This document shows positions 1-64,000 of a stretch of DNA of 64,000 nt, piece by piece (within the stretch, counting starts at the first letter, position 1; each line of letters starts with the position of its first letter). Source of the stretch: Aphrocallistes beatrix (lineage: Eukaryota > Porifera > Hexactinellida > Sceptrulophora > Aphrocallistidae). The notes under the pieces are model-generated. The model searched no databases. It was not told where the DNA came from and worked only from the letters and a program-made list of their open reading frames with translations. The stretch covers positions 3,883,723 to 3,947,722 of the forward strand of contig OY725496.1 in assembly GCA_963281255.1 (NCBI GenBank). Reading direction: 5' to 3'. Made by a program: the position numbers and the translations under genes.

Positions 1-105
1 TGTAATTGGGAGATTGTAGTTGGAAATTGCACTTGTATTTGATGCTTGATAGACTTCTATTTGACTTAATATTATTCCTAACTAATATTTCAAGTAAGGT
101 AGAGG

Positions 106-987
106 ATGCAGGAAGGTTCTGTGACTTCTGTCGCTCGAGACTACAATAATATTACCAAAGTACAAAAATCTAATTGTCAATGGGGGGCTAAACCTGGAAT
201 GTTACAAGCACCAAAGTCTCTAGCTTTAGAAATGAAGTCAGGGGATATCTACATAGCGGATGCGCTCAATTCGAGGATCCAGGTTTTTGACAGAAATCTG
301 GACTATTCATTTCATTTTCCAACACAAGACTTTAAATACCCGTGGGGAATATGTATCAAAGATTATCTCGTATTCACAACTCAAAAGAATGACAATAAAA
401 TAAAAATATTCCACCTGGATGGAACTTACATCACAGGAAGAGAGAATTCTGAATCGATGGTGAAATACAATGCTGAGGAACCAATGGGAATAGCAGTGGA
501 TTATGACAACTCTACGTTTATTTGCGACTCTGGGAACAGGCGCATCTTAGTGCTCCAACCTACTCTACCAATTGTTACTGACCTTCAAATTGGAGATGTG
601 GTGCCAGTAGATGTCAAAATGCACAGACACCATTTGGTTGTCTTGACAACCAATAATCTAACATCCGGAAACGTAGGCTGTCATTGTAGCATTAAAATCT
701 TATTTCGTTCAGGAGAATTCTTTAAAGAAATAAAATTATCCGAAGTTATTTCCAAGAGTCCGCAATTCTTAGCCATAGACCGTTTTGACAATCTATTTGT
801 CACCAGTCCAGAGCTCGGAGGATCCAACATTTCGCGCACTGGAGTTATCTATATTTATGGTTGGGATGGAAAACTGATCAAGAAGCTAGCGAATCTGTTC
901 AAGAATATAAAGGGAATTGCTGTCGATAAGAACTGCAACATAATCAACGTCTGTGAGATAGATGTAGGGAGGCTGAAAATATTGTGA
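106..987 (+). CDS. NHL-repeat protein, single exon (possibly the 3' exon of a longer gene)
   Basis: A 293-codon open frame carries NHL-type beta-propeller blades. The clearest are around residues 33-66 (SLALEMKSGDIYIADALNSR) and 125-152 (PMGIAVDYDNSTFICDSGNR), which show the usual hydrophobic-D-x-x-G/N then D-x-x-N-R pattern. NHL propellers bind RNA or protein, and in animals they often sit at the C terminus of TRIM proteins. No RING or B-box is seen, but only 105 bases precede the ATG, so an upstream exon outside the window is possible. An AATAAA at 1008-1013 follows the TGA closely. The gene lies antisense inside what should be intron 3 of SCFD1. The family is fairly sure; the partner and the full length are unknown. 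Confidence 0.7.
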   Translation: MQEGSVTSVARDYNNITKVQKSNCQWGAKPGMLQAPKSLALEMKSGDIYIADALNSRIQVFDRNLDYSFHFPTQDFKYPWGICIKDYLVFTTQKNDNKIKIFHLDGTYITGRENSESMVKYNAEEPMGIAVDYDNSTFICDSGNRRILVLQPTLPIVTDLQIGDVVPVDVKMHRHHLVVLTTNNLTSGNVGCHCSIKILFRSGEFFKEIKLSEVISKSPQFLAIDRFDNLFVTSPELGGSNISRTGVIYIYGWDGKLIKKLANLFKNIKGIAVDKNCNIINVCEIDVGRLKIL

Positions 988-1254
988 GTGTGTGCTCACG
1001 AGAAGTCAATAAAATGAATTGTACTTTTTGTTAATAATTAGCTTGTCTGAAACACATTTTATTATTTATTATTTATCATGTTCAAATTGTGTTAATAAAC
1101 GTTAGGTTTGTAGAGGCAAGTCTAGTTAACACAGCAGAAACTCGCAAAACTGGGCACTTTTCCGGTTTGAGAGTCTCTACTGTAAAATTTAGATACATTA
1201 TATTTAATCAATTTATTGATAAAATGCTCAAAAAAATTAAGAAGAAAAACTTAC

Positions 1255-3921
1255 AAATGTAAAGTGACTCCGAGATCTCTAAGCTGCTTCACAGATAACA
1301 GCGGAGATATGATGTCCTGACCCAGTCTATCGTAAACCAACACCTAGAGCATACACCAATGTTCACACAGATATTGAAATCAATTTAGACCCTTCCGAGT
1401 TGATCTTTCTAAATCGGTTGGTGGAAGAGGACAAACACACAAGAAACACAACTATTCATTGGAACGAAGAGACCGTGAAAACGGTCAGACTGGTCGGATC
1501 ATCATTTCCTGAATGCAAAATAAATTAGTCTTTGTGCTACCTTCCAGATAGGCTGAGATAGGACTGAGGCATCCGATTTCTCATTTAAATTCAGCATTTG
1601 TTTGAGTGTTTCTAGATAAGAATATACAAGCATAAAACATCTGTCAGTGAGAGTAAAACTAGAAAATAAATCAACAAAATATAATTCATTTACGAATGTC
1701 CCAAATATGTAAATCAGTAAGAAAATATGGCAGAAAGAGTTCAAATAACAATCTTTAATTCAAAGTATGGCTACAGATATAGGATCGCATTAGTTAATAT
1801 CAGTTCTAAACATTAAACATCTCATCAAAGTTATCAATTCATTGCAGCCATACATTTCAGAGAATGGATGCGAATCTAGGTGGTGACTCCCTACTCAGCT
1901 GCCAGAGCTTCTCACTAATTAATTCCGCGTGTGACACCACCTTATTAATTTTCGTGCCCCCCATGTGAATCAGGTACAGCTCCAGCACCACTCCATCCTT
2001 GCCGTACTTCCTGTAACAAGAGGAGTCAGTCATGATTCCTGGGGGGACACCCTCAGGGAACAATCGCTCCTGGCATGCGACACGTACCCCACTGCGCTGG
2101 TTGCACAACCACACGTGGTAGGAACTGACGAAGTACTTGTCCTCCCACACCTGCATGGTGCAGGCGTGTTGAGAGAACCGGTGTACCCTATCCACGAACT
2201 CCCAGATCTGTTTCTTCAGCACCTGGCCACTCTTTTCGCCGCGACTGGCACACATCTCGTCCATGCATGACACTCCGACGCTGTAGTCCCTCTCACAGAA
2301 GTTGAGAGCGGAGTAGGCATCGTTCTTCCGGTTCAAGAACAGGTAGTAGGCTAGCTGGGGGTATTCGGACACGTTGATGTTAGCGTGAGCATTCCGCTCG
2401 GCCTTCACTTGTAAGAACTCGCCGTAGTCGTAGGCGAACTTCATGTTGAGGATCTTGCAGCAGACCATCATGGCATCAGAGTCCTTCTGTCCGTCGGATA
2501 CACGGACGTAGTACAGGATGCTGAATATCCTCTGGAGGTCTCGAAGCACCTTGTTCAGTCGGTTCTCGTGCGAGGGTGTGAGTTTCTTCCCTTCAATAGC
2601 TTCCGTCAGTCCCTCTGCTTTACAGCGCTCCCAGTTGGTGACGACTGCCTCACATAAGGACCGGAACTGGTCCGCTCCAGCCGCGAAATTGATCCTCTCC
2701 CAGGTGTCCCCCGCCTTCTTGATATGAACGTCTATGACCAGTACGACATCCCTGGTGTTTTCCGGTCGCTTGTTCAGACCGGCGAGAGTGATGATGCTCT
2801 GGAGGTGGCTGATGGACCTGTGCAGGTGGTTAGCGAGGTGCGGATCATTGCAGCGAATCAACAGCACCAGCACCATCCCGACGTAGAACTCCAGACTGTA
2901 GACCGTGAAAGGGGTCACGGCGCAGGCCGATGTAGGCAAGAAGAGCCTCTCCTTGTGGTAGCGAGGATGGTCAGGATCGATCCTGTCGGGAGGAGGCGAT
3001 TGGAAGTTGGCATGCACGTAGGTGCTGAGTAGGAGGTAGGCTTGTGAGTGGAGCTGAGGGTCTGAATGGAAGATGTGCAGAAACAGCTTCGAGTCCACGA
3101 ACACCATGGAATGGAGGATGGGGTGGATTTCTGCCACCTTGAGGGAGGAAAAACATCTCTTCACCTCCTCTCGACACCTCACTATGATCTCGTCCTTCAC
3201 TTGAATACGCTCCACCCCTTCCACGAGGATGGCGGGCCGGGTGTTGTACAGGAGACTCCAGGAGTCCAGACACTGTCCGATCTTGTTCCACAGCTGTGTG
3301 CGTGCGTGCACGTCACCTGGATATAGCTGCTCTTCCAGTGGCCCGACGAAAGTTCTCGTGAGCTCGTGGAGGACAAAGGTCTTCCGTAGCAACTCTAACT
3401 CCGTCTCCTTTCCGTCTCCGTTCACTGCGATACACAACATATCCCCGAACTTCTGGAACACTAAAGTGAAGCCAGCGTCGGTCTTAATGGAGGAGTAGGG
3501 TTTGCCGGAGCGGGCCATGAGGTAGTAGGAGGTAGCAAGAGGGGCAAAAAAGCCCCAGAGGGTATCCAGTTTAGAGAAGAGAAACTCAGAAGATGCTACA
3601 CGATCGGATTCATCCGAACGCAGCCTTGAAGCAATTTGCTTCGACACAGAATCCAAGTATTCATCATCTCCATGAAAGAACTGTATCATGGTGTCAAGGA
3701 TAATTATGCAGCGCATTCTGCTCCTCTTATTACTTACGAATGAGTACAGTTTATAATGTATAGGATTGACAATGGTGTATTGGAGAGTAAGGGCTGGTTA
3801 GATGTATGGACAATGGACATTAAGAGTAAATGGTTACAGTGAGTGGGTAAGACTTACCAATCTGCTTGCCTCGAATCGCAAATTGAGCCTCGCTTGCTGC
3901 TCCTTTGTTGAGAGCAGCCAT
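1255..3921 (-). CDS. SCFD1: SCFD1/SLY1, Sec1/Munc18-family vesicle fusion protein (first three exons, partial)
   Basis: Three coding exons read on the minus strand: 3858-3921, 1541-1611 and 1255-1343. Each has a GT donor and AG acceptor, and the lengths (64, 71 and 89) keep phase. The joined protein starts MAALNKGAASEAQF, passes through LKQMLNLNEK and IWKVLVYDRLGQDIISPLLS, and ends at LRDLGVTLHL. The second part is the strongly conserved start of SLY1. SLY1 binds the ER-Golgi syntaxin (STX5/Sed5) and drives ER-Golgi SNARE assembly. The remaining exons must lie left of the window. Intron 1 (1612-3857) contains the complete HPS1 gene. The exons are too short to appear as independent long open frames, so identification rests on the spliced product. 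Confidence 0.85.
1857..3716 (-). CDS. HPS1: HPS1, BLOC-3 subunit (intronless, nested in SCFD1 intron 1)
   Basis: A single 619-codon frame matches HPS1 along its length. The start MRCIIILDTMIQFFHGDDEY parallels the vertebrate N-terminal longin-type domain. A segment ending FGDMLCIAVNGDG corresponds to the conserved 'LFGECLFIAINGD' region. The C-terminal AELISEKLWQLSRESPPRF matches the family's last helix. With HPS4, HPS1 forms BLOC-3, the GEF for Rab32/Rab38 in lysosome-related organelle biogenesis; its domains are Mon1-Ccz1-like. The length is a little under the roughly 700 residues of human HPS1. The whole gene sits, in the same orientation, between exons 1 and 2 of SCFD1. Human HPS1 has many introns and this copy has none. 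Codon use is GC-richer than the surrounding DNA. Confidence 0.85.
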   Translation of the reverse strand: MRCIIILDTMIQFFHGDDEYLDSVSKQIASRLRSDESDRVASSEFLFSKLDTLWGFFAPLATSYYLMARSGKPYSSIKTDAGFTLVFQKFGDMLCIAVNGDGKETELELLRKTFVLHELTRTFVGPLEEQLYPGDVHARTQLWNKIGQCLDSWSLLYNTRPAILVEGVERIQVKDEIIVRCREEVKRCFSSLKVAEIHPILHSMVFVDSKLFLHIFHSDPQLHSQAYLLLSTYVHANFQSPPPDRIDPDHPRYHKERLFLPTSACAVTPFTVYSLEFYVGMVLVLLIRCNDPHLANHLHRSISHLQSIITLAGLNKRPENTRDVVLVIDVHIKKAGDTWERINFAAGADQFRSLCEAVVTNWERCKAEGLTEAIEGKKLTPSHENRLNKVLRDLQRIFSILYYVRVSDGQKDSDAMMVCCKILNMKFAYDYGEFLQVKAERNAHANINVSEYPQLAYYLFLNRKNDAYSALNFCERDYSVGVSCMDEMCASRGEKSGQVLKKQIWEFVDRVHRFSQHACTMQVWEDKYFVSSYHVWLCNQRSGVRVACQERLFPEGVPPGIMTDSSCYRKYGKDGVVLELYLIHMGGTKINKVVSHAELISEKLWQLSRESPPRFASIL

Positions 3922-4390
3922 AGAAGATACCGTCTGTAGCTTAGAAAGCTAATTCTAAATAAAATTTGGATTCTACAAGTAAAACTACACATGTATCGAA
4001 ATTGTACTCGAACTCAAAATTACATCATTAGGAATGTCATGTAAATTTTCAAATATGGGAATTTGATTTATGTTCGAGTATGCCTTAGAGACATACGATA
4101 GATAATACGTACGTATATTATTTGTAATATTCCAATTTTGAAGAGAGACAGAGAGAGAGAGAGCTACTTTAATGTGGTGTAGCATAGATTTATGATGTTA
4201 TAACTCAACTAAATGATCAAATGAGTATCATTAGATAGCGTAGGACTAATTACAGTACAGGTATCATATAGAAGTGGGATCATAAACCAATGTACAAAGT
4301 ATTTCGCATTTATATAATGTAATCCAATTCATATTGTGCTGATAAAATAGCAACAAGTGAAAGTGCCAACAGAATAGTCAACCGTTGCAG

Positions 4391-5376
4391 TCAAATATCC
4401 GAGTTACTCTTGTGCCCGGGGCTGGCGTGTTGGGTGATGGGAGGGAGTACTCTCTTAGTTGAACTCGTGGCGATGCTCTTGCTCCTCCTCGCAAGGTCAG
4501 GGGGTTTAGGGTCTAGATATTCACGTTCCAACTTGCTGCTCAGCTTCCTCAGAGCTGAGATGGTTGGAATTTCAGTCTGAGGCTCCATTGACACTTCTAA
4601 CACATTCTGCAGTGAGTACATGTCCTGCTGTACCTCGTTGATATCGTCCAGCAGAGCCTCTCGGATCATACAAGCACTGTCTAGGAAATGGGAACTGTTC
4701 GAGTCCGTAACGCACGAGGAGAGCCTAAGGTATGCATGTAAACTCTAGAGGTGTGATACGAATCTGTCCCCATTTCTCACCTGGATACAGCCCCAGGAAC
4801 GCCCTCCGGGGTCAGGAGACCACGGATGGAGGAGGAAGTCCTAGACACAGATCTGAGCCTGCTGGAGAGCTCGCTACTGCCTTGGCGAGATGAATCTGTC
4901 TCACACATTACATACTGTACCACTGCACCTTCTTCCAACACCTCACACTCTGCCATCCCTACACCTGGAGATAGAGGATCTGGAATCGGATGACTGGACT
5001 TGCGTGCTCTCAAGCTCTCAACGAAGAAGCGGATCTCCTTCAGCAGGCGTTCTCTTATCTCTGGAGGCTCTGGGAGAGCTCTGGATAGACAAACAATTCA
5101 GAAAATAACCAATTACCACATCTCTATCGTATATAAATCCTCATTGGCCTACTTGATGCTGGCAGTGGTTGAGTCTAGCTGGTCGGCGAGCTCATCCGCT
5201 ATCTCCCTCAGCGCCTGCCTCTCAGCCTGTAGCTCTGTGAGATGGTCGATGACGTCATCGCCTAACACTTCCTTCACCTCCTGCAGTTCTGAGGCGGGAC
5301 ACTGCCCCATTACCAGATCCCAGGTGGTGCCATCTGCGTAGGGAGAGGCGGGAGGGCATGAGGGAGTACCATCCAT
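4391..5376 (-). CDS. CCDC24: CCDC24-like coiled-coil protein (3 exons)
   Basis: Three minus-strand exons (5153-5376, 4781-5080, 4391-4724) join in phase to 285 codons. The N-terminal part reads TTWDLVMGQCPASELQEVKE and is followed by a predicted coiled coil (LQAERQALREIADEL). A second conserved patch is PPEIRERLL then EIRFFVESLRARK. Both patches match the order and spacing of vertebrate CCDC24 (about 307 residues), as I recall that family. The C-terminal third holds another helical stretch and a basic tail. CCDC24 has no firmly established biochemical role, so none is assigned. The gene lies head-to-tail between protein kinase D and SCFD1 on the same strand. The assignment depends on two short motifs plus gene size. 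Confidence 0.6.
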
Positions 5377-5765
5377 TCTACTGCTCTAATAGGATGTGTA
5401 GGAATTTGATTTTTATGTTTTGATTAATTTCTGAAATATTTTGCTGTTTAATTACACAATGTACAATACTCGTACCAAGCAAAGTTCTTCATTAATTTCT
5501 AATTACAGCTATAATCCATTGTTTGAAAGCTATGAGCTGACGATTTAGAAAGAAAGGAAATATAATTGTTGAATTTTAATGTTAAAATCTACACTGAACT
5601 TTACAAAACTCCTGAACAGTAAAGAGGAATTAATTATTCAGGATAGAATATAAAAGCAATAAAATTAAATAACATTCAAGGCTAGAGTGCTAATGAATGC
5701 ACATTTCCTCCGTATAAACAGCTGGTAATAATAACAGTGAATGAATGCAGGTACTGTACAGTGTC
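5377..5765. other. Spacer between CCDC24 and PRKD
   Basis: AT-rich sequence with no recognisable exon. It should hold the 3' UTR of the kinase gene and the promoter of CCDC24, which is on the same strand. Confidence 0.5.
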
Positions 5766-16173
<10,408 letters not shown>

Positions 16174-17685
16174 TTTGAATTTAAAAAGACGATGTAGTCA
16201 GGGCAACTTTTAAAAACGCAATATCAACAAAATTCTGTATACACTGATCGAATATCGATAATAGCAGATAAAACTTTCAAAGGAGTTAAAAACATGAATT
16301 CAGCTCTGTCTGTAGTCTTATATAGGAGATAAGCAAGTGGTAGAACAATGAATTAAGCAGATAAGCTGAGTTGTTTGAATTGTAGCCATTGAATGTCCTC
16401 TTCACAGAGAGAGTCTATCTAGCTCTAATAAGAGATTGATCGGATGCCCCAAGATTGTGTGTTATTAAATCGGATAATCGCTAAATGTAACAGAGGATTC
16501 ATAAGACTACCAGAGAATAGAATTCTTGTCTCACCATGGGAGTAGGACATGTATATATTTTGTCTGCCATCTTCTCACGTGACTCAATATGAATCAAAGA
16601 ATCAATGGAGAAATGGTCTGATGGAATACACTATTGTCGTCAAGGATCATAATATTTTAGTTAAATTTAGGCAAAAGAAGGACATTGTACGTATACAATT
16701 GGAAATTAACTGTATAATGCCCATCACTTTTATGGCTCCAGTGCCAGAGAAAATGGCTGGGAGACATCCGCGATATCGGGGACACTGTGTCCCCTGTGGG
16801 CATTCTACGGTTAAGCAGCACGTTTGAATACGAATCAAGAGAGAGCAAGATGTTAGACTGTGTAAAATTACTCAAGTTTGTGTGTGTCAGGAAAAAGAAT
16901 ATCAAAGCTGCTTCTAATCAATCAGGAAATTATATAAATTAAAAGACATGCGCTCGATATTATCTTAATGGAATAATGTTGGATTTCAGAGTATAAATCG
17001 TAATTAATTATTTTCCTAAACATGATTAACTAAGGTCACTTTGTTAATATTGGGACTTAAAACTAGCTTAAACAATTTCCTATCAAATGAATAGCACTAG
17101 TTAAAATAATAATTACAAGCTAAAGGAAAATGCACCCACAGATTAAAATATTGGTTATATTAAAGAGAAAAATATCTCAGTTTTGAAAGAGTTGATTTTG
17201 ATAAAAGTTAGTCTACAATAAATAAGGTAACAATTTACGTAATTTAGAAAATGGTCAAAAAAATTAAAGCATTATTACATACAGCTCAAATTAATTTTGG
17301 ACAATATTAACTTATGGCTATAAAAGGAATTATCATGAAAATGAAGACTAGCAGAAAGTGATAATTGACTGTTTGTGTCCATCACGAGTTTTTTTTGCTA
17401 AAGTTTGTAAACACAAAATATTTAAGTGTATTATTTTAGAACTGCAGTCAGTTGCATCTGTCTGCGAATTCAACAAATTCACTGACTATCCTAACAAAAC
17501 GACAATAAAAACCTGACTCTTGACCAATTAAATCAGCTAATACATTCCACGAGGTACGAGACCAGAGAGGAGATAGCAGTTATGTACAATTGTACCTTAA
17601 TTAATTCTTAGTGGCTGCCTAAGTCCGTATATAATTAAATCTATATTAATAAACTAAAGATGAACGGAATTTAAAGAATGCGAAA
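16174..17685. other. Spacer between PRKD and UTP15
   Basis: About 1.5 kb of AT-rich DNA. A 92-codon plus-strand frame at 16549-16827 overlaps open frames on the opposite strand and shows no family resemblance, so I do not call it a gene. The region should contain the PRKD promoter and the UTP15 3' UTR. No repeat structure stands out. Confidence 0.45.
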
Positions 17686-19173
17686 CTACTGACTCGAATT
17701 CGACAAGATAACTTCGAGTTCACTTAAAGTTTCAAATACTTGCTTATGGAATCGAACCTCCTGCGTGATCTTCGTTCGGATCTTCATAACTTCTGCGTAT
17801 ATCTTGGGTGCCTGAGTCAGCATGTCAGGGTATAGGTCTAGGAGCAGGTTGCAGATCTCTATCAGATAAGAGGAGAACTTGGGATGCACAATATTCCTGG
17901 TGATGAACTGTATGATAGGAAGTAGTTCAGTCTCAGTTCTGTTCCCGAGCGCTATCCGCAGCCCGTCTCTCCGGGACAGCTCCTTGAACATGCTCATTAT
18001 GATGGTAGGGCGTAGAGTGCCGTGCTTTTCAAAGGCAGCATCCAATGCGAGTTTGTATTTGAACTTCCTGAGATAAATGTCATACTGCGGTCTACGCTTT
18101 GTAGACTTGTTAGAGATGAGAATGACTTCGGAGGTCGGCTTGAGGTACTTTCCTCTCAAGAAGTACCTGAATGCTCCTCTCTGAGGGGGCCTGGTAGGTT
18201 TCGTGGTTTGTACAGTCTCCTCTTTCGTCTTGACAGAGAGCAGCCCTGAGGACATGCCCACTGAGATCTGCTTCTGAGTGGGAGAGAAAGCGAGACAGAG
18301 GATGGGAGCTGGGTAGCTGATGGCGTGCATCACGCTGTAGTCTGTGACGTCATACACTTTGAGTAGTCCGTCTAGAGACCCGGTAAAGAGACGGCGTCCA
18401 TCAACACTCAGTGCCAGCTGCGTCACAGTTTTGTGGTGGTTCGAGAACTCCTTGAGCGTGCCACCAGACCGGATGTCCCACACCTTGACATAGTTCTCGC
18501 CAGCTGAGAGCATCAGCCCGCCTGATGGGAACACGAGTACGGACTCAACAGGGGCTCCGTGTTCCAGTGTCCTCGTGCTGCTACCTTCTCTCGTGTCCCA
18601 CAGCCTAACCGTGTGGTCATACGAACCACTCACACAGAGGTGTGGATCAGCAGCAGTGACTGCTCCACACCTTACATAGTCGGTGTGCCCCTCGAGACAG
18701 GACAGCTGGTCTCCACTGGAGAGGTCCCAGACACGGACGCTGGTGTCGTCAGAGCAAGAGAAGACGTGGGAGCCCTCAGGCGAGAACATGGCCTTGTGGA
18801 CTGGTTGCGAGTGGCCGGCTAGCTTTCTCAAGGTGGACTTACGACTCACTTCGAATATGTGGACACAGCCTGTGTCGTCTCCAGCTAGCAACAGTTTGCC
18901 GTCCTCGCGAAAAGTAGCGCCATGAGGAGTGTTCTTAATGGAGTTAATAGTGCGTAGGAGGGTGCACGTGGAATCGTATAACTGTATCCTGTTGGTGTTA
19001 GTCACTAGCAGTTCGTGGGGAGGAGAGGGGCTGTAGTGGAGGCTTGTGATGGGGAGGAATTCCTTCGCGAAGAATGGCTTCTTAAAAGAGGACCAAAATT
19101 CTCTTTCTGAATTTGCGATTTTAAACGGATTCGGAGTTCGGAGAAGAGAGAGTGGGCGGAATGCACTATCCAT
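17686..19173 (-). CDS. UTP15: UTP15, t-UTP/SSU processome WD40 protein (intronless)
   Basis: One 495-codon frame encodes an N-terminal WD40 propeller followed by the UTP15 C-terminal helical domain. WD repeats are seen at LRKLAGHSQPVHKAMFSPEG, SCLEGHTDYVRC...LWDTREG and LKEFSNHHKTVTQLALSVDG. In the C-terminal part, DIYLRKFKYKLALDAAFEKH begins the domain. The start FWSSFKKPFFAKEFLPITSL matches the family's N-terminal segment preceding the first blade. UTP15 belongs to the t-UTP/UtpA complex that links rRNA transcription by Pol I with early 18S processing in the nucleolus. Length is close to human (518). Human UTP15 has introns and this gene has none. Coding sequence is GC-richer than flanks. 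Confidence 0.93.
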   Translation of the reverse strand: MDSAFRPLSLLRTPNPFKIANSEREFWSSFKKPFFAKEFLPITSLHYSPSPPHELLVTNTNRIQLYDSTCTLLRTINSIKNTPHGATFREDGKLLLAGDDTGCVHIFEVSRKSTLRKLAGHSQPVHKAMFSPEGSHVFSCSDDTSVRVWDLSSGDQLSCLEGHTDYVRCGAVTAADPHLCVSGSYDHTVRLWDTREGSSTRTLEHGAPVESVLVFPSGGLMLSAGENYVKVWDIRSGGTLKEFSNHHKTVTQLALSVDGRRLFTGSLDGLLKVYDVTDYSVMHAISYPAPILCLAFSPTQKQISVGMSSGLLSVKTKEETVQTTKPTRPPQRGAFRYFLRGKYLKPTSEVILISNKSTKRRPQYDIYLRKFKYKLALDAAFEKHGTLRPTIIMSMFKELSRRDGLRIALGNRTETELLPIIQFITRNIVHPKFSSYLIEICNLLLDLYPDMLTQAPKIYAEVMKIRTKITQEVRFHKQVFETLSELEVILSNSSQ

Positions 19174-19977
19174 TTTCTTAAATAGTCTACACTTGAAGAT
19201 TCAGTTAGTGAAGTGATTAATTAAGTTTATTAATACGTCATATTGATAGGCGTTTGCAGGGGCAGATATGGTCGGTCATATATTGAGGTATGTCCTTGAT
19301 TTGCAATCTTCTAACTTATAACAATATATCGAATCTGTGAACGTGAATATCATGAGTCATGACTATGAATATTAGAGTGCGACAGGTGCGAGGTCTACAC
19401 CTCATTCAGGGGCGTAGGGTGGCCACTTCCTACATACGTATAGTAGAGTCCGGACCAAGGATAAATTGGGACAAGTGGGGTAATAAACAATCCAATACAC
19501 AGGAATTTAGAGGTGTTAGGTGGCACTACCTCACTATTAGGACTACGCCCCTGACCTTCATCTATCATGAAAATGTAAGTCGTCTCAATAGATTTCCAAT
19601 AATGTCTTGAAAAGTATTGAAATGATTAAATCCCATTGACGGAAAATCACATTTGGTAATGATATAAGGTTACTAATATTGCGCGACTATACTATTGTAT
19701 AGTTACAGGGAAAATATTAAGAAATATCTCCCTTAAACTCTGCTGCTGAGCTCTCCATCGCTCAGCATTAGTGTTCGGCCACGGCCAATAAGACAACAGT
19801 TATACATCCGTAATACAACTGTAAAACCAAACAAAACACAAATCACACATTATAAAGGAAAACAGAAGAAGCGACCTAACCTCCAAACTCTCTAGTTTCA
19901 ATATAAAAGCTATGCGACTCAATCGGATTTAACTCTAAGTGAACACTGCTATCAACTCACTGCTAGCCTCGGAAATA
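19174..19977. other. Spacer between UTP15 and DKC1
   Basis: About 800 bp holding the UTP15 promoter side and the DKC1 3' UTR. A small inverted-repeat element (19407-19553) lies inside. No exon was recognised elsewhere. Confidence 0.45.
19407..19553. mobile_element. Short inverted-repeat element, CAGGGGCGTAG ends
   Basis: The sequence starts CAGGGGCGTAG and ends CTACGCCCCTG, an 11-bp perfect terminal inverted repeat around 125 bp of non-coding DNA. The 8 bases on each side are similar (acctcatt and accttcat) and may be a decayed target duplication. A related end (CAGAGGCGTAG) occurs at 28573-28666. Confidence 0.5.
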
Positions 19978-21990
19978 TCAATCGGGAGTCTCCATTTCAG
20001 AGGCGTGCTTATCTTTCTTCTTCTTTTTCTTAATCTTCTTCTCTCCCTCCCCTCCTTCCACGAATCCCTGGTCTATCACCAGGACCTGCTCCTGCTCACT
20101 CTCTCCTCCTGCGACTGCCACTTCCATAGACTCATCCAGCTCCGCTCTTTCCTTCTTCTTTTTCTTTTTCTCCTTCTTGATCGAGCCTACTACCGCCGGG
20201 TCTGTCGGGGGCTGGGGTGTGAAATCAGCTGTTACCGGGTGGTCTTCCAATCTCTTCCTCTTCCTCTCACTCCCTAATTCCTCCAGACTCGGGATACCGT
20301 GCTGTGAGAAGAGATCTTTCCACTGCTGAGGCGTCATGTCGTTATAGCTACCGTACTTCTCCAGTCTGCCTTCTGCTATCAGCTTCTTCTTGATCAGCGC
20401 CTTCGGACCAAGCCCCCATCTCCGTGGGTACACGTCCCTGGCCATGATCACCCGCTTTATCCGGGCGACCACCCCCTGCTCCGCTGTGCAGATCACAGCT
20501 GTCGTCATGTGTGCGATGGCCAGAGCGACAGCTTCTCCCTTCGTCGTCATGACCACTATCTCCTCTTCCACCTCTATCCCGTCTTCATAGCGGAGGATGC
20601 CAGGAAGCATCACCTGCAAATCTCAGTATTAGTCTCTTCCACAGTCTTAAAAGCAATCAATTAACTATTTTTAAAACATTTTACAGGATTATGTCGTCAA
20701 AAGAAAGAATTGCGGATGTATCGATCCTAACTAACTTTAGCCCCGTAGCATATAGCATTGACAGCGGTGTCCTTCACGACTATCCGCTTATGTCTGGTGA
20801 GCAGAGCCTCCAGAGGCTTCACCACTCGCCTCATGTACGTCTCGTCTCTCAGGTTGTCCAGCATCCACTGCGCATCCAGGACATCGTGCATCGTCACCAT
20901 GTTGTCGTTCTCCGACTGCACTCCTGATCGGACACGGCGGAGTTCTTGCATATGAGCTCCTGTGTGGTACCAGTACAATAAGAACGTATAGGATGTACAG
21001 CCGCAGGGATTCAACACACCAACCTACTCCCAATAGGAATCCCATGTGCACACAGAGTGTCCGTATATAGGTCCCCGCCTCACATTTGGTCCAGAACACG
21101 CCTATCTGGGATTCCTGGTCGAACTCCAGCAGCTTGCTGTCGTACACCGTCCTCACCCGGAGCTGTCTCTTGACCGCTGAGATGAGGGGCGGCCTCTGGA
21201 AGAGAGCACCCTGCAGGAACTCCACCACTCCTCTCAACTTCTCTTCAGACAGATTCTCATGCAGCCGGACCACACCCACGTACTCCTTCCCTACAGTGAC
21301 GATAATCCGTTAATACTATCAGTGGAGGATAACTGATATCCAATCATTTCTTATAGTCGAGTGTTTGCTCGAGAGCTGGCTAAGAAAATTAAAAGTTAGC
21401 ATTAATCTCTTCAGTGCTGGTTTTCTACCACTTCGCTAGTATGTTCAAAGAACCAGGGATCTAGTAACAAAGAACGTAAATGATTATATAGGGTATTCTC
21501 CTCTACCTGCACTCTGCTGTGCCTTGACGAGTCTCGTGGCTCTCTCGATACACACAATGAGACATCCGGTGACTTTGGGGTCTAGAGTTCCAGCATGACC
21601 CGTCTTCTGCACCCGTAGGATCCTCTTGATCCAAGCCACCACTTCGTGGGAACTGGGGTTAGCCGGTTTGTCCAGGTTGATGAATCCCGCCGCTAAGTAC
21701 TCTTGGATAGACCGCTTGAGGGGAGAGCAGCCGTTAGGGATGGGGTAGAAGGAGGTGGATCTGATGTTCAGCTTGTCGAAGTTCTTCAGGAGGAGGGGCC
21801 ACTCCCCTGTGTCGATGTGAGGTGGGGGAGCCTGTTGGTAAAATGTATGTGTTAATATTGACCCTGATTAGTATGATAACAAGCTGTCTAACTAACTGAC
21901 GTTGGAAGGTGTTATGTAGAAGTCATACTTGGATTGGTCTTGCCCCAAGCCAGGATTCACATCTCCATGCTCCATGTTGTTTGAGCTCAT
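19978..21990 (-). CDS. DKC1: Dyskerin, H/ACA snoRNP pseudouridine synthase (5 exons)
   Basis: Exons 21901-21990, 21507-21831, 21024-21290, 20736-20959 and 19978-20613 join in phase to 513 codons, almost exactly the human length. Exon 2 carries the dyskerin N-terminal extension and the TruB catalytic motif [14 protein letters not shown] with the active-site Asp. The following exons finish the TruB fold ([27 protein letters not shown]). Exon 5 holds the PUA domain ([12 protein letters not shown]..., [15 protein letters not shown]) and a Lys/Glu-rich nucleolar tail. Dyskerin pseudouridylates rRNA and snRNA guided by H/ACA RNAs and stabilises telomerase RNA in vertebrates. No box H/ACA RNA was recognised in its introns. 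It is followed on the same strand by UTP15. Confidence 0.96.
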
Positions 21991-22113
21991 TCGAATGGAG
22001 TGCTAATGCATGAAGTAAACAGGGTAAGGAATGCGAACAAACAAATGAACATAAACAAACAAACAGCAACAGTTCTATGTAGAAATATATAAACAATATT
22101 AGGAAATTACTAA

Positions 22114-22544
22114 TACCGTATTTCCCTGAATAAGCGCCGGGGGCTTGAATAAGCGCCGGTTTGAATAAGCGCCGGGTCTAAATGGTGAGCGAAATAAATA
22201 AGCGCCGGGGCTTGAATAAGCGCCGGGGCTCGAATAAGCGTCGGACGCCGGGGCATTTTAGTTCTCTGAAAATCATATCAAACTAGTATTCTCAGTAGTG
22301 GCATATATAGAAGTGCTTTTTGAAACATTACATTATCCTTTTTTAATAGAACTAACATTCTCAGTTGTGGCAAAAATAAAAGTGCCAGTCAATGTAGTAA
22401 ACAAAAAAAAGAGCGCCGGGTCAAAATAGCGAATGAAAAAAATAAGCGCCGGGGCTTGAATAAGCGCCGGTTTGAATAAGCGCCGGGTCTAAAGGGTGCA
22501 CGAAATAAATAAGCGCCCGGGCGCTTATTCGAAGCAATACGGTA
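22114..22544. mobile_element. Inverted-repeat element packed with ATAAGCGCCGG motifs
   Basis: It begins TACCGTATTTCCCTGAATAA and ends with the imperfect reverse complement (TTATTCGAAGCAATACGGTA). TA bases at both ends could be a target duplication. Inside are about eleven copies of (A)ATAAGCGCCGG. A block of roughly 80 bp (AATAAGCGCC...GGGTCTAAA...GCGAAATAAATAAG) occurs twice, once near each end. No open frame. Elements with 'CCGTATTTCC...AATAAGCGCC' ends occur in several marine invertebrates as I recall; the superfamily is uncertain. Confidence 0.6.
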
Positions 22545-22966
22545 CTTGTGATTGTACTTCAATGTTCCTCTCTCAGCTGGAGCAAAATCACACACATATT
22601 CGAATTGTTGTCTTATATTATTATACAATATTATCCAGGAATACTTAATCCTACTGTACAGCTAATTAATCAAGGAGCGCGGAATTCCTTAGTAGAGATG
22701 AGTTCATGGCTAGGAACTCAAACTCAAGTATTTAAGACTAACGATGACTGAATTCTTATCCAAGTCGTGTAATCTAGCAAATCGTCTTCCCATTCCGTCT
22801 ACGTAGTTCATAGTAGATATTTACACATCTACCAGCTAAACGTTAAAAGTGGTTAGATGGGATTCCTACATACCTCTTCCTGTATTACCCATACTGTAAC
22901 CAGGAATAGCAGTTCGTGAGTGAATTTAGCGTTACAAAAGTCCTGTTAATAAGATATAACCAGTGG

Positions 22967-23290
22967 TGTTTTGGGGGGGGGGGGGGCGCGGGGGGGGCGC
23001 TGCCCCCCACTTTTTTACATTGTATCATTATCACTATGTTGACTAAAACCTAAATATACTCGCAAACGCTTGTGATGAATTGGCGCGAAGCACAAAGTGG
23101 TAATCAGGTTACAGGAAGGAAATTCAAATCCCGTATGAGATTTGATAAGAATTGATGTACAATGATATTTGACCACCTTAAGTTTAAAAATTTTTCTGGG
23201 GGGTTACCCCCCAGACCCCCCATTACCTGCGCTCGCTCCGCTCGCTTTTGGCCCCCCCCTGAGTCTAAACCCTGTATCCGCCCCTGCCAT
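22967..23290. repeat. Dispersed C/G-rich repeat with CGCTCGC motif
   Basis: Long G and C runs (ggggggg..., ccccccagacccccc) are followed by TTACCTGCGCTCGCTCCGC. The motif CCCAGACCCCCC-TTACC-CGCTCGC recurs at 26425-26470. This shows a dispersed repeat; no coding potential. Confidence 0.5.
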
Positions 23291-23613
23291 CAGGGGATTA
23301 AAGTTTCACGAAAAAACATATAACTTTTTTACGGGAAGGAAGCGCCCCCCACTTGAGCTGGATATAACTACTACTATACAAGCTTTCTAATTATGTGAGT
23401 TTATTCTCATGACGTCATTGTGTATCTATCCAACGGTAAAGTACATTTTGAAGAGAACAATTCTTCAATTTGTATTGCATAGAACAACGAATAATTAATA
23501 AGAACAGCAGTGCATCTTCAAGAGAGATTCAGTTGATGGAATAATTCAAACTACATCTGTACATCCCAGCTCCTCTACAACAACCACGGGGTCTCGTTGA
23601 AAATTTTATAGAA

Positions 23614-24567
23614 TTAATTGTTCGATGAGAGATCCCATTTCGATTTCTTTTTCTTTTCACCTCCATTCACTTCCTCCAGCTGTGTGGTCCGCTTGGGTGC
23701 ACCAGCAGACACAAACTCTAGCTTGGCCCGCCCCGCTGCTTCTGTCTGCAAGCGGGCCTTCTGCTTCCTCTCGTACGCCTCTTTCTGCAGCAGTCTCAAA
23801 CTCAGGTACCCGCCCGAGTTCTTCCAGCGGACGGGGTCGAACAGCTGTGAGGGGTAGTTGGTGCCGTACTCGTTTATAGTGCAGAACTCAACCATTTTCT
23901 CGTAGATGCTAGGGTTCCTGAAGTCCTTGCCCTGCTCCGCCGATTTGTTGAAAGGGCCTTGCTGGAGACTCTTCTCCAACGCATCCGCCACTTTATCCTG
24001 GAGGTTAGGTGAGCAGTGTCCAGGGGGCTCGGGTGGGAACATGACGGAGTGGAGCACGCCCTTCCTCGGCGCCTCTAGGAGAGAGTTAGAGGTGTGAGTG
24101 GTGTCGGTGAGGGCCTGAGATGAGCGGTCCCCCCCAGATGTGTACGAATGTCCAGTGTGGTTGTTTAGCAGCGCGGGGGAGTGGAGATGACGTGGCTTAG
24201 AATAGTCATCTGTGGCGTCGCTGTCTGACCCGGAACCTGACGCCTCTTGGTCTTGGTAGGCCACCAAGCTCTTCCCGTGTCTGGCAGGGGAGTGGAGGAC
24301 GTCAGGCGGATTCACATCCGGAGCTAGGTCCACTTGAGAGAGGTGTAAGGTGTCAGGTGGCTCTGTAGAGTTTGAGGTGCGGTTGGGTTTTGTGGCGCTC
24401 AGTCCGATCAAGTTGACACCTGCAGGGGCTGGCTCTGAGTAAGAGGTGTCGGCGTTAATGTGGGCGTTTAAGAGAGGAGGGCTGAGGGTAGAATCACCGA
24501 GAGGTGTGAGGTCCTCATCGGTCATGTCAGAGTCCCCCCCGTACCCTACCAATTTCAACTGGGTCAT
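23614..24567 (-). CDS. SAP30BP: SAP30BP/HCNGP-family protein (intronless)
   Basis: A 317-codon frame. The C-terminal half is the HCNGP domain: PPEPPGHCSPNLQDKVADAL, then FRNPSIYEKMVEFCTINEYG, then TNYPSQLFDP. These correspond closely to vertebrate SAP30BP (FRNPSIYEKLIQFC, GTNYPKDMFDP). The C terminus KKKKSKWD matches the family's KRKSKWD. The N-terminal half is acidic and low in complexity, as in the human protein. SAP30BP is nuclear, was first described as a transcriptional co-regulator, and has since been linked to splicing of short introns. The human gene has many exons and this one has none. The start is the first ATG in frame (MTQLKLVGYGG). Confidence 0.9.
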   Translation of the reverse strand: MTQLKLVGYGGDSDMTDEDLTPLGDSTLSPPLLNAHINADTSYSEPAPAGVNLIGLSATKPNRTSNSTEPPDTLHLSQVDLAPDVNPPDVLHSPARHGKSLVAYQDQEASGSGSDSDATDDYSKPRHLHSPALLNNHTGHSYTSGGDRSSQALTDTTHTSNSLLEAPRKGVLHSVMFPPEPPGHCSPNLQDKVADALEKSLQQGPFNKSAEQGKDFRNPSIYEKMVEFCTINEYGTNYPSQLFDPVRWKNSGGYLSLRLLQKEAYERKQKARLQTEAAGRAKLEFVSAGAPKRTTQLEEVNGGEKKKKSKWDLSSNN

Positions 24568-24946
24568 CTAGACGTGCTTCCTAACAGAATTGCTGAAATT
24601 ACAAATAAATAGATAAATACGAACTCACTACCAATCATGGGCATAGCAGCCGGGAGGGCAACAGTGCGAATATCGTACATAATTGTGTTTTAATTAATTT
24701 TTCGGTGCATAGCTACATTCCTATTCGGACTAACGACTAAATGAAAATCCCGACTAATGTATGCACCCCGATGATCAAATCATAAGAGTTGTATGGCATT
24801 ATTATTAAATCCCATGCAGTCTATCTAATTCAACAATTGCAATAAACGAATCTCGGACTTGACTTGGTTGCAATTGCTATAATGATAATAATAACTGTCA
24901 GCTCATCCACGCAAAATGTCAGTCCAAAGGCAATTATTTTTGTTAC

Positions 24947-25846
24947 GGTTGTTACTAAAATACGGGACGGGACAGCGGCGGGATATTCCGGGTTTTGACT
25001 AAAATACGGGACAAGTTTGAATCTGCCCCAAAGGACTCGTGTTTCACTGGATATTATATACGTATCTAGGAAGTAGAACACAATTTATGACTAGTACCTT
25101 GCTAATACATCCAACTTAATAGGTTTATACTGGTGTCCATATATATATATTCTGACTAGAATCTCAATAATACTAGTGTAATCTCATTTAGTTCTCTAAA
25201 TACTAGTGTAATCTCTTTAGTTCTCTAAATACTAGTGTAATCTCATTTAGTTCTCTAAATACTAGTGTAATCTCTTTAGTTCTCTAAATACTAGTGTAAT
25301 CTCATTTAGTTCTCTAAATACTAGTGTAATATCATTTAGTTCTCTAAATACTAGTGTAATCTCATTTAGTTCTCTAAATACTAGTGTAATATCTTTAGTT
25401 CTCTAAATACTAGTGTAATATCATTTAGTTCTCTAAATACTAGTGTAATATCATTTAGTTCTCTAAATACTAGTGTAATCTCATTTAGTTCTCTAAATAC
25501 TAGTGTAATATCTTTAGTTCTCTAAATACTAGTGTAATATCATTTAGTTCTCTAAATACTAGTGTAATATCATTTAGTTCTCTAAATACTAGTGTAATAT
25601 CATTTAGTTCTCTATGAATAGTTTCAAGTCTAAACCCATTCATATTGGTTGTGTAATTGTATGAATGAAAAAGGATATTTAAATATTAAAATCAATCTCA
25701 CAACTGCAATCTCACACTTCCATTTGGTAATGAGTGTAAAATGCAATGCGGGACCATTGGGGCAGTTTAAAACGTGTCGCGTATTTTAGTCAAAACCCGG
25801 AATATCCCGCCGCTGTCCCGTCCCGTCCCGGATTTTAGTAACAACC
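24947..25846. mobile_element. Non-autonomous hAT-like element with perfect 8-bp target duplication
   Basis: Terminal inverted repeats of about 65 bp start GGTTGTTACTAAAATACGGG at the left. They reappear, reversed, as CCGGATTTTAGTAACAACC at the right. The 8 bases on each side are identical (TTTGTTAC at 24939-24946 and 25847-25854). An 8-bp duplication is typical of hAT elements. No transposase frame is present. The interior is occupied mostly by a minisatellite. Confidence 0.8.
25166..25612. repeat. Minisatellite, 28-30 bp unit, about 15 copies
   Basis: The unit is TCTAAATACTAGTGTAAT followed by (C/A)TC(AT)TTTAGTTC. Units differ by one C/A substitution (ctc or atc) and by a 2-bp presence or absence, giving alternating lengths of about 30 and 28 bp. 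It lies inside the hAT-like element at 24947-25846. Confidence 0.85.
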
Positions 25847-26169
25847 TTTGTTACAACTAGTAGTCCCCTTTCGATCGACGTACTTCGACAATTATGATCT
25901 GCGTACCTTAGGATCATGATCTCCATACTTTTTACATGGTACTTGTCTCTGCTTCCGAATGCCTCCTTGACGGTTCGACTAACTCGCTCAACGTATTCCT
26001 ACAGATCCAGTTGTCCAGCAATTTGAGGTAATAAAATGGTGAGAATGAAACCTAAACTGGCATCTGATGTCTGATTCACAATATTTCCACGTTGGAATGC
26101 CAATTACACGACAACCCCGGGGAGAAGAGGGAAGGGTGAGAACTGATAACAGTAGCATAGGCGCCAAAT

Positions 26170-26480
26170 GTGGGTACCTGGGGGGGGGGCGGCCCCCTCA
26201 GGTCTGGACCCTGGGGGGGGCACCCCAGGGTTGGAGCCTGTGGTGCTGGGCAATGTATGGCAGGACTCCACACAAACTTATAGGTTACAGCTAAACCCCA
26301 AAATTATGTTAATTGAGTCTAAATATATATCCCAATCACATTTTTCTTCCACTATAGTCCGAGATTTACTTTTCCCTACGTAACAACAATAGCTGTATAT
26401 CGATATTTGAGCATCTAAGATTTTTAAACCCCAGACCCCCCCTTACCTTCGCTCGCTCTTGCCCCCCCCCCAGATTTTAT
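26170..26480. repeat. Dispersed C/G-rich repeat, second copy
   Basis: G runs near 26180-26225 and the sequence CCCCAGACCCCCCCTTACCT then CGCTCGCTC near 26430-26460 repeat the pattern seen at 22967-23290. No coding potential. Confidence 0.45.
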
Positions 26481-27317
26481 TATATTTTCCAAAACTTGGC
26501 ACCTATGATCAGAGGTATAAATCTTCTCAAACGTATATTGTACAAACACTCATACCTATATCACACAGGAATCTGTTGGATGATTTGTACTAATATATCT
26601 AGTTTTGGAGCGATGGCCTATCTCAAACTTTGGTTGCTGCGATGGTTATTGTTGTTATGGTGATTATTAGCTGAGACTTTTTCGATTGATTGAATTTCTA
26701 TTTTTACCGCAAGCCATTCTATGTGTTGTAAAGTCTAGGATGGATAGGTTATGATAGCCCATTTCTTCCCAGAAAACAACAAATGCAGGCTAAAACAATA
26801 CAGATAGAAAATAGAAGCAATCACTGGAGAGGAATAAATGAATCGAAAAGAGAGGATATAAAAGCCAACATCGAATCATTGAATAAATTCGTTTACTTAA
26901 CTTTGCTATATTTCATACTTGCATCTTAGATTAATTAAACAATTTTTTTTCTTTTTTATTCGTTATAAAACTGAGGCATACTAGCCTATTTAGGCTTTCA
27001 GTAGATAAATCTACTTTGAACAATCGAGCGTCTTTTCTTTCAATAATTACTTGTCTTCCCCGATATTAACGGAGGGTTTTCGAGGAGGAGCAAACATACA
27101 CTGTATTCTTTTTTTAGTAAATAATACATAACAGATCTGGGGTTAGTTACCTTTTTTAAAATTCCGTGATTATTCAAAAATGACAGAATTAACAGTCTGG
27201 GGTAGGACTCGTAGGAGTTTACCCACTGAATTGCATTCTAAATTTTTCTCAAAGTAGCTATTTATAAATTCCTGCCTAGACGATACAGTCGAGAAGTAGA
27301 GTCGTTTCAAAAGCACA

Positions 27318-30300
27318 ATGAAATTAAGATTCACTACACTTGATGTCATCGTCATTATGCGAGAGCTACAGAGACTGTGAGTTTGTACAATTTTACATGT
27401 GCATGATTTGAAGACACTTTGTGTCAGCATATTGCAAAATTCGATATTCGGAATCTACACTAGGGCCGTATGGAGCAAATATTTGTGCGGCGAAGTGGGT
27501 GTTAAAAAGTGAGCATAGCAAAGGATCAATGTTAGAAAAAAGATGTGTTTAGAAACGCAAGGGTGTTTAAAAACGTACAAGCGCGCTTCGCTAGCTTGCG
27601 GTGAGCGGCTGTCGGGCACTTTGTGTTCGCCAGAGGCGTCCTTTGGACGCCTAGGCTCACATCGATTAATTATAAGATAGATAACATCGCTAAATATGTC
27701 TGTTTTAATTTGAGCGTAATTTGAGTATATTTTGCGCATAATTTGAACATATTTCGAGCATAATTTGAGCATATTTTGAGTATTATTTGAGCATATTTCG
27801 AGCAGGGGTTGAGGATATTAATTTGCAACTATGTGATTGATGTAACGATTTGTGCAATATATTCGTCAACTCAGTTCTGTTGTCGCTAATAATCTGAACT
27901 GGTGCTCCTTGTCTACAATAGATAAAAATATATCTTGCGCCACTTCTGATGCTTTGCAGACTTCCCAGACAAAGCATGATATATTTAATAAATTTAGGGA
28001 GCCAAGTTTTGTAAAAACAAATCTAGATTAATAAGATTGAGGCTATTTTAAGAATGGGACAATATTGAGACAAGATTGAGGAAAGTTTAAATTAATTTTA
28101 ATTGATCTGTGTAGCATAGTCGGCGATCGTTCCAAAGTTGGTGGGTTGATCCGCCCACTAAAGACATGCTTCATGATTCAGGGCCGGCGCCACCGGGGGT
28201 GTCCTGGGTGTCCAGACACCCACTGCGTCTTGTTTTATCATATTGTACAATATTATATCCCTCCATAAATGGACACCCACTTTCAGGGAAATCCCTCTTA
28301 GGACACCCACTGCCGATAAAACATGGCGCTGCCCATGTGATTCATGATACAATGTACAGCCAGTTATGTTTATATCAAACCGTTTCAAATTACTCATATT
28401 AGATTCATTATAAAAACTATATTTAGGCTCCCAGGGTGTAAAGTCAACAACGTTTATGACATTGACAACAAGACTTACATTCTCAAGCTAAACAGGTTGG
28501 TTGATACATTAACTAGCGTTACTATGTTATTATGTACATGTACAAAATTTTGTTATCCCATTGAATTGTACCCAGAGGCGTAGTCAACTGAATTTTAGGG
28601 TGCGGCACAAAATTATTGGTGGCCTTAGGCCTTAGCCGCATGTGGCGCACCCTCGCTACGCCTCTGTTTGTACCAGGAGAGAAATTAAGTGGAGCTCTGT
28701 CGTCTCAATTCAGGTTGTATGAAAACTGCTCTGAAAGAAGTTCGGTCTATTAATACTATTGGATTCAAATGAATAATCAAATAGGACTATTATATTTTGG
28801 ATAAATAAGATTAGACATGCCTTCAGTTCGATTAAGTCGAATGATGCTTTTACTCAGCACGATTGTTGGTGATAATTTGCTCTTTTATTTGCTAAGGTAT
28901 ATGAGTGTAGGGGGGTGTCGAACGAACCATTTTATCTTGGAAACAGGACAGTTAATTCATTCTCTGGCAGATGTGGAGTTGTTCTGTTTTGTGAACTTTC
29001 GTTTAAAGAAAATTTTTGTTCTTTCCGTTTTCTAATCACTCATATGGCTACATTCTTTCAACGTTCTGTTTCCTCAAAACATTCAACTCTTGATGCCAGA
29101 GAGACATTAATAAGAACTATGTCTACTTAGTTTTTTCTCGAATTGTGTCATATTAAGTGATTCATTACAAATTTAATAGAACTAAACTAGTCTTATATAA
29201 TTATAATCGAAAGATTTGTTACAATTTATCATCTAAATCGTAAAACCGACTATCCGCCGTATGGCCCTTCCCGATGGCTTTGATTTTGGCACGTTGTGCT
29301 TTTACCTCTTCCGGCCAGTACTTCCAATACCTGGAACAAGGAACTTGTCCAGGAAGCGAGCAGATGCACTTAAGCTGTCCGAACTCTGGAAATCCGAAAT
29401 TATAAGGATTCATCACATATTTGGGACGTTCGGGGTTGACATTTTCCGGCTTTTTATCTGCTTCTATTTGTTCAGGACTCTTCTCTCCGATTTTTATCAC
29501 CACCTCACAAATTTCTTTCCGAGACATCCACTGTAGATTCACCTGAATCCGTTCCCCGCCCGTTAGATAGAAATCGATACTGGCATGCTTCTGACTCTTG
29601 AACGTGTTGAACTGGACGTCAGGGTTCACATACACCAGCTGTGGCAGGTTGTAGAAGATGAACTCTTTCATTCCCACGTTTGAAGGATGGCCATGCATAA
29701 AATAGACAGCCACGTTCTCGATTCCGGGCTTCAGTATTTTGCCCCGTTTCAAGTAGTCCACAGTACGCCCCAGCGGAAACTTCCCTTTAGGACGCACCGC
29801 CCCAAATATCTTGGTTCCAAACTGAGACTTCATTGCACTAGCCATAACTTGCTATTATTGCTATTATGTATAGTGGAGCAATACACATAGTTAAAATGTA
29901 CAAGAAGAAAAGGTGTGAATTTGTTTTGCATAGATGTAATTTTGGCAGGTGTGATATATACTTTCAAGATATTTATGCATACACATCTTCCAACTGCAAT
30001 AGTACCGGTATTACAGTATATTGGTACATGTGTGTAGTACATATGAGACTTGGGCATTGCAGACAGTTTTCCTCTGCGCCTCACACCTGACACGAGTCAC
30101 AAGCATTCTACATTGCATTTTAATTGACTAACACACAGCAGCTAACTAGTGGGCACTCTTTGAGCATCAGGTGGTTGGAAGTAGACACTCTCGTCTGGCT
30201 TAGCTTCGAAGAACGTGTAGGAGAGAGTGATGGTGCGCATCGCTAAGAGGCCGGGGTCCTGGGCGATGTCAGGGTCGATGTAGAAGAAGACCGGGAGTTC

Positions 30301-33300
30301 TACGTTCTCTCCCGGATTGAGAATCTGCTCCTCAAAGCAGAAGCACTGGACCTTGATGAAGTACTGGCCTGCTTCGAACGGCAGGACGTTGTACGAAGAA
30401 ATTCCTGTGATGGGACGCGCGGTGTTGTTACGCGCCGAGTAGAACGCCAGCGCGGCCTCTCCCGGCACCAGTTCAATCTCGCTCTGTTGTGGCTTGAATT
30501 CCCATTGCATTGAGGAGTCCCTGCTCGCACTGAACCGTATTTTGAGTTTCCTCTCCCGCACTGGCTCCATGCGCTCTAGCTTGACTGGGTCCTTGTGTCT
30601 GAGGGTGGTGCCCCCGTACCCCGTGGCCTGACAGAAGAGCCGGTACATCGGGACAGCTGCGTACGAAATGCCGAACGTGAGGAGAGCGATAGATGCAAAG
30701 ATGCGGCTTGTGTTGCGAATCCCTGACCTCCGTGCATCGAAAGCGTTGGAGTAGTGCCTATGCAAGAGGGAGGAGGGGAGAGGGTAGCCAGCCGCACGGA
30801 CACGGGAGCACAGTACATGTTTCATAGCTTCGTGTCCAACTATTCACTACACACACTTGAATACCTGTTTAAATGTGAATGAGATAGAACGAAAGTCTAA
30901 TCTTAACATCACGAATGGGTACAGAACTAGTTTTTGTTCACAAGCCTACTCTTCTTCATCTTCTTCTTGAGAGCAGCTAGGTCCACTGCTTGCTGCTCCG
31001 GCTGCTGGTCTCTACCTCTGGGGCTAGACTCTGTCGGGGGCTCATACATCTTTTGTCTCTCTTCCTCTCTCTTAGTCTTCACTTCCTTCTGCTTCTTCAC
31101 CTTCGCTTCACGCCGTATCCCCTCCTTCTCCCTCTCTCCCAGGAAGTACTCCCCACTGGCCAGCGCCTTGTCCACCTTACTCTCTGGGGGTGCGGGGGGG
31201 AACGGGGTATATGTTCCCTTTTCTCTCTGCACCGTCTTCTTCCTCTTCACATTGACCTTCTTGAACTTGGGCAGGAATCGGTCCCAGCTCTGATTCCGCA
31301 TCTCGGGGTTCTTCATCAGTTCCCGCTTCACCATCAGCGTCTTGATGTTGTAGACGGGATGGATGTTGTTCATACAGTCCGTCACCACCTTCCTCACACT
31401 CTTCAGCCCGGCGTATCCTCCTATCACGCACACGGTGTTCCCCTGCACCAGGATGTAGCACCCGGTCAGGAGCTCTAGGGCCTTCAGAGTCGCCCCCTGG
31501 GGGCCTAAGAGCCGCTGTCTCCGGCGTACGAACCTGTCCTTGTTCCTCACCAGCCCGCCTATCTTGATGACGTCACTCACTGTCTCATCATCGAGCGTCC
31601 GCGTGGCCTGCTGGATGGGCACTCCTCTGGCCAGCAGCTTCACCACATCGCGAGACCTGATGATGATGAAGGGGTCCCATGTCTTGCTGCTGGTCTTCAC
31701 GGTGACACTTCCCTCGATCAGGTCGAGCTCTGCCTCCACCCCGTGAGACTTGAGCTCCTGAACCACCAGGGGCCACACCTCCCTCAGGTAGGCCTCTCTG
31801 TAGCGAGGGAACAGGATGGAGAAGCTGCTCTCCTCGAGGAAGGGAGCGGGGTTATCCTCGGGTTTAAATGTCTCGATCTTCCAGGCGTCTACCCCCTCCC
31901 CCTCTTCAGGACCTTCTGACTGCCTTCTCTTCTTCTGTCTCTGCTTGTAATCTCCTCGACTCCCTGAGTCTGCTCGTCTCTTGTTGTGAGGGGTGGCACT
32001 CATCTATAGCAGAGCCTGATTAATAGAACGATTTACTCTATTGCACTCATAACTTCTTAAAACCTAAACAATCTGTCCCGTCAGTCAATACTGAAGGACA
32101 GAATGGAACTTATGTGTTGTCTCATCTCTTTCTAAGACAGAATATTTAATAAAAGTAGCCGTGAGATATTTCGAATAACTCGATATTAACTACAATTCAT
32201 GTCAGAATCATTATCAATCCTCCACACTCTGTTTATCCCCCGCACCCTCCACCCGAGAGGGACGGGGCTCTTCTAACAGCTGGGTAGACACCTCCCAGAG
32301 AGCCGCCGCCTGCTGCCTAGTCTGAGCTGCGTGGGAGGGCCTGGCGGGCTTGCAGTTGAAGTAGTAGAGCCCGCTCTCCTCGGCGGGGAGGGGGCTGGCA
32401 GCGCAGTACACGATGGAAGCGGCGCCCTGCCTCACGGACTTGGTGAAGCAGGAAGCGGCCGTGTACAGCATCCGGTAGAGGAGCCAGTTCCTGGAGAGGT
32501 TGGTGGGTACCATCACGCCCGGGTGCACCGCGTACGTGTGGATCCCCGCCTCGGCGTAGTGGCGGTGAATCTCCAGCGCGAGGTAGAGGCAGCAGAGCTT
32601 GGAGTTCCCGTAGGCGGTGATGGCGAAGTAGTCCCGCGGTCTGGTTTTGGAGAGCGGCGAATCCAAGTCCAGGCTCCCGTGGTCGAGGTTGGTGTAGCGG
32701 TGTGCTTCTGAGGATACGGACACGACACGGGAAGGAGAGGAGAGGAGCAGCTTCTCCTTCAGGAGAGTGAAGAGGTGGAAGTGTGCGAGGAAGTTGACTG
32801 AGAAGTGCATCTCGCACTCATAGCTACTCAGTCTCCAGTCCAGTCCCAGCACCCCGGCATTCAGCACCAGGATGTGTAGCGGAAGCTGTAGGGAAATGAA
32901 CTCCTCTGCGAAATGTCTCACACTCTCTTTCTGAGAGAGGTCTAGCTGCAGTATTGTGAGTTTAGCGTCAGGAGTGGTCTTGCGGATCTTCTCGATTTTC
33001 CCGCGTCCAACGCGCACATCGCGACATCCCATCACCACATGACACCCTTGAGAAGCGAGACAGCGAGCAGTCTCGTAGCCTAGTCCGGAAGTGGCCCCTG
33101 TCACCACTGCCACCTTCTCAGTCAGATCCACCCCCTCCACAACCTCGGCGGCTGTTGTCCTCTCCGTGAAAGAGTTCTGAACGAAGGTCCCGCGGGCCTT
33201 GGCTACCCTCAGCACGTACCGCTTCCGAGCTGGATCCGTCAGTAGTCTAGGGTCCGTGTACGCCGCTCTCTGCGCAAGGTACTCCACGTAGACGGAGTTC

Positions 33301-36300
33301 CCATCCTGGTCCTGCTGTCTGCCCCACCCGTAGGGCAAGAAGGGCGGGACTGTCTTCAGTTTTCCGGTGGCCGGGTGCTCCCACTGGGTACACTTCTCTT
33401 TGTGGTTCACGTAGTACACTTTGTTGCTGGGTGTTATGCGGTCCTCCCAGCCCTGAGGCAGAGGCACAGCCATCTCATCGTCCTCGCTTGAAGTATCGTC
33501 ATAGAATGAGATTTTGTCCATAGGACCTGTCTAATGATAGTCAACACTTCACATGGTTAGCATGGGGACTAGTTAAATTCAGAAACGAATGGTCGGATTC
33601 ATTAATTAACAGCTTCAACTCGGGATACAGACTTAACCTAACAAGACTTTTAGTGATCTAAAGTAGGTACTTTGCCTACAGGGGGAGGGGGGGGTCACTA
33701 TTTTTCGCCACACATTCTGACATAAATGAAAAACGCTTCCTTTAACGTCGGAATGTGGAAATTGAGCCGAGAAAGAATTAATTACTGTTTTTTTCAAATA
33801 TAACAAATAATTCGCAGAAGGTTACCATCCTTGAATACATTCTGACCTCCTTTATATCACAAAGTTGATAAAATAAGCATCCGTATGTAATTGTATGGAA
33901 TAAAGAAGAAAAATGTTAATCTACACCCTTAATAATAACAACAACAGATCAATGGTTAAAAGCTAGTTTCTATTACATTTTAAGATTAGTTTAATTTATC
34001 TAGTTTCGAAAATGATAAATTCGAAATCTACACCCCGAAAAACCCAAAGTCAACCGTTGGACCCTTTTCTGTCCCTTTTTCATCCATTTATGTCCCTTTT
34101 TCGTCCCATTTCAACGATTGACCTGGAGTGATTTGGATTCCGAATATCGTATTTTCTATACTGTATAACAAATTAGGACATACCTAATTAACCATTCCGG
34201 GAAATCTGAGCACCTAATTTACGGAATTTGACGGAACGGTTCCTGAATTTAAAATGCCTATTTTACGGAATATTCCATTCCGGATATTATAAATGCCTAA
34301 TATCCGGAATGAAATATTCCGTAAAATAGGCATTTTACCTAATTTATGGAGTGTCCATAAATTATGCATTTATTATATCCAGAATGGAATATTCTGTAAA
34401 ATAGGCATTTTAAATTCCGTTCCGTCAAGTTCCATAAATTAGACGCTCAGATTTCCCGGAATGGTTCCGTTCCATTCCGTAAATTAGGTATGTCCAAAAC
34501 ATGGATTGAGCTAGTACTTCCACGGATTCCAAATTTGTTATCGACTATGCTAAGTGTCTATGCAGACCTCCGTCGATGCATATCAACATATTTCCTAAAA
34601 AAGTAAATAGACACTTTATTAGTTTTCTAATTATTTGGATCAATGCATTATCTCTCCCGTTTCTTCTTCTCGACGAATCCCCTGGCGAGATTGGGTATCA
34701 ATGTGATCTCTCAAACTCGGCCACAAACTTTCCCAATTCTTCACTATTCCTCAACGCAGCCCACGCCCAACCCTGAAGACATAGATGTGAATGAGAGAAT
34801 CAAGCATATGAGTTTGTTGCGAGTGGATAAACAGGAACCCAAAGCACTTACCACGGCGGAAAAAGTGGTGCGGACAGGGAAGGATGTCAGCTATTCCGGA
34901 GTCATCCTCATAGCATTCGCAGTAACAGGAGCACTCGTCTGGGCGATTTTCAGTGAATTCTTTTCAGGAAACTCACTGAACTCTCTCTTCACTCGAACAC
35001 TCAAACTCGTGAGGAATGATGAGAAGGCACGAAAGGTGCTGGGGGAACCGATCCGAGGGTTCGGGGAACATACCGGTTGGAATCGGAGGCGGGGTATCGA
35101 CCATGCGTTCTACAAAGTGGGAGACAGTGATCATCTACGCATGGCGTTCAATGCTAAGGGCCAGAAGCGGTTGGGGCGGGTGAATGTGGACATGAAGAAG
35201 GATGGGAGGGGTCGCTACCAGGTGCGGTACCTGCTGCTAGAGCTGGAGGGCAGACCGGGAGGTACACTGATTTTACAGGATAATCGGTAGTTATTTTGTA
35301 ATGCGATTCAATGAAATATTTGATGTCCGTTTTCTTTCATTACAAAGAACCTGTAGCTCACTTGAAGAATTCGATATTTCTATCTGCAGCTTAGGTAACA
35401 CAGTTCAATATCATTGGTGTCCAGACGTATTAGTCCTACGCATAGGCGTAACTTTATCCCCGCTATTCCGAATTCCGGCCATTTGTTTTAGAACGAAACC
35501 ATATTTTTAAACTCGGAATTATGGCCAATTACCTTAAACAATTAGGGAATCATTATTACACGTTTGAAAACGAAAACAATTTCTTGACAATAAAATAACA
35601 AACATTGTACAAGTAACCCCAATAAATGTAAAGCATATTACTGTCAATTATTCATAAGATATTAATGGCATCAAGCAAACTCAATGAACGGGTTCTCACA
35701 CAAAAAGTCGAACTAATTCGGGTCAATCGCATCGGAAATTGGCAGAAAAATTTAATATCGGAAGAACCCAGGTATCCTCCATACTTAAGCGAAAAACAGA
35801 GTATCAGATCTCCTCTTGAAGATAAAAAAATTATAAAACATTGGCTGTATACTCGCTTAGCATTCACTTTGCACACTCGTACTCTCGTAACGAATCTCTG
35901 CATGCGTATGAGCCATTGTAGCTTCAAGGCACTTCTTGCAGGCTCTGCAGACTACCTACATATAATTGCACTTTCTGCTGCTGGTTTCTCTTGCTATGTT
36001 TGGCCTGGAATGACGATGAATCTGTAGCATGGTTCATTCTATGAATTCTATATAGCCTTTGAATAGATGTGGTTGTCAGAATGACAAGTCAGCCTCTAGC
36101 TGATGGATATCTGATACCAGTTACCATAATAGGAAATATATTTAGATTCTATTAATCCTGTTTTCTGGAACAGGTGGTTAGTAAAAGATTCGTGAGCTAA
36201 AATATTCAATTATATACTGCATTCCTAGAACTATAAATGTATTGATAGTTGATTGAAATAATGTAGTAGTCCTTTTTGTTGCTTATTCAGTTCTGGCATG

Positions 36301-39300
36301 TGTTTGATAATACAACCTTTTCCCACCTATATATTATGTCATATAACTGTTTGTGCCAAGATTCCTATATAAAGAATACTTGTTTCTCAAACTAGGGAAT
36401 AAAATGTTTTATTTATACATACATGTAGATCACTACAAATTTAACAATGTTTACTTGCAACTAAGTAGTACTTGAAGAATGTATTGAATTCTTAGATTAA
36501 TTAACCATACAAATGGCCCTCGCAGGTTAAAATTTTCAGGTTTCTAGCTCGCATGCAATTGACCGACTACGATAGGCTTAAACTCGTGAGCTTTGTATAA
36601 ATATTCCCTTGTGTAGTTTGAACTTTTATTGATCTATCAAAATCATCTGATATATAATCACTTTATACTATTCATGTTGAGATAGTTTATTTTGATAAAA
36701 TGGCTGCGAAAGAGGTAGAATGGGATCTCGCTGTGGAAGTGTTGCATCTTGGAGCACGTAAAGTATTACGTGTCAGGAGTGATTGGTCCGTGGGCCACGT
36801 GCTGAGCACTCTCTCCTCCAAACTCCTGGAGACGAACATCTCCCACTACGGCCTCTGGTGGCCGGAGAAGAGACTGTGGTTGCGCAAGCACCAGCAGTCC
36901 CTGCATGGATACGGAGTTATGTCGGACGCTAAGATCCAACTCATCAACCTCAACCACAGGATATTCGTAGAGCTGCCCGACAAGTCGGTCTACAAGTGTG
37001 TCGTGAACTTCAGCCGGCCAGTGTTCGAGTGCGTCACTGAGCTCTGCAGGAGGTCCAGTATCCGCCGCCCCGAGGAGCTGTCCTTATTGAAGTTCCGCGA
37101 CGACGGAACCGCAAAACGTAAGAAGAAGAAGGAGAAAGGGAACGGAGACGATATCACCTACCACCCGGATGTGAACTACGGGTACCAGCCGGAAGGAGTG
37201 CAGTTCCACAAACGTAACGAGTGTCCAGACTGCTTCGCGAAAGAGTATACAAAGAATCTGAAGGATCTGTCGCATATAAATCGCTACTGGCTGGACTCCA
37301 ACCGATCTCTGTATGAGCAGGAAGTGTTCGATGACGACCACCTCTTCCTCCGGTTCAAGTACTTCGCGTTCTTTGATCTGAACCCGAAGCTGGACGACTT
37401 CAGGATCAGTCAGCTGTTCGAGCAGAGCAAGTGGTCCGTCCTCTATGAAGAAGTGGACTGTACGGAGGAAGAAGCGATTACTTTCGCAGCTCTCCAGTTC
37501 CAGGCCACGCTCGCTCTATCGCAGAAGGAACAGCAAAAGAAAGAGAACTTCGCCGCAATCGCTTCTGACATAGACCAACAGCTGATGGACCTCAAAGACA
37601 GTCTAGGGCAGACAGACACTCAGATACAGGCACCAGCTGAAGACACGTTTGGCTACCTAAAGCTGACAAAGGGCGGGTTCACCTTGCGCGGTCCCAAACG
37701 GCACTGGTTCATGTTACAGGGTGTGACCCTCTGTGAGTTCAAGTCCAGTGAGGACAATAACATTGTTGACAAGTATAACCTGAAGGGAGCCATGAGTGAG
37801 GCCGACCTGGACCCAAGCAAGAACAAGTTCGCTATCATCCTACAGCTAGAGGATGGAGTCGACCTCCGGATTCTGTGTGATAATTCTGACGACTATGTGA
37901 AGTGGATGGCTAGCTTCAAGATAGCGGGGAGGGGAGAGATCATCACTGATAGCAAGTTGGACAGGGAGAAGGCGAGTGTGAGTGCTTTCATCGCGATGCA
38001 GGCCGGTAAGAATGAGACGAACGGCGCCACGCCCGGGGACGCTAGACCCGAGTTACAGCCTCACCTCTTGTTGAGTCAGAGGTTCGTTAAGAAGTACAAG
38101 AGCAAGACTAAGGACCTATCTCGAAAGGTAGTAGAAGCACACACCTCCTTCCTCAACCTCTCTCTCATAGACGCTCAAATGCAGTATCTACGGAACTGGA
38201 TGGCACTGACCGACTTCGGTATCAGTTACTTCGTCGTGCAGTTTACTCGGCACAAGAGAGAAGCTCTCTTGGGAATAGCTTTCAATCGGTTGGTCGCTAT
38301 CGACATCAACTCCTTTGATCAGGTGAAGGTGTGGCGGTACGCAGGAATGAAGTCCTGGCGGATAAACTGGCAATCGAAGGAGATGCGTATCATTCACGAG
38401 GAGGGAGACTTCGGATTCGTTTGCCTCTCAGCTGATTTAAGGACTGTACACGAGTTCATTGGCGGGAACGTGTTCCTCTACCTGCGAGATGACCCTCATG
38501 CCCCTCTCGATCTGGAGCTCTTTCAGAAGCTAACCATGGACATGACCTCAGTGCACTGTGGGTGGGGTGAGGAAACCTTTTTTACAAGGGATTCAACTTA
38601 AGAATGTTCCCATTCATAATTCCTATTCACTTTGTATTTTATTCCAAGATGCTATGAACATTTCCATGTATCCACTCCTACCTGGCAGTCTTGCTTACAT
38701 GCCAATCTTAGTGTTTGCATTTCTTAATGTGGTTCAAATCATTTTACTGATGCTTAAACCGTTTATACTATTTAGATAATTCCAATGCATTGCTCGGTAA
38801 TTGAATGTATTAACATTACATTGGTTCCACTATATTTATGTATGAATGAGTATAACAGTTATATGATTGTTCAAGTTAAGCTTTTGACGGGATGGCGTAA
38901 CTGGGTTGTTAAGAATAGTTATCACTAAATGCTACGAAACTTAGTTATTCATTACCGTTCTCTCACAGTTATTAGTTACGTTCATAAATTGTTAAATTAA
39001 AGGAATTAATTTTGTGATTTGAATGTACTTATCAATATACACGATGAAGGCATGTCTAACTATTTATCTATACCAACCAAGTTCTTATGCCCTAACCCCC
39101 CCCTCCCCCCCTCCCTTCCTCCTAAATAAAACATTATTATCAGCTCCCTAATAACAATGCAGGCAGTGTGTTGGGATGGACTATATAGCTGCTCTGTCAG
39201 CAATTCCCTCGCATTTCTTACATAGTATGAGTGCTTCTTAAGTTCAGGTCAAGTTATTGTCTCTTTCAAGTTGTTGCGTACAAGTTTATGTTTACATGAT

Positions 39301-42300
39301 ATGGAATCCATCAAATGATTCAATTATTTGTGGAAGCTTGACATTTCTTTAAATACACATGTCTTTCATTGTGTTCAATTTCCACTCATTTGTGAAATCG
39401 CACTATAGCATTCTATACACATTTACCCAAAACGGGAAGTCAATTAGTAAAAGTTAGAAGTATTCCCACTATAACACATTTACTAATTGATTTTGATGTG
39501 GCATTAGGCGGTTGATGGTACTTTGATTAATTAACTTCAGAAATTAATTTTCTGACACTGTCGTTAGATGTCTGATCAGATTCTAGTTTGGAAACGTTGA
39601 TATTTCAGGTTTCAGGCCTCTGAATTACACACACAAGTTCAACAACATTGCTTCGAATCACGAATGAATACTAGTATTCATATGAGAACTTTTCTAATGT
39701 TCACATCTGCATCTACCATTTCTTGCTCAAAACCTTCGCAATTACCTTATAATTGACGTTGTTCCTGAAGGAAGCGACGAATATGATCTGATCTCTCGTG
39801 ACTTTTTTGCTTATTGCAGCCATTCTTACAACTTCTATAAAATAGGTTGAAATAGTTATTGATAAATTGTGAGATAATTTAACGTCGCAAGCTCTATTCT
39901 TCTCTAAACAGTTGAACATTGGTTTGAGGCATAATTATAATAATTAATTTAGTGTACGTGTTATATATGTAGATATGTGAACTACATCACGCGTACATAC
40001 TGTAGGTAGTACAACTTCTAATCATATTATGAAGAGTAAGAGTATATTTAATTCATTTAGGAATGACTTATTAGTAATCTGCGTTTACACCATTTAGTTC
40101 CAGATGTCCACAGTAGTACCTCTTGTGTTCTGGGGCAGTGACCCCCCTTCCCACTTCGTAACCTGTGTCACCATCTGTCCTACTGGACACGAGGTAGCCA
40201 CAGGATGTCGTTCAGGATTCATTTGCCTCTGGACGCTCCACTGCCATGAGTTCCACAAGGAGTCGACTGACCACTCCTCAGGCCAAATGATCCCCCCCAT
40301 CAACACCTACCAAGCACAGGCCAAGAGCATGCTCATCGGGGCCGCGGAGGAGATCACCTCGCTCTGCTACTCTCAGGACGGAGGCATGCTCTTCTCTGCC
40401 AGTCGCAACGGAGACATCATCCGCTGGGACGCCAAGGACGGTGCTTGCACCCACCAGAATAACCTGGAGGGGGAGCACAGGGGGCTCAGATACCTCGGCC
40501 AGCCGCAGGCCCACCATCTCTTGCTGGTGTACGGGAACTACTGCAACGCGTACCTGCTCAACGCCAGGACGCTGGATCTAGCCATCGTGCTGAGGTCGGA
40601 AGAGCAGCCCAACTGGATCAGCTCCATGCTAGCCATCCCCCTCTCCCTCCACCACAAAGACACACACGTCCTGGGAATCACGGCGGAACAGCTGATCAAG
40701 ATATGGGACGTGCCCAGACTGGACCTACAGTTCCCGCAGGAGTGCGACAGCAAGGAGGAAGACAAGAGCAGACAGACCGGCTATCTCAACGTGCAACAGC
40801 TCAGACACTGGCCTAAGCTGATTGCGCAACGGCTCCTCGTGGTAGGCTTCTCCTACTTCAAGGTGTTGGGCGTGCGCGCCAAATCCCAGCTACCTGAGTT
40901 GTGCCACGTGGACTGCATAGGCCACGTGTTCTCCCTCTCAGGCGGGGACTTCGTGGATGACGAGCACATCGTAGTTTGGTCCCGCATGGGCAGTGCTCAC
41001 CTCTACTCCTTCCTGGCAACGGGGAGCGAGGAGAAGTATGAGGCGCGGTATCTCAGGTGTTTCCAGACGCAGGGGGGCGTGGATCTCCCGATGGACGCCT
41101 CCTGGGACCTCCTACACCAGGAAGGGAAGGTGTTGCTGGTACAGGGGAACGCTGGTGGCTCCCTCCTTCTCTGGGAGCTGGACTTGGAGCTGGGGGAGAG
41201 GGAAGTGGCGCCCAAGTCTCCTCCTGAGAAGACTCCTCCCCACTACGAGACCTCTCTCCGCAGCTCCTGGGACCTGCTAGACAACCAATCCAGTCTGATC
41301 TCGTACCTGAGGGAGTCTCTCCTCTCCCACACTCCCCTCACCCCCTCTCACATCCCTGATGACGTCAGCATCTTAGACTCCTCTTGGGTGGAGAAAGAGC
41401 CTGGCTTCGCTGAGAACATTCAGATCTCCAGCATCCTGCACCTGCCCGAGCTGTCCAAAGTGATGTGCGGACTCTCCAACGGCTACGTGGTCATCTTCCC
41501 GCTGGTCCGGAGTCTGGAGCAGATGGTGTTCGGCGCTTCCCAGGACTCCCCCTGTGATGACGTCATGGTGATAAAGGCGCACAGGGGGAGGGTGAGCGCT
41601 CTCCTCTACCCCTGTCAGTACTCCGAGCAGTTCAATCGGAAGTACGTGATGACAGGTGGCGCAGACGGTGCGGTCCGTGTGTGGGACATTGAGAACCGCC
41701 TGCACCTGCACTGCTTCCTGGAGCACGTGGGGGAGGTGTCGCGTCTCAAGGTGTGTCCCAAGATGACCAACACGCGCCTGAACTGCGGCATCTGCTCCGT
41801 GGGACAGGACAACTCTGTGGCCATTCTGAGTCTGTCCGAGTTCCGGGAGGTGTTGCTGTGCGGGAACCACTCCTCCGCGGTCACACACGTGCGCTGGAAG
41901 CCGGCGGAGGACTTGATGCTGGTGCGCTGCAAGGACGGGCGCGTGTACATCTGGCAGATGGACACCGGGGTGTTGGACAGGGTGATAGTGGGACACCTGG
42001 CCGAGGACATCATCGCCAGCGGGTCCTCGAGCGCTCCCTCCTACCCGCAGAGGAGAGATAGTCTCATTCCTAAGGTCAGCAAGGGCTCTCAAGGGGGCGG
42101 GAAGAGCATCGCTTCCTTCAGGGCGTACCGGTCCCAGCAAGTGGACATCACTGTCCCTACCCTACTCATCCATATGGAACCCCTGATAGAGCAGCTCTCC
42201 ATTTCAGAACAGGCCCTCCCACACTCCAACCTCTCTGAGGCCCCCTCCTCCCAATCGCTCTCTGACCTCTCCGACCTCTCCACCAGCCCCACCAGGCCCT

Positions 42301-45300
42301 CCCCCTACGAGCGGAGACAGGAAACCGTCTTCTTCACGCGCCTCCTCATCTCCTGTCTGCACAGCTGGGGCATCGACACCAACCTGGATGCCTCGTGCCA
42401 GGAGCACCTCAGAATCAGACGGCCGCTCTCATTCGGGATGTCTCCTCAGTTCGGACTCCTCTCCAAGTACTCCTGCGTGTCGGTCTACCTCCCTGGCTGG
42501 GGACTGGAGCGGGCCTCCCTCACAGCCGAAGTCTCCTCTCCGCACCAATCGTTCCCCTTGAAGTACAAGTGGTGCCTCAGCCCCGGCATCACGACGCAGC
42601 ACCTGCTGGCCCTCACCTCCCTCAGCTACTGCTGCATGAACCTGTACAGCAAAAAGCAGCCCCCCAGCAAGCCCGTGACAGACGACTCCTCCCAGAGGAA
42701 GCTGACCACCTGCAGCCAGCTCAACACCCTCACCTGCGTCTTCCTGCCAGAGATGCTCGGGCGGGACTTCACACCTCCGCACCTCTCCGTGCTGGCCCTC
42801 AAATGGCCGCACAGCAACGGACAGATCCGCGAGGCCGCGCAGGCGCTGCTGCTCGCGCAGCTGCGGAGTTTCTCTCGGTCTGATCTTCAGGAGACAGTTG
42901 CGCACTGGTACCAGCACATTCCTCCTGCCCCCTCCCACCTCCGGGGAGGTGTCAAGGGGATCACATATGGAAATAAGGACCCCATCGGGGTGAAGAGACA
43001 GGGAGATGGGAGGAGCGTTAAGATGGACTCAGTCCCCATCAACGACTACCTCAGCAACCCAGAAGCGCTGATCAAGGCCAAGGAGTACTTCACCTCTCTC
43101 ATAATCCTCTCCGTGATCGCGGCGGAGTTCACGGAGAACCCGCATGAGTTCAGACAGTCCGGGAGCGAGGCGCCGCGTCCAGACCTCCTCTCCTCCCAGG
43201 AGATGGAACACCTGGCCCTCTGCCTCCAGGGGATCCTCTGCTGCCAGCAGTCCTCTTCCTGCTCCCTGCAAGGCGCCCTGCGACGGACGGCGGCCGAGCT
43301 AATCGCAAAGGGATTCAACTTCTTCTGCAAATACCTGGATATTCCCTCCTTGCTGATGGCGCTGTTCGAGATAACAGTGACGCAGCCCGTGAACACCGGC
43401 CTGATCGAGGAACCGCTGAATGCAGACTACCAGCTGGCGCGTAACATCACGATGCGCGCACTCACGAACATATTCCAGACCCGCACGGACGAGATGATAG
43501 ACGTGCTAGCGAGGGAGGTGACCACCTACATCCAGTTCATCGGGTCCACCCACTCACTCATACCGGTGCCTGGACACGAGCACCAGGAGCCGGAGATCGC
43601 GTCCGGTATTTCTAAGTCGGGGCTACATCTGCTGCCGCGCGCGCGAAAGATCCTCCTCAAGATCCTGGAGGAGCTGCTGAAGAAGAGGCTGCCCCACATC
43701 TTCCTCAAGATCGTGGAGTTCATGGCTCTGATCATTTTCTGCATCGGATCCGAGGAACTGCGGAATCGCAGGATCGAGGAGGCCTTCCCTCCCATCGACA
43801 AGCTAGGCTGCTACGCGCACTGTGTCAAGATGGGGAACCTAGCGGTAGGGAGGAAATCCGGGTCCATAGGACTGTTCGACCTGAAGCACAATAAACTCCA
43901 GGAGTTCCCTGGACACATGTCACCTGTCACCTGCCTCACTTTCTCAGTCGACGGCAAGTACCTGAGTAGTTACAGTCAAGGCAGCTCTGAAATCAGACTC
44001 TGGCACGTATCCACCCCTCTTCCCATCCTCGGACAGATGGTCAACCCCACTGTTAAGCTGGTCAAGACAATCCTAGCCACCACACCCCAAGACAACCAAC
44101 CCATCCCCCCTAACTCAGGACACAACAACTTCAGATTATTCTGGCTCCCGAAATCGAAGGGAGCTGTCCTCCTCATGGGTGATAATCCAAAGACAGAATT
44201 AGAGTTTTCTTTCTAAAGTTTCGCTCTCGCTATAGTTCAATCACAGACATCGATACATTCATATTCTAGTATATATATATTTTGTAATCCAGCACACACA
44301 CATGTCTTGAATGTTTATTTAGCTGTGTATACTTCTACTTGATAAATATCTGAGTTTATAATACGAGTCACCAATATAATAAGTTGTATCATTACAATCA
44401 ACTCATAGCACTCCTTTCTCGAACTTTGATAGATTAGTGCTTGTACTAGTTACCATAAAGTTGGCCTAAATACATTACGTAATACCACTTTAATTTCTGT
44501 TCCATTTAATCTATCCGCAGACCTGATGAAAGATATCTACTCACGTTTGAGTCCGGATCCAGGATCCATCTCACAGAATTCGATTGGCCTAAGCACAACA
44601 CTCCGTCTGGGTTTTGCATGAAGGTGTGTATTATTTTAGTATTTCCAGATCATAATTGAAATTGCATACATTTCAGTGGAGAGTAACTACTCGATTGATA
44701 TTCCCAATCTTCTAGTTGAGGAAGCACATACGGAATGCTAGGCTGGAGTCTCTAAACCAAATGGGGAGTGACCGTGTCATAGACTTATACTTCACTACTG
44801 GCACAGACAACTACCATCTGATCGTAGAGCTGTACGATAGGGTAAGCTTAAAACAATTCTCTCAAATTGTCCTAGTAATAAAAAAGTTGGGGAACACATC
44901 CTCCGATGAAATATTTCGTTTTATATTATTAAGCTCCCACCTATGACAGGGCAATGTGATCCTAACGGACGGGAAGTACTGCATCCTCAGTCTCTTGCGT
45001 ACCAGGAAGGATGGGGACGAGACGAGATTCGCGGTGAGAGAGCTGTACCCAGTAGACAAGGTTCAACCGCCAGAAGCGCCCATCACGTTAGATAGGTAAC
45101 AGCATACCTCTATATCATGGTGCAGTGTGTAGTTTCTCTCGAAAATGGCCACAAATCAAAATGGACGTTTTGGTATGTAATCTCTCTCTTAACTCTTGTT
45201 CCTCAGAATCAAGACGTTCTTGGGTGGTCTAAAGAACGGCGATGACATCAAGAAATCATTGAACCATAATCTCAGTAAGTAACTGGAGTTTAACATTGAG

Positions 45301-48300
45301 TTTCATTCGCGTGTTGAGTAATTAACTGCCAACATTAGTACACATGGTCATATGCTTAGCTGCTGATTGGTATAGATTTCGGTGGCTATCTGATTGAGCA
45401 CTGTTTGCTGAAGAAAGGATTCAAAATGAATTGTAAATTTGGGAAAGGATTCAACCCTGAAACTGGTATGCTGACAATATGCTATTAGTGTGAAATTAGA
45501 TTGAGTGGTTTCATGCCAACCTCTGACTCTATGTTTGTAGATACTGAAATCCTATTTGAAGCTCTGCAAGAAGGAGACTCACTGATAAGAGATGCTGATA
45601 CAGCTAAAGTAGGTCCTTTCTAACTATTTGTGATATATAACTGTGTATGTACTGCATTTTCTTAATTCAGGGGTATGTGTTTAAAAAGAAGAAGACCTAT
45701 GATCCTGCTGCTGAGAAACTGCTTGGAGAGAAACAGAAAGATCTAGAAATGTAAGTATGTATTATTTTTCATCATTTCTTGGATTTTTATTCAAGTCTGA
45801 TGCAATCTAGATTGGACACTTTCCAACCCTTCCTCTTCATCCAATACGAAGATGCTCTGTTTGACACCTTTGACACCTTCAACCGGGCTGTTGACACCTT
45901 CTTCTCCAGGCTAGAGGAAAGTAAGATTAGCACCAAGACGTTTGGACAGGAGAAGGCTGCCTTCAAGAAGTTGACTAACATTCAAAAGGATCACGAGAAG
46001 AGGATTGGAGAGCTGGAGAGGTTGCAGGTGGAGATCCTAGCATTGATTCTTTGAATCCAGTTAGGTTAATGCATAGGATGGAGGATTGAGTTAGTTTATT
46101 GATAGGAAATGAATATTGAAAAGGCATCGCTAATCGAGGAGAATTTGGATATAGTCGAGAAAGCGATTGCACTTGTAAACGAGGCTCTTACAAAATCGCT
46201 GAATTGGAAAGCTATTGAGGAGATGGTGAGAGAAGCTCCCGATGACCCTGTGACCAGCAAGATCAGAAGACTGGACCTGTACAAGAATCATGTGTTCTTA
46301 TTCCTACAGTAAGCCAATAGCATTTAAAATCTTAAGTAATACGATTGTGTACATTACGTGTGTCCCTTCTAGACATCCAGAGGAGGGAGATAATGATTTG
46401 TCAGCTGACAGCACTTCAAGTGAAGAAGAGTTGGGAGCTACTCCCAATCCTAAGCCTGTGAAATCTCAGCCTCCTAAGCAGACAGGATTAGAAGTGGACA
46501 TTGACATTACCATGTCAGCTTATTCTAACATCAGGAGGTACTGTGTCATCAATACAGATATTATATTTATTCCATAAATCATTTCAAGTTAAATCCAGGT
46601 ACTACACCCACAAGAAGGCTGCCTCTACGAAGCAACAGAAAACTACCGCCGCCTCTAGCAAAGCTATCAAATCCGCTGAGAAGAAAACGAAGACAGCTCT
46701 CAAGGAGGTGCAGACTATTGCACAGATAAAGAAAGTGAGGAAAACCTACTGGTTTGAGAAGTTCTTCTGGTTCATTTCATCGGATAATTACTTAATAATT
46801 GGAGGCAGAGATCGCCAACAGAATGACATCATTGTGAAGAAACACCTGATGGCTGGAGATGTGTATGTACACGCAGATGTGCACGGCTCTTCCAGTGTTG
46901 TGGTGAAGAACCCCTCAGGTTTGCACTCTATCTAATCACCCCCGGTCCGAATGGATTCTTGACATTGGTTGCTGTATTAGGCTCTCCCATCCCGCCTCGT
47001 ACACTGCATGAGGCGGGGACATTCGTGATCTGCCACAGTGCGGCGTGGGATGAGAAACTGATTACCAGCGCTTACTGGGTTAATCCGGATCAGGTTTCGA
47101 AGACGACTCCATCAGGGCAGTACATCCAGACCGGTAGCTTTATGATCAGAGGCGAGTAAAGAATATTTTCTTATTTGATGGTACAATGATATACTACTTG
47201 TAATATTACATAGTTACGGTATGAATCTGTCTCTACAGGCAAGAAGAATTATCTCCCTCACTCCTACCTTGTATTCGGGATCGGGATACTCTTCAAGGTA
47301 TTGCAGCGATAATTAGAATTACACGAGCATTTTGGACCCTATCTGCTATTATGAATTGATTATTTGCAATGTAGGTCGATGATTCTTGTGTTGATAATCA
47401 TCTCCACGAGAGACAGCCTAAACTGGGAGAGATTGCAGACATTGTTCCAGAGACGCCAACTGTTAGTTAATTCATGTGATCGCTATTATTGAACTTTCAT
47501 TGAGATCTAAATATTTAAATTTATTATTCCATTCGATAGGATGAGAAGGATTTCCCGTTAGATTTGTTTGAAGATCGCTTGTTCAGCTCAGATGAAGATG
47601 AAAAGATTGATAATGCTGAACCTGCTGAGCCAGTAAAGGATGAAGTGATCGATGAATATGACTTTCCTGATACGATGATTTCAATTCCGACAGCAATTAA
47701 CAGCACTAAAGTTAAAACCAGAAGCGTCCACTTTGAGGTAACCATAGCCTACTATGGGAAAACCTTAATACATTTGCTTTACTATTAGGTTTCTGTATCT
47801 TATACAGAGTGAAGCTTTTACTGTGTAATAATTTGTTTAGAATACGAAATCTATTCCAATAAAACCGACGAGAAAAGAAGGTCCCGATAAGTCAATTGAT
47901 ACTCCCGCGAATGAGAACGATCAAAGCCAAGAAATATTAACCAAAGGACAACCTCAGATGACTAGAGCACAACGGGTAATTAAGTGATTAACTTTTATGC
48001 GAATGTATTCATACATTATTAAAATCAAAAGTTGTTTGTGTGTTTGTTTATTTGTTTTTTTGCAAACATCTGGAACAATATTTTTCCTTGGGCTGAATGA
48101 GTTGCGGTTACCTCGTATCCGCTTTTAAGTGGATACGTCCAACTCTCTTAACGAATAATTATGCTAGTTCTATAAAATAAATTATTTCCCACAAATATAT
48201 TAAATAACGAATCTGTAAAATTCAAATTTGTATCAAATTCATGTTTTTCGATCGGTTGTCCACCAACATTTTAGAGGTTAATATGTTGTTTTCCTATCCC

Positions 48301-50376
48301 TATAGCGGAAACTTAAGAAGTCAAAAAAGTATGCTGACCAAGATGAAGATGACAGGGAGGAAGCAATGGAGAAACTGATGGTATGCAAGTGCGGGATGGA
48401 ACATGAATGAATTTGTACCTAAAAGAGTTTAATATGTTTTACTCAATATAGTCGGCTGGGATTACTAAACCTAAAGGCAAGAAGAAAAAAGGCGCTACTT
48501 CCAAACGGCAGGCTCATTTCCAGGATAATCTCCAGCACACAAAGTCGCCTGAATTAAGTCCTCATGAGTCTGGAAGTGATGGAGCAGAGAGAGGAACTGA
48601 TGAAGAAGCGATAGGGAGTGATGATGCTGATAAAGGGAGCAACAAAGCTGATAGAGAGAATGACCCCAGTGATAATATTACCTCAGTAACATCTGAAGAT
48701 CCTTCTGTCTCCTGCGTACCTAAAAGTAAAGAAGTACAGCCGGTTGATAATCTTCTTAAACAGATGAATGTCCTCAACAGAGATGAGTTTACGCATCCTA
48801 AAGGTCTGTATAGTGGATGTTTTTATTTTGTATTTTTATAATAAATTCTTACTCAATATTCACTTTTATAGAATCTGAACTAACGGAACAACTGGATGAC
48901 GTGGAAGGCTCAAGTGATACTGCTGATATCAATGTAATATTCTCCTGTTAAGCGATATCTTTAATATGAAACAACAGTGCTGGGAATTTCTGGGCTTGAA
49001 CGGATCAATCGTACCTGGTCTATTTGGTTGAAAATTATCCAATACTTATATTGATGAAACATTTACACTTCCTTTTGAAACCATAATGGATTGTCCGAAC
49101 TGGCAAAGTAAAGCCGGGTCAAGAAAAAAAACTTCATTCTAGAACTATGAATTGTGCCGTCATGAGTTTTCGGATTGCTAACTCAGAGAGATTGGATATG
49201 CTCCTGGTGCTCACCCTCCCGTGGACCCTAGCCCCCCCAAGTCAAGCCAATTATTATTAGCTTCACAATAATCGAGTTTGCATTTCTAGATATTCTCCTA
49301 TCTAAACACCCTCACATCACAGCCCGTGGAAGATGACATTATTCTCTACGCTGTAGTCACTTGTGCTCCTTACAATACGCTCACAGATTACAAGTTCGTA
49401 ACAATATTAACTTAGTTTTTTACAAACATTTCGTAAAAATACAACTTTGTAAGCCATGCAAACCTATAGTATTATGTTATAAGTTATAACAGGTGTTATA
49501 ACAGGTGTTATAACATGTGTTATAACAGGTGTTATAACTTGTGTTATAACACGTGTTATAACATGTGTTATAACATGTGTTATAACAGGTGTTATAACAT
49601 GTGTTATAACACGTGTTATAACAGGTGTTATAACATGTGTTATAACATGTGTTATAACATGTGTTATAACATGTGTTATAACACGTGTTATAACACGTGT
49701 TATAACAGGTGTTATAACTTGTGTTATAACACGTGTTATAACAGGTGTTATAACATGTGTTATAACAGGTGTTATAACATGTGTTATAACACGTGTTATA
49801 ACAGGTGTTATAACTTGTGTTATAACACGTGTTATAACAGGTGTTATAACATGTGTTATAACACGTGTTATAACAGGTGTTATAACATGTGTTATAACAT
49901 GTGTTATAACACGTGTTATAACAGGTGTTATAACATGTGTTATAACAGGTGTTATAACATGTGTTATAACACGTATCATTATTGTTATTATTATTTATGT
50001 ACGAAGATACAAGGCCAAGCTATCGCCTGGATCTGGGAAGAAGGGAAAAGGTAATATTTGTTTGCTATTTAAGAGCTAATCCTTTATATTTCATTTCCTC
50101 CTAATTCTGCTAAATTATTCTTTTTTTTTCTAAATATTATTTTAGCTTTGCAAGTTGCTTTTCATGCGTTTGCAAACTCAAGTGATGCCACTCAGCTTGA
50201 GAAGGATCACATCAAAAGTCTCAAGGTAGAATTTAATAGTTTTTTCATTCAAATGCATTTCAATTTATGTTTACATTTGGTTATGCTTGCTATTTATTAT
50301 TTAGGATACAGATGTTAGCTATCTGATGCCTGGAAAGAAAGTAGCTCTAAGTATTACTGGATCTGTCAAGCATTAG
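27318..50376 (+). CDS. NEMF: NEMF (Rqc2/NFACT), ribosome quality-control factor, 25 exons with a 16-kb gene-bearing intron
   Basis: Exons: 27318-27376, 28427-28495, 44521-44623, 44716-44841, 44950-45095, 45207-45274, 45376-45465, 45541-45608, 45671-45750, 45811-46027, 46106-46308, 46373-46537, 46599-46918, 46981-47151, 47239-47297, 47375-47461, 47540-47737, 47841-47975, 48306-48380, 48452-48803, 48872-48933, 49323-49393, 50007-50050, 50146-50225 and 50305-50376. The sum is 3120 nt, 1039 residues, with all phases consistent. Exon 1 gives [10 protein letters not shown], exon 2 gives [17 protein letters not shown] and exon 3 gives [19 protein letters not shown], matching the NFACT-N start of human NEMF. 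Asp96-Arg97, needed for CAT-tailing in Rqc2, are present. Coiled coils follow, then NFACT-R ([37 protein letters not shown]), an acidic/basic linker and the NFACT-C end ([19 protein letters not shown]). NEMF binds 60S-peptidyl-tRNA with Listerin. The intron after exon 14 has a GC donor. Confidence 0.95.
27708..27806. repeat. Degenerate tandem repeat of about 12 bp (NEMF intron 1)
   Basis: About eight imperfect copies of ATTTGAGCATAT, such as aatttgagcatattttgag. It lies in NEMF intron 1, next to the integrase relic. Confidence 0.55.
27820..27950 (-). pseudogene. Integrase-core relic of a retroelement or related transposon
   Basis: The minus strand reads [13 protein letters not shown] followed by RTELTN, which resembles the integrase segment 'G-P-x-x-I-x-S-D-N-G-x-E-F' around the second catalytic Asp. 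The Gly after Asn is Arg here, and the frame is only about 64 codons without the rest of the enzyme. It is a dead fragment in NEMF intron 1. A Ty3-like, GIN-like or other DDE source cannot be told apart. Confidence 0.45.
28180..28330. repeat. GC-rich repeat with GGACACCCACT motif
   Basis: Three copies of GACACCCACT(G/T) and one inverted copy (GGGTGTCCTGGGTGTCC) lie within 150 bp. No coding potential. It precedes NEMF exon 2. Confidence 0.4.
28573..28666. mobile_element. Short hAT-like MITE (NEMF intron 2)
   Basis: Starts CAGAGGCGTAG and ends CTACGCCTCTG (11-bp perfect TIR). The 8 bases on either side are attgtacc and tttgtacc, a probable 8-bp target duplication with one mismatch. It is 94 bp long and non-coding, and is related by its ends to the element at 19407-19553. 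Confidence 0.55.
29219..29845 (-). CDS. MRPS25: Mitochondrial ribosomal protein mS25 (intronless, nested in NEMF intron 2)
   Basis: A 208-codon frame. [17 protein letters not shown] matches the N terminus of human mS25 (GRFPIRRTLQYLSQGNV). [19 protein letters not shown] matches [29 protein letters not shown] (residues 160-170) matches CICEVEGQVPC. Those cysteines are the family's metal/Fe-S-type site in the small mitoribosomal subunit, as I recall. About 18 residues precede the conserved start, so an internal start is possible (Met5). Human mS25 is 173 residues, and the extra length here is at both ends. The gene is antisense to NEMF. Confidence 0.9.
   Translation of the reverse strand: MASAMKSQFGTKIFGAVRPKGKFPLGRTVDYLKRGKILKPGIENVAVYFMHGHPSNVGMKEFIFYNLPQLVYVNPDVQFNTFKSQKHASIDFYLTGGERIQVNLQWMSRKEICEVVIKIGEKSPEQIEADKKPENVNPERPKYVMNPYNFGFPEFGQLKCICSLPGQVPCSRYWKYWPEEVKAQRAKIKAIGKGHTADSRFYDLDDKL
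30142..30825 (-). CDS. COX11: COX11, copper chaperone for cytochrome c oxidase (intronless, nested)
   Basis: 227 codons. A basic N terminus (about residues 1-40) suits a mitochondrial presequence. A membrane segment follows at about 43-59 ([18 protein letters not shown]), then [12 protein letters not shown] with Cys65. The soluble Cu-binding domain ends with the copper motif CFCFEEQ at 161-167 and [17 protein letters not shown]. All match COX11, which is anchored in the inner membrane and delivers Cu(I) to the CuB site of COX1. It lies between MRPS25 and KRR1, same strand, antisense to NEMF and single-exon. The MRPS25 start is about 300 bp downstream of the COX11 stop. Confidence 0.96.
   Translation of the reverse strand: MKHVLCSRVRAAGYPLPSSLLHRHYSNAFDARRSGIRNTSRIFASIALLTFGISYAAVPMYRLFCQATGYGGTTLRHKDPVKLERMEPVRERKLKIRFSASRDSSMQWEFKPQQSEIELVPGEAALAFYSARNNTARPITGISSYNVLPFEAGQYFIKVQCFCFEEQILNPGENVELPVFFYIDPDIAQDPGLLAMRTITLSYTFFEAKPDESVYFQPPDAQRVPTS
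30927..32003 (-). CDS. KRR1: KRR1, KH-domain SSU processome protein (intronless, nested)
   Basis: 358 codons. The conserved N-terminal part reads [20 protein letters not shown], followed by the two KH-like modules with [37 protein letters not shown] and [17 protein letters not shown]. The family signature near the C-terminal side is [19 protein letters not shown] Lys/Glu-rich tail ends [11 protein letters not shown]1 acts with Faf1/Dim2 in early 40S assembly in the nucleolus. It is one of a run of four minus-strand single-exon genes in the NEMF intron. About 100 bp separate its stop from the COX11 start. Confidence 0.96.
   Translation of the reverse strand: MSATPHNKRRADSGSRGDYKQRQKKRRQSEGPEEGEGVDAWKIETFKPEDNPAPFLEESSFSILFPRYREAYLREVWPLVVQELKSHGVEAELDLIEGSVTVKTSSKTWDPFIIIRSRDVVKLLARGVPIQQATRTLDDETVSDVIKIGGLVRNKDRFVRRRQRLLGPQGATLKALELLTGCYILVQGNTVCVIGGYAGLKSVRKVVTDCMNNIHPVYNIKTLMVKRELMKNPEMRNQSWDRFLPKFKKVNVKRKKTVQREKGTYTPFPPAPPESKVDKALASGEYFLGEREKEGIRREAKVKKQKEVKTKREEERQKMYEPPTESSPRGRDQQPEQQAVDLAALKKKMKKSRLVNKN
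32214..33521 (-). CDS. WWOX: WWOX, WW-domain oxidoreductase (intronless, nested)
   Basis: 435 codons. WW1 covers about residues 20-50 ([10 protein letters not shown]...CTQWEHP). WW2 covers about 62-91 ([11 protein letters not shown]...AAYTDP) and, like human WW2, has Tyr in place of the second Trp. The short-chain dehydrogenase domain has the nucleotide-binding TGATSGLG at 141-148, NAG at 221-223, the Ser region VVSVSSE, and catalytic Tyr304-Gly-Asn-Ser-Lys308. WWOX binds PPxY proteins through WW1, and its reductase substrate is unsettled. Human WWOX spans about 1 Mb with nine exons at a fragile site; here it is 1.3 kb with no intron. Composition is GC-rich. Confidence 0.96.
   Translation of the reverse strand: MDKISFYDDTSSEDDEMAVPLPQGWEDRITPSNKVYYVNHKEKCTQWEHPATGKLKTVPPFLPYGWGRQQDQDGNSVYVEYLAQRAAYTDPRLLTDPARKRYVLRVAKARGTFVQNSFTERTTAAEVVEGVDLTEKVAVVTGATSGLGYETARCLASQGCHVVMGCRDVRVGRGKIEKIRKTTPDAKLTILQLDLSQKESVRHFAEEFISLQLPLHILVLNAGVLGLDWRLSSYECEMHFSVNFLAHFHLFTLLKEKLLLSSPSRVVSVSSEAHRYTNLDHGSLDLDSPLSKTRPRDYFAITAYGNSKLCCLYLALEIHRHYAEAGIHTYAVHPGVMVPTNLSRNWLLYRMLYTAASCFTKSVRQGAASIVYCAASPLPAEESGLYYFNCKPARPSHAAQTRQQAAALWEVSTQLLEEPRPSRVEGAGDKQSVED
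33522..34642. other. Divergent spacer between WWOX and TIMM21 (inside NEMF intron 2)
   Basis: About 1.1 kb separating the four antisense genes from the three sense genes, so both nested promoter sets should start here. It contains a G-run near 33680 and a palindromic element at 34177-34495. No exon seen. Confidence 0.5.
34177..34495. mobile_element. Fold-back MITE, nearly palindromic
   Basis: The left end GGACATACCTAATT is repeated inverted at the right as AATTAGGTATGTCC. Inner segments also pair (for instance TATTTTACGGAATATTCCAT with ATGGAATATTCTGTAAAATA). Nearly the whole 319 bp can fold back. No open frame and no clean target duplication found. Confidence 0.6.
34643..35290 (+). CDS. TIMM21: TIMM21, TIM23-complex subunit (intronless, nested)
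   Basis: 215 codons. The N terminus (about 1-45) is rich in Arg/Ser/Thr and lacks acids, as a presequence should. A membrane helix lies at about 84-103 ([20 protein letters not shown]). The intermembrane-space Tim21 domain follows, with [14 protein letters not shown]-like [28 protein letters not shown] and [18 protein letters not shown]. Tim21 connects TOM and TIM23 and in animals also hands COX1 and complex I subunits to assembly factors. It is the first of three sense-strand genes in the NEMF intron. The downstream ATG at 34643 is the start. Confidence 0.93.
   Translation: MHYLSRFFFSTNPLARLGINVISQTRPQTFPILHYSSTQPTPNPEDIDVNERIKHMSLLRVDKQEPKALTTAEKVVRTGKDVSYSGVILIAFAVTGALVWAIFSEFFSGNSLNSLFTRTLKLVRNDEKARKVLGEPIRGFGEHTGWNRRRGIDHAFYKVGDSDHLRMAFNAKGQKRLGRVNVDMKKDGRGRYQVRYLLLELEGRPGGTLILQDNR
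35291..36699. other. Spacer between TIMM21 and kindlin with a transposase relic
   Basis: About 1.4 kb. A pogo-type transposase remnant is at 35665-35830. A string CATAGGCGTAACT near 35440 resembles one end of the hAT-like element at 60019-60172. Otherwise nothing recognised. Confidence 0.45.
35665..35830 (+). pseudogene. pogo/Tigger-type transposase N-terminal relic, frameshifted
   Basis: The first frame gives [16 protein letters not shown], the start of a psq/CENP-B-like helix-turn-helix. One base out of frame the sequence continues [20 protein letters not shown], the rest of that domain, and a stop follows soon. The catalytic domain is not seen. This is a decayed copy of a Tc1/mariner-superfamily (pogo) transposase. 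Its parent could have mobilised pogo-like MITEs such as that at 62021-62210. Confidence 0.6.
36700..38601 (+). CDS. FERMT: Kindlin/fermitin, integrin activator (intronless, nested)
   Basis: 633 codons. The F0 domain runs at about 8-95 ([20 protein letters not shown]), then F1 with a basic loop ([10 protein letters not shown]), then F2 interrupted by a PH domain at about 315-415 ([20 protein letters not shown]). F3 follows, with [20 protein letters not shown]. Kindlins bind beta-integrin tails and, through the PH domain, phosphoinositides at adhesion sites. In vertebrate kindlins the integrin-binding pair in F3 is Gln-Trp; here the aligned pair is Ser552-Trp553 (MKSWRINW). Vertebrate proteins are 663-691 residues and this is a little shorter. 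No introns; GC-rich. The paralogue number cannot be assigned. Confidence 0.95.
   Translation: MAAKEVEWDLAVEVLHLGARKVLRVRSDWSVGHVLSTLSSKLLETNISHYGLWWPEKRLWLRKHQQSLHGYGVMSDAKIQLINLNHRIFVELPDKSVYKCVVNFSRPVFECVTELCRRSSIRRPEELSLLKFRDDGTAKRKKKKEKGNGDDITYHPDVNYGYQPEGVQFHKRNECPDCFAKEYTKNLKDLSHINRYWLDSNRSLYEQEVFDDDHLFLRFKYFAFFDLNPKLDDFRISQLFEQSKWSVLYEEVDCTEEEAITFAALQFQATLALSQKEQQKKENFAAIASDIDQQLMDLKDSLGQTDTQIQAPAEDTFGYLKLTKGGFTLRGPKRHWFMLQGVTLCEFKSSEDNNIVDKYNLKGAMSEADLDPSKNKFAIILQLEDGVDLRILCDNSDDYVKWMASFKIAGRGEIITDSKLDREKASVSAFIAMQAGKNETNGATPGDARPELQPHLLLSQRFVKKYKSKTKDLSRKVVEAHTSFLNLSLIDAQMQYLRNWMALTDFGISYFVVQFTRHKREALLGIAFNRLVAIDINSFDQVKVWRYAGMKSWRINWQSKEMRIIHEEGDFGFVCLSADLRTVHEFIGGNVFLYLRDDPHAPLDLELFQKLTMDMTSVHCGWGEETFFTRDST
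38602..40103. other. Spacer between kindlin and WDR7 (inside NEMF intron 2)
   Basis: About 1.5 kb, AT-rich apart from a C-run near 39097. It should hold the kindlin 3' UTR and the WDR7 promoter. A short minus-strand frame with an N terminus [19 protein letters not shown] (about 39835 down to 39715) is not recognised and is left uncalled. Confidence 0.4.
40104..44216 (+). CDS. WDR7: WDR7 / rabconnectin-3 beta (intronless, nested)
   Basis: A single 1370-codon frame. The start [19 protein letters not shown] parallels human WDR7 (LPIVLWGRKAPTHCISAV). N-terminal WD blades include [10 protein letters not shown] and [17 protein letters not shown] central block reads [18 protein letters not shown] and [20 protein letters not shown], where human has [21 protein letters not shown]. 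The helical middle contains [13 protein letters not shown] and [10 protein letters not shown], and the C-terminal blade is [20 protein letters not shown]. With DMXL proteins WDR7 forms the rabconnectin-3 (RAVE-like) complex that assembles V-ATPase on vesicles. Human WDR7 is about 1490 residues with many exons. Only 304 bases separate its stop from NEMF exon 3. Strong GC-rich third positions. Confidence 0.95.
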   Translation: MSTVVPLVFWGSDPPSHFVTCVTICPTGHEVATGCRSGFICLWTLHCHEFHKESTDHSSGQMIPPINTYQAQAKSMLIGAAEEITSLCYSQDGGMLFSASRNGDIIRWDAKDGACTHQNNLEGEHRGLRYLGQPQAHHLLLVYGNYCNAYLLNARTLDLAIVLRSEEQPNWISSMLAIPLSLHHKDTHVLGITAEQLIKIWDVPRLDLQFPQECDSKEEDKSRQTGYLNVQQLRHWPKLIAQRLLVVGFSYFKVLGVRAKSQLPELCHVDCIGHVFSLSGGDFVDDEHIVVWSRMGSAHLYSFLATGSEEKYEARYLRCFQTQGGVDLPMDASWDLLHQEGKVLLVQGNAGGSLLLWELDLELGEREVAPKSPPEKTPPHYETSLRSSWDLLDNQSSLISYLRESLLSHTPLTPSHIPDDVSILDSSWVEKEPGFAENIQISSILHLPELSKVMCGLSNGYVVIFPLVRSLEQMVFGASQDSPCDDVMVIKAHRGRVSALLYPCQYSEQFNRKYVMTGGADGAVRVWDIENRLHLHCFLEHVGEVSRLKVCPKMTNTRLNCGICSVGQDNSVAILSLSEFREVLLCGNHSSAVTHVRWKPAEDLMLVRCKDGRVYIWQMDTGVLDRVIVGHLAEDIIASGSSSAPSYPQRRDSLIPKVSKGSQGGGKSIASFRAYRSQQVDITVPTLLIHMEPLIEQLSISEQALPHSNLSEAPSSQSLSDLSDLSTSPTRPSPYERRQETVFFTRLLISCLHSWGIDTNLDASCQEHLRIRRPLSFGMSPQFGLLSKYSCVSVYLPGWGLERASLTAEVSSPHQSFPLKYKWCLSPGITTQHLLALTSLSYCCMNLYSKKQPPSKPVTDDSSQRKLTTCSQLNTLTCVFLPEMLGRDFTPPHLSVLALKWPHSNGQIREAAQALLLAQLRSFSRSDLQETVAHWYQHIPPAPSHLRGGVKGITYGNKDPIGVKRQGDGRSVKMDSVPINDYLSNPEALIKAKEYFTSLIILSVIAAEFTENPHEFRQSGSEAPRPDLLSSQEMEHLALCLQGILCCQQSSSCSLQGALRRTAAELIAKGFNFFCKYLDIPSLLMALFEITVTQPVNTGLIEEPLNADYQLARNITMRALTNIFQTRTDEMIDVLAREVTTYIQFIGSTHSLIPVPGHEHQEPEIASGISKSGLHLLPRARKILLKILEELLKKRLPHIFLKIVEFMALIIFCIGSEELRNRRIEEAFPPIDKLGCYAHCVKMGNLAVGRKSGSIGLFDLKHNKLQEFPGHMSPVTCLTFSVDGKYLSSYSQGSSEIRLWHVSTPLPILGQMVNPTVKLVKTILATTPQDNQPIPPNSGHNNFRLFWLPKSKGAVLLMGDNPKTELEFSF
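47152..47238 (+). other. NEMF: GC-AG intron in NEMF
   Basis: Exon 14 ends ...ATCAGAG and the intron begins GCGAGTAAAG and ends CTCTACAG. Only this splice restores [11 protein letters not shown], the conserved NFACT-R segment (human MIRGKKNFLPP). The GT at 47156 would put the next exon out of frame. Confidence 0.8.
49476..49975. repeat. NEMF: 12-bp palindromic satellite, about 41 units (NEMF intron 22)
   Basis: The unit is TGTTATAACA plus NG. The 10-mer TGTTATAACA is its own reverse complement. N is G, T or C in nearly all units, and a few units read TGTTATAACTTG. The array is within the NEMF intron 49394-50006. It is open in several frames on both strands (Met-Cys-Tyr-Asn or Ile-Thr-x-Val repeats), purely because the period is a multiple of three; this is not coding. 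Confidence 0.95.
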
Positions 50377-50701
50377 ATGATTAGATTTATAGAATATTCA
50401 CTAATTTTGTTCAGACTAAATTGAATTCCGTTTTTTGTTAGATATTTGCTTTATTCCACTGCTCCACTCTTTTAATACTAAATCTATCAATCAACCTCTA
50501 GCTAAACGCAAGACTTACACAGGTCCGACTAGTCAGCACGTAAGCGGATACGTTCGATAAAAAAAATTCTTAAAACGTGCTGCCATAATCAACAAACAAC
50601 CTTTTCGAGTTTTTGAACCATTGAACAATTTGTTTGCCATTTGGATATACAACTTTAATTTAACATTTTGCTTTTTTGCTGCTGTAGGTGTAATATTTTT
50701 G

Positions 50702-51751
50702 ATGGCAGTGGGAGGGTACAAGTTTTTGGACAAACTATCAGGCAGCGAAGCTAGACAGTTATACGAACAAGGAGCATTGCTTGTTCTCTTGAATCTACCA
50801 CCGAAAAGTGTGTTTGGAATCGACACCAACTCCTGGGAGGTCGGTGATAAATTCAAAGGAGTAAAAATGATCCCTCCCGGAGTGCATTTCATACACTGCC
50901 AGTCTGTATCTCGGGATGGTTGTACTGGTCCTGTTATAGGATTCTTTCATGTTTTCAAATCTAAAGAAATGGTTGTAAAAGAATGGGATCAGAAAATGGA
51001 AATGTTTTCAGTTAAAGAGACTAATGCTGATGAATTGGCTGCGATTGAAGGGAATATTCATTTGTATGAACCTTGTTTAGCACCATTTCCATTCGATGAT
51101 CTGAAAACCTGGATCTCTCTGAGTTGCCATATCACTCATTTCTCCTTAGTTCAGCTTGGGATTAATGACTGCACTCTTTCAGTAATAAATCCAGATGGAC
51201 TCGTCAAGTTCTCTTCCATCCCTTCTCCAATCACACCCAAAGGCGCCTCACCGAATGAGATCACTAAAGCACACATGGACCAAACATCCACTCTTAATGC
51301 TTGTATTATATCTAACTACCAAGGCGATAGCAGGAGTCTGCTTGGAGAGCTGCAATCATCCTTTCTCTTATTTCTCTATGGACATATTTATGAAGGGTTT
51401 GAACAATGGCGCCGATTGCTCGAGTTGTTCTGTTCCTGTGATCAAGCTCTCTTGACTCACTCTGAGCTCTTCTCTCAGTTCATCAGTGTCCTACATTTTC
51501 AGCTTAATGTCATCCCAATGGACTTCTTCTTGCTGGGTGATCAAAGTACCGAAACCGCTGGAGCAGTAGGAGGTTCTAATATTTTCTTAATTTCTAAATT
51601 AAATAATCTATTTCTGAATCTGAACGAATCTCCTGGAAACTGCGAAGGATTGAAGAGTCGAGCTGACAGATTCAAATCAATGTTAATTCACAAATTTAAA
51701 TGGAATTTTGAGTGTCCAGAAGAGGACCTACCAGTTGTGGTACCTATGTGA
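50702..51751 (+). CDS. AAR2: AAR2, U5 snRNP assembly factor (intronless coding region)
   Basis: The first ATG in frame is at 50702 and gives 349 codons. [20 protein letters not shown] and [20 protein letters not shown] match AAR2 (human [40 protein letters not shown]). The C-terminal part, [20 protein letters not shown] and [20 protein letters not shown], matches the helical VHS-like domain. AAR2 holds PRP8 in the cytoplasmic U5 snRNP precursor before BRR2 joins. A 5' UTR splice acceptor (ctgctgctgtag, ending 50688) may precede the ATG. It starts 325 bp after the NEMF stop on the same strand. AT-richer codon use than the nested genes. Confidence 0.95.
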   Translation: [349 protein letters not shown]

Positions 51752-52191
51752 GTAGTTTGGAATGTTCAGATATTAAACTTAATTATAATTAAACAGAAGC
51801 CTCGCTCGCTTAAGCTGTGCGGCTGATGAACACTGTATGTCCGCATTAGTCGTCCTTCGATCGCCTCTTCGTCAATTCTGTAAGATTTTGCATTTCACTG
51901 AGTAGCCATTAGTCAATTACCGCTCACCAATACTCGCTCGTTTTGTTAACTGCTCCGTCTAAACTCGTTTTAATCTCCATACATTCACTCGATTGACAGC
52001 ATAATGTGTCAACTACGTATGTAGTATTATCATATTTACCTTTATGCAGAAGTTTAATTAAAGCAGGGCATGGGTCCCCAGCCCACGCCCCTGGCGTGGG
52101 CTGGGGACCCATGCCCTTTACTATTGTATTTTCTAAAACATGTTTAACACAATTTGAATACGTATTTGTTGTAGCTTGAACCTACATCCAA
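51752..52191. other. Spacer between AAR2 and the P450 gene
   Basis: 440 bp. The only notable structure is the perfect hairpin at 52066-52116. Confidence 0.5.
52066..52116. repeat. Perfect 24-bp inverted repeat with a 3-base loop
   Basis: GGGCATGGGTCCCCAGCCCA continues to CGCC, loop CCT, then the exact reverse complement. It is GC-rich in an AT-rich spacer. If transcribed it would form a very stable hairpin; as DNA it could extrude a cruciform. Confidence 0.9.
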
Positions 52192-53685
52192 ATGGGACTC
52201 TTCAGTCACCTGCCTACCTTGCTCTACACCCTTGTTGTCCTATTCTTCCTCTACTACCTACACAAAATTGTTTTATACCTATACCACTATATAAGGATCA
52301 GGTGTTTCTTCCCAGGACCTAAATTGGTCAATATATTCGGGCATGATATTCGTGACTTGGGAGAAGATGACATTCGTAAATTTGAGAATTATGTGCAAGA
52401 GTACCCTCGAATGTATCGTATGATCTACGGACATCTTGCGAGAGTTGTGGTCGCTTGTCCGGAGCTAGTTGCAGAGATTTACAAACATGCACCTGATAAA
52501 GATCCCTTATTTCTCGATTTGGTAAAGGATTGGCTTGGAAATGGACTCGTAATGAGTTCTGGCGAGATTTGGAAGCGAAATAGACGTTTGCTAACTCCTC
52601 TTTTCCATGCGAGACACCTTGAGAATTTCTGTGAAGTTTTCAACAAGTCAGGAGAAAATTTTGTTCAAGTTTGTGCCCAGTATATCGATGGTGATAAAGT
52701 ATTTGAATTTACACCTCTCGCGCGACGAGCCACATTCGAAGCGACTATAAATTCGATTTGCTCCGCGAAATCAGAAATTCAGCTAAAGTTTGAATCATGC
52801 GATAAAGAAAAGAAATATCTGCAACTCCTCGATTCACTTAGCATAGCTCTGCTTCAACGTTTCGCTAAGACCATTTACCTTTTTGATTTCATTTACTTCA
52901 GATCTCAAGCCGGGAAGGAATACCTCAAGCTCTGTCAGGACGTGAAAGACTTGATGGGGAGTTATATCCGCGAGCGGAAAGAGAATGAGAAGAGAGACTG
53001 TGAAAAGCGAGAATATCCCGACATGTTGGACCTCATAATGAAATCTCGCGATGAACAGGGTAACGGCTTGTCAGATGAAGAAATGATCGATGAACTGAAC
53101 ACCTTCTTTGCTGCAGGATTTGACACCTCCACATCCGGGCTCTCTTTCTTTATGTACTGTTTGTGTAAACATCCAGAATGGCAAGACAAGTGCCGAGAAG
53201 AGATCAACTCAGTGCTGGGAGATCGCAGCTCCATTGAATGGGAAGACGTCCCTAAGATGGTGTGTGTTACTAACTGCCTTAAAGAAACACTGAGACTCTA
53301 CGGTCCTGCTATATTTGTGCAGAGAATACTGAGAGCGCCTTTGAAATTAGACGGATGGACTCTTCCCAAAGGTTCAATGATAGACATCAGCATTACCTCG
53401 GTCCACTTCAATCCAACCGTTTGGGATGATCCCACGCGATTCAACCCAGACAGATTCAGCAGGGAGAACATGGAGAACAAGCACCCCTATGCGTTCATTC
53501 CTTTCTCCGCTGGAGCACGCAATTGTATCGGACAGCACTTCTCGCTAACCGAAATGAAAATATTGATTTGTAAGCTGTTGAGAGAATATGAGTTTGGACT
53601 CCAGCCCGGCTACACCATGGTTAGGGAAACTAAATCTATCACATTTCCCAAAGGTGGACTGCCGTTAACTATTAAAGCTGTTTGA
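52192..53685 (+). CDS. Cytochrome P450, CYP4-like (intronless)
   Basis: 497 codons. The N terminus (about 8-35) is a hydrophobic ER anchor (LPTLLYTLVVLFFLYYLHKI). The I-helix oxygen-binding motif is AAGFDTSTSG at 307-316, the ExxR is in KETLRLYGP, and the heme-binding loop is FSAGARNCIGQ with Cys445 as the thiolate ligand. The spacing and PFSAGARNCIGQ place it in the CYP4 clan, which mostly omega-hydroxylates fatty acids. Ala308 occupies the place where many CYP4 enzymes have the Glu that links heme covalently, so such a link is not expected. Substrate unknown. Human CYP4 genes have about 11-12 introns and this has none. Confidence 0.93.
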   Translation: MGLFSHLPTLLYTLVVLFFLYYLHKIVLYLYHYIRIRCFFPGPKLVNIFGHDIRDLGEDDIRKFENYVQEYPRMYRMIYGHLARVVVACPELVAEIYKHAPDKDPLFLDLVKDWLGNGLVMSSGEIWKRNRRLLTPLFHARHLENFCEVFNKSGENFVQVCAQYIDGDKVFEFTPLARRATFEATINSICSAKSEIQLKFESCDKEKKYLQLLDSLSIALLQRFAKTIYLFDFIYFRSQAGKEYLKLCQDVKDLMGSYIRERKENEKRDCEKREYPDMLDLIMKSRDEQGNGLSDEEMIDELNTFFAAGFDTSTSGLSFFMYCLCKHPEWQDKCREEINSVLGDRSSIEWEDVPKMVCVTNCLKETLRLYGPAIFVQRILRAPLKLDGWTLPKGSMIDISITSVHFNPTVWDDPTRFNPDRFSRENMENKHPYAFIPFSAGARNCIGQHFSLTEMKILICKLLREYEFGLQPGYTMVRETKSITFPKGGLPLTIKAV

Positions 53686-53909
53686 ACTTTATATTGACAT
53701 TCTTCCAATTAGTGTCTGTGTCTGTCGATAGGAATATAGAGATTTGGTATATTGTGTATTATTTGATAAACCGAGTGATTACTACATTTGAATGTTCAGC
53801 GCTTTTTCATCCCTTCTTAATTTTTTTATTGAAGTTGATTATCTTTTATTTTTGACACTACACTATTATTTTTTAAATATTTCATACTATAAATGATTAG
53901 ATATTTCAA

Positions 53910-54152
53910 ATGAACACCTATTTATTTATTTTCAATATTTCCGTCCTGTTCCTCTCCTCCAACATTTTAAATGCGCTAGGAACTGACAGTTCCACGTGTG
54001 ATTCAGTTCCCAATGTTGCCTTGTCAACCATCGCGATAGTTCTCGCTGTAATTCTTCTTCTGGTGACTCTAATGGTATTGACTGTGTGCATCGTTAACTT
54101 CGCTGTCATGATGAGGAAGAGGATCAAAGGAGAAGAGTTTATTTTCATTTGA
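53910..54152 (+). CDS. Small predicted type I membrane protein
   Basis: An 80-codon frame with a hydrophobic N terminus (MNTYLFIFNISVLFLSS, signal-peptide-like), a short luminal stretch with one Cys (TDSSTCDSVPN), a membrane helix at about 37-67 (STIAIVLAVILLLVTLMVLT) and a short basic cytosolic tail (MMRKRIKGEEF). I recognise no family. It lies 224 bp after the P450 stop on the same strand and could instead be part of that gene's 3' UTR. The organised signal, ectodomain, helix and basic-tail layout is the only support. Confidence 0.4.
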   Translation: MNTYLFIFNISVLFLSSNILNALGTDSSTCDSVPNVALSTIAIVLAVILLLVTLMVLTVCIVNFAVMMRKRIKGEEFIFI

Positions 54153-55104
54153 AATGAATTGAGAAAATACTCAAATTTTTCATTTTCTGAAGAATATTAT
54201 TTATTTTATATTGTATATTCATTGGACTTTACTGTTATGTTTGTTGTTATTGTTGTTGTTGGGTTTTTTTATGACATTTTATTTGTATATACAAGTAATG
54301 TTGGATAGTTGCTATTTTAATGATGTCTTAGTAATCAGAATTTGGTAATCCATTAAGACCGTTAGTACCACGACGTAGAGTATAGCAGTAGCTACGTATA
54401 CACGCACACTGTTTATACACGTATTAAATGAAATATTCACGGTACAATTTTAAATATGAGCCCCATAATGAGCTCAGCATGGTCTCGCTATTATATCACT
54501 AGTGATTCAATATTCGACAAAATCTATATCGCGAATAGATGAAATATTGAAATATGAATATAATGCAGTTATTAACTCTGTTTGTTATTACTGGTACAAT
54601 ACTCGTATACAGAACTAGTCTCGAACTTTGTGAATTGTTGCTTTGGGTTAGGATTTAACCTATACTGAGCAATAATTATAAAAAGCTCTGATTTCTCTAT
54701 CTTGATATGATGCATATTATGGCCCCAACCTTCATAGGATAATACACATCTACTTTTACATCCATTGTGTGATTAATTATTTAAAATAGCATAATTATAT
54801 ACCTGTGGCGTTGAATTCGAACTGGGAATATATCAAGTTTATATGTTTGGCACTGTAATAGCATAATCACAATCACAATAGCAATAAGGAATTATCTCCG
54901 AAATAGAGTTAGTAAAATTAATATATGTATCTAAATGTTACTGTATATCTAGTACATGTAAAATATCTACGTATTTAGTAATATATTTTTGTTCATGCAA
55001 GATTAATACACCGAGTTAAAATACCTACAAATAAGATGAAACATATATTTACAACAACCTAAATGTTTGGAAAATATTCTAGTTATATAGTGTGGAGAAA
55101 CAAG
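54153..55104. other. Spacer between the small membrane protein and CARD-MAGUK genes
   Basis: About 950 bp of AT-rich DNA where the two genes converge, so it should hold both 3' ends. No exon or repeat recognised. Confidence 0.45.
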
Positions 55105-58100
55105 TTAATTTTCAATGACAACAGATTTCCATTCGTGCAATACACGATTGTTATTTATCATAGTGACTAACTTTTTCGAGTATTTTTCATCAGACAGTCC
55201 AACACGTAGCATGTCGTCAAAATGGAATCTCTGTTCATTTGGGAAATCAAGTTTGTTCGCGGAATTGTATTTGTACTTAAACTTGAGTCTGATAATGATC
55301 GGGTTAAGTTCCACCAATCCTGGGGCATTGGCTATAAGAGCAATGGGGCAGAGGAGTACAGGGATGCAGTTTTCGTCTGCGCAATCCCTCAATGTCTTAA
55401 CATTCACAAAACGGAATTTTCCGTCCGTTCCTTTATAGTATATTATCTCACCAGCTTTCTGCTTAACTTCAAGTTCGGCACTTTTTGTGGGATCTACATT
55501 TTCTATTACAGTCGGGGTAATGAGCTGAAATTTATTGTTCTCTGAAGAGTCTCTTGATAATCTCTCAGACATCTCTTCCCATTTATATCCGAAGAGAATA
55601 ACTGGTTGTGGCAAGATATCTTGTCGCGACACAAGAGTGTAACACTTGAAAAGACTGTTGTCAAGATTATTTTCTTCCCTTTTTTTCACAGTATCTAGGT
55701 CGTAGTAGTATCCAATATGCTCCAAATTCCCTTCGTCTTCAAATACAGAGTTGAGAGACCGGGGACCTTGTGACAATTGTGAATCTATACTTATTGTATA
55801 TTTACTGGCATCGCTCTCCATCAAATTTCTCAACCAAAGATCCGATGGAATAACGCCTTCCTCGATATCTTTGCAGTTGCGAGGATCGACTCGTGTGACG
55901 CGCCAATATCGATTATGTTTGGAAGTGTTTTCTCTCGAGACCATGGTATCCCTGACGAGGTAGACGCAAGAAGGAGAAATGAACAGCTCTCCTTTTGTTG
56001 TTATGTGCTTAGTCGTGAAGTGCGGAATTACGTAGAAATGGTCGCGCACACTCATTTCATCTGGCTTGAAATGAGGACTCGGCTTCAGACTGATGAAGAG
56101 TGTTATATTAGATGACAAGTTGCATTGATCAATGAACATCTCGTGTGTGAGGTAGTCCGTGGTTTGATCGTTGATTTGGTGAATTTTATGACCTGACTTT
56201 AACTTGTATTGATGGAGCTCCTCGCTGGAAGAGAAGAAAAAGGGATTTCCAAACCCTCCTGATATCCTCGCGTACTTGAGAAAAAGTTCATTCGGAACTG
56301 TGGTACGGAGTTGATCCTTGTTGAGAAGAAGAGCGATATCATCCGCAGAATGACTAGCCCTGACAGTAGGCTTGCTCCTGGTGACAATAATCATTCCTGT
56401 TAGCCCAGTGTCAGTTCGGCTGCTTCCGAATAAGTTCGAGACATCGTCAAAGTTGTCTTGTCCTGGGAATTCTTTCGCTACTGTTGGACTTGTGACAAGT
56501 TCATATTTTTGTGTTTCTGGCTGATTGGAAGGATAATCCCGACGTAAATGTAAACAATTCGGAGGTCTCTGGATTGTTGGGGGGTCACTATCCTGTGAAT
56601 ACGTATCGGACCCACTATCACTGGCAATAGAAATAATATTATCGTTTTTGCATTTGTTAAATTTCGCACCTATTTGTTGTTTAAAGAGGTAGGGCTGGTT
56701 ATTACTCATGTTCGAGATCGGCGTTTGTGGGCAAGAGAGTGATACATTTCCTGAGTCATTCTCGAAATTTGACGAAAGAAACTCTTTACTATTAAGGTCG
56801 AAAGACTCTGCTTGCGTTCTAGTCAGCATGTTGTTCTCATATAAAGGGTGGGTCAATGAGGTAAAACCACCTTGAATTGACAAAGCTGTGTGGGACTGGG
56901 TGCTTGTTCTGCGCTGTACATCCATGTTCAAACTTATGTGCGAGTCAAAAGTACTAGGCACGGGTGTGAGTCTATTGCTATCCAGATTTGGCGATGTACA
57001 GCGTGAGATATCTAAGGCATCGTCTTCTGTGAGAGCAAAATTATGCTCCACAAATGGATGTTTTTCCGCGCTAACTGGACCTCGACCGATGAGCAATTTT
57101 AAAGAATTCTCAGCTTGCTGCATCATAAATCGGGGAAATTCCGTGTTGGCCATGTTGCTTAGTTTAATATTGTTTATTCGAAGTAAGCGATCGCCAGGTT
57201 GGAAAAATTTAACCAATGACTGATCGAGGCTTTCTGAGAAGAATACACCCATTTCCAAAGATTGAGAAAGGTGCTGCTTAATTATATTCGACATTGGAAT
57301 CGTACTTTTGATTGTAATCTCATTGATTGCTGGCTTCCTCACACCTATTTTAAAAAGAACGTTATCGATTTCTTTAGTTTGGCGGACTAAAGTACGATTT
57401 GCCTCTTTTATCTGAGCGTATTCATTTGATTTGATTCGAGAATCTTCGTTATTCTTCTTCTTTTCCTGTTCTGCAAAAACTGCTAATTCGGTCTTCAAGT
57501 CACTATTCTCTTTCAATACTTTCTCTTTCAAATCGAAAAGTTCATCCTTTTGTATCCGAATAGCCTCTATCTGCTCGTTTAATTGTACATTTTTATTTTT
57601 CTCCTCTTCTAGCTTTTGATGAAACTTTACCATCTCAAATTTCTCTTCGGATGATGCTAGATCTAGAAGTTGGTTGAAGTAGGCAGTATTTTTACCCTCT
57701 TGGTTTTCCATTTTAGACCGATCCAACTCCTCCTGTTGAAGCATCAATTTAAGTTGTAATGTATTCATCTTTTCATAAATTTCGCGATTTTCTTCAAAGA
57801 GCTTATCAATGGATGCCAATGCAGCTTCATTTTCATAAGTTAATCCTTCATTCTTAATCTGGATGTCAGAATATTTAGTTGTGATGTCATTAGTTAGAGT
57901 GTCGATCATGTTCTGGATTGGTTCATAATGGCTCTGCAGTTCAATGTATTTCTCCTTCAACTCCTGGACATCTTGGCTTGTCATATTATCCATTTTGACG
58001 GCAGAGATCGATTGTAGAAGAATTTGAGCGTCTCGTTTTTCTTGTGCAACTTTAGGCCCTAGAATTTCCTCAATGGAGGAACAGAAATATCCAGATAACC

Positions 58101-58800
58101 CTTTCCTTTTTCTCCCACTCTTATCGAGTATAGAGTCGATTTCGATTGATTTGATCTCGAATATATGCTTCAACGTGATGTAAATATGAATGTAATGCAG
58201 CTTGAGTGATTCATAGAAATAGGCTACTCCCTCTGGCCCCCGAGTAATTATGATGTCAATAAACTCATCTGTTTGCAAACTTCGTAAGTGTTTGTTTTCA
58301 ATTCGATCACAGTCATTCGGGGTCAGAACGACTTTCTCTTTAAGAAATGGAAATAGTACGGTCACATCTGTGATTAGTTTCGTGAGTTTAGAGCGACTTG
58401 CTTTGATCACCTGGATTACCTTGTCTGCTATTTCTTCCCTCACTGACTTACGCTGTGCCAGCCAATCCTTGTCTAGCATATTCGTAGTTCTTGTCAACGT
58501 ACCGCCGCCTGTGAGTCGCCAGGGTGAAGTCGCCTGTGTGTCGGCAGGGTGAAGTCCGCTTGAAGTGGGCTCGAAATTCCAGAAGTAAGGATTCACTGCA
58601 TTTTGTTCACTCACAAAACTGCTCTTACTATCGACGCTATTGCTACGGCGGCGAGGTTCAAGAGAAAACGGTTGAGGCTCGATATTTGTAAATCCCGCTT
58701 CCGGAAAAATTTGTGAGGCATTTTCTTGGCCAAGGGAAATAGTGTCATCAGGTACCTCCTCAGATTCCGTATACACGATTGATGGTTTCGATTTAGCCAT
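55105..58800 (-). CDS. CARD/coiled-coil/PDZ/GUK scaffold (CARMA- or DLG5-like MAGUK), intronless
   Basis: A 1231-codon frame. Residues about 120-210 resemble the CARD of CARD9/10/11/14: VLFPFLKEKVVLTPNDCDRI, then IIITRGPEGVAYFYESLKLH, where CARD9 has GYVAFLESLELYYPQLY. A long coiled coil runs at about 275-485. A PDZ domain is at about 495-575 (MGVFFSESLDQSLVKFFQPG, DRLLRINNIKLSN). A Ser/Thr-rich linker follows, then a second PDZ-like stretch (SGHKIHQINDQTTDYLTHEM), an SH3-like segment (VRDHFYVIPHF) and a divergent guanylate-kinase-like domain from about 1062 to the end. CARMA proteins nucleate BCL10-MALT1 filaments to activate NF-kB, while DLG5 acts in polarity. Domain order fits both; the CARD favours CARMA. 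The GUK lacks an obvious P-loop. Confidence 0.75.
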   Translation of the reverse strand: MAKSKPSIVYTESEEVPDDTISLGQENASQIFPEAGFTNIEPQPFSLEPRRRSNSVDSKSSFVSEQNAVNPYFWNFEPTSSGLHPADTQATSPWRLTGGGTLTRTTNMLDKDWLAQRKSVREEIADKVIQVIKASRSKLTKLITDVTVLFPFLKEKVVLTPNDCDRIENKHLRSLQTDEFIDIIITRGPEGVAYFYESLKLHYIHIYITLKHIFEIKSIEIDSILDKSGRKRKGLSGYFCSSIEEILGPKVAQEKRDAQILLQSISAVKMDNMTSQDVQELKEKYIELQSHYEPIQNMIDTLTNDITTKYSDIQIKNEGLTYENEAALASIDKLFEENREIYEKMNTLQLKLMLQQEELDRSKMENQEGKNTAYFNQLLDLASSEEKFEMVKFHQKLEEEKNKNVQLNEQIEAIRIQKDELFDLKEKVLKENSDLKTELAVFAEQEKKKNNEDSRIKSNEYAQIKEANRTLVRQTKEIDNVLFKIGVRKPAINEITIKSTIPMSNIIKQHLSQSLEMGVFFSESLDQSLVKFFQPGDRLLRINNIKLSNMANTEFPRFMMQQAENSLKLLIGRGPVSAEKHPFVEHNFALTEDDALDISRCTSPNLDSNRLTPVPSTFDSHISLNMDVQRRTSTQSHTALSIQGGFTSLTHPLYENNMLTRTQAESFDLNSKEFLSSNFENDSGNVSLSCPQTPISNMSNNQPYLFKQQIGAKFNKCKNDNIISIASDSGSDTYSQDSDPPTIQRPPNCLHLRRDYPSNQPETQKYELVTSPTVAKEFPGQDNFDDVSNLFGSSRTDTGLTGMIIVTRSKPTVRASHSADDIALLLNKDQLRTTVPNELFLKYARISGGFGNPFFFSSSEELHQYKLKSGHKIHQINDQTTDYLTHEMFIDQCNLSSNITLFISLKPSPHFKPDEMSVRDHFYVIPHFTTKHITTKGELFISPSCVYLVRDTMVSRENTSKHNRYWRVTRVDPRNCKDIEEGVIPSDLWLRNLMESDASKYTISIDSQLSQGPRSLNSVFEDEGNLEHIGYYYDLDTVKKREENNLDNSLFKCYTLVSRQDILPQPVILFGYKWEEMSERLSRDSSENNKFQLITPTVIENVDPTKSAELEVKQKAGEIIYYKGTDGKFRFVNVKTLRDCADENCIPVLLCPIALIANAPGLVELNPIIIRLKFKYKYNSANKLDFPNEQRFHFDDMLRVGLSDEKYSKKLVTMINNNRVLHEWKSVVIEN

Positions 58801-59407
58801 GGCGATAAGAATTTTACAGCCAACTGATTCTGTTTCGATATTATTGTATATTAGAGTGAAATTATAGTTTTTATTAATCTGAAATAGATTGGGTATTTAT
58901 AGCTTTAATAAGCATATATCCAGAATTACACTAGGGTAAGAGAGAGATCTGATTTGTGCTATGTCATGCATTATCCAATATCGCTAACATGTGGGAAAAG
59001 CTTGGCTGTAATATTAATAATGGATAATTGTGTGAATCAACATATTACAAATATCAAAAGTTATGAGCTTTTCTAGGTAATGCAAGTAAGCTGATCCGAA
59101 ATTAGGAGATTTAATTCTAGGATAAATTATAATTAGACTGCAAACATACTGAAAATGATATCATTGTGGAAAATGGATTGTTTAATTTATAATTCATTTT
59201 TTCCCATTTAAGATTACGTATGATTTTAGGCTCGGGTAGATTGCATCATTCACTAATCATATTTAATACAATTATCCCAAAATGCTATGTGATATTGTCT
59301 AATCTCATAGGATATTTTGAACAATAATGCCTAGGCATTATGCAAAATGACCAATTTCTCATATTGCCCATAACAACAATACTAATTGCATAAATCATTT
59401 GGACGAG

Positions 59408-59558
59408 ATGTCTTGTCTCGTACCTGACTCGACTTCCAATTACAGAGGAGTAGAACACTTCATGAAGTTTTTCAATTTCCTAAAGATGGTGCTCGTCGTG
59501 AAAATGGTATCGAGCCATTCCAAGACGTGTGAATACTACCAGAACAACAAGATCACGG
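59408..59558 (+). CDS. Possible first coding exon of an unidentified gene
   Basis: An ATG frame of 50 codons ends exactly at a strong donor (ACGG|GTGAGT at 59559). An internal acceptor-like CTTCCAATTACAG at about 59435-59447 offers a shorter exon starting MKFFNFLKMVLVVKMVSS, which looks like a signal peptide, followed by KTCEYYQNNKITG. No family recognised and no following exon identified, so this may be chance. Confidence 0.25.
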
Positions 59559-59785
59559 GTGAGTGATTTCTTAAGTAATGTAGTTCATTATTCTAGAATC
59601 ATGCATATATACATACTCAAGTTGGGTAGAAACAATTGACTGAATTTAAAAGACCAAGAAAAAGTGTTGCCTTCCCCAAATTTAGTAAATGCAATCCTCG
59701 TTACTACAAAAACGTGGGCATAAATACCTTTTTTAAAATTCGGACAAGTGCAATTTAACTAAACGTGCTCCAAATTAACATCGGG

Positions 59786-59844
59786 ACATTTCGCCTTTCC
59801 AACCTAACAAGCCTGCTGGTTGTCAGGTTGGAAAGGCGAAATGT
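59786..59844. repeat. Perfect 20-bp inverted repeat with a 19-base loop
   Basis: ACATTTCGCCTTTCCAACCT at 59786-59805 is exactly reversed at 59825-59844. No coding potential. Confidence 0.85.
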
Positions 59845-60018
59845 AATTTTGGCCCTTAAGATTTTCTATTAGTCAACTTCAGCCGGACTGTTAGCTTATA
59901 TGATGGATAAGAACAGTGTAGACCAGAACTAAACTGTTGAGTTCTTGAAATTCGTTAATGATGTTTAGGAGATGTTCAATGTGAATTGGGTAGGGAAGAA
60001 TAGTCGTTTAACGACGAT

Positions 60019-60172
60019 CATAGGCGTAACTATTTTGATTTTTTCATGGTTAGCTGGGGTGGCGAGATTTGTAAACATATATCAAACTAATGTGGCATGT
60101 CACCCCAAGTCAAGATAACATTTAGGTATGTGGTGGCACGCTACCCCTGCCACCCCTGGAGTTACACCTATG
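60019..60172. mobile_element. hAT-like MITE with perfect 8-bp target duplication
   Basis: Ends are CATAGGCGTAACT and AGTTACACCTATG (one-mismatch TIR). The 8 bases ACGACGAT occur at 60011-60018 and again at 60173-60180. The 154-bp interior is non-coding. Confidence 0.8.
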
Positions 60173-60427
60173 ACGACGATGTATCTGCACCCTCAGCAGA
60201 AATTTAAAACATTTATTCTGGCTCTTCCCGTACTAATATTATTCATTTGGCATGTGCTACTATGGAACTAAAACATTGTATACACTTCTAATAAAGTTAA
60301 GACCCATATATAATGCACTAGTATTGAAACAAGAGAATAGTAAACTGGCTAAATTCAAGAACTAATTTATTATATTCTTTGTTTATTTAGTCAACTTCAC
60401 AGACTGTAGAAATCAACTTCACAGACT

Positions 60428-60580
60428 GTTGACTTGACGTGACTTGACAAGTCAAGTCAAGTCAAGTCATGTCATGTCATGTCATGTCATGTCAAGTCAA
60501 GTCAAGTCAAGTCAAGTCTGTCCCTCAAGCTAAGTCAAGTCTGTCTCTCAAGCTAAGTCAAGTCTGTCTCTCAAGTCTCA
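60428..60580. repeat. Pentamer tandem repeat (GTCAA/GTCAT) and a 22-bp derivative
   Basis: Runs of TCAAG and TCATG pentamers are followed by about three copies of AAGTCAAGTCTGTCTCTCAA(G). Confidence 0.85.
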
Positions 60581-60835
60581 ATATTGTGATTAACTATTCT
60601 TTTGATATTTTGTATGTATTAAGTATTAAATAATTCGACTATGTGCATTAAAAACCAAATAATATATCTCATTTCAATTGTTCTGAAATAATAGTTAGTT
60701 TGTCAGGGGGGTGAATGCCTAAATTGATGGAAAATTGAAATATCTACAATATCAAAATTATTGGTTTTGAAGTATTTAACCAATCCATGGTACTAATTTT
60801 TTGGTGAGTGCCATTGCCTTAGTATATAGAATGCT

Positions 60836-60929
60836 ATGGATAAACATTAGTCGAGTTTTAATAGTAAGGATAAACATTAGTCGAGTTTTAATAGTAAGGA
60901 TAAACATTAATCGAGTTTTAATAGTAAGG
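60836..60929. repeat. 30-bp unit repeated three times
   Basis: GGATAAACATTAGTCGAGTT followed by TTAATAGTAA occurs three times in tandem with one substitution, directly beside the mariner-like MITE. Confidence 0.85.
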
Positions 60930-60938
60930 ATGTATATA

Positions 60939-61415
60939 CACTGCCTGAACAAAAGTATTCGTACACCCCATAATTCTCCATACAAATAGTGATAATACTG
61001 ATTTATTTAGCGAGTCAAGGTATTTAATTGGTAAGAGATACACTTAATTTAACTTCAAATTCGAATTCTCCATATTCGAATTACTCACTTATTAATCTTT
61101 CAACTTGTTTACACTCCCACAAGGTTAAAATTTTTCAAACTGCGCCACCTCATACCACCAATGCCATCATATACAATGGTGATCCCTCGCGACATGTGGC
61201 ATAGGAAAGCAAATGCTGAAAATACTTAATCTTGAAGAAGAGTAACTAAGTTAAAAACTTATAAAGTGGGTAATTTGAATGTGGAGAATTCGAATTTGAA
61301 GTCAAATTAAGTGTATCTCTTACCAATTAAATACATCGACTCGCTAAATAAATCAGTATTATAACTATTTGTATGGGGAATTATGGGGTGTACGAATACT
61401 TTTGTTCAGGCAGTG
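60939..61415. mobile_element. Fold-back mariner-like MITE with TA target site
   Basis: The left end CACTGCCTGAACAAAAGTAT is exactly reversed at the right (ATACTTTTGTTCAGGCAGTG). Pairing continues inward for about 190 bp with few mismatches. TA dinucleotides flank both ends. No transposase frame. The end sequence is of Tc1-like type. Confidence 0.8.
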
Positions 61416-62020
61416 TATATCCACTTATGATTAATGCGGGCAAGTATTTGCTAGCAGTACAGGACAGGTGCTTGCTTGCTTGTATCCGGCCCAGCCCTAT
61501 CCGAGCTTGACTAATTGGAGCTTTTGTCAAGATTAAATTCTCCACGAATTAGTTTGCAATCTCCCAAAAGGTTTTGAGCGTCCACTTGAGTTGCGTTAAA
61601 GTGGGTCTGCTACTCTGTGTAGACCCGTCACTACTTGTTCCAACGTAAATGAATAATGTAATATGTAACTGACAAAACTGTTATGGTTCAAAGATTTCCG
61701 TTCCAGAATTGATAACATCGCTACATACATATGTGAAGTAGTCTAGCTGTAAAATTAATAATTATTAATTTTAATCATGAATTTCCAAAAGATTATGAAT
61801 CATCTAGATACCACGAGGAAATAGCTTTTAAAATGGTGATTAATTCCGGAATAAATTACATTTAGACTCTGCAACTAACATTGAAAGTGACATCATTGTG
61901 GAAATGAATTCTTTTGTTATAAAGAATTTCATAAATGAGCCTTATTATTATTCTAATATTCCCTGTGTTTCATGTGAATTACACAATTCACTTAATCATT
62001 TCCTGGCGCCACTTATCAAA

Positions 62021-62210
62021 TACAGTCAACTCCACTAAATCGGGACACCGGTTAATCGGGATACCCGCTTAATTGGGACAAGTCTCCAGGAACGAAATGG
62101 TTCTCATACATAGAAGCTAATAATAAATTTCATCGGTTAATTGGGAACTCTGCTTAATCGGGACAAAATATCCGAGACCAAAGTGTCCCGATTAAGCGGA
62201 GTCACCTTTA
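62021..62210. mobile_element. pogo/Tigger-like MITE
   Basis: The left end TACAGTCAACTCCACTAAAT then CGGGACAC is matched inversely by GTGTCCCGATTAAGCGGAGT then CACC. Two more internal 'TTAATCGGGA' repeats occur. These ends are of the pogo/Tigger type. Non-coding. Confidence 0.6.
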
Positions 62211-62481
62211 TTAAAATGCACGAGATATATATTTCCTAGGAAAACTCTAAATTCAATGTTGGTGTCATGTATCAGATTGCTCCATCATACGCCTACTATA
62301 TCACGTTGTGTATTAGCATCCACAACATGTTTAATGCTGGCAGTTTTCGAAAACCGTGCAGCACCATTTTGAAATCGATATTGTATTGAAAATAATTTGA
62401 TAGTTTATTTTTCTCACACACTTAGCCTCTCTTAGGACGCCACTCTAGTTATTCTTATTCCTTACTTCTTACGAGCACGCA

Positions 62482-62874
62482 ATGGTTCGAATCAACGTTC
62501 TGAATGACGCTCTCGTCTCGCTAAGTAACGCTGAGCGCAGAGGAAAGCGACAGGTCATGATCCGTCCCTGCAGTAAGGTGATAGAGAAGTTCCTCACGGT
62601 GATGATGAGGAAGGGGTACATCGGAGAATTCGAGATAATTGATGACCACAGGGGCGGTAAGATTGTAGTCGAACTGATCGGACGTCTGAATAAATGCGGA
62701 GTCATCAGTCCAAGGTTTGATGTCGCGTTGAAGGATGTAGAGAAATGGACCACCAACCTGCTACCATCCCGACAGTTCGGCTACCTGGTGCTGACCACCT
62801 CGTGTGGCATTATGGACCATGAAGAAGCTAGGAGGAAGAAGACTGGTGGGAAGATCCTAGGCTTCTTCTATTAA
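62482..62874 (+). CDS. RPS15A: Ribosomal protein uS8 (RPS15A), intronless
   Basis: 130 codons, the canonical eukaryotic length. It starts [20 protein letters not shown] and contains [20 protein letters not shown] and [20 protein letters not shown]. It ends GGKILGFFY, as in nearly all eukaryotes. It is a small-subunit protein near the central domain of 18S rRNA. Human RPS15A has introns within the coding region and this copy has none. A pyrimidine-rich tract (CTTATTCCTTACTTCTTACG) lies just before the ATG, as expected for a TOP-type mRNA. Confidence 0.98.
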
Positions 62875-63378
62875 ACTTGACAATGTAGAGTTAGGAAATA
62901 TTTTAGATCTTGTGTTAGTAGTTCAGTTCGTATGTCCGATATAATACTGTCTTCAAGTTGTATCTAGCTTGTAAGAGAGAGCTTTAATGCTAATTAATGA
63001 GAATATTGAACGGAATTAAAATCGGGATGAGTTAGGAAGAAGACAGGAGAAACTCTCCTTCAGCAAGTATTCTATCACGTTTTACTTGGCATACTATCAT
63101 TTGATCTAATTCGATTATTTAATCTTTAAAGTGGATAAAATGCGCACTTAAGATACATTTTGCTTCCTGATTCATGAGCATTTGGATTTTCCATTTGAAA
63201 AGTTATGATGATGTCACAGTATTTTGTATCATTTTGTCTAATCCTTCTTACTGAACGTCATCAAAAGTTAATTTTTATTCCTTCTCCCCAAAAAACAATG
63301 TTTAACTTGAAAGTTCAAGTTGGAAGTTGAATTCATTTCTGTGCTATCGCTAGGAGATTGCCTTAGATCTCCACGTAG
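62875..63378. other. Spacer between RPS15A and the TOGARAM-like gene
   Basis: 500 bp of AT-rich sequence that should contain the RPS15A 3' UTR and the next promoter. Nothing else seen. Confidence 0.45.
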
Positions 63379-63978
63379 ATGTCAGACCCCGCTAGCCTGA
63401 AGAGAGCAGACCCTCACTCCTCTACCGCTGAGCCGAACAGCTTACACTTCCTTCCTCATGACGTCATCCAAGCAATCAGGGACCCAGGGGACTGGCAGAG
63501 GAGGACCAATGCATTGGGCACACTCAAAGGGATTCTGGAAGAGGTTTCGGACATCTCAGCTCTGCTCTCCAACTTCAGCTACCTCGTTTCCTTCCTCGTA
63601 TCTCTGCTCGATGATTCCCACTTCCGAGTTATCCACACTACTCTACAGATCATCGAAATGGTAATACAATAACTTACCTCTAAGCAATGTTAACAGTTAT
63701 CATCTATTTCTATTTTTCTAGCTTGCAGAGAGATTCAGTGACAAGATCGAGAATGCTGTCATAGAGAGCACAGACGCAATTCTACAGAAAATAACTGAGA
63801 ACAAGAACTCTCTCTACGCGCGAGAGAAGATGCCCAAGTTCTTCCTAAGGCTGATGAGTCTGGTCAGCCCGCGTCTGCTCATGCGGAGACTGGTGACCTC
63901 CTCCCTGCACTCCAGGAACCACAGGGTGCGAGAGGACACTCTCCTGATCGTCATCGCCTGCCTTCTCACCTTCCCGAG
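63379..63978 (+). CDS. TOGARAM1/crescerin-like TOG-domain protein (first two exons, partial)
   Basis: Exon 1 (63379-63660, 94 codons) and exon 2 (63722-63978) join in phase across GT-AG ends. The product begins with about 25 polar residues, then FLPHDVIQAIRDPGDWQRRT, then LLDDSHFRVIHTTLQIIEML, then SRNHRVREDTLLIVIACLLT. This aligns with TOG2 of human TOGARAM1 (IPQELHSRLLDQEDYKNRTQ, LLDDSNFKVVHGTLEVLHLL, HSRVREEVVNICICSLLTYP). Those proteins bind axonemal microtubules and set cilium length. Human TOGARAM1 has another TOG domain before this one and it is absent here, so the protein may be N-terminally shorter, or another family member. The gene continues beyond the right edge. Confidence 0.7.
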
Positions 63979-64000
63979 GTTAGGAATTAATCCGAGCACT

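Follow-up and report, generated by a model that had tools for sequence, protein, structure and literature searches.

The NEMF gene of the glass sponge Aphrocallistes beatrix is probably one cis-spliced gene whose second intron, 16 kb long, houses seven unrelated single-exon housekeeping genes. We put the probability of this as the whole explanation at about 0.88, and the sequence is best read as nesting within a single intron. The gene lies on the plus strand at 27318 to 50376, within a window of 64 kb (the whole stretch of DNA analyzed) that is without any N. Its 25 exons and 24 introns predict a protein of 1039 aa. The features of the host gene and of its second intron are as follows.

27318 to 27376, plus strand: NEMF exon 1, which carries the start codon; found in one place in a genome search
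28427 to 28495, plus strand: NEMF exon 2, ending AAACAG/GTTGGT
28496 to 44520, plus strand: NEMF intron 2, the host intron, 16025 bp
28573 to 28666, no strand: dispersed repeat just inside intron 2, with at least 41 genome matches including itself
29219 to 29845, minus strand: nested gene 1, MRPS25 (mS25), 208 aa; matches mitoribosomal mS25 chains, below the Pfam cut-off
30142 to 30825, minus strand: nested gene 2, COX11, 227 aa; single frame, Pfam
30927 to 32003, minus strand: nested gene 3, KRR1, 358 aa; single frame, Pfam
32214 to 33521, minus strand: nested gene 4, WWOX (WW plus short-chain dehydrogenase), 435 aa; single frame, Pfam
34173 to 34498, no strand: palindromic (fold-back) element; inverted repeats I2, I3, I4, I6, and I10
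34643 to 35290, plus strand: nested gene 5, TIMM21, 215 aa; single frame, Pfam TIM21
36700 to 38601, plus strand: nested gene 6, kindlin/fermitin, 633 aa; single frame, Pfam and PDB
40104 to 44216, plus strand: nested gene 7, WD40 protein called WDR7, 1370 aa; single frame, WD40 regions
44521 to 50376, plus strand: NEMF exons 3 to 25, with the stop codon TAG at 50374 to 50376

All seven nested genes are complete ATG-to-stop frames, four antisense and three sense, that fall wholly within 28496 to 44520, between two coding exons of NEMF. They lie side by side in the one intron, with no double nesting seen, and together their reading frames occupy 65% of it. A preliminary description of this DNA had placed seven full single-exon frames between exons 2 and 3, and their placement and strands are borne out. 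So are most of the names it gave: Pfam identifies COX11, KRR1, WWOX, TIMM21, and kindlin, while MRPS25, which scores just under the Pfam cut-off (25.2 versus 26.6 bits), matches mitoribosomal mS25 chains at 6.6e-25. TIMM21 had no PDB match at E 0.001. For the seventh gene (40104 to 44216), provisionally called WDR7, the name narrows to WD40 protein, WD40 regions alone having been detected in its 1370-aa product. The palindromic element lies in the divergent gap that separates the antisense from the sense genes. An extra frame of 120 aa at 35665 to 36027 has no Pfam match, an Rfam search of the window gave no match at the gathering score, and the sole tRNA call in the window (26171 to 26251) lies outside intron 2. 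Could some of these single-exon genes be recent retrocopies? For the two of the seven that were searched, kindlin and KRR1, no second full-length copy was found in the genome, and there is therefore no sign of such an origin.

Do the exons on either side of the nest belong to one gene? The 3' edge of exon 2 at 28495 reads ...CTAAACAG/GTTGGT and the 5' edge of exon 3 at 44521 reads CCGCAG/ACCTGATG, so that both boundaries had been called exactly to the base. NEMF uses GT-AG splice sites in 23 of its introns and GC-AG in one (intron 14). The intron 2 donor ranks fourth (tied) among the 24 NEMF donors, and the acceptor ranks 17th among NEMF's own 24. What sets intron 2 apart is its length, 16,025 bp versus 60 to 1050 bp for the other 23. 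The predicted splice, 28495^44521, would create the junction codon AG/A, in phase 2. The first 410 residues of the protein align with residues 1 to 409 of NEMF in PDB 3j92 (E 2.8e-104) without a gap at the junction. The split codon thus joins contiguous NEMF sequence, and exons 1 and 2 restore the NEMF start, the alignment beginning at residue 1; both points had been claimed before. With NEMF homology running gapless across the junction and one locus found, the host exons on either side make up one gene. A search of the genome with the NEMF family profile gave a single match, at this locus, and exons 1 to 3 as query matched at three places, namely these exons themselves.

Might NEMF instead be a shorter gene with its start near 44.5 kb, perhaps at the ATG at 44618, and with exons 1 and 2 as mere relics? 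The annotated NEMF protein of another glass sponge, Oopsacas minuta (P0121), does start at the corresponding methionine. That start is a gene prediction, however, and it falls where our exon 3 ends: the annotated protein begins MKLRKHIRN, from the last two codons of that exon onward, which would fit a prediction that failed to span the intron and so missed the 5' exons. Nor do exons 1 and 2 look like relics. They are intact and strongly conserved, and the 43 aa that they encode score 20 to 23 SD above shuffled sequence (z 20 to 23) against three animal NEMFs. Counterparts of the first 76 residues occur in the three aligned NEMFs of distant animals as well as in the NEMF of PDB 3j92. Upstream of exon 3, no ATG lies between the exon and the in-frame TAA at 44507, which begins 14 bp before the exon and closes its upstream frame, in keeping with the earlier statement that no other NEMF start exists near 44.5 kb. 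A shorter NEMF is accordingly given very little credence. The only transcript-derived, glass-sponge-like NEMF among the 120 matches listed (EukProt P0122, 858 aa) is a 5'-truncated sequence in which the junction is not seen.

A second way to dispense with a 16-kb intron is to split the gene, with a short transcript of exons 1 and 2 and a long one that starts before exon 3 being joined by trans-splicing. Such machinery exists in a glass sponge, since 4% of the long reads of Aphrocallistes vastus reportedly show spliced-leader trans-splicing (PMC10282587), and the sense-strand poly(A) hexamers within intron 2 could end the first transcript. Against this, the NEMF exons stand in cis, in order, and on one strand, with an ordinary GT and AG at intron 2, so that a second step is unneeded. 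Moreover, both the 3' end of the seventh nested gene and a new promoter would need room in the 304 bp that separate that gene from exon 3. We regard a split gene as highly improbable, if slightly less so than a shorter NEMF.

The least probable of the three alternatives is that an assembly error put a 16-kb block of genes between NEMF exons 2 and 3. The window contains no N, and the genome search gave no other copy of exons 1 to 3 as a possible true neighbor. Linkage in a relative also speaks against an artefact. O. minuta gives the best match among named species for kindlin, NEMF, and COX11, and the contigs listed for its NEMF (P0121), kindlin (P0004), and COX11 (P0243) all have the same length, 1,926,057 bases, about 3% of its 61.46-Mb genome (size from PMC10282587). 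This linkage is at scaffold level, for two of the seven nested genes, and comes from the listed contigs rather than from gene order or distance. In an ENA entry taken to be a glass sponge from its 78 to 82% identity, the contig listed for kindlin (P0003) has 654,782 bases, and COX11 (P0244) is listed with two contigs, the longer of 654,782 bases. The nesting of seven genes in one NEMF intron thus survives the checks that sequence allows: one copy, sound splice sites, no start at exon 3, no N, and linkage in O. minuta.

How would such a gene be expressed? A promoter upstream of 27318 would drive host transcription through all of the nested genes, and splicing would remove the seven together in a single intron (28496 to 44520). 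Expression of each nested gene would begin at a start site of its own in intron 2, and each of the three in sense orientation would use a poly(A) site of its own. The host would ignore those sites by virtue of a 5' splice site upstream in the same transcript (U1- or splicing-dependent silencing), while nested-gene transcripts, having no such donor, would be cleaved normally. The preliminary description regarded the poly(A) signals of the three sense genes as a problem. This was overstated, as an experimental answer is available from Drosophila, where poly(A) signals within introns stay silent as long as there is a 5' splice site, as tested in two host/nested pairs and reporters (PMC3890989). 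In these pairs, xl6/nop5 and ytr/eIF6, the host transcript ignores the poly(A) signal of the nested gene, as is proposed for NEMF; each has one nested gene per host and was tested experimentally, whereas in NEMF, with three parallel genes in a row, such silencing is a prediction. The parallel arrangement itself is common in Drosophila (727 of 1651 nested genes) (PMC3890989), though in humans hosts can be disturbed by parallel nested genes (PMC3192792). Counted outside the coding frames of intron 2, canonical poly(A) hexamers number 7 on the sense strand versus 11.8 expected, too weak a difference to count as clear depletion, and 16 versus 16.3 expected on the antisense strand.

The four antisense genes are close together, with gaps of 210 bp (WWOX/KRR1), 101 bp (KRR1/COX11), and 296 bp (COX11/MRPS25). 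They hold three of the four gaps below 350 bp among 61 neighboring pairs of open reading frames (ORFs) in 264 kb (P = 0.006 when which 4 of the 61 gaps are short is redrawn, in a test devised after the gaps had been seen). The ORF set comprised frames from ATG to stop of at least 200 aa, without multi-exon genes and without smaller ORFs overlapping larger ones by 30% or more. In spliced-leader operons, genes are tightly spaced head-to-tail. One speculation, which we think unlikely, is that WWOX-KRR1-COX11-MRPS25 is an operon in the intron of an oppositely read gene, with one promoter at 33.5 to 34.6 kb and one precursor cut into single messages, partly by leader trans-splicing, and that the whole nest is a housekeeping module kept across glass sponges. 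The functions in such a module would be the mitoribosome, complex IV assembly, protein import, and ribosome assembly and rescue. The tight antisense spacing and the NEMF-COX11-kindlin linkage in O. minuta allow this reading without showing it, and the acceptor test does not favor it. Within 80 nucleotides of the ATG, no strong leader-acceptor signal was found before the internal antisense genes, the best acceptors standing at background percentiles of 0.70 (KRR1), 0.33 (COX11), and 0.23 (MRPS25), with 0.93 for WWOX, the first gene. The sense genes gave 0.20 (TIMM21), 0.45 (kindlin), and 0.98 (the seventh gene). Over 62 ORFs, acceptors upstream of the ATG tend to score above background (median percentile, 0.71; Kolmogorov-Smirnov P = 0.0005), an effect that could stem from the base composition around start codons; 10 of the 62 reach a percentile of at least 0.9 (binomial P = 0.09). 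The antisense block resembles spliced-leader operons in its tight head-to-tail spacing, lacks a strong acceptor before its internal genes, and is known here from genomic sequence. Such operons are known in nematodes and others (PMC1657053, PMC7986045).

How unusual is the nest? That seven genes lie between two coding exons of one gene stands, but the strangeness attached to it earlier was overstated, a nesting habit having been published for glass sponges. A. vastus, of the same animal class, has abundant nested genes (2432, or 12.4%), in a dense genome with many single-exon genes (12,409 single-exon transcripts versus 19,578 genes tabulated) and wide microsynteny with O. minuta; the part of that account drawn on here gives no count of nested genes per intron and does not mention NEMF (PMC10282587). 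In the ctenophore Hormiphora californensis, 2357 nested genes, many of them in the same orientation as the host, are spread over 1654 hosts, a mean of about 1.4 per host versus seven in NEMF intron 2; a figure legend describes four genes within one host, two of them doubly nested, whereas the NEMF seven are side by side (PMC8527503). An intron of Drosophila dunce contains Sgs4 and four "new glue" (ng) genes, the latter intronless, and so, like NEMF intron 2, holds several genes unrelated to their host. The dunce genes are small, and three ng genes resemble the glue gene Sgs3, forming one family, whereas the NEMF seven are unrelated conserved genes (PMC10835880). No published maximum of genes per intron was found in the portions of the nested-gene literature drawn on, and the library searched contained no paper that pairs nested genes with NEMF. 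Given the habit in glass sponges (PMC10282587) and the poly(A) answer from Drosophila (PMC3890989), the NEMF nest becomes less strange; it looks to be real but a crowded case of a nesting habit known from glass sponges.

What does the nest offer? First, it carries a warning for automatic annotation, in that the 5' ends of such hosts can be lost, as appears to have happened to the O. minuta NEMF entry. Second, a host that is widely conserved and has three parallel nested genes in a single intron would be a good subject for the study of splicing-dependent poly(A) silencing beyond flies and vertebrates. The NEMF locus would be a densely filled natural case for studying how a transcript runs through several complete genes uncut, three of them on its own strand.

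NEMF can be traced on the forward strand through 25 exons (27318 to 50376), which encode an uninterrupted 1039-aa protein ending in a stop codon. Its introns are GT-AG in 23 of 24 cases and GC-AG in one, intron 14. Intron 2 (28496 to 44520) spans 16,025 bp, compared with 60 to 1050 bp for the remaining 23. The preliminary description had joined 28495 to 44521 across this intron to give a contiguous NEMF, and at sequence level the join is borne out: the junction is in phase 2, and when the first 410 residues were compared with the NEMF of PDB 3j92, which we take to be human, they aligned to its residues 1 to 409 with no gap at residues 42 and 43. PDB 9gy4 scored similarly over the first 410 residues, with which the NEMF proteins of Rhopilema, Trichoplax, and squirrel likewise aligned. 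Scored against NEMF's own splice sites, each left out in turn, the intron 2 donor ranks 4th (tied) and the acceptor 17th of 24.

Could NEMF instead have a separate full-length start near 44.5 kb? An NFACT-N profile search of the genome matched the NEMF locus alone, a genome search with exons 1 to 3 returned three places only, these three exons, and an in-frame TAA at 44507 precedes exon 3 with no ATG between. Because homology runs from residue 1, there is one locus, and the TAA is followed by no ATG, such a start is excluded on sequence grounds, as had been claimed.

Some features of NEMF and its surroundings may be recorded here. Intron 14 (47152 to 47238) appears to be GC-AG, its joining yielding the conserved sequence IRGKKN. 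Most of the 613-bp intron 22 consists of 40.8 copies of a 12-bp tandem repeat, GTTATAACATGT (49483 to 49971), so that NEMF holds two odd introns, 2 and 22. AAR2 and then a cytochrome P450 gene come next on the same strand, the gaps being 325 and 440 bp (50377 to 52191). Farther on, 55105 to 58896 is a long frame, 1263 codons from stop to stop, that carries CARD and PDZ domains and is presumably CARD-MAGUK-like. Upstream of exon 1 is an 85-bp inverted repeat (arms 24962 to 25046 and 25742 to 25826) with a 30-bp tandem repeat (25169 to 25614) between its arms.

What does intron 2 contain? Seven complete ATG-to-stop frames, the guests, occupy 10,359 of its 16,025 bases (65%), four antisense grouped on the left and three sense grouped on the right, the two arrays diverging from a 1.1-kb gap.

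Genes nested in NEMF intron 2, with the evidence for each name
29219 to 29845, antisense, MRPS25: PDB matches, Pfam just below cut-off
30142 to 30825, antisense, COX11: Pfam and NCBIfam
30927 to 32003, antisense, KRR1: Pfam
32214 to 33521, antisense, WWOX: Pfam
34643 to 35290, sense, TIMM21: Pfam alone, no PDB match at E 0.001
36700 to 38601, sense, kindlin: Pfam and PDB
40104 to 44216, sense, seventh gene: WD40 repeats only

All seven proposed frames are thus complete, and six of the names hold; the seventh gene, which we presume to be WDR7, shows WD40 repeats only. Nested kindlin is the only full-length copy found in the genome (four other matches, at 25.6 to 27.8 bits, are weak), and KRR1 has one other, weak match (23.6 bits). 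Since other matches are weak only, these two tested guests look, from sequence, like the functional genes and not like retrocopies whose parents carry introns.

The divergent gap also holds a palindromic fold-back element of nested palindromes (about 34173 to 34498), and 78 bases into the intron lies a dispersed short repeat (28573 to 28666) present at at least 41 genomic places including itself. Two groupings within 17686 to 35290 may be chance. MRPS25, COX11, and TIMM21, three of seven guests, presumably function in mitochondrial biogenesis, and a stretch of no more than 15 kb holds UTP15 (Pfam), a gene with a PUA domain that we assume to be DKC1-like, and KRR1, all presumably engaged in rRNA work.

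The antisense genes are tightly packed, with 210 bp between WWOX and KRR1, 101 bp between KRR1 and COX11, and 296 bp between COX11 and MRPS25. Across 264 kb (the window plus 200 kb to its left), the median gap of 61 neighboring pairs of ORFs of at least 200 aa is 1685 bp; four gaps fall below 350 bp, three of them in this block. By redrawing, three consecutive gaps among four short ones have a chance of 0.006, in a test made post hoc. Neither AATAAA nor ATTAAA occurs on either strand of the KRR1-COX11 gap. The four genes could form an operon, but acceptor-like sites upstream of the internal genes are unremarkable, a test that does not favor one.

Is the nest an artifact of assembly, or is it shared? 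The assembly totals 100.5 Mb in 28 contigs, the window lying at 3.88 to 3.95 Mb of a 4.98-Mb contig (C10), and the 64-kb window holds no N. Among named species, Oopsacas minuta gives the best match for kindlin (79% identity), NEMF (64%), and COX11 (77%), which places the source of the window among the glass sponges (Hexactinellida). Its proteins in the search listings (NEMF, P0121; kindlin, P0004; COX11, P0243) are each assigned to a contig of 1,926,057 bases, about 3% of a genome reported at 61.46 Mb (PMC10282587). We take the identical figure to mean one scaffold carrying all three. The linkage with NEMF thus holds at scaffold level only, and for kindlin and COX11 among the seven guests. An ENA entry, probably another glass sponge, lists kindlin (P0003) with a contig of 654,782 bases and COX11 (P0244) with two contigs, of which the longer measures 654,782 bases.

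The annotated O. minuta NEMF begins MKLRKHIRN, corresponding to the last two codons of exon 3 here and onward. The simplest reason for the missing 5' exons is that the gene caller failed to find exons beyond other genes. That annotation is tabulated with only 83 nested genes (PMC10282587), and a term search finds neither "nested" nor "trans-splic" in the main text of the genome paper (PMC10280926). The sole transcript-derived, glass-sponge-like NEMF among the 120 matches listed (P0122) lacks still more of the 5' end and is uninformative on the junction.

How might the NEMF transcript pass the poly(A) signals of its three sense guests? The guests posing this problem are indeed present, but work in Drosophila offers an answer. 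Of 1651 nested genes reported there in 865 hosts, 727 are parallel to the host; in the pairs and reporters tested, intronic poly(A) signals went unused, but they were used again once the 5' splice site was removed (PMC3890989). In human hosts, nested genes are described as able to disturb them through exonization and cryptic polyadenylation (PMC3192792). By analogy, we propose splicing-dependent protection in the sponge: NEMF pre-mRNA would run through the sense guests shielded by 5'-splice-site-dependent silencing, while the guests would be transcribed from their own promoters and end at their own poly(A) sites. Sense-strand AATAAA or ATTAAA occurs 3' of TIMM21 (35589, 35621, and 36398) and kindlin (38996 and 39125); the 304 bp 3' of the seventh gene have only weaker variants, e.g., GATAAA. 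In noncoding intron 2, these two hexamers number 7 in sense against 11.8 expected and 16 in antisense against 16.3, counts that do not show selection.

How unusual is such a nest? Nested genes are reported as abundant in A. vastus (2432; PMC10282587) and Hormiphora (2357 in 1654 hosts; PMC8527503), and an intron of Drosophila dunce is described as housing Sgs4 and four ng genes (PMC10835880). A published maximum per intron was not found in the part of the nested-gene literature covered. With seven unrelated conserved genes, NEMF intron 2 is at the crowded end of the examples found, of a kind already known.
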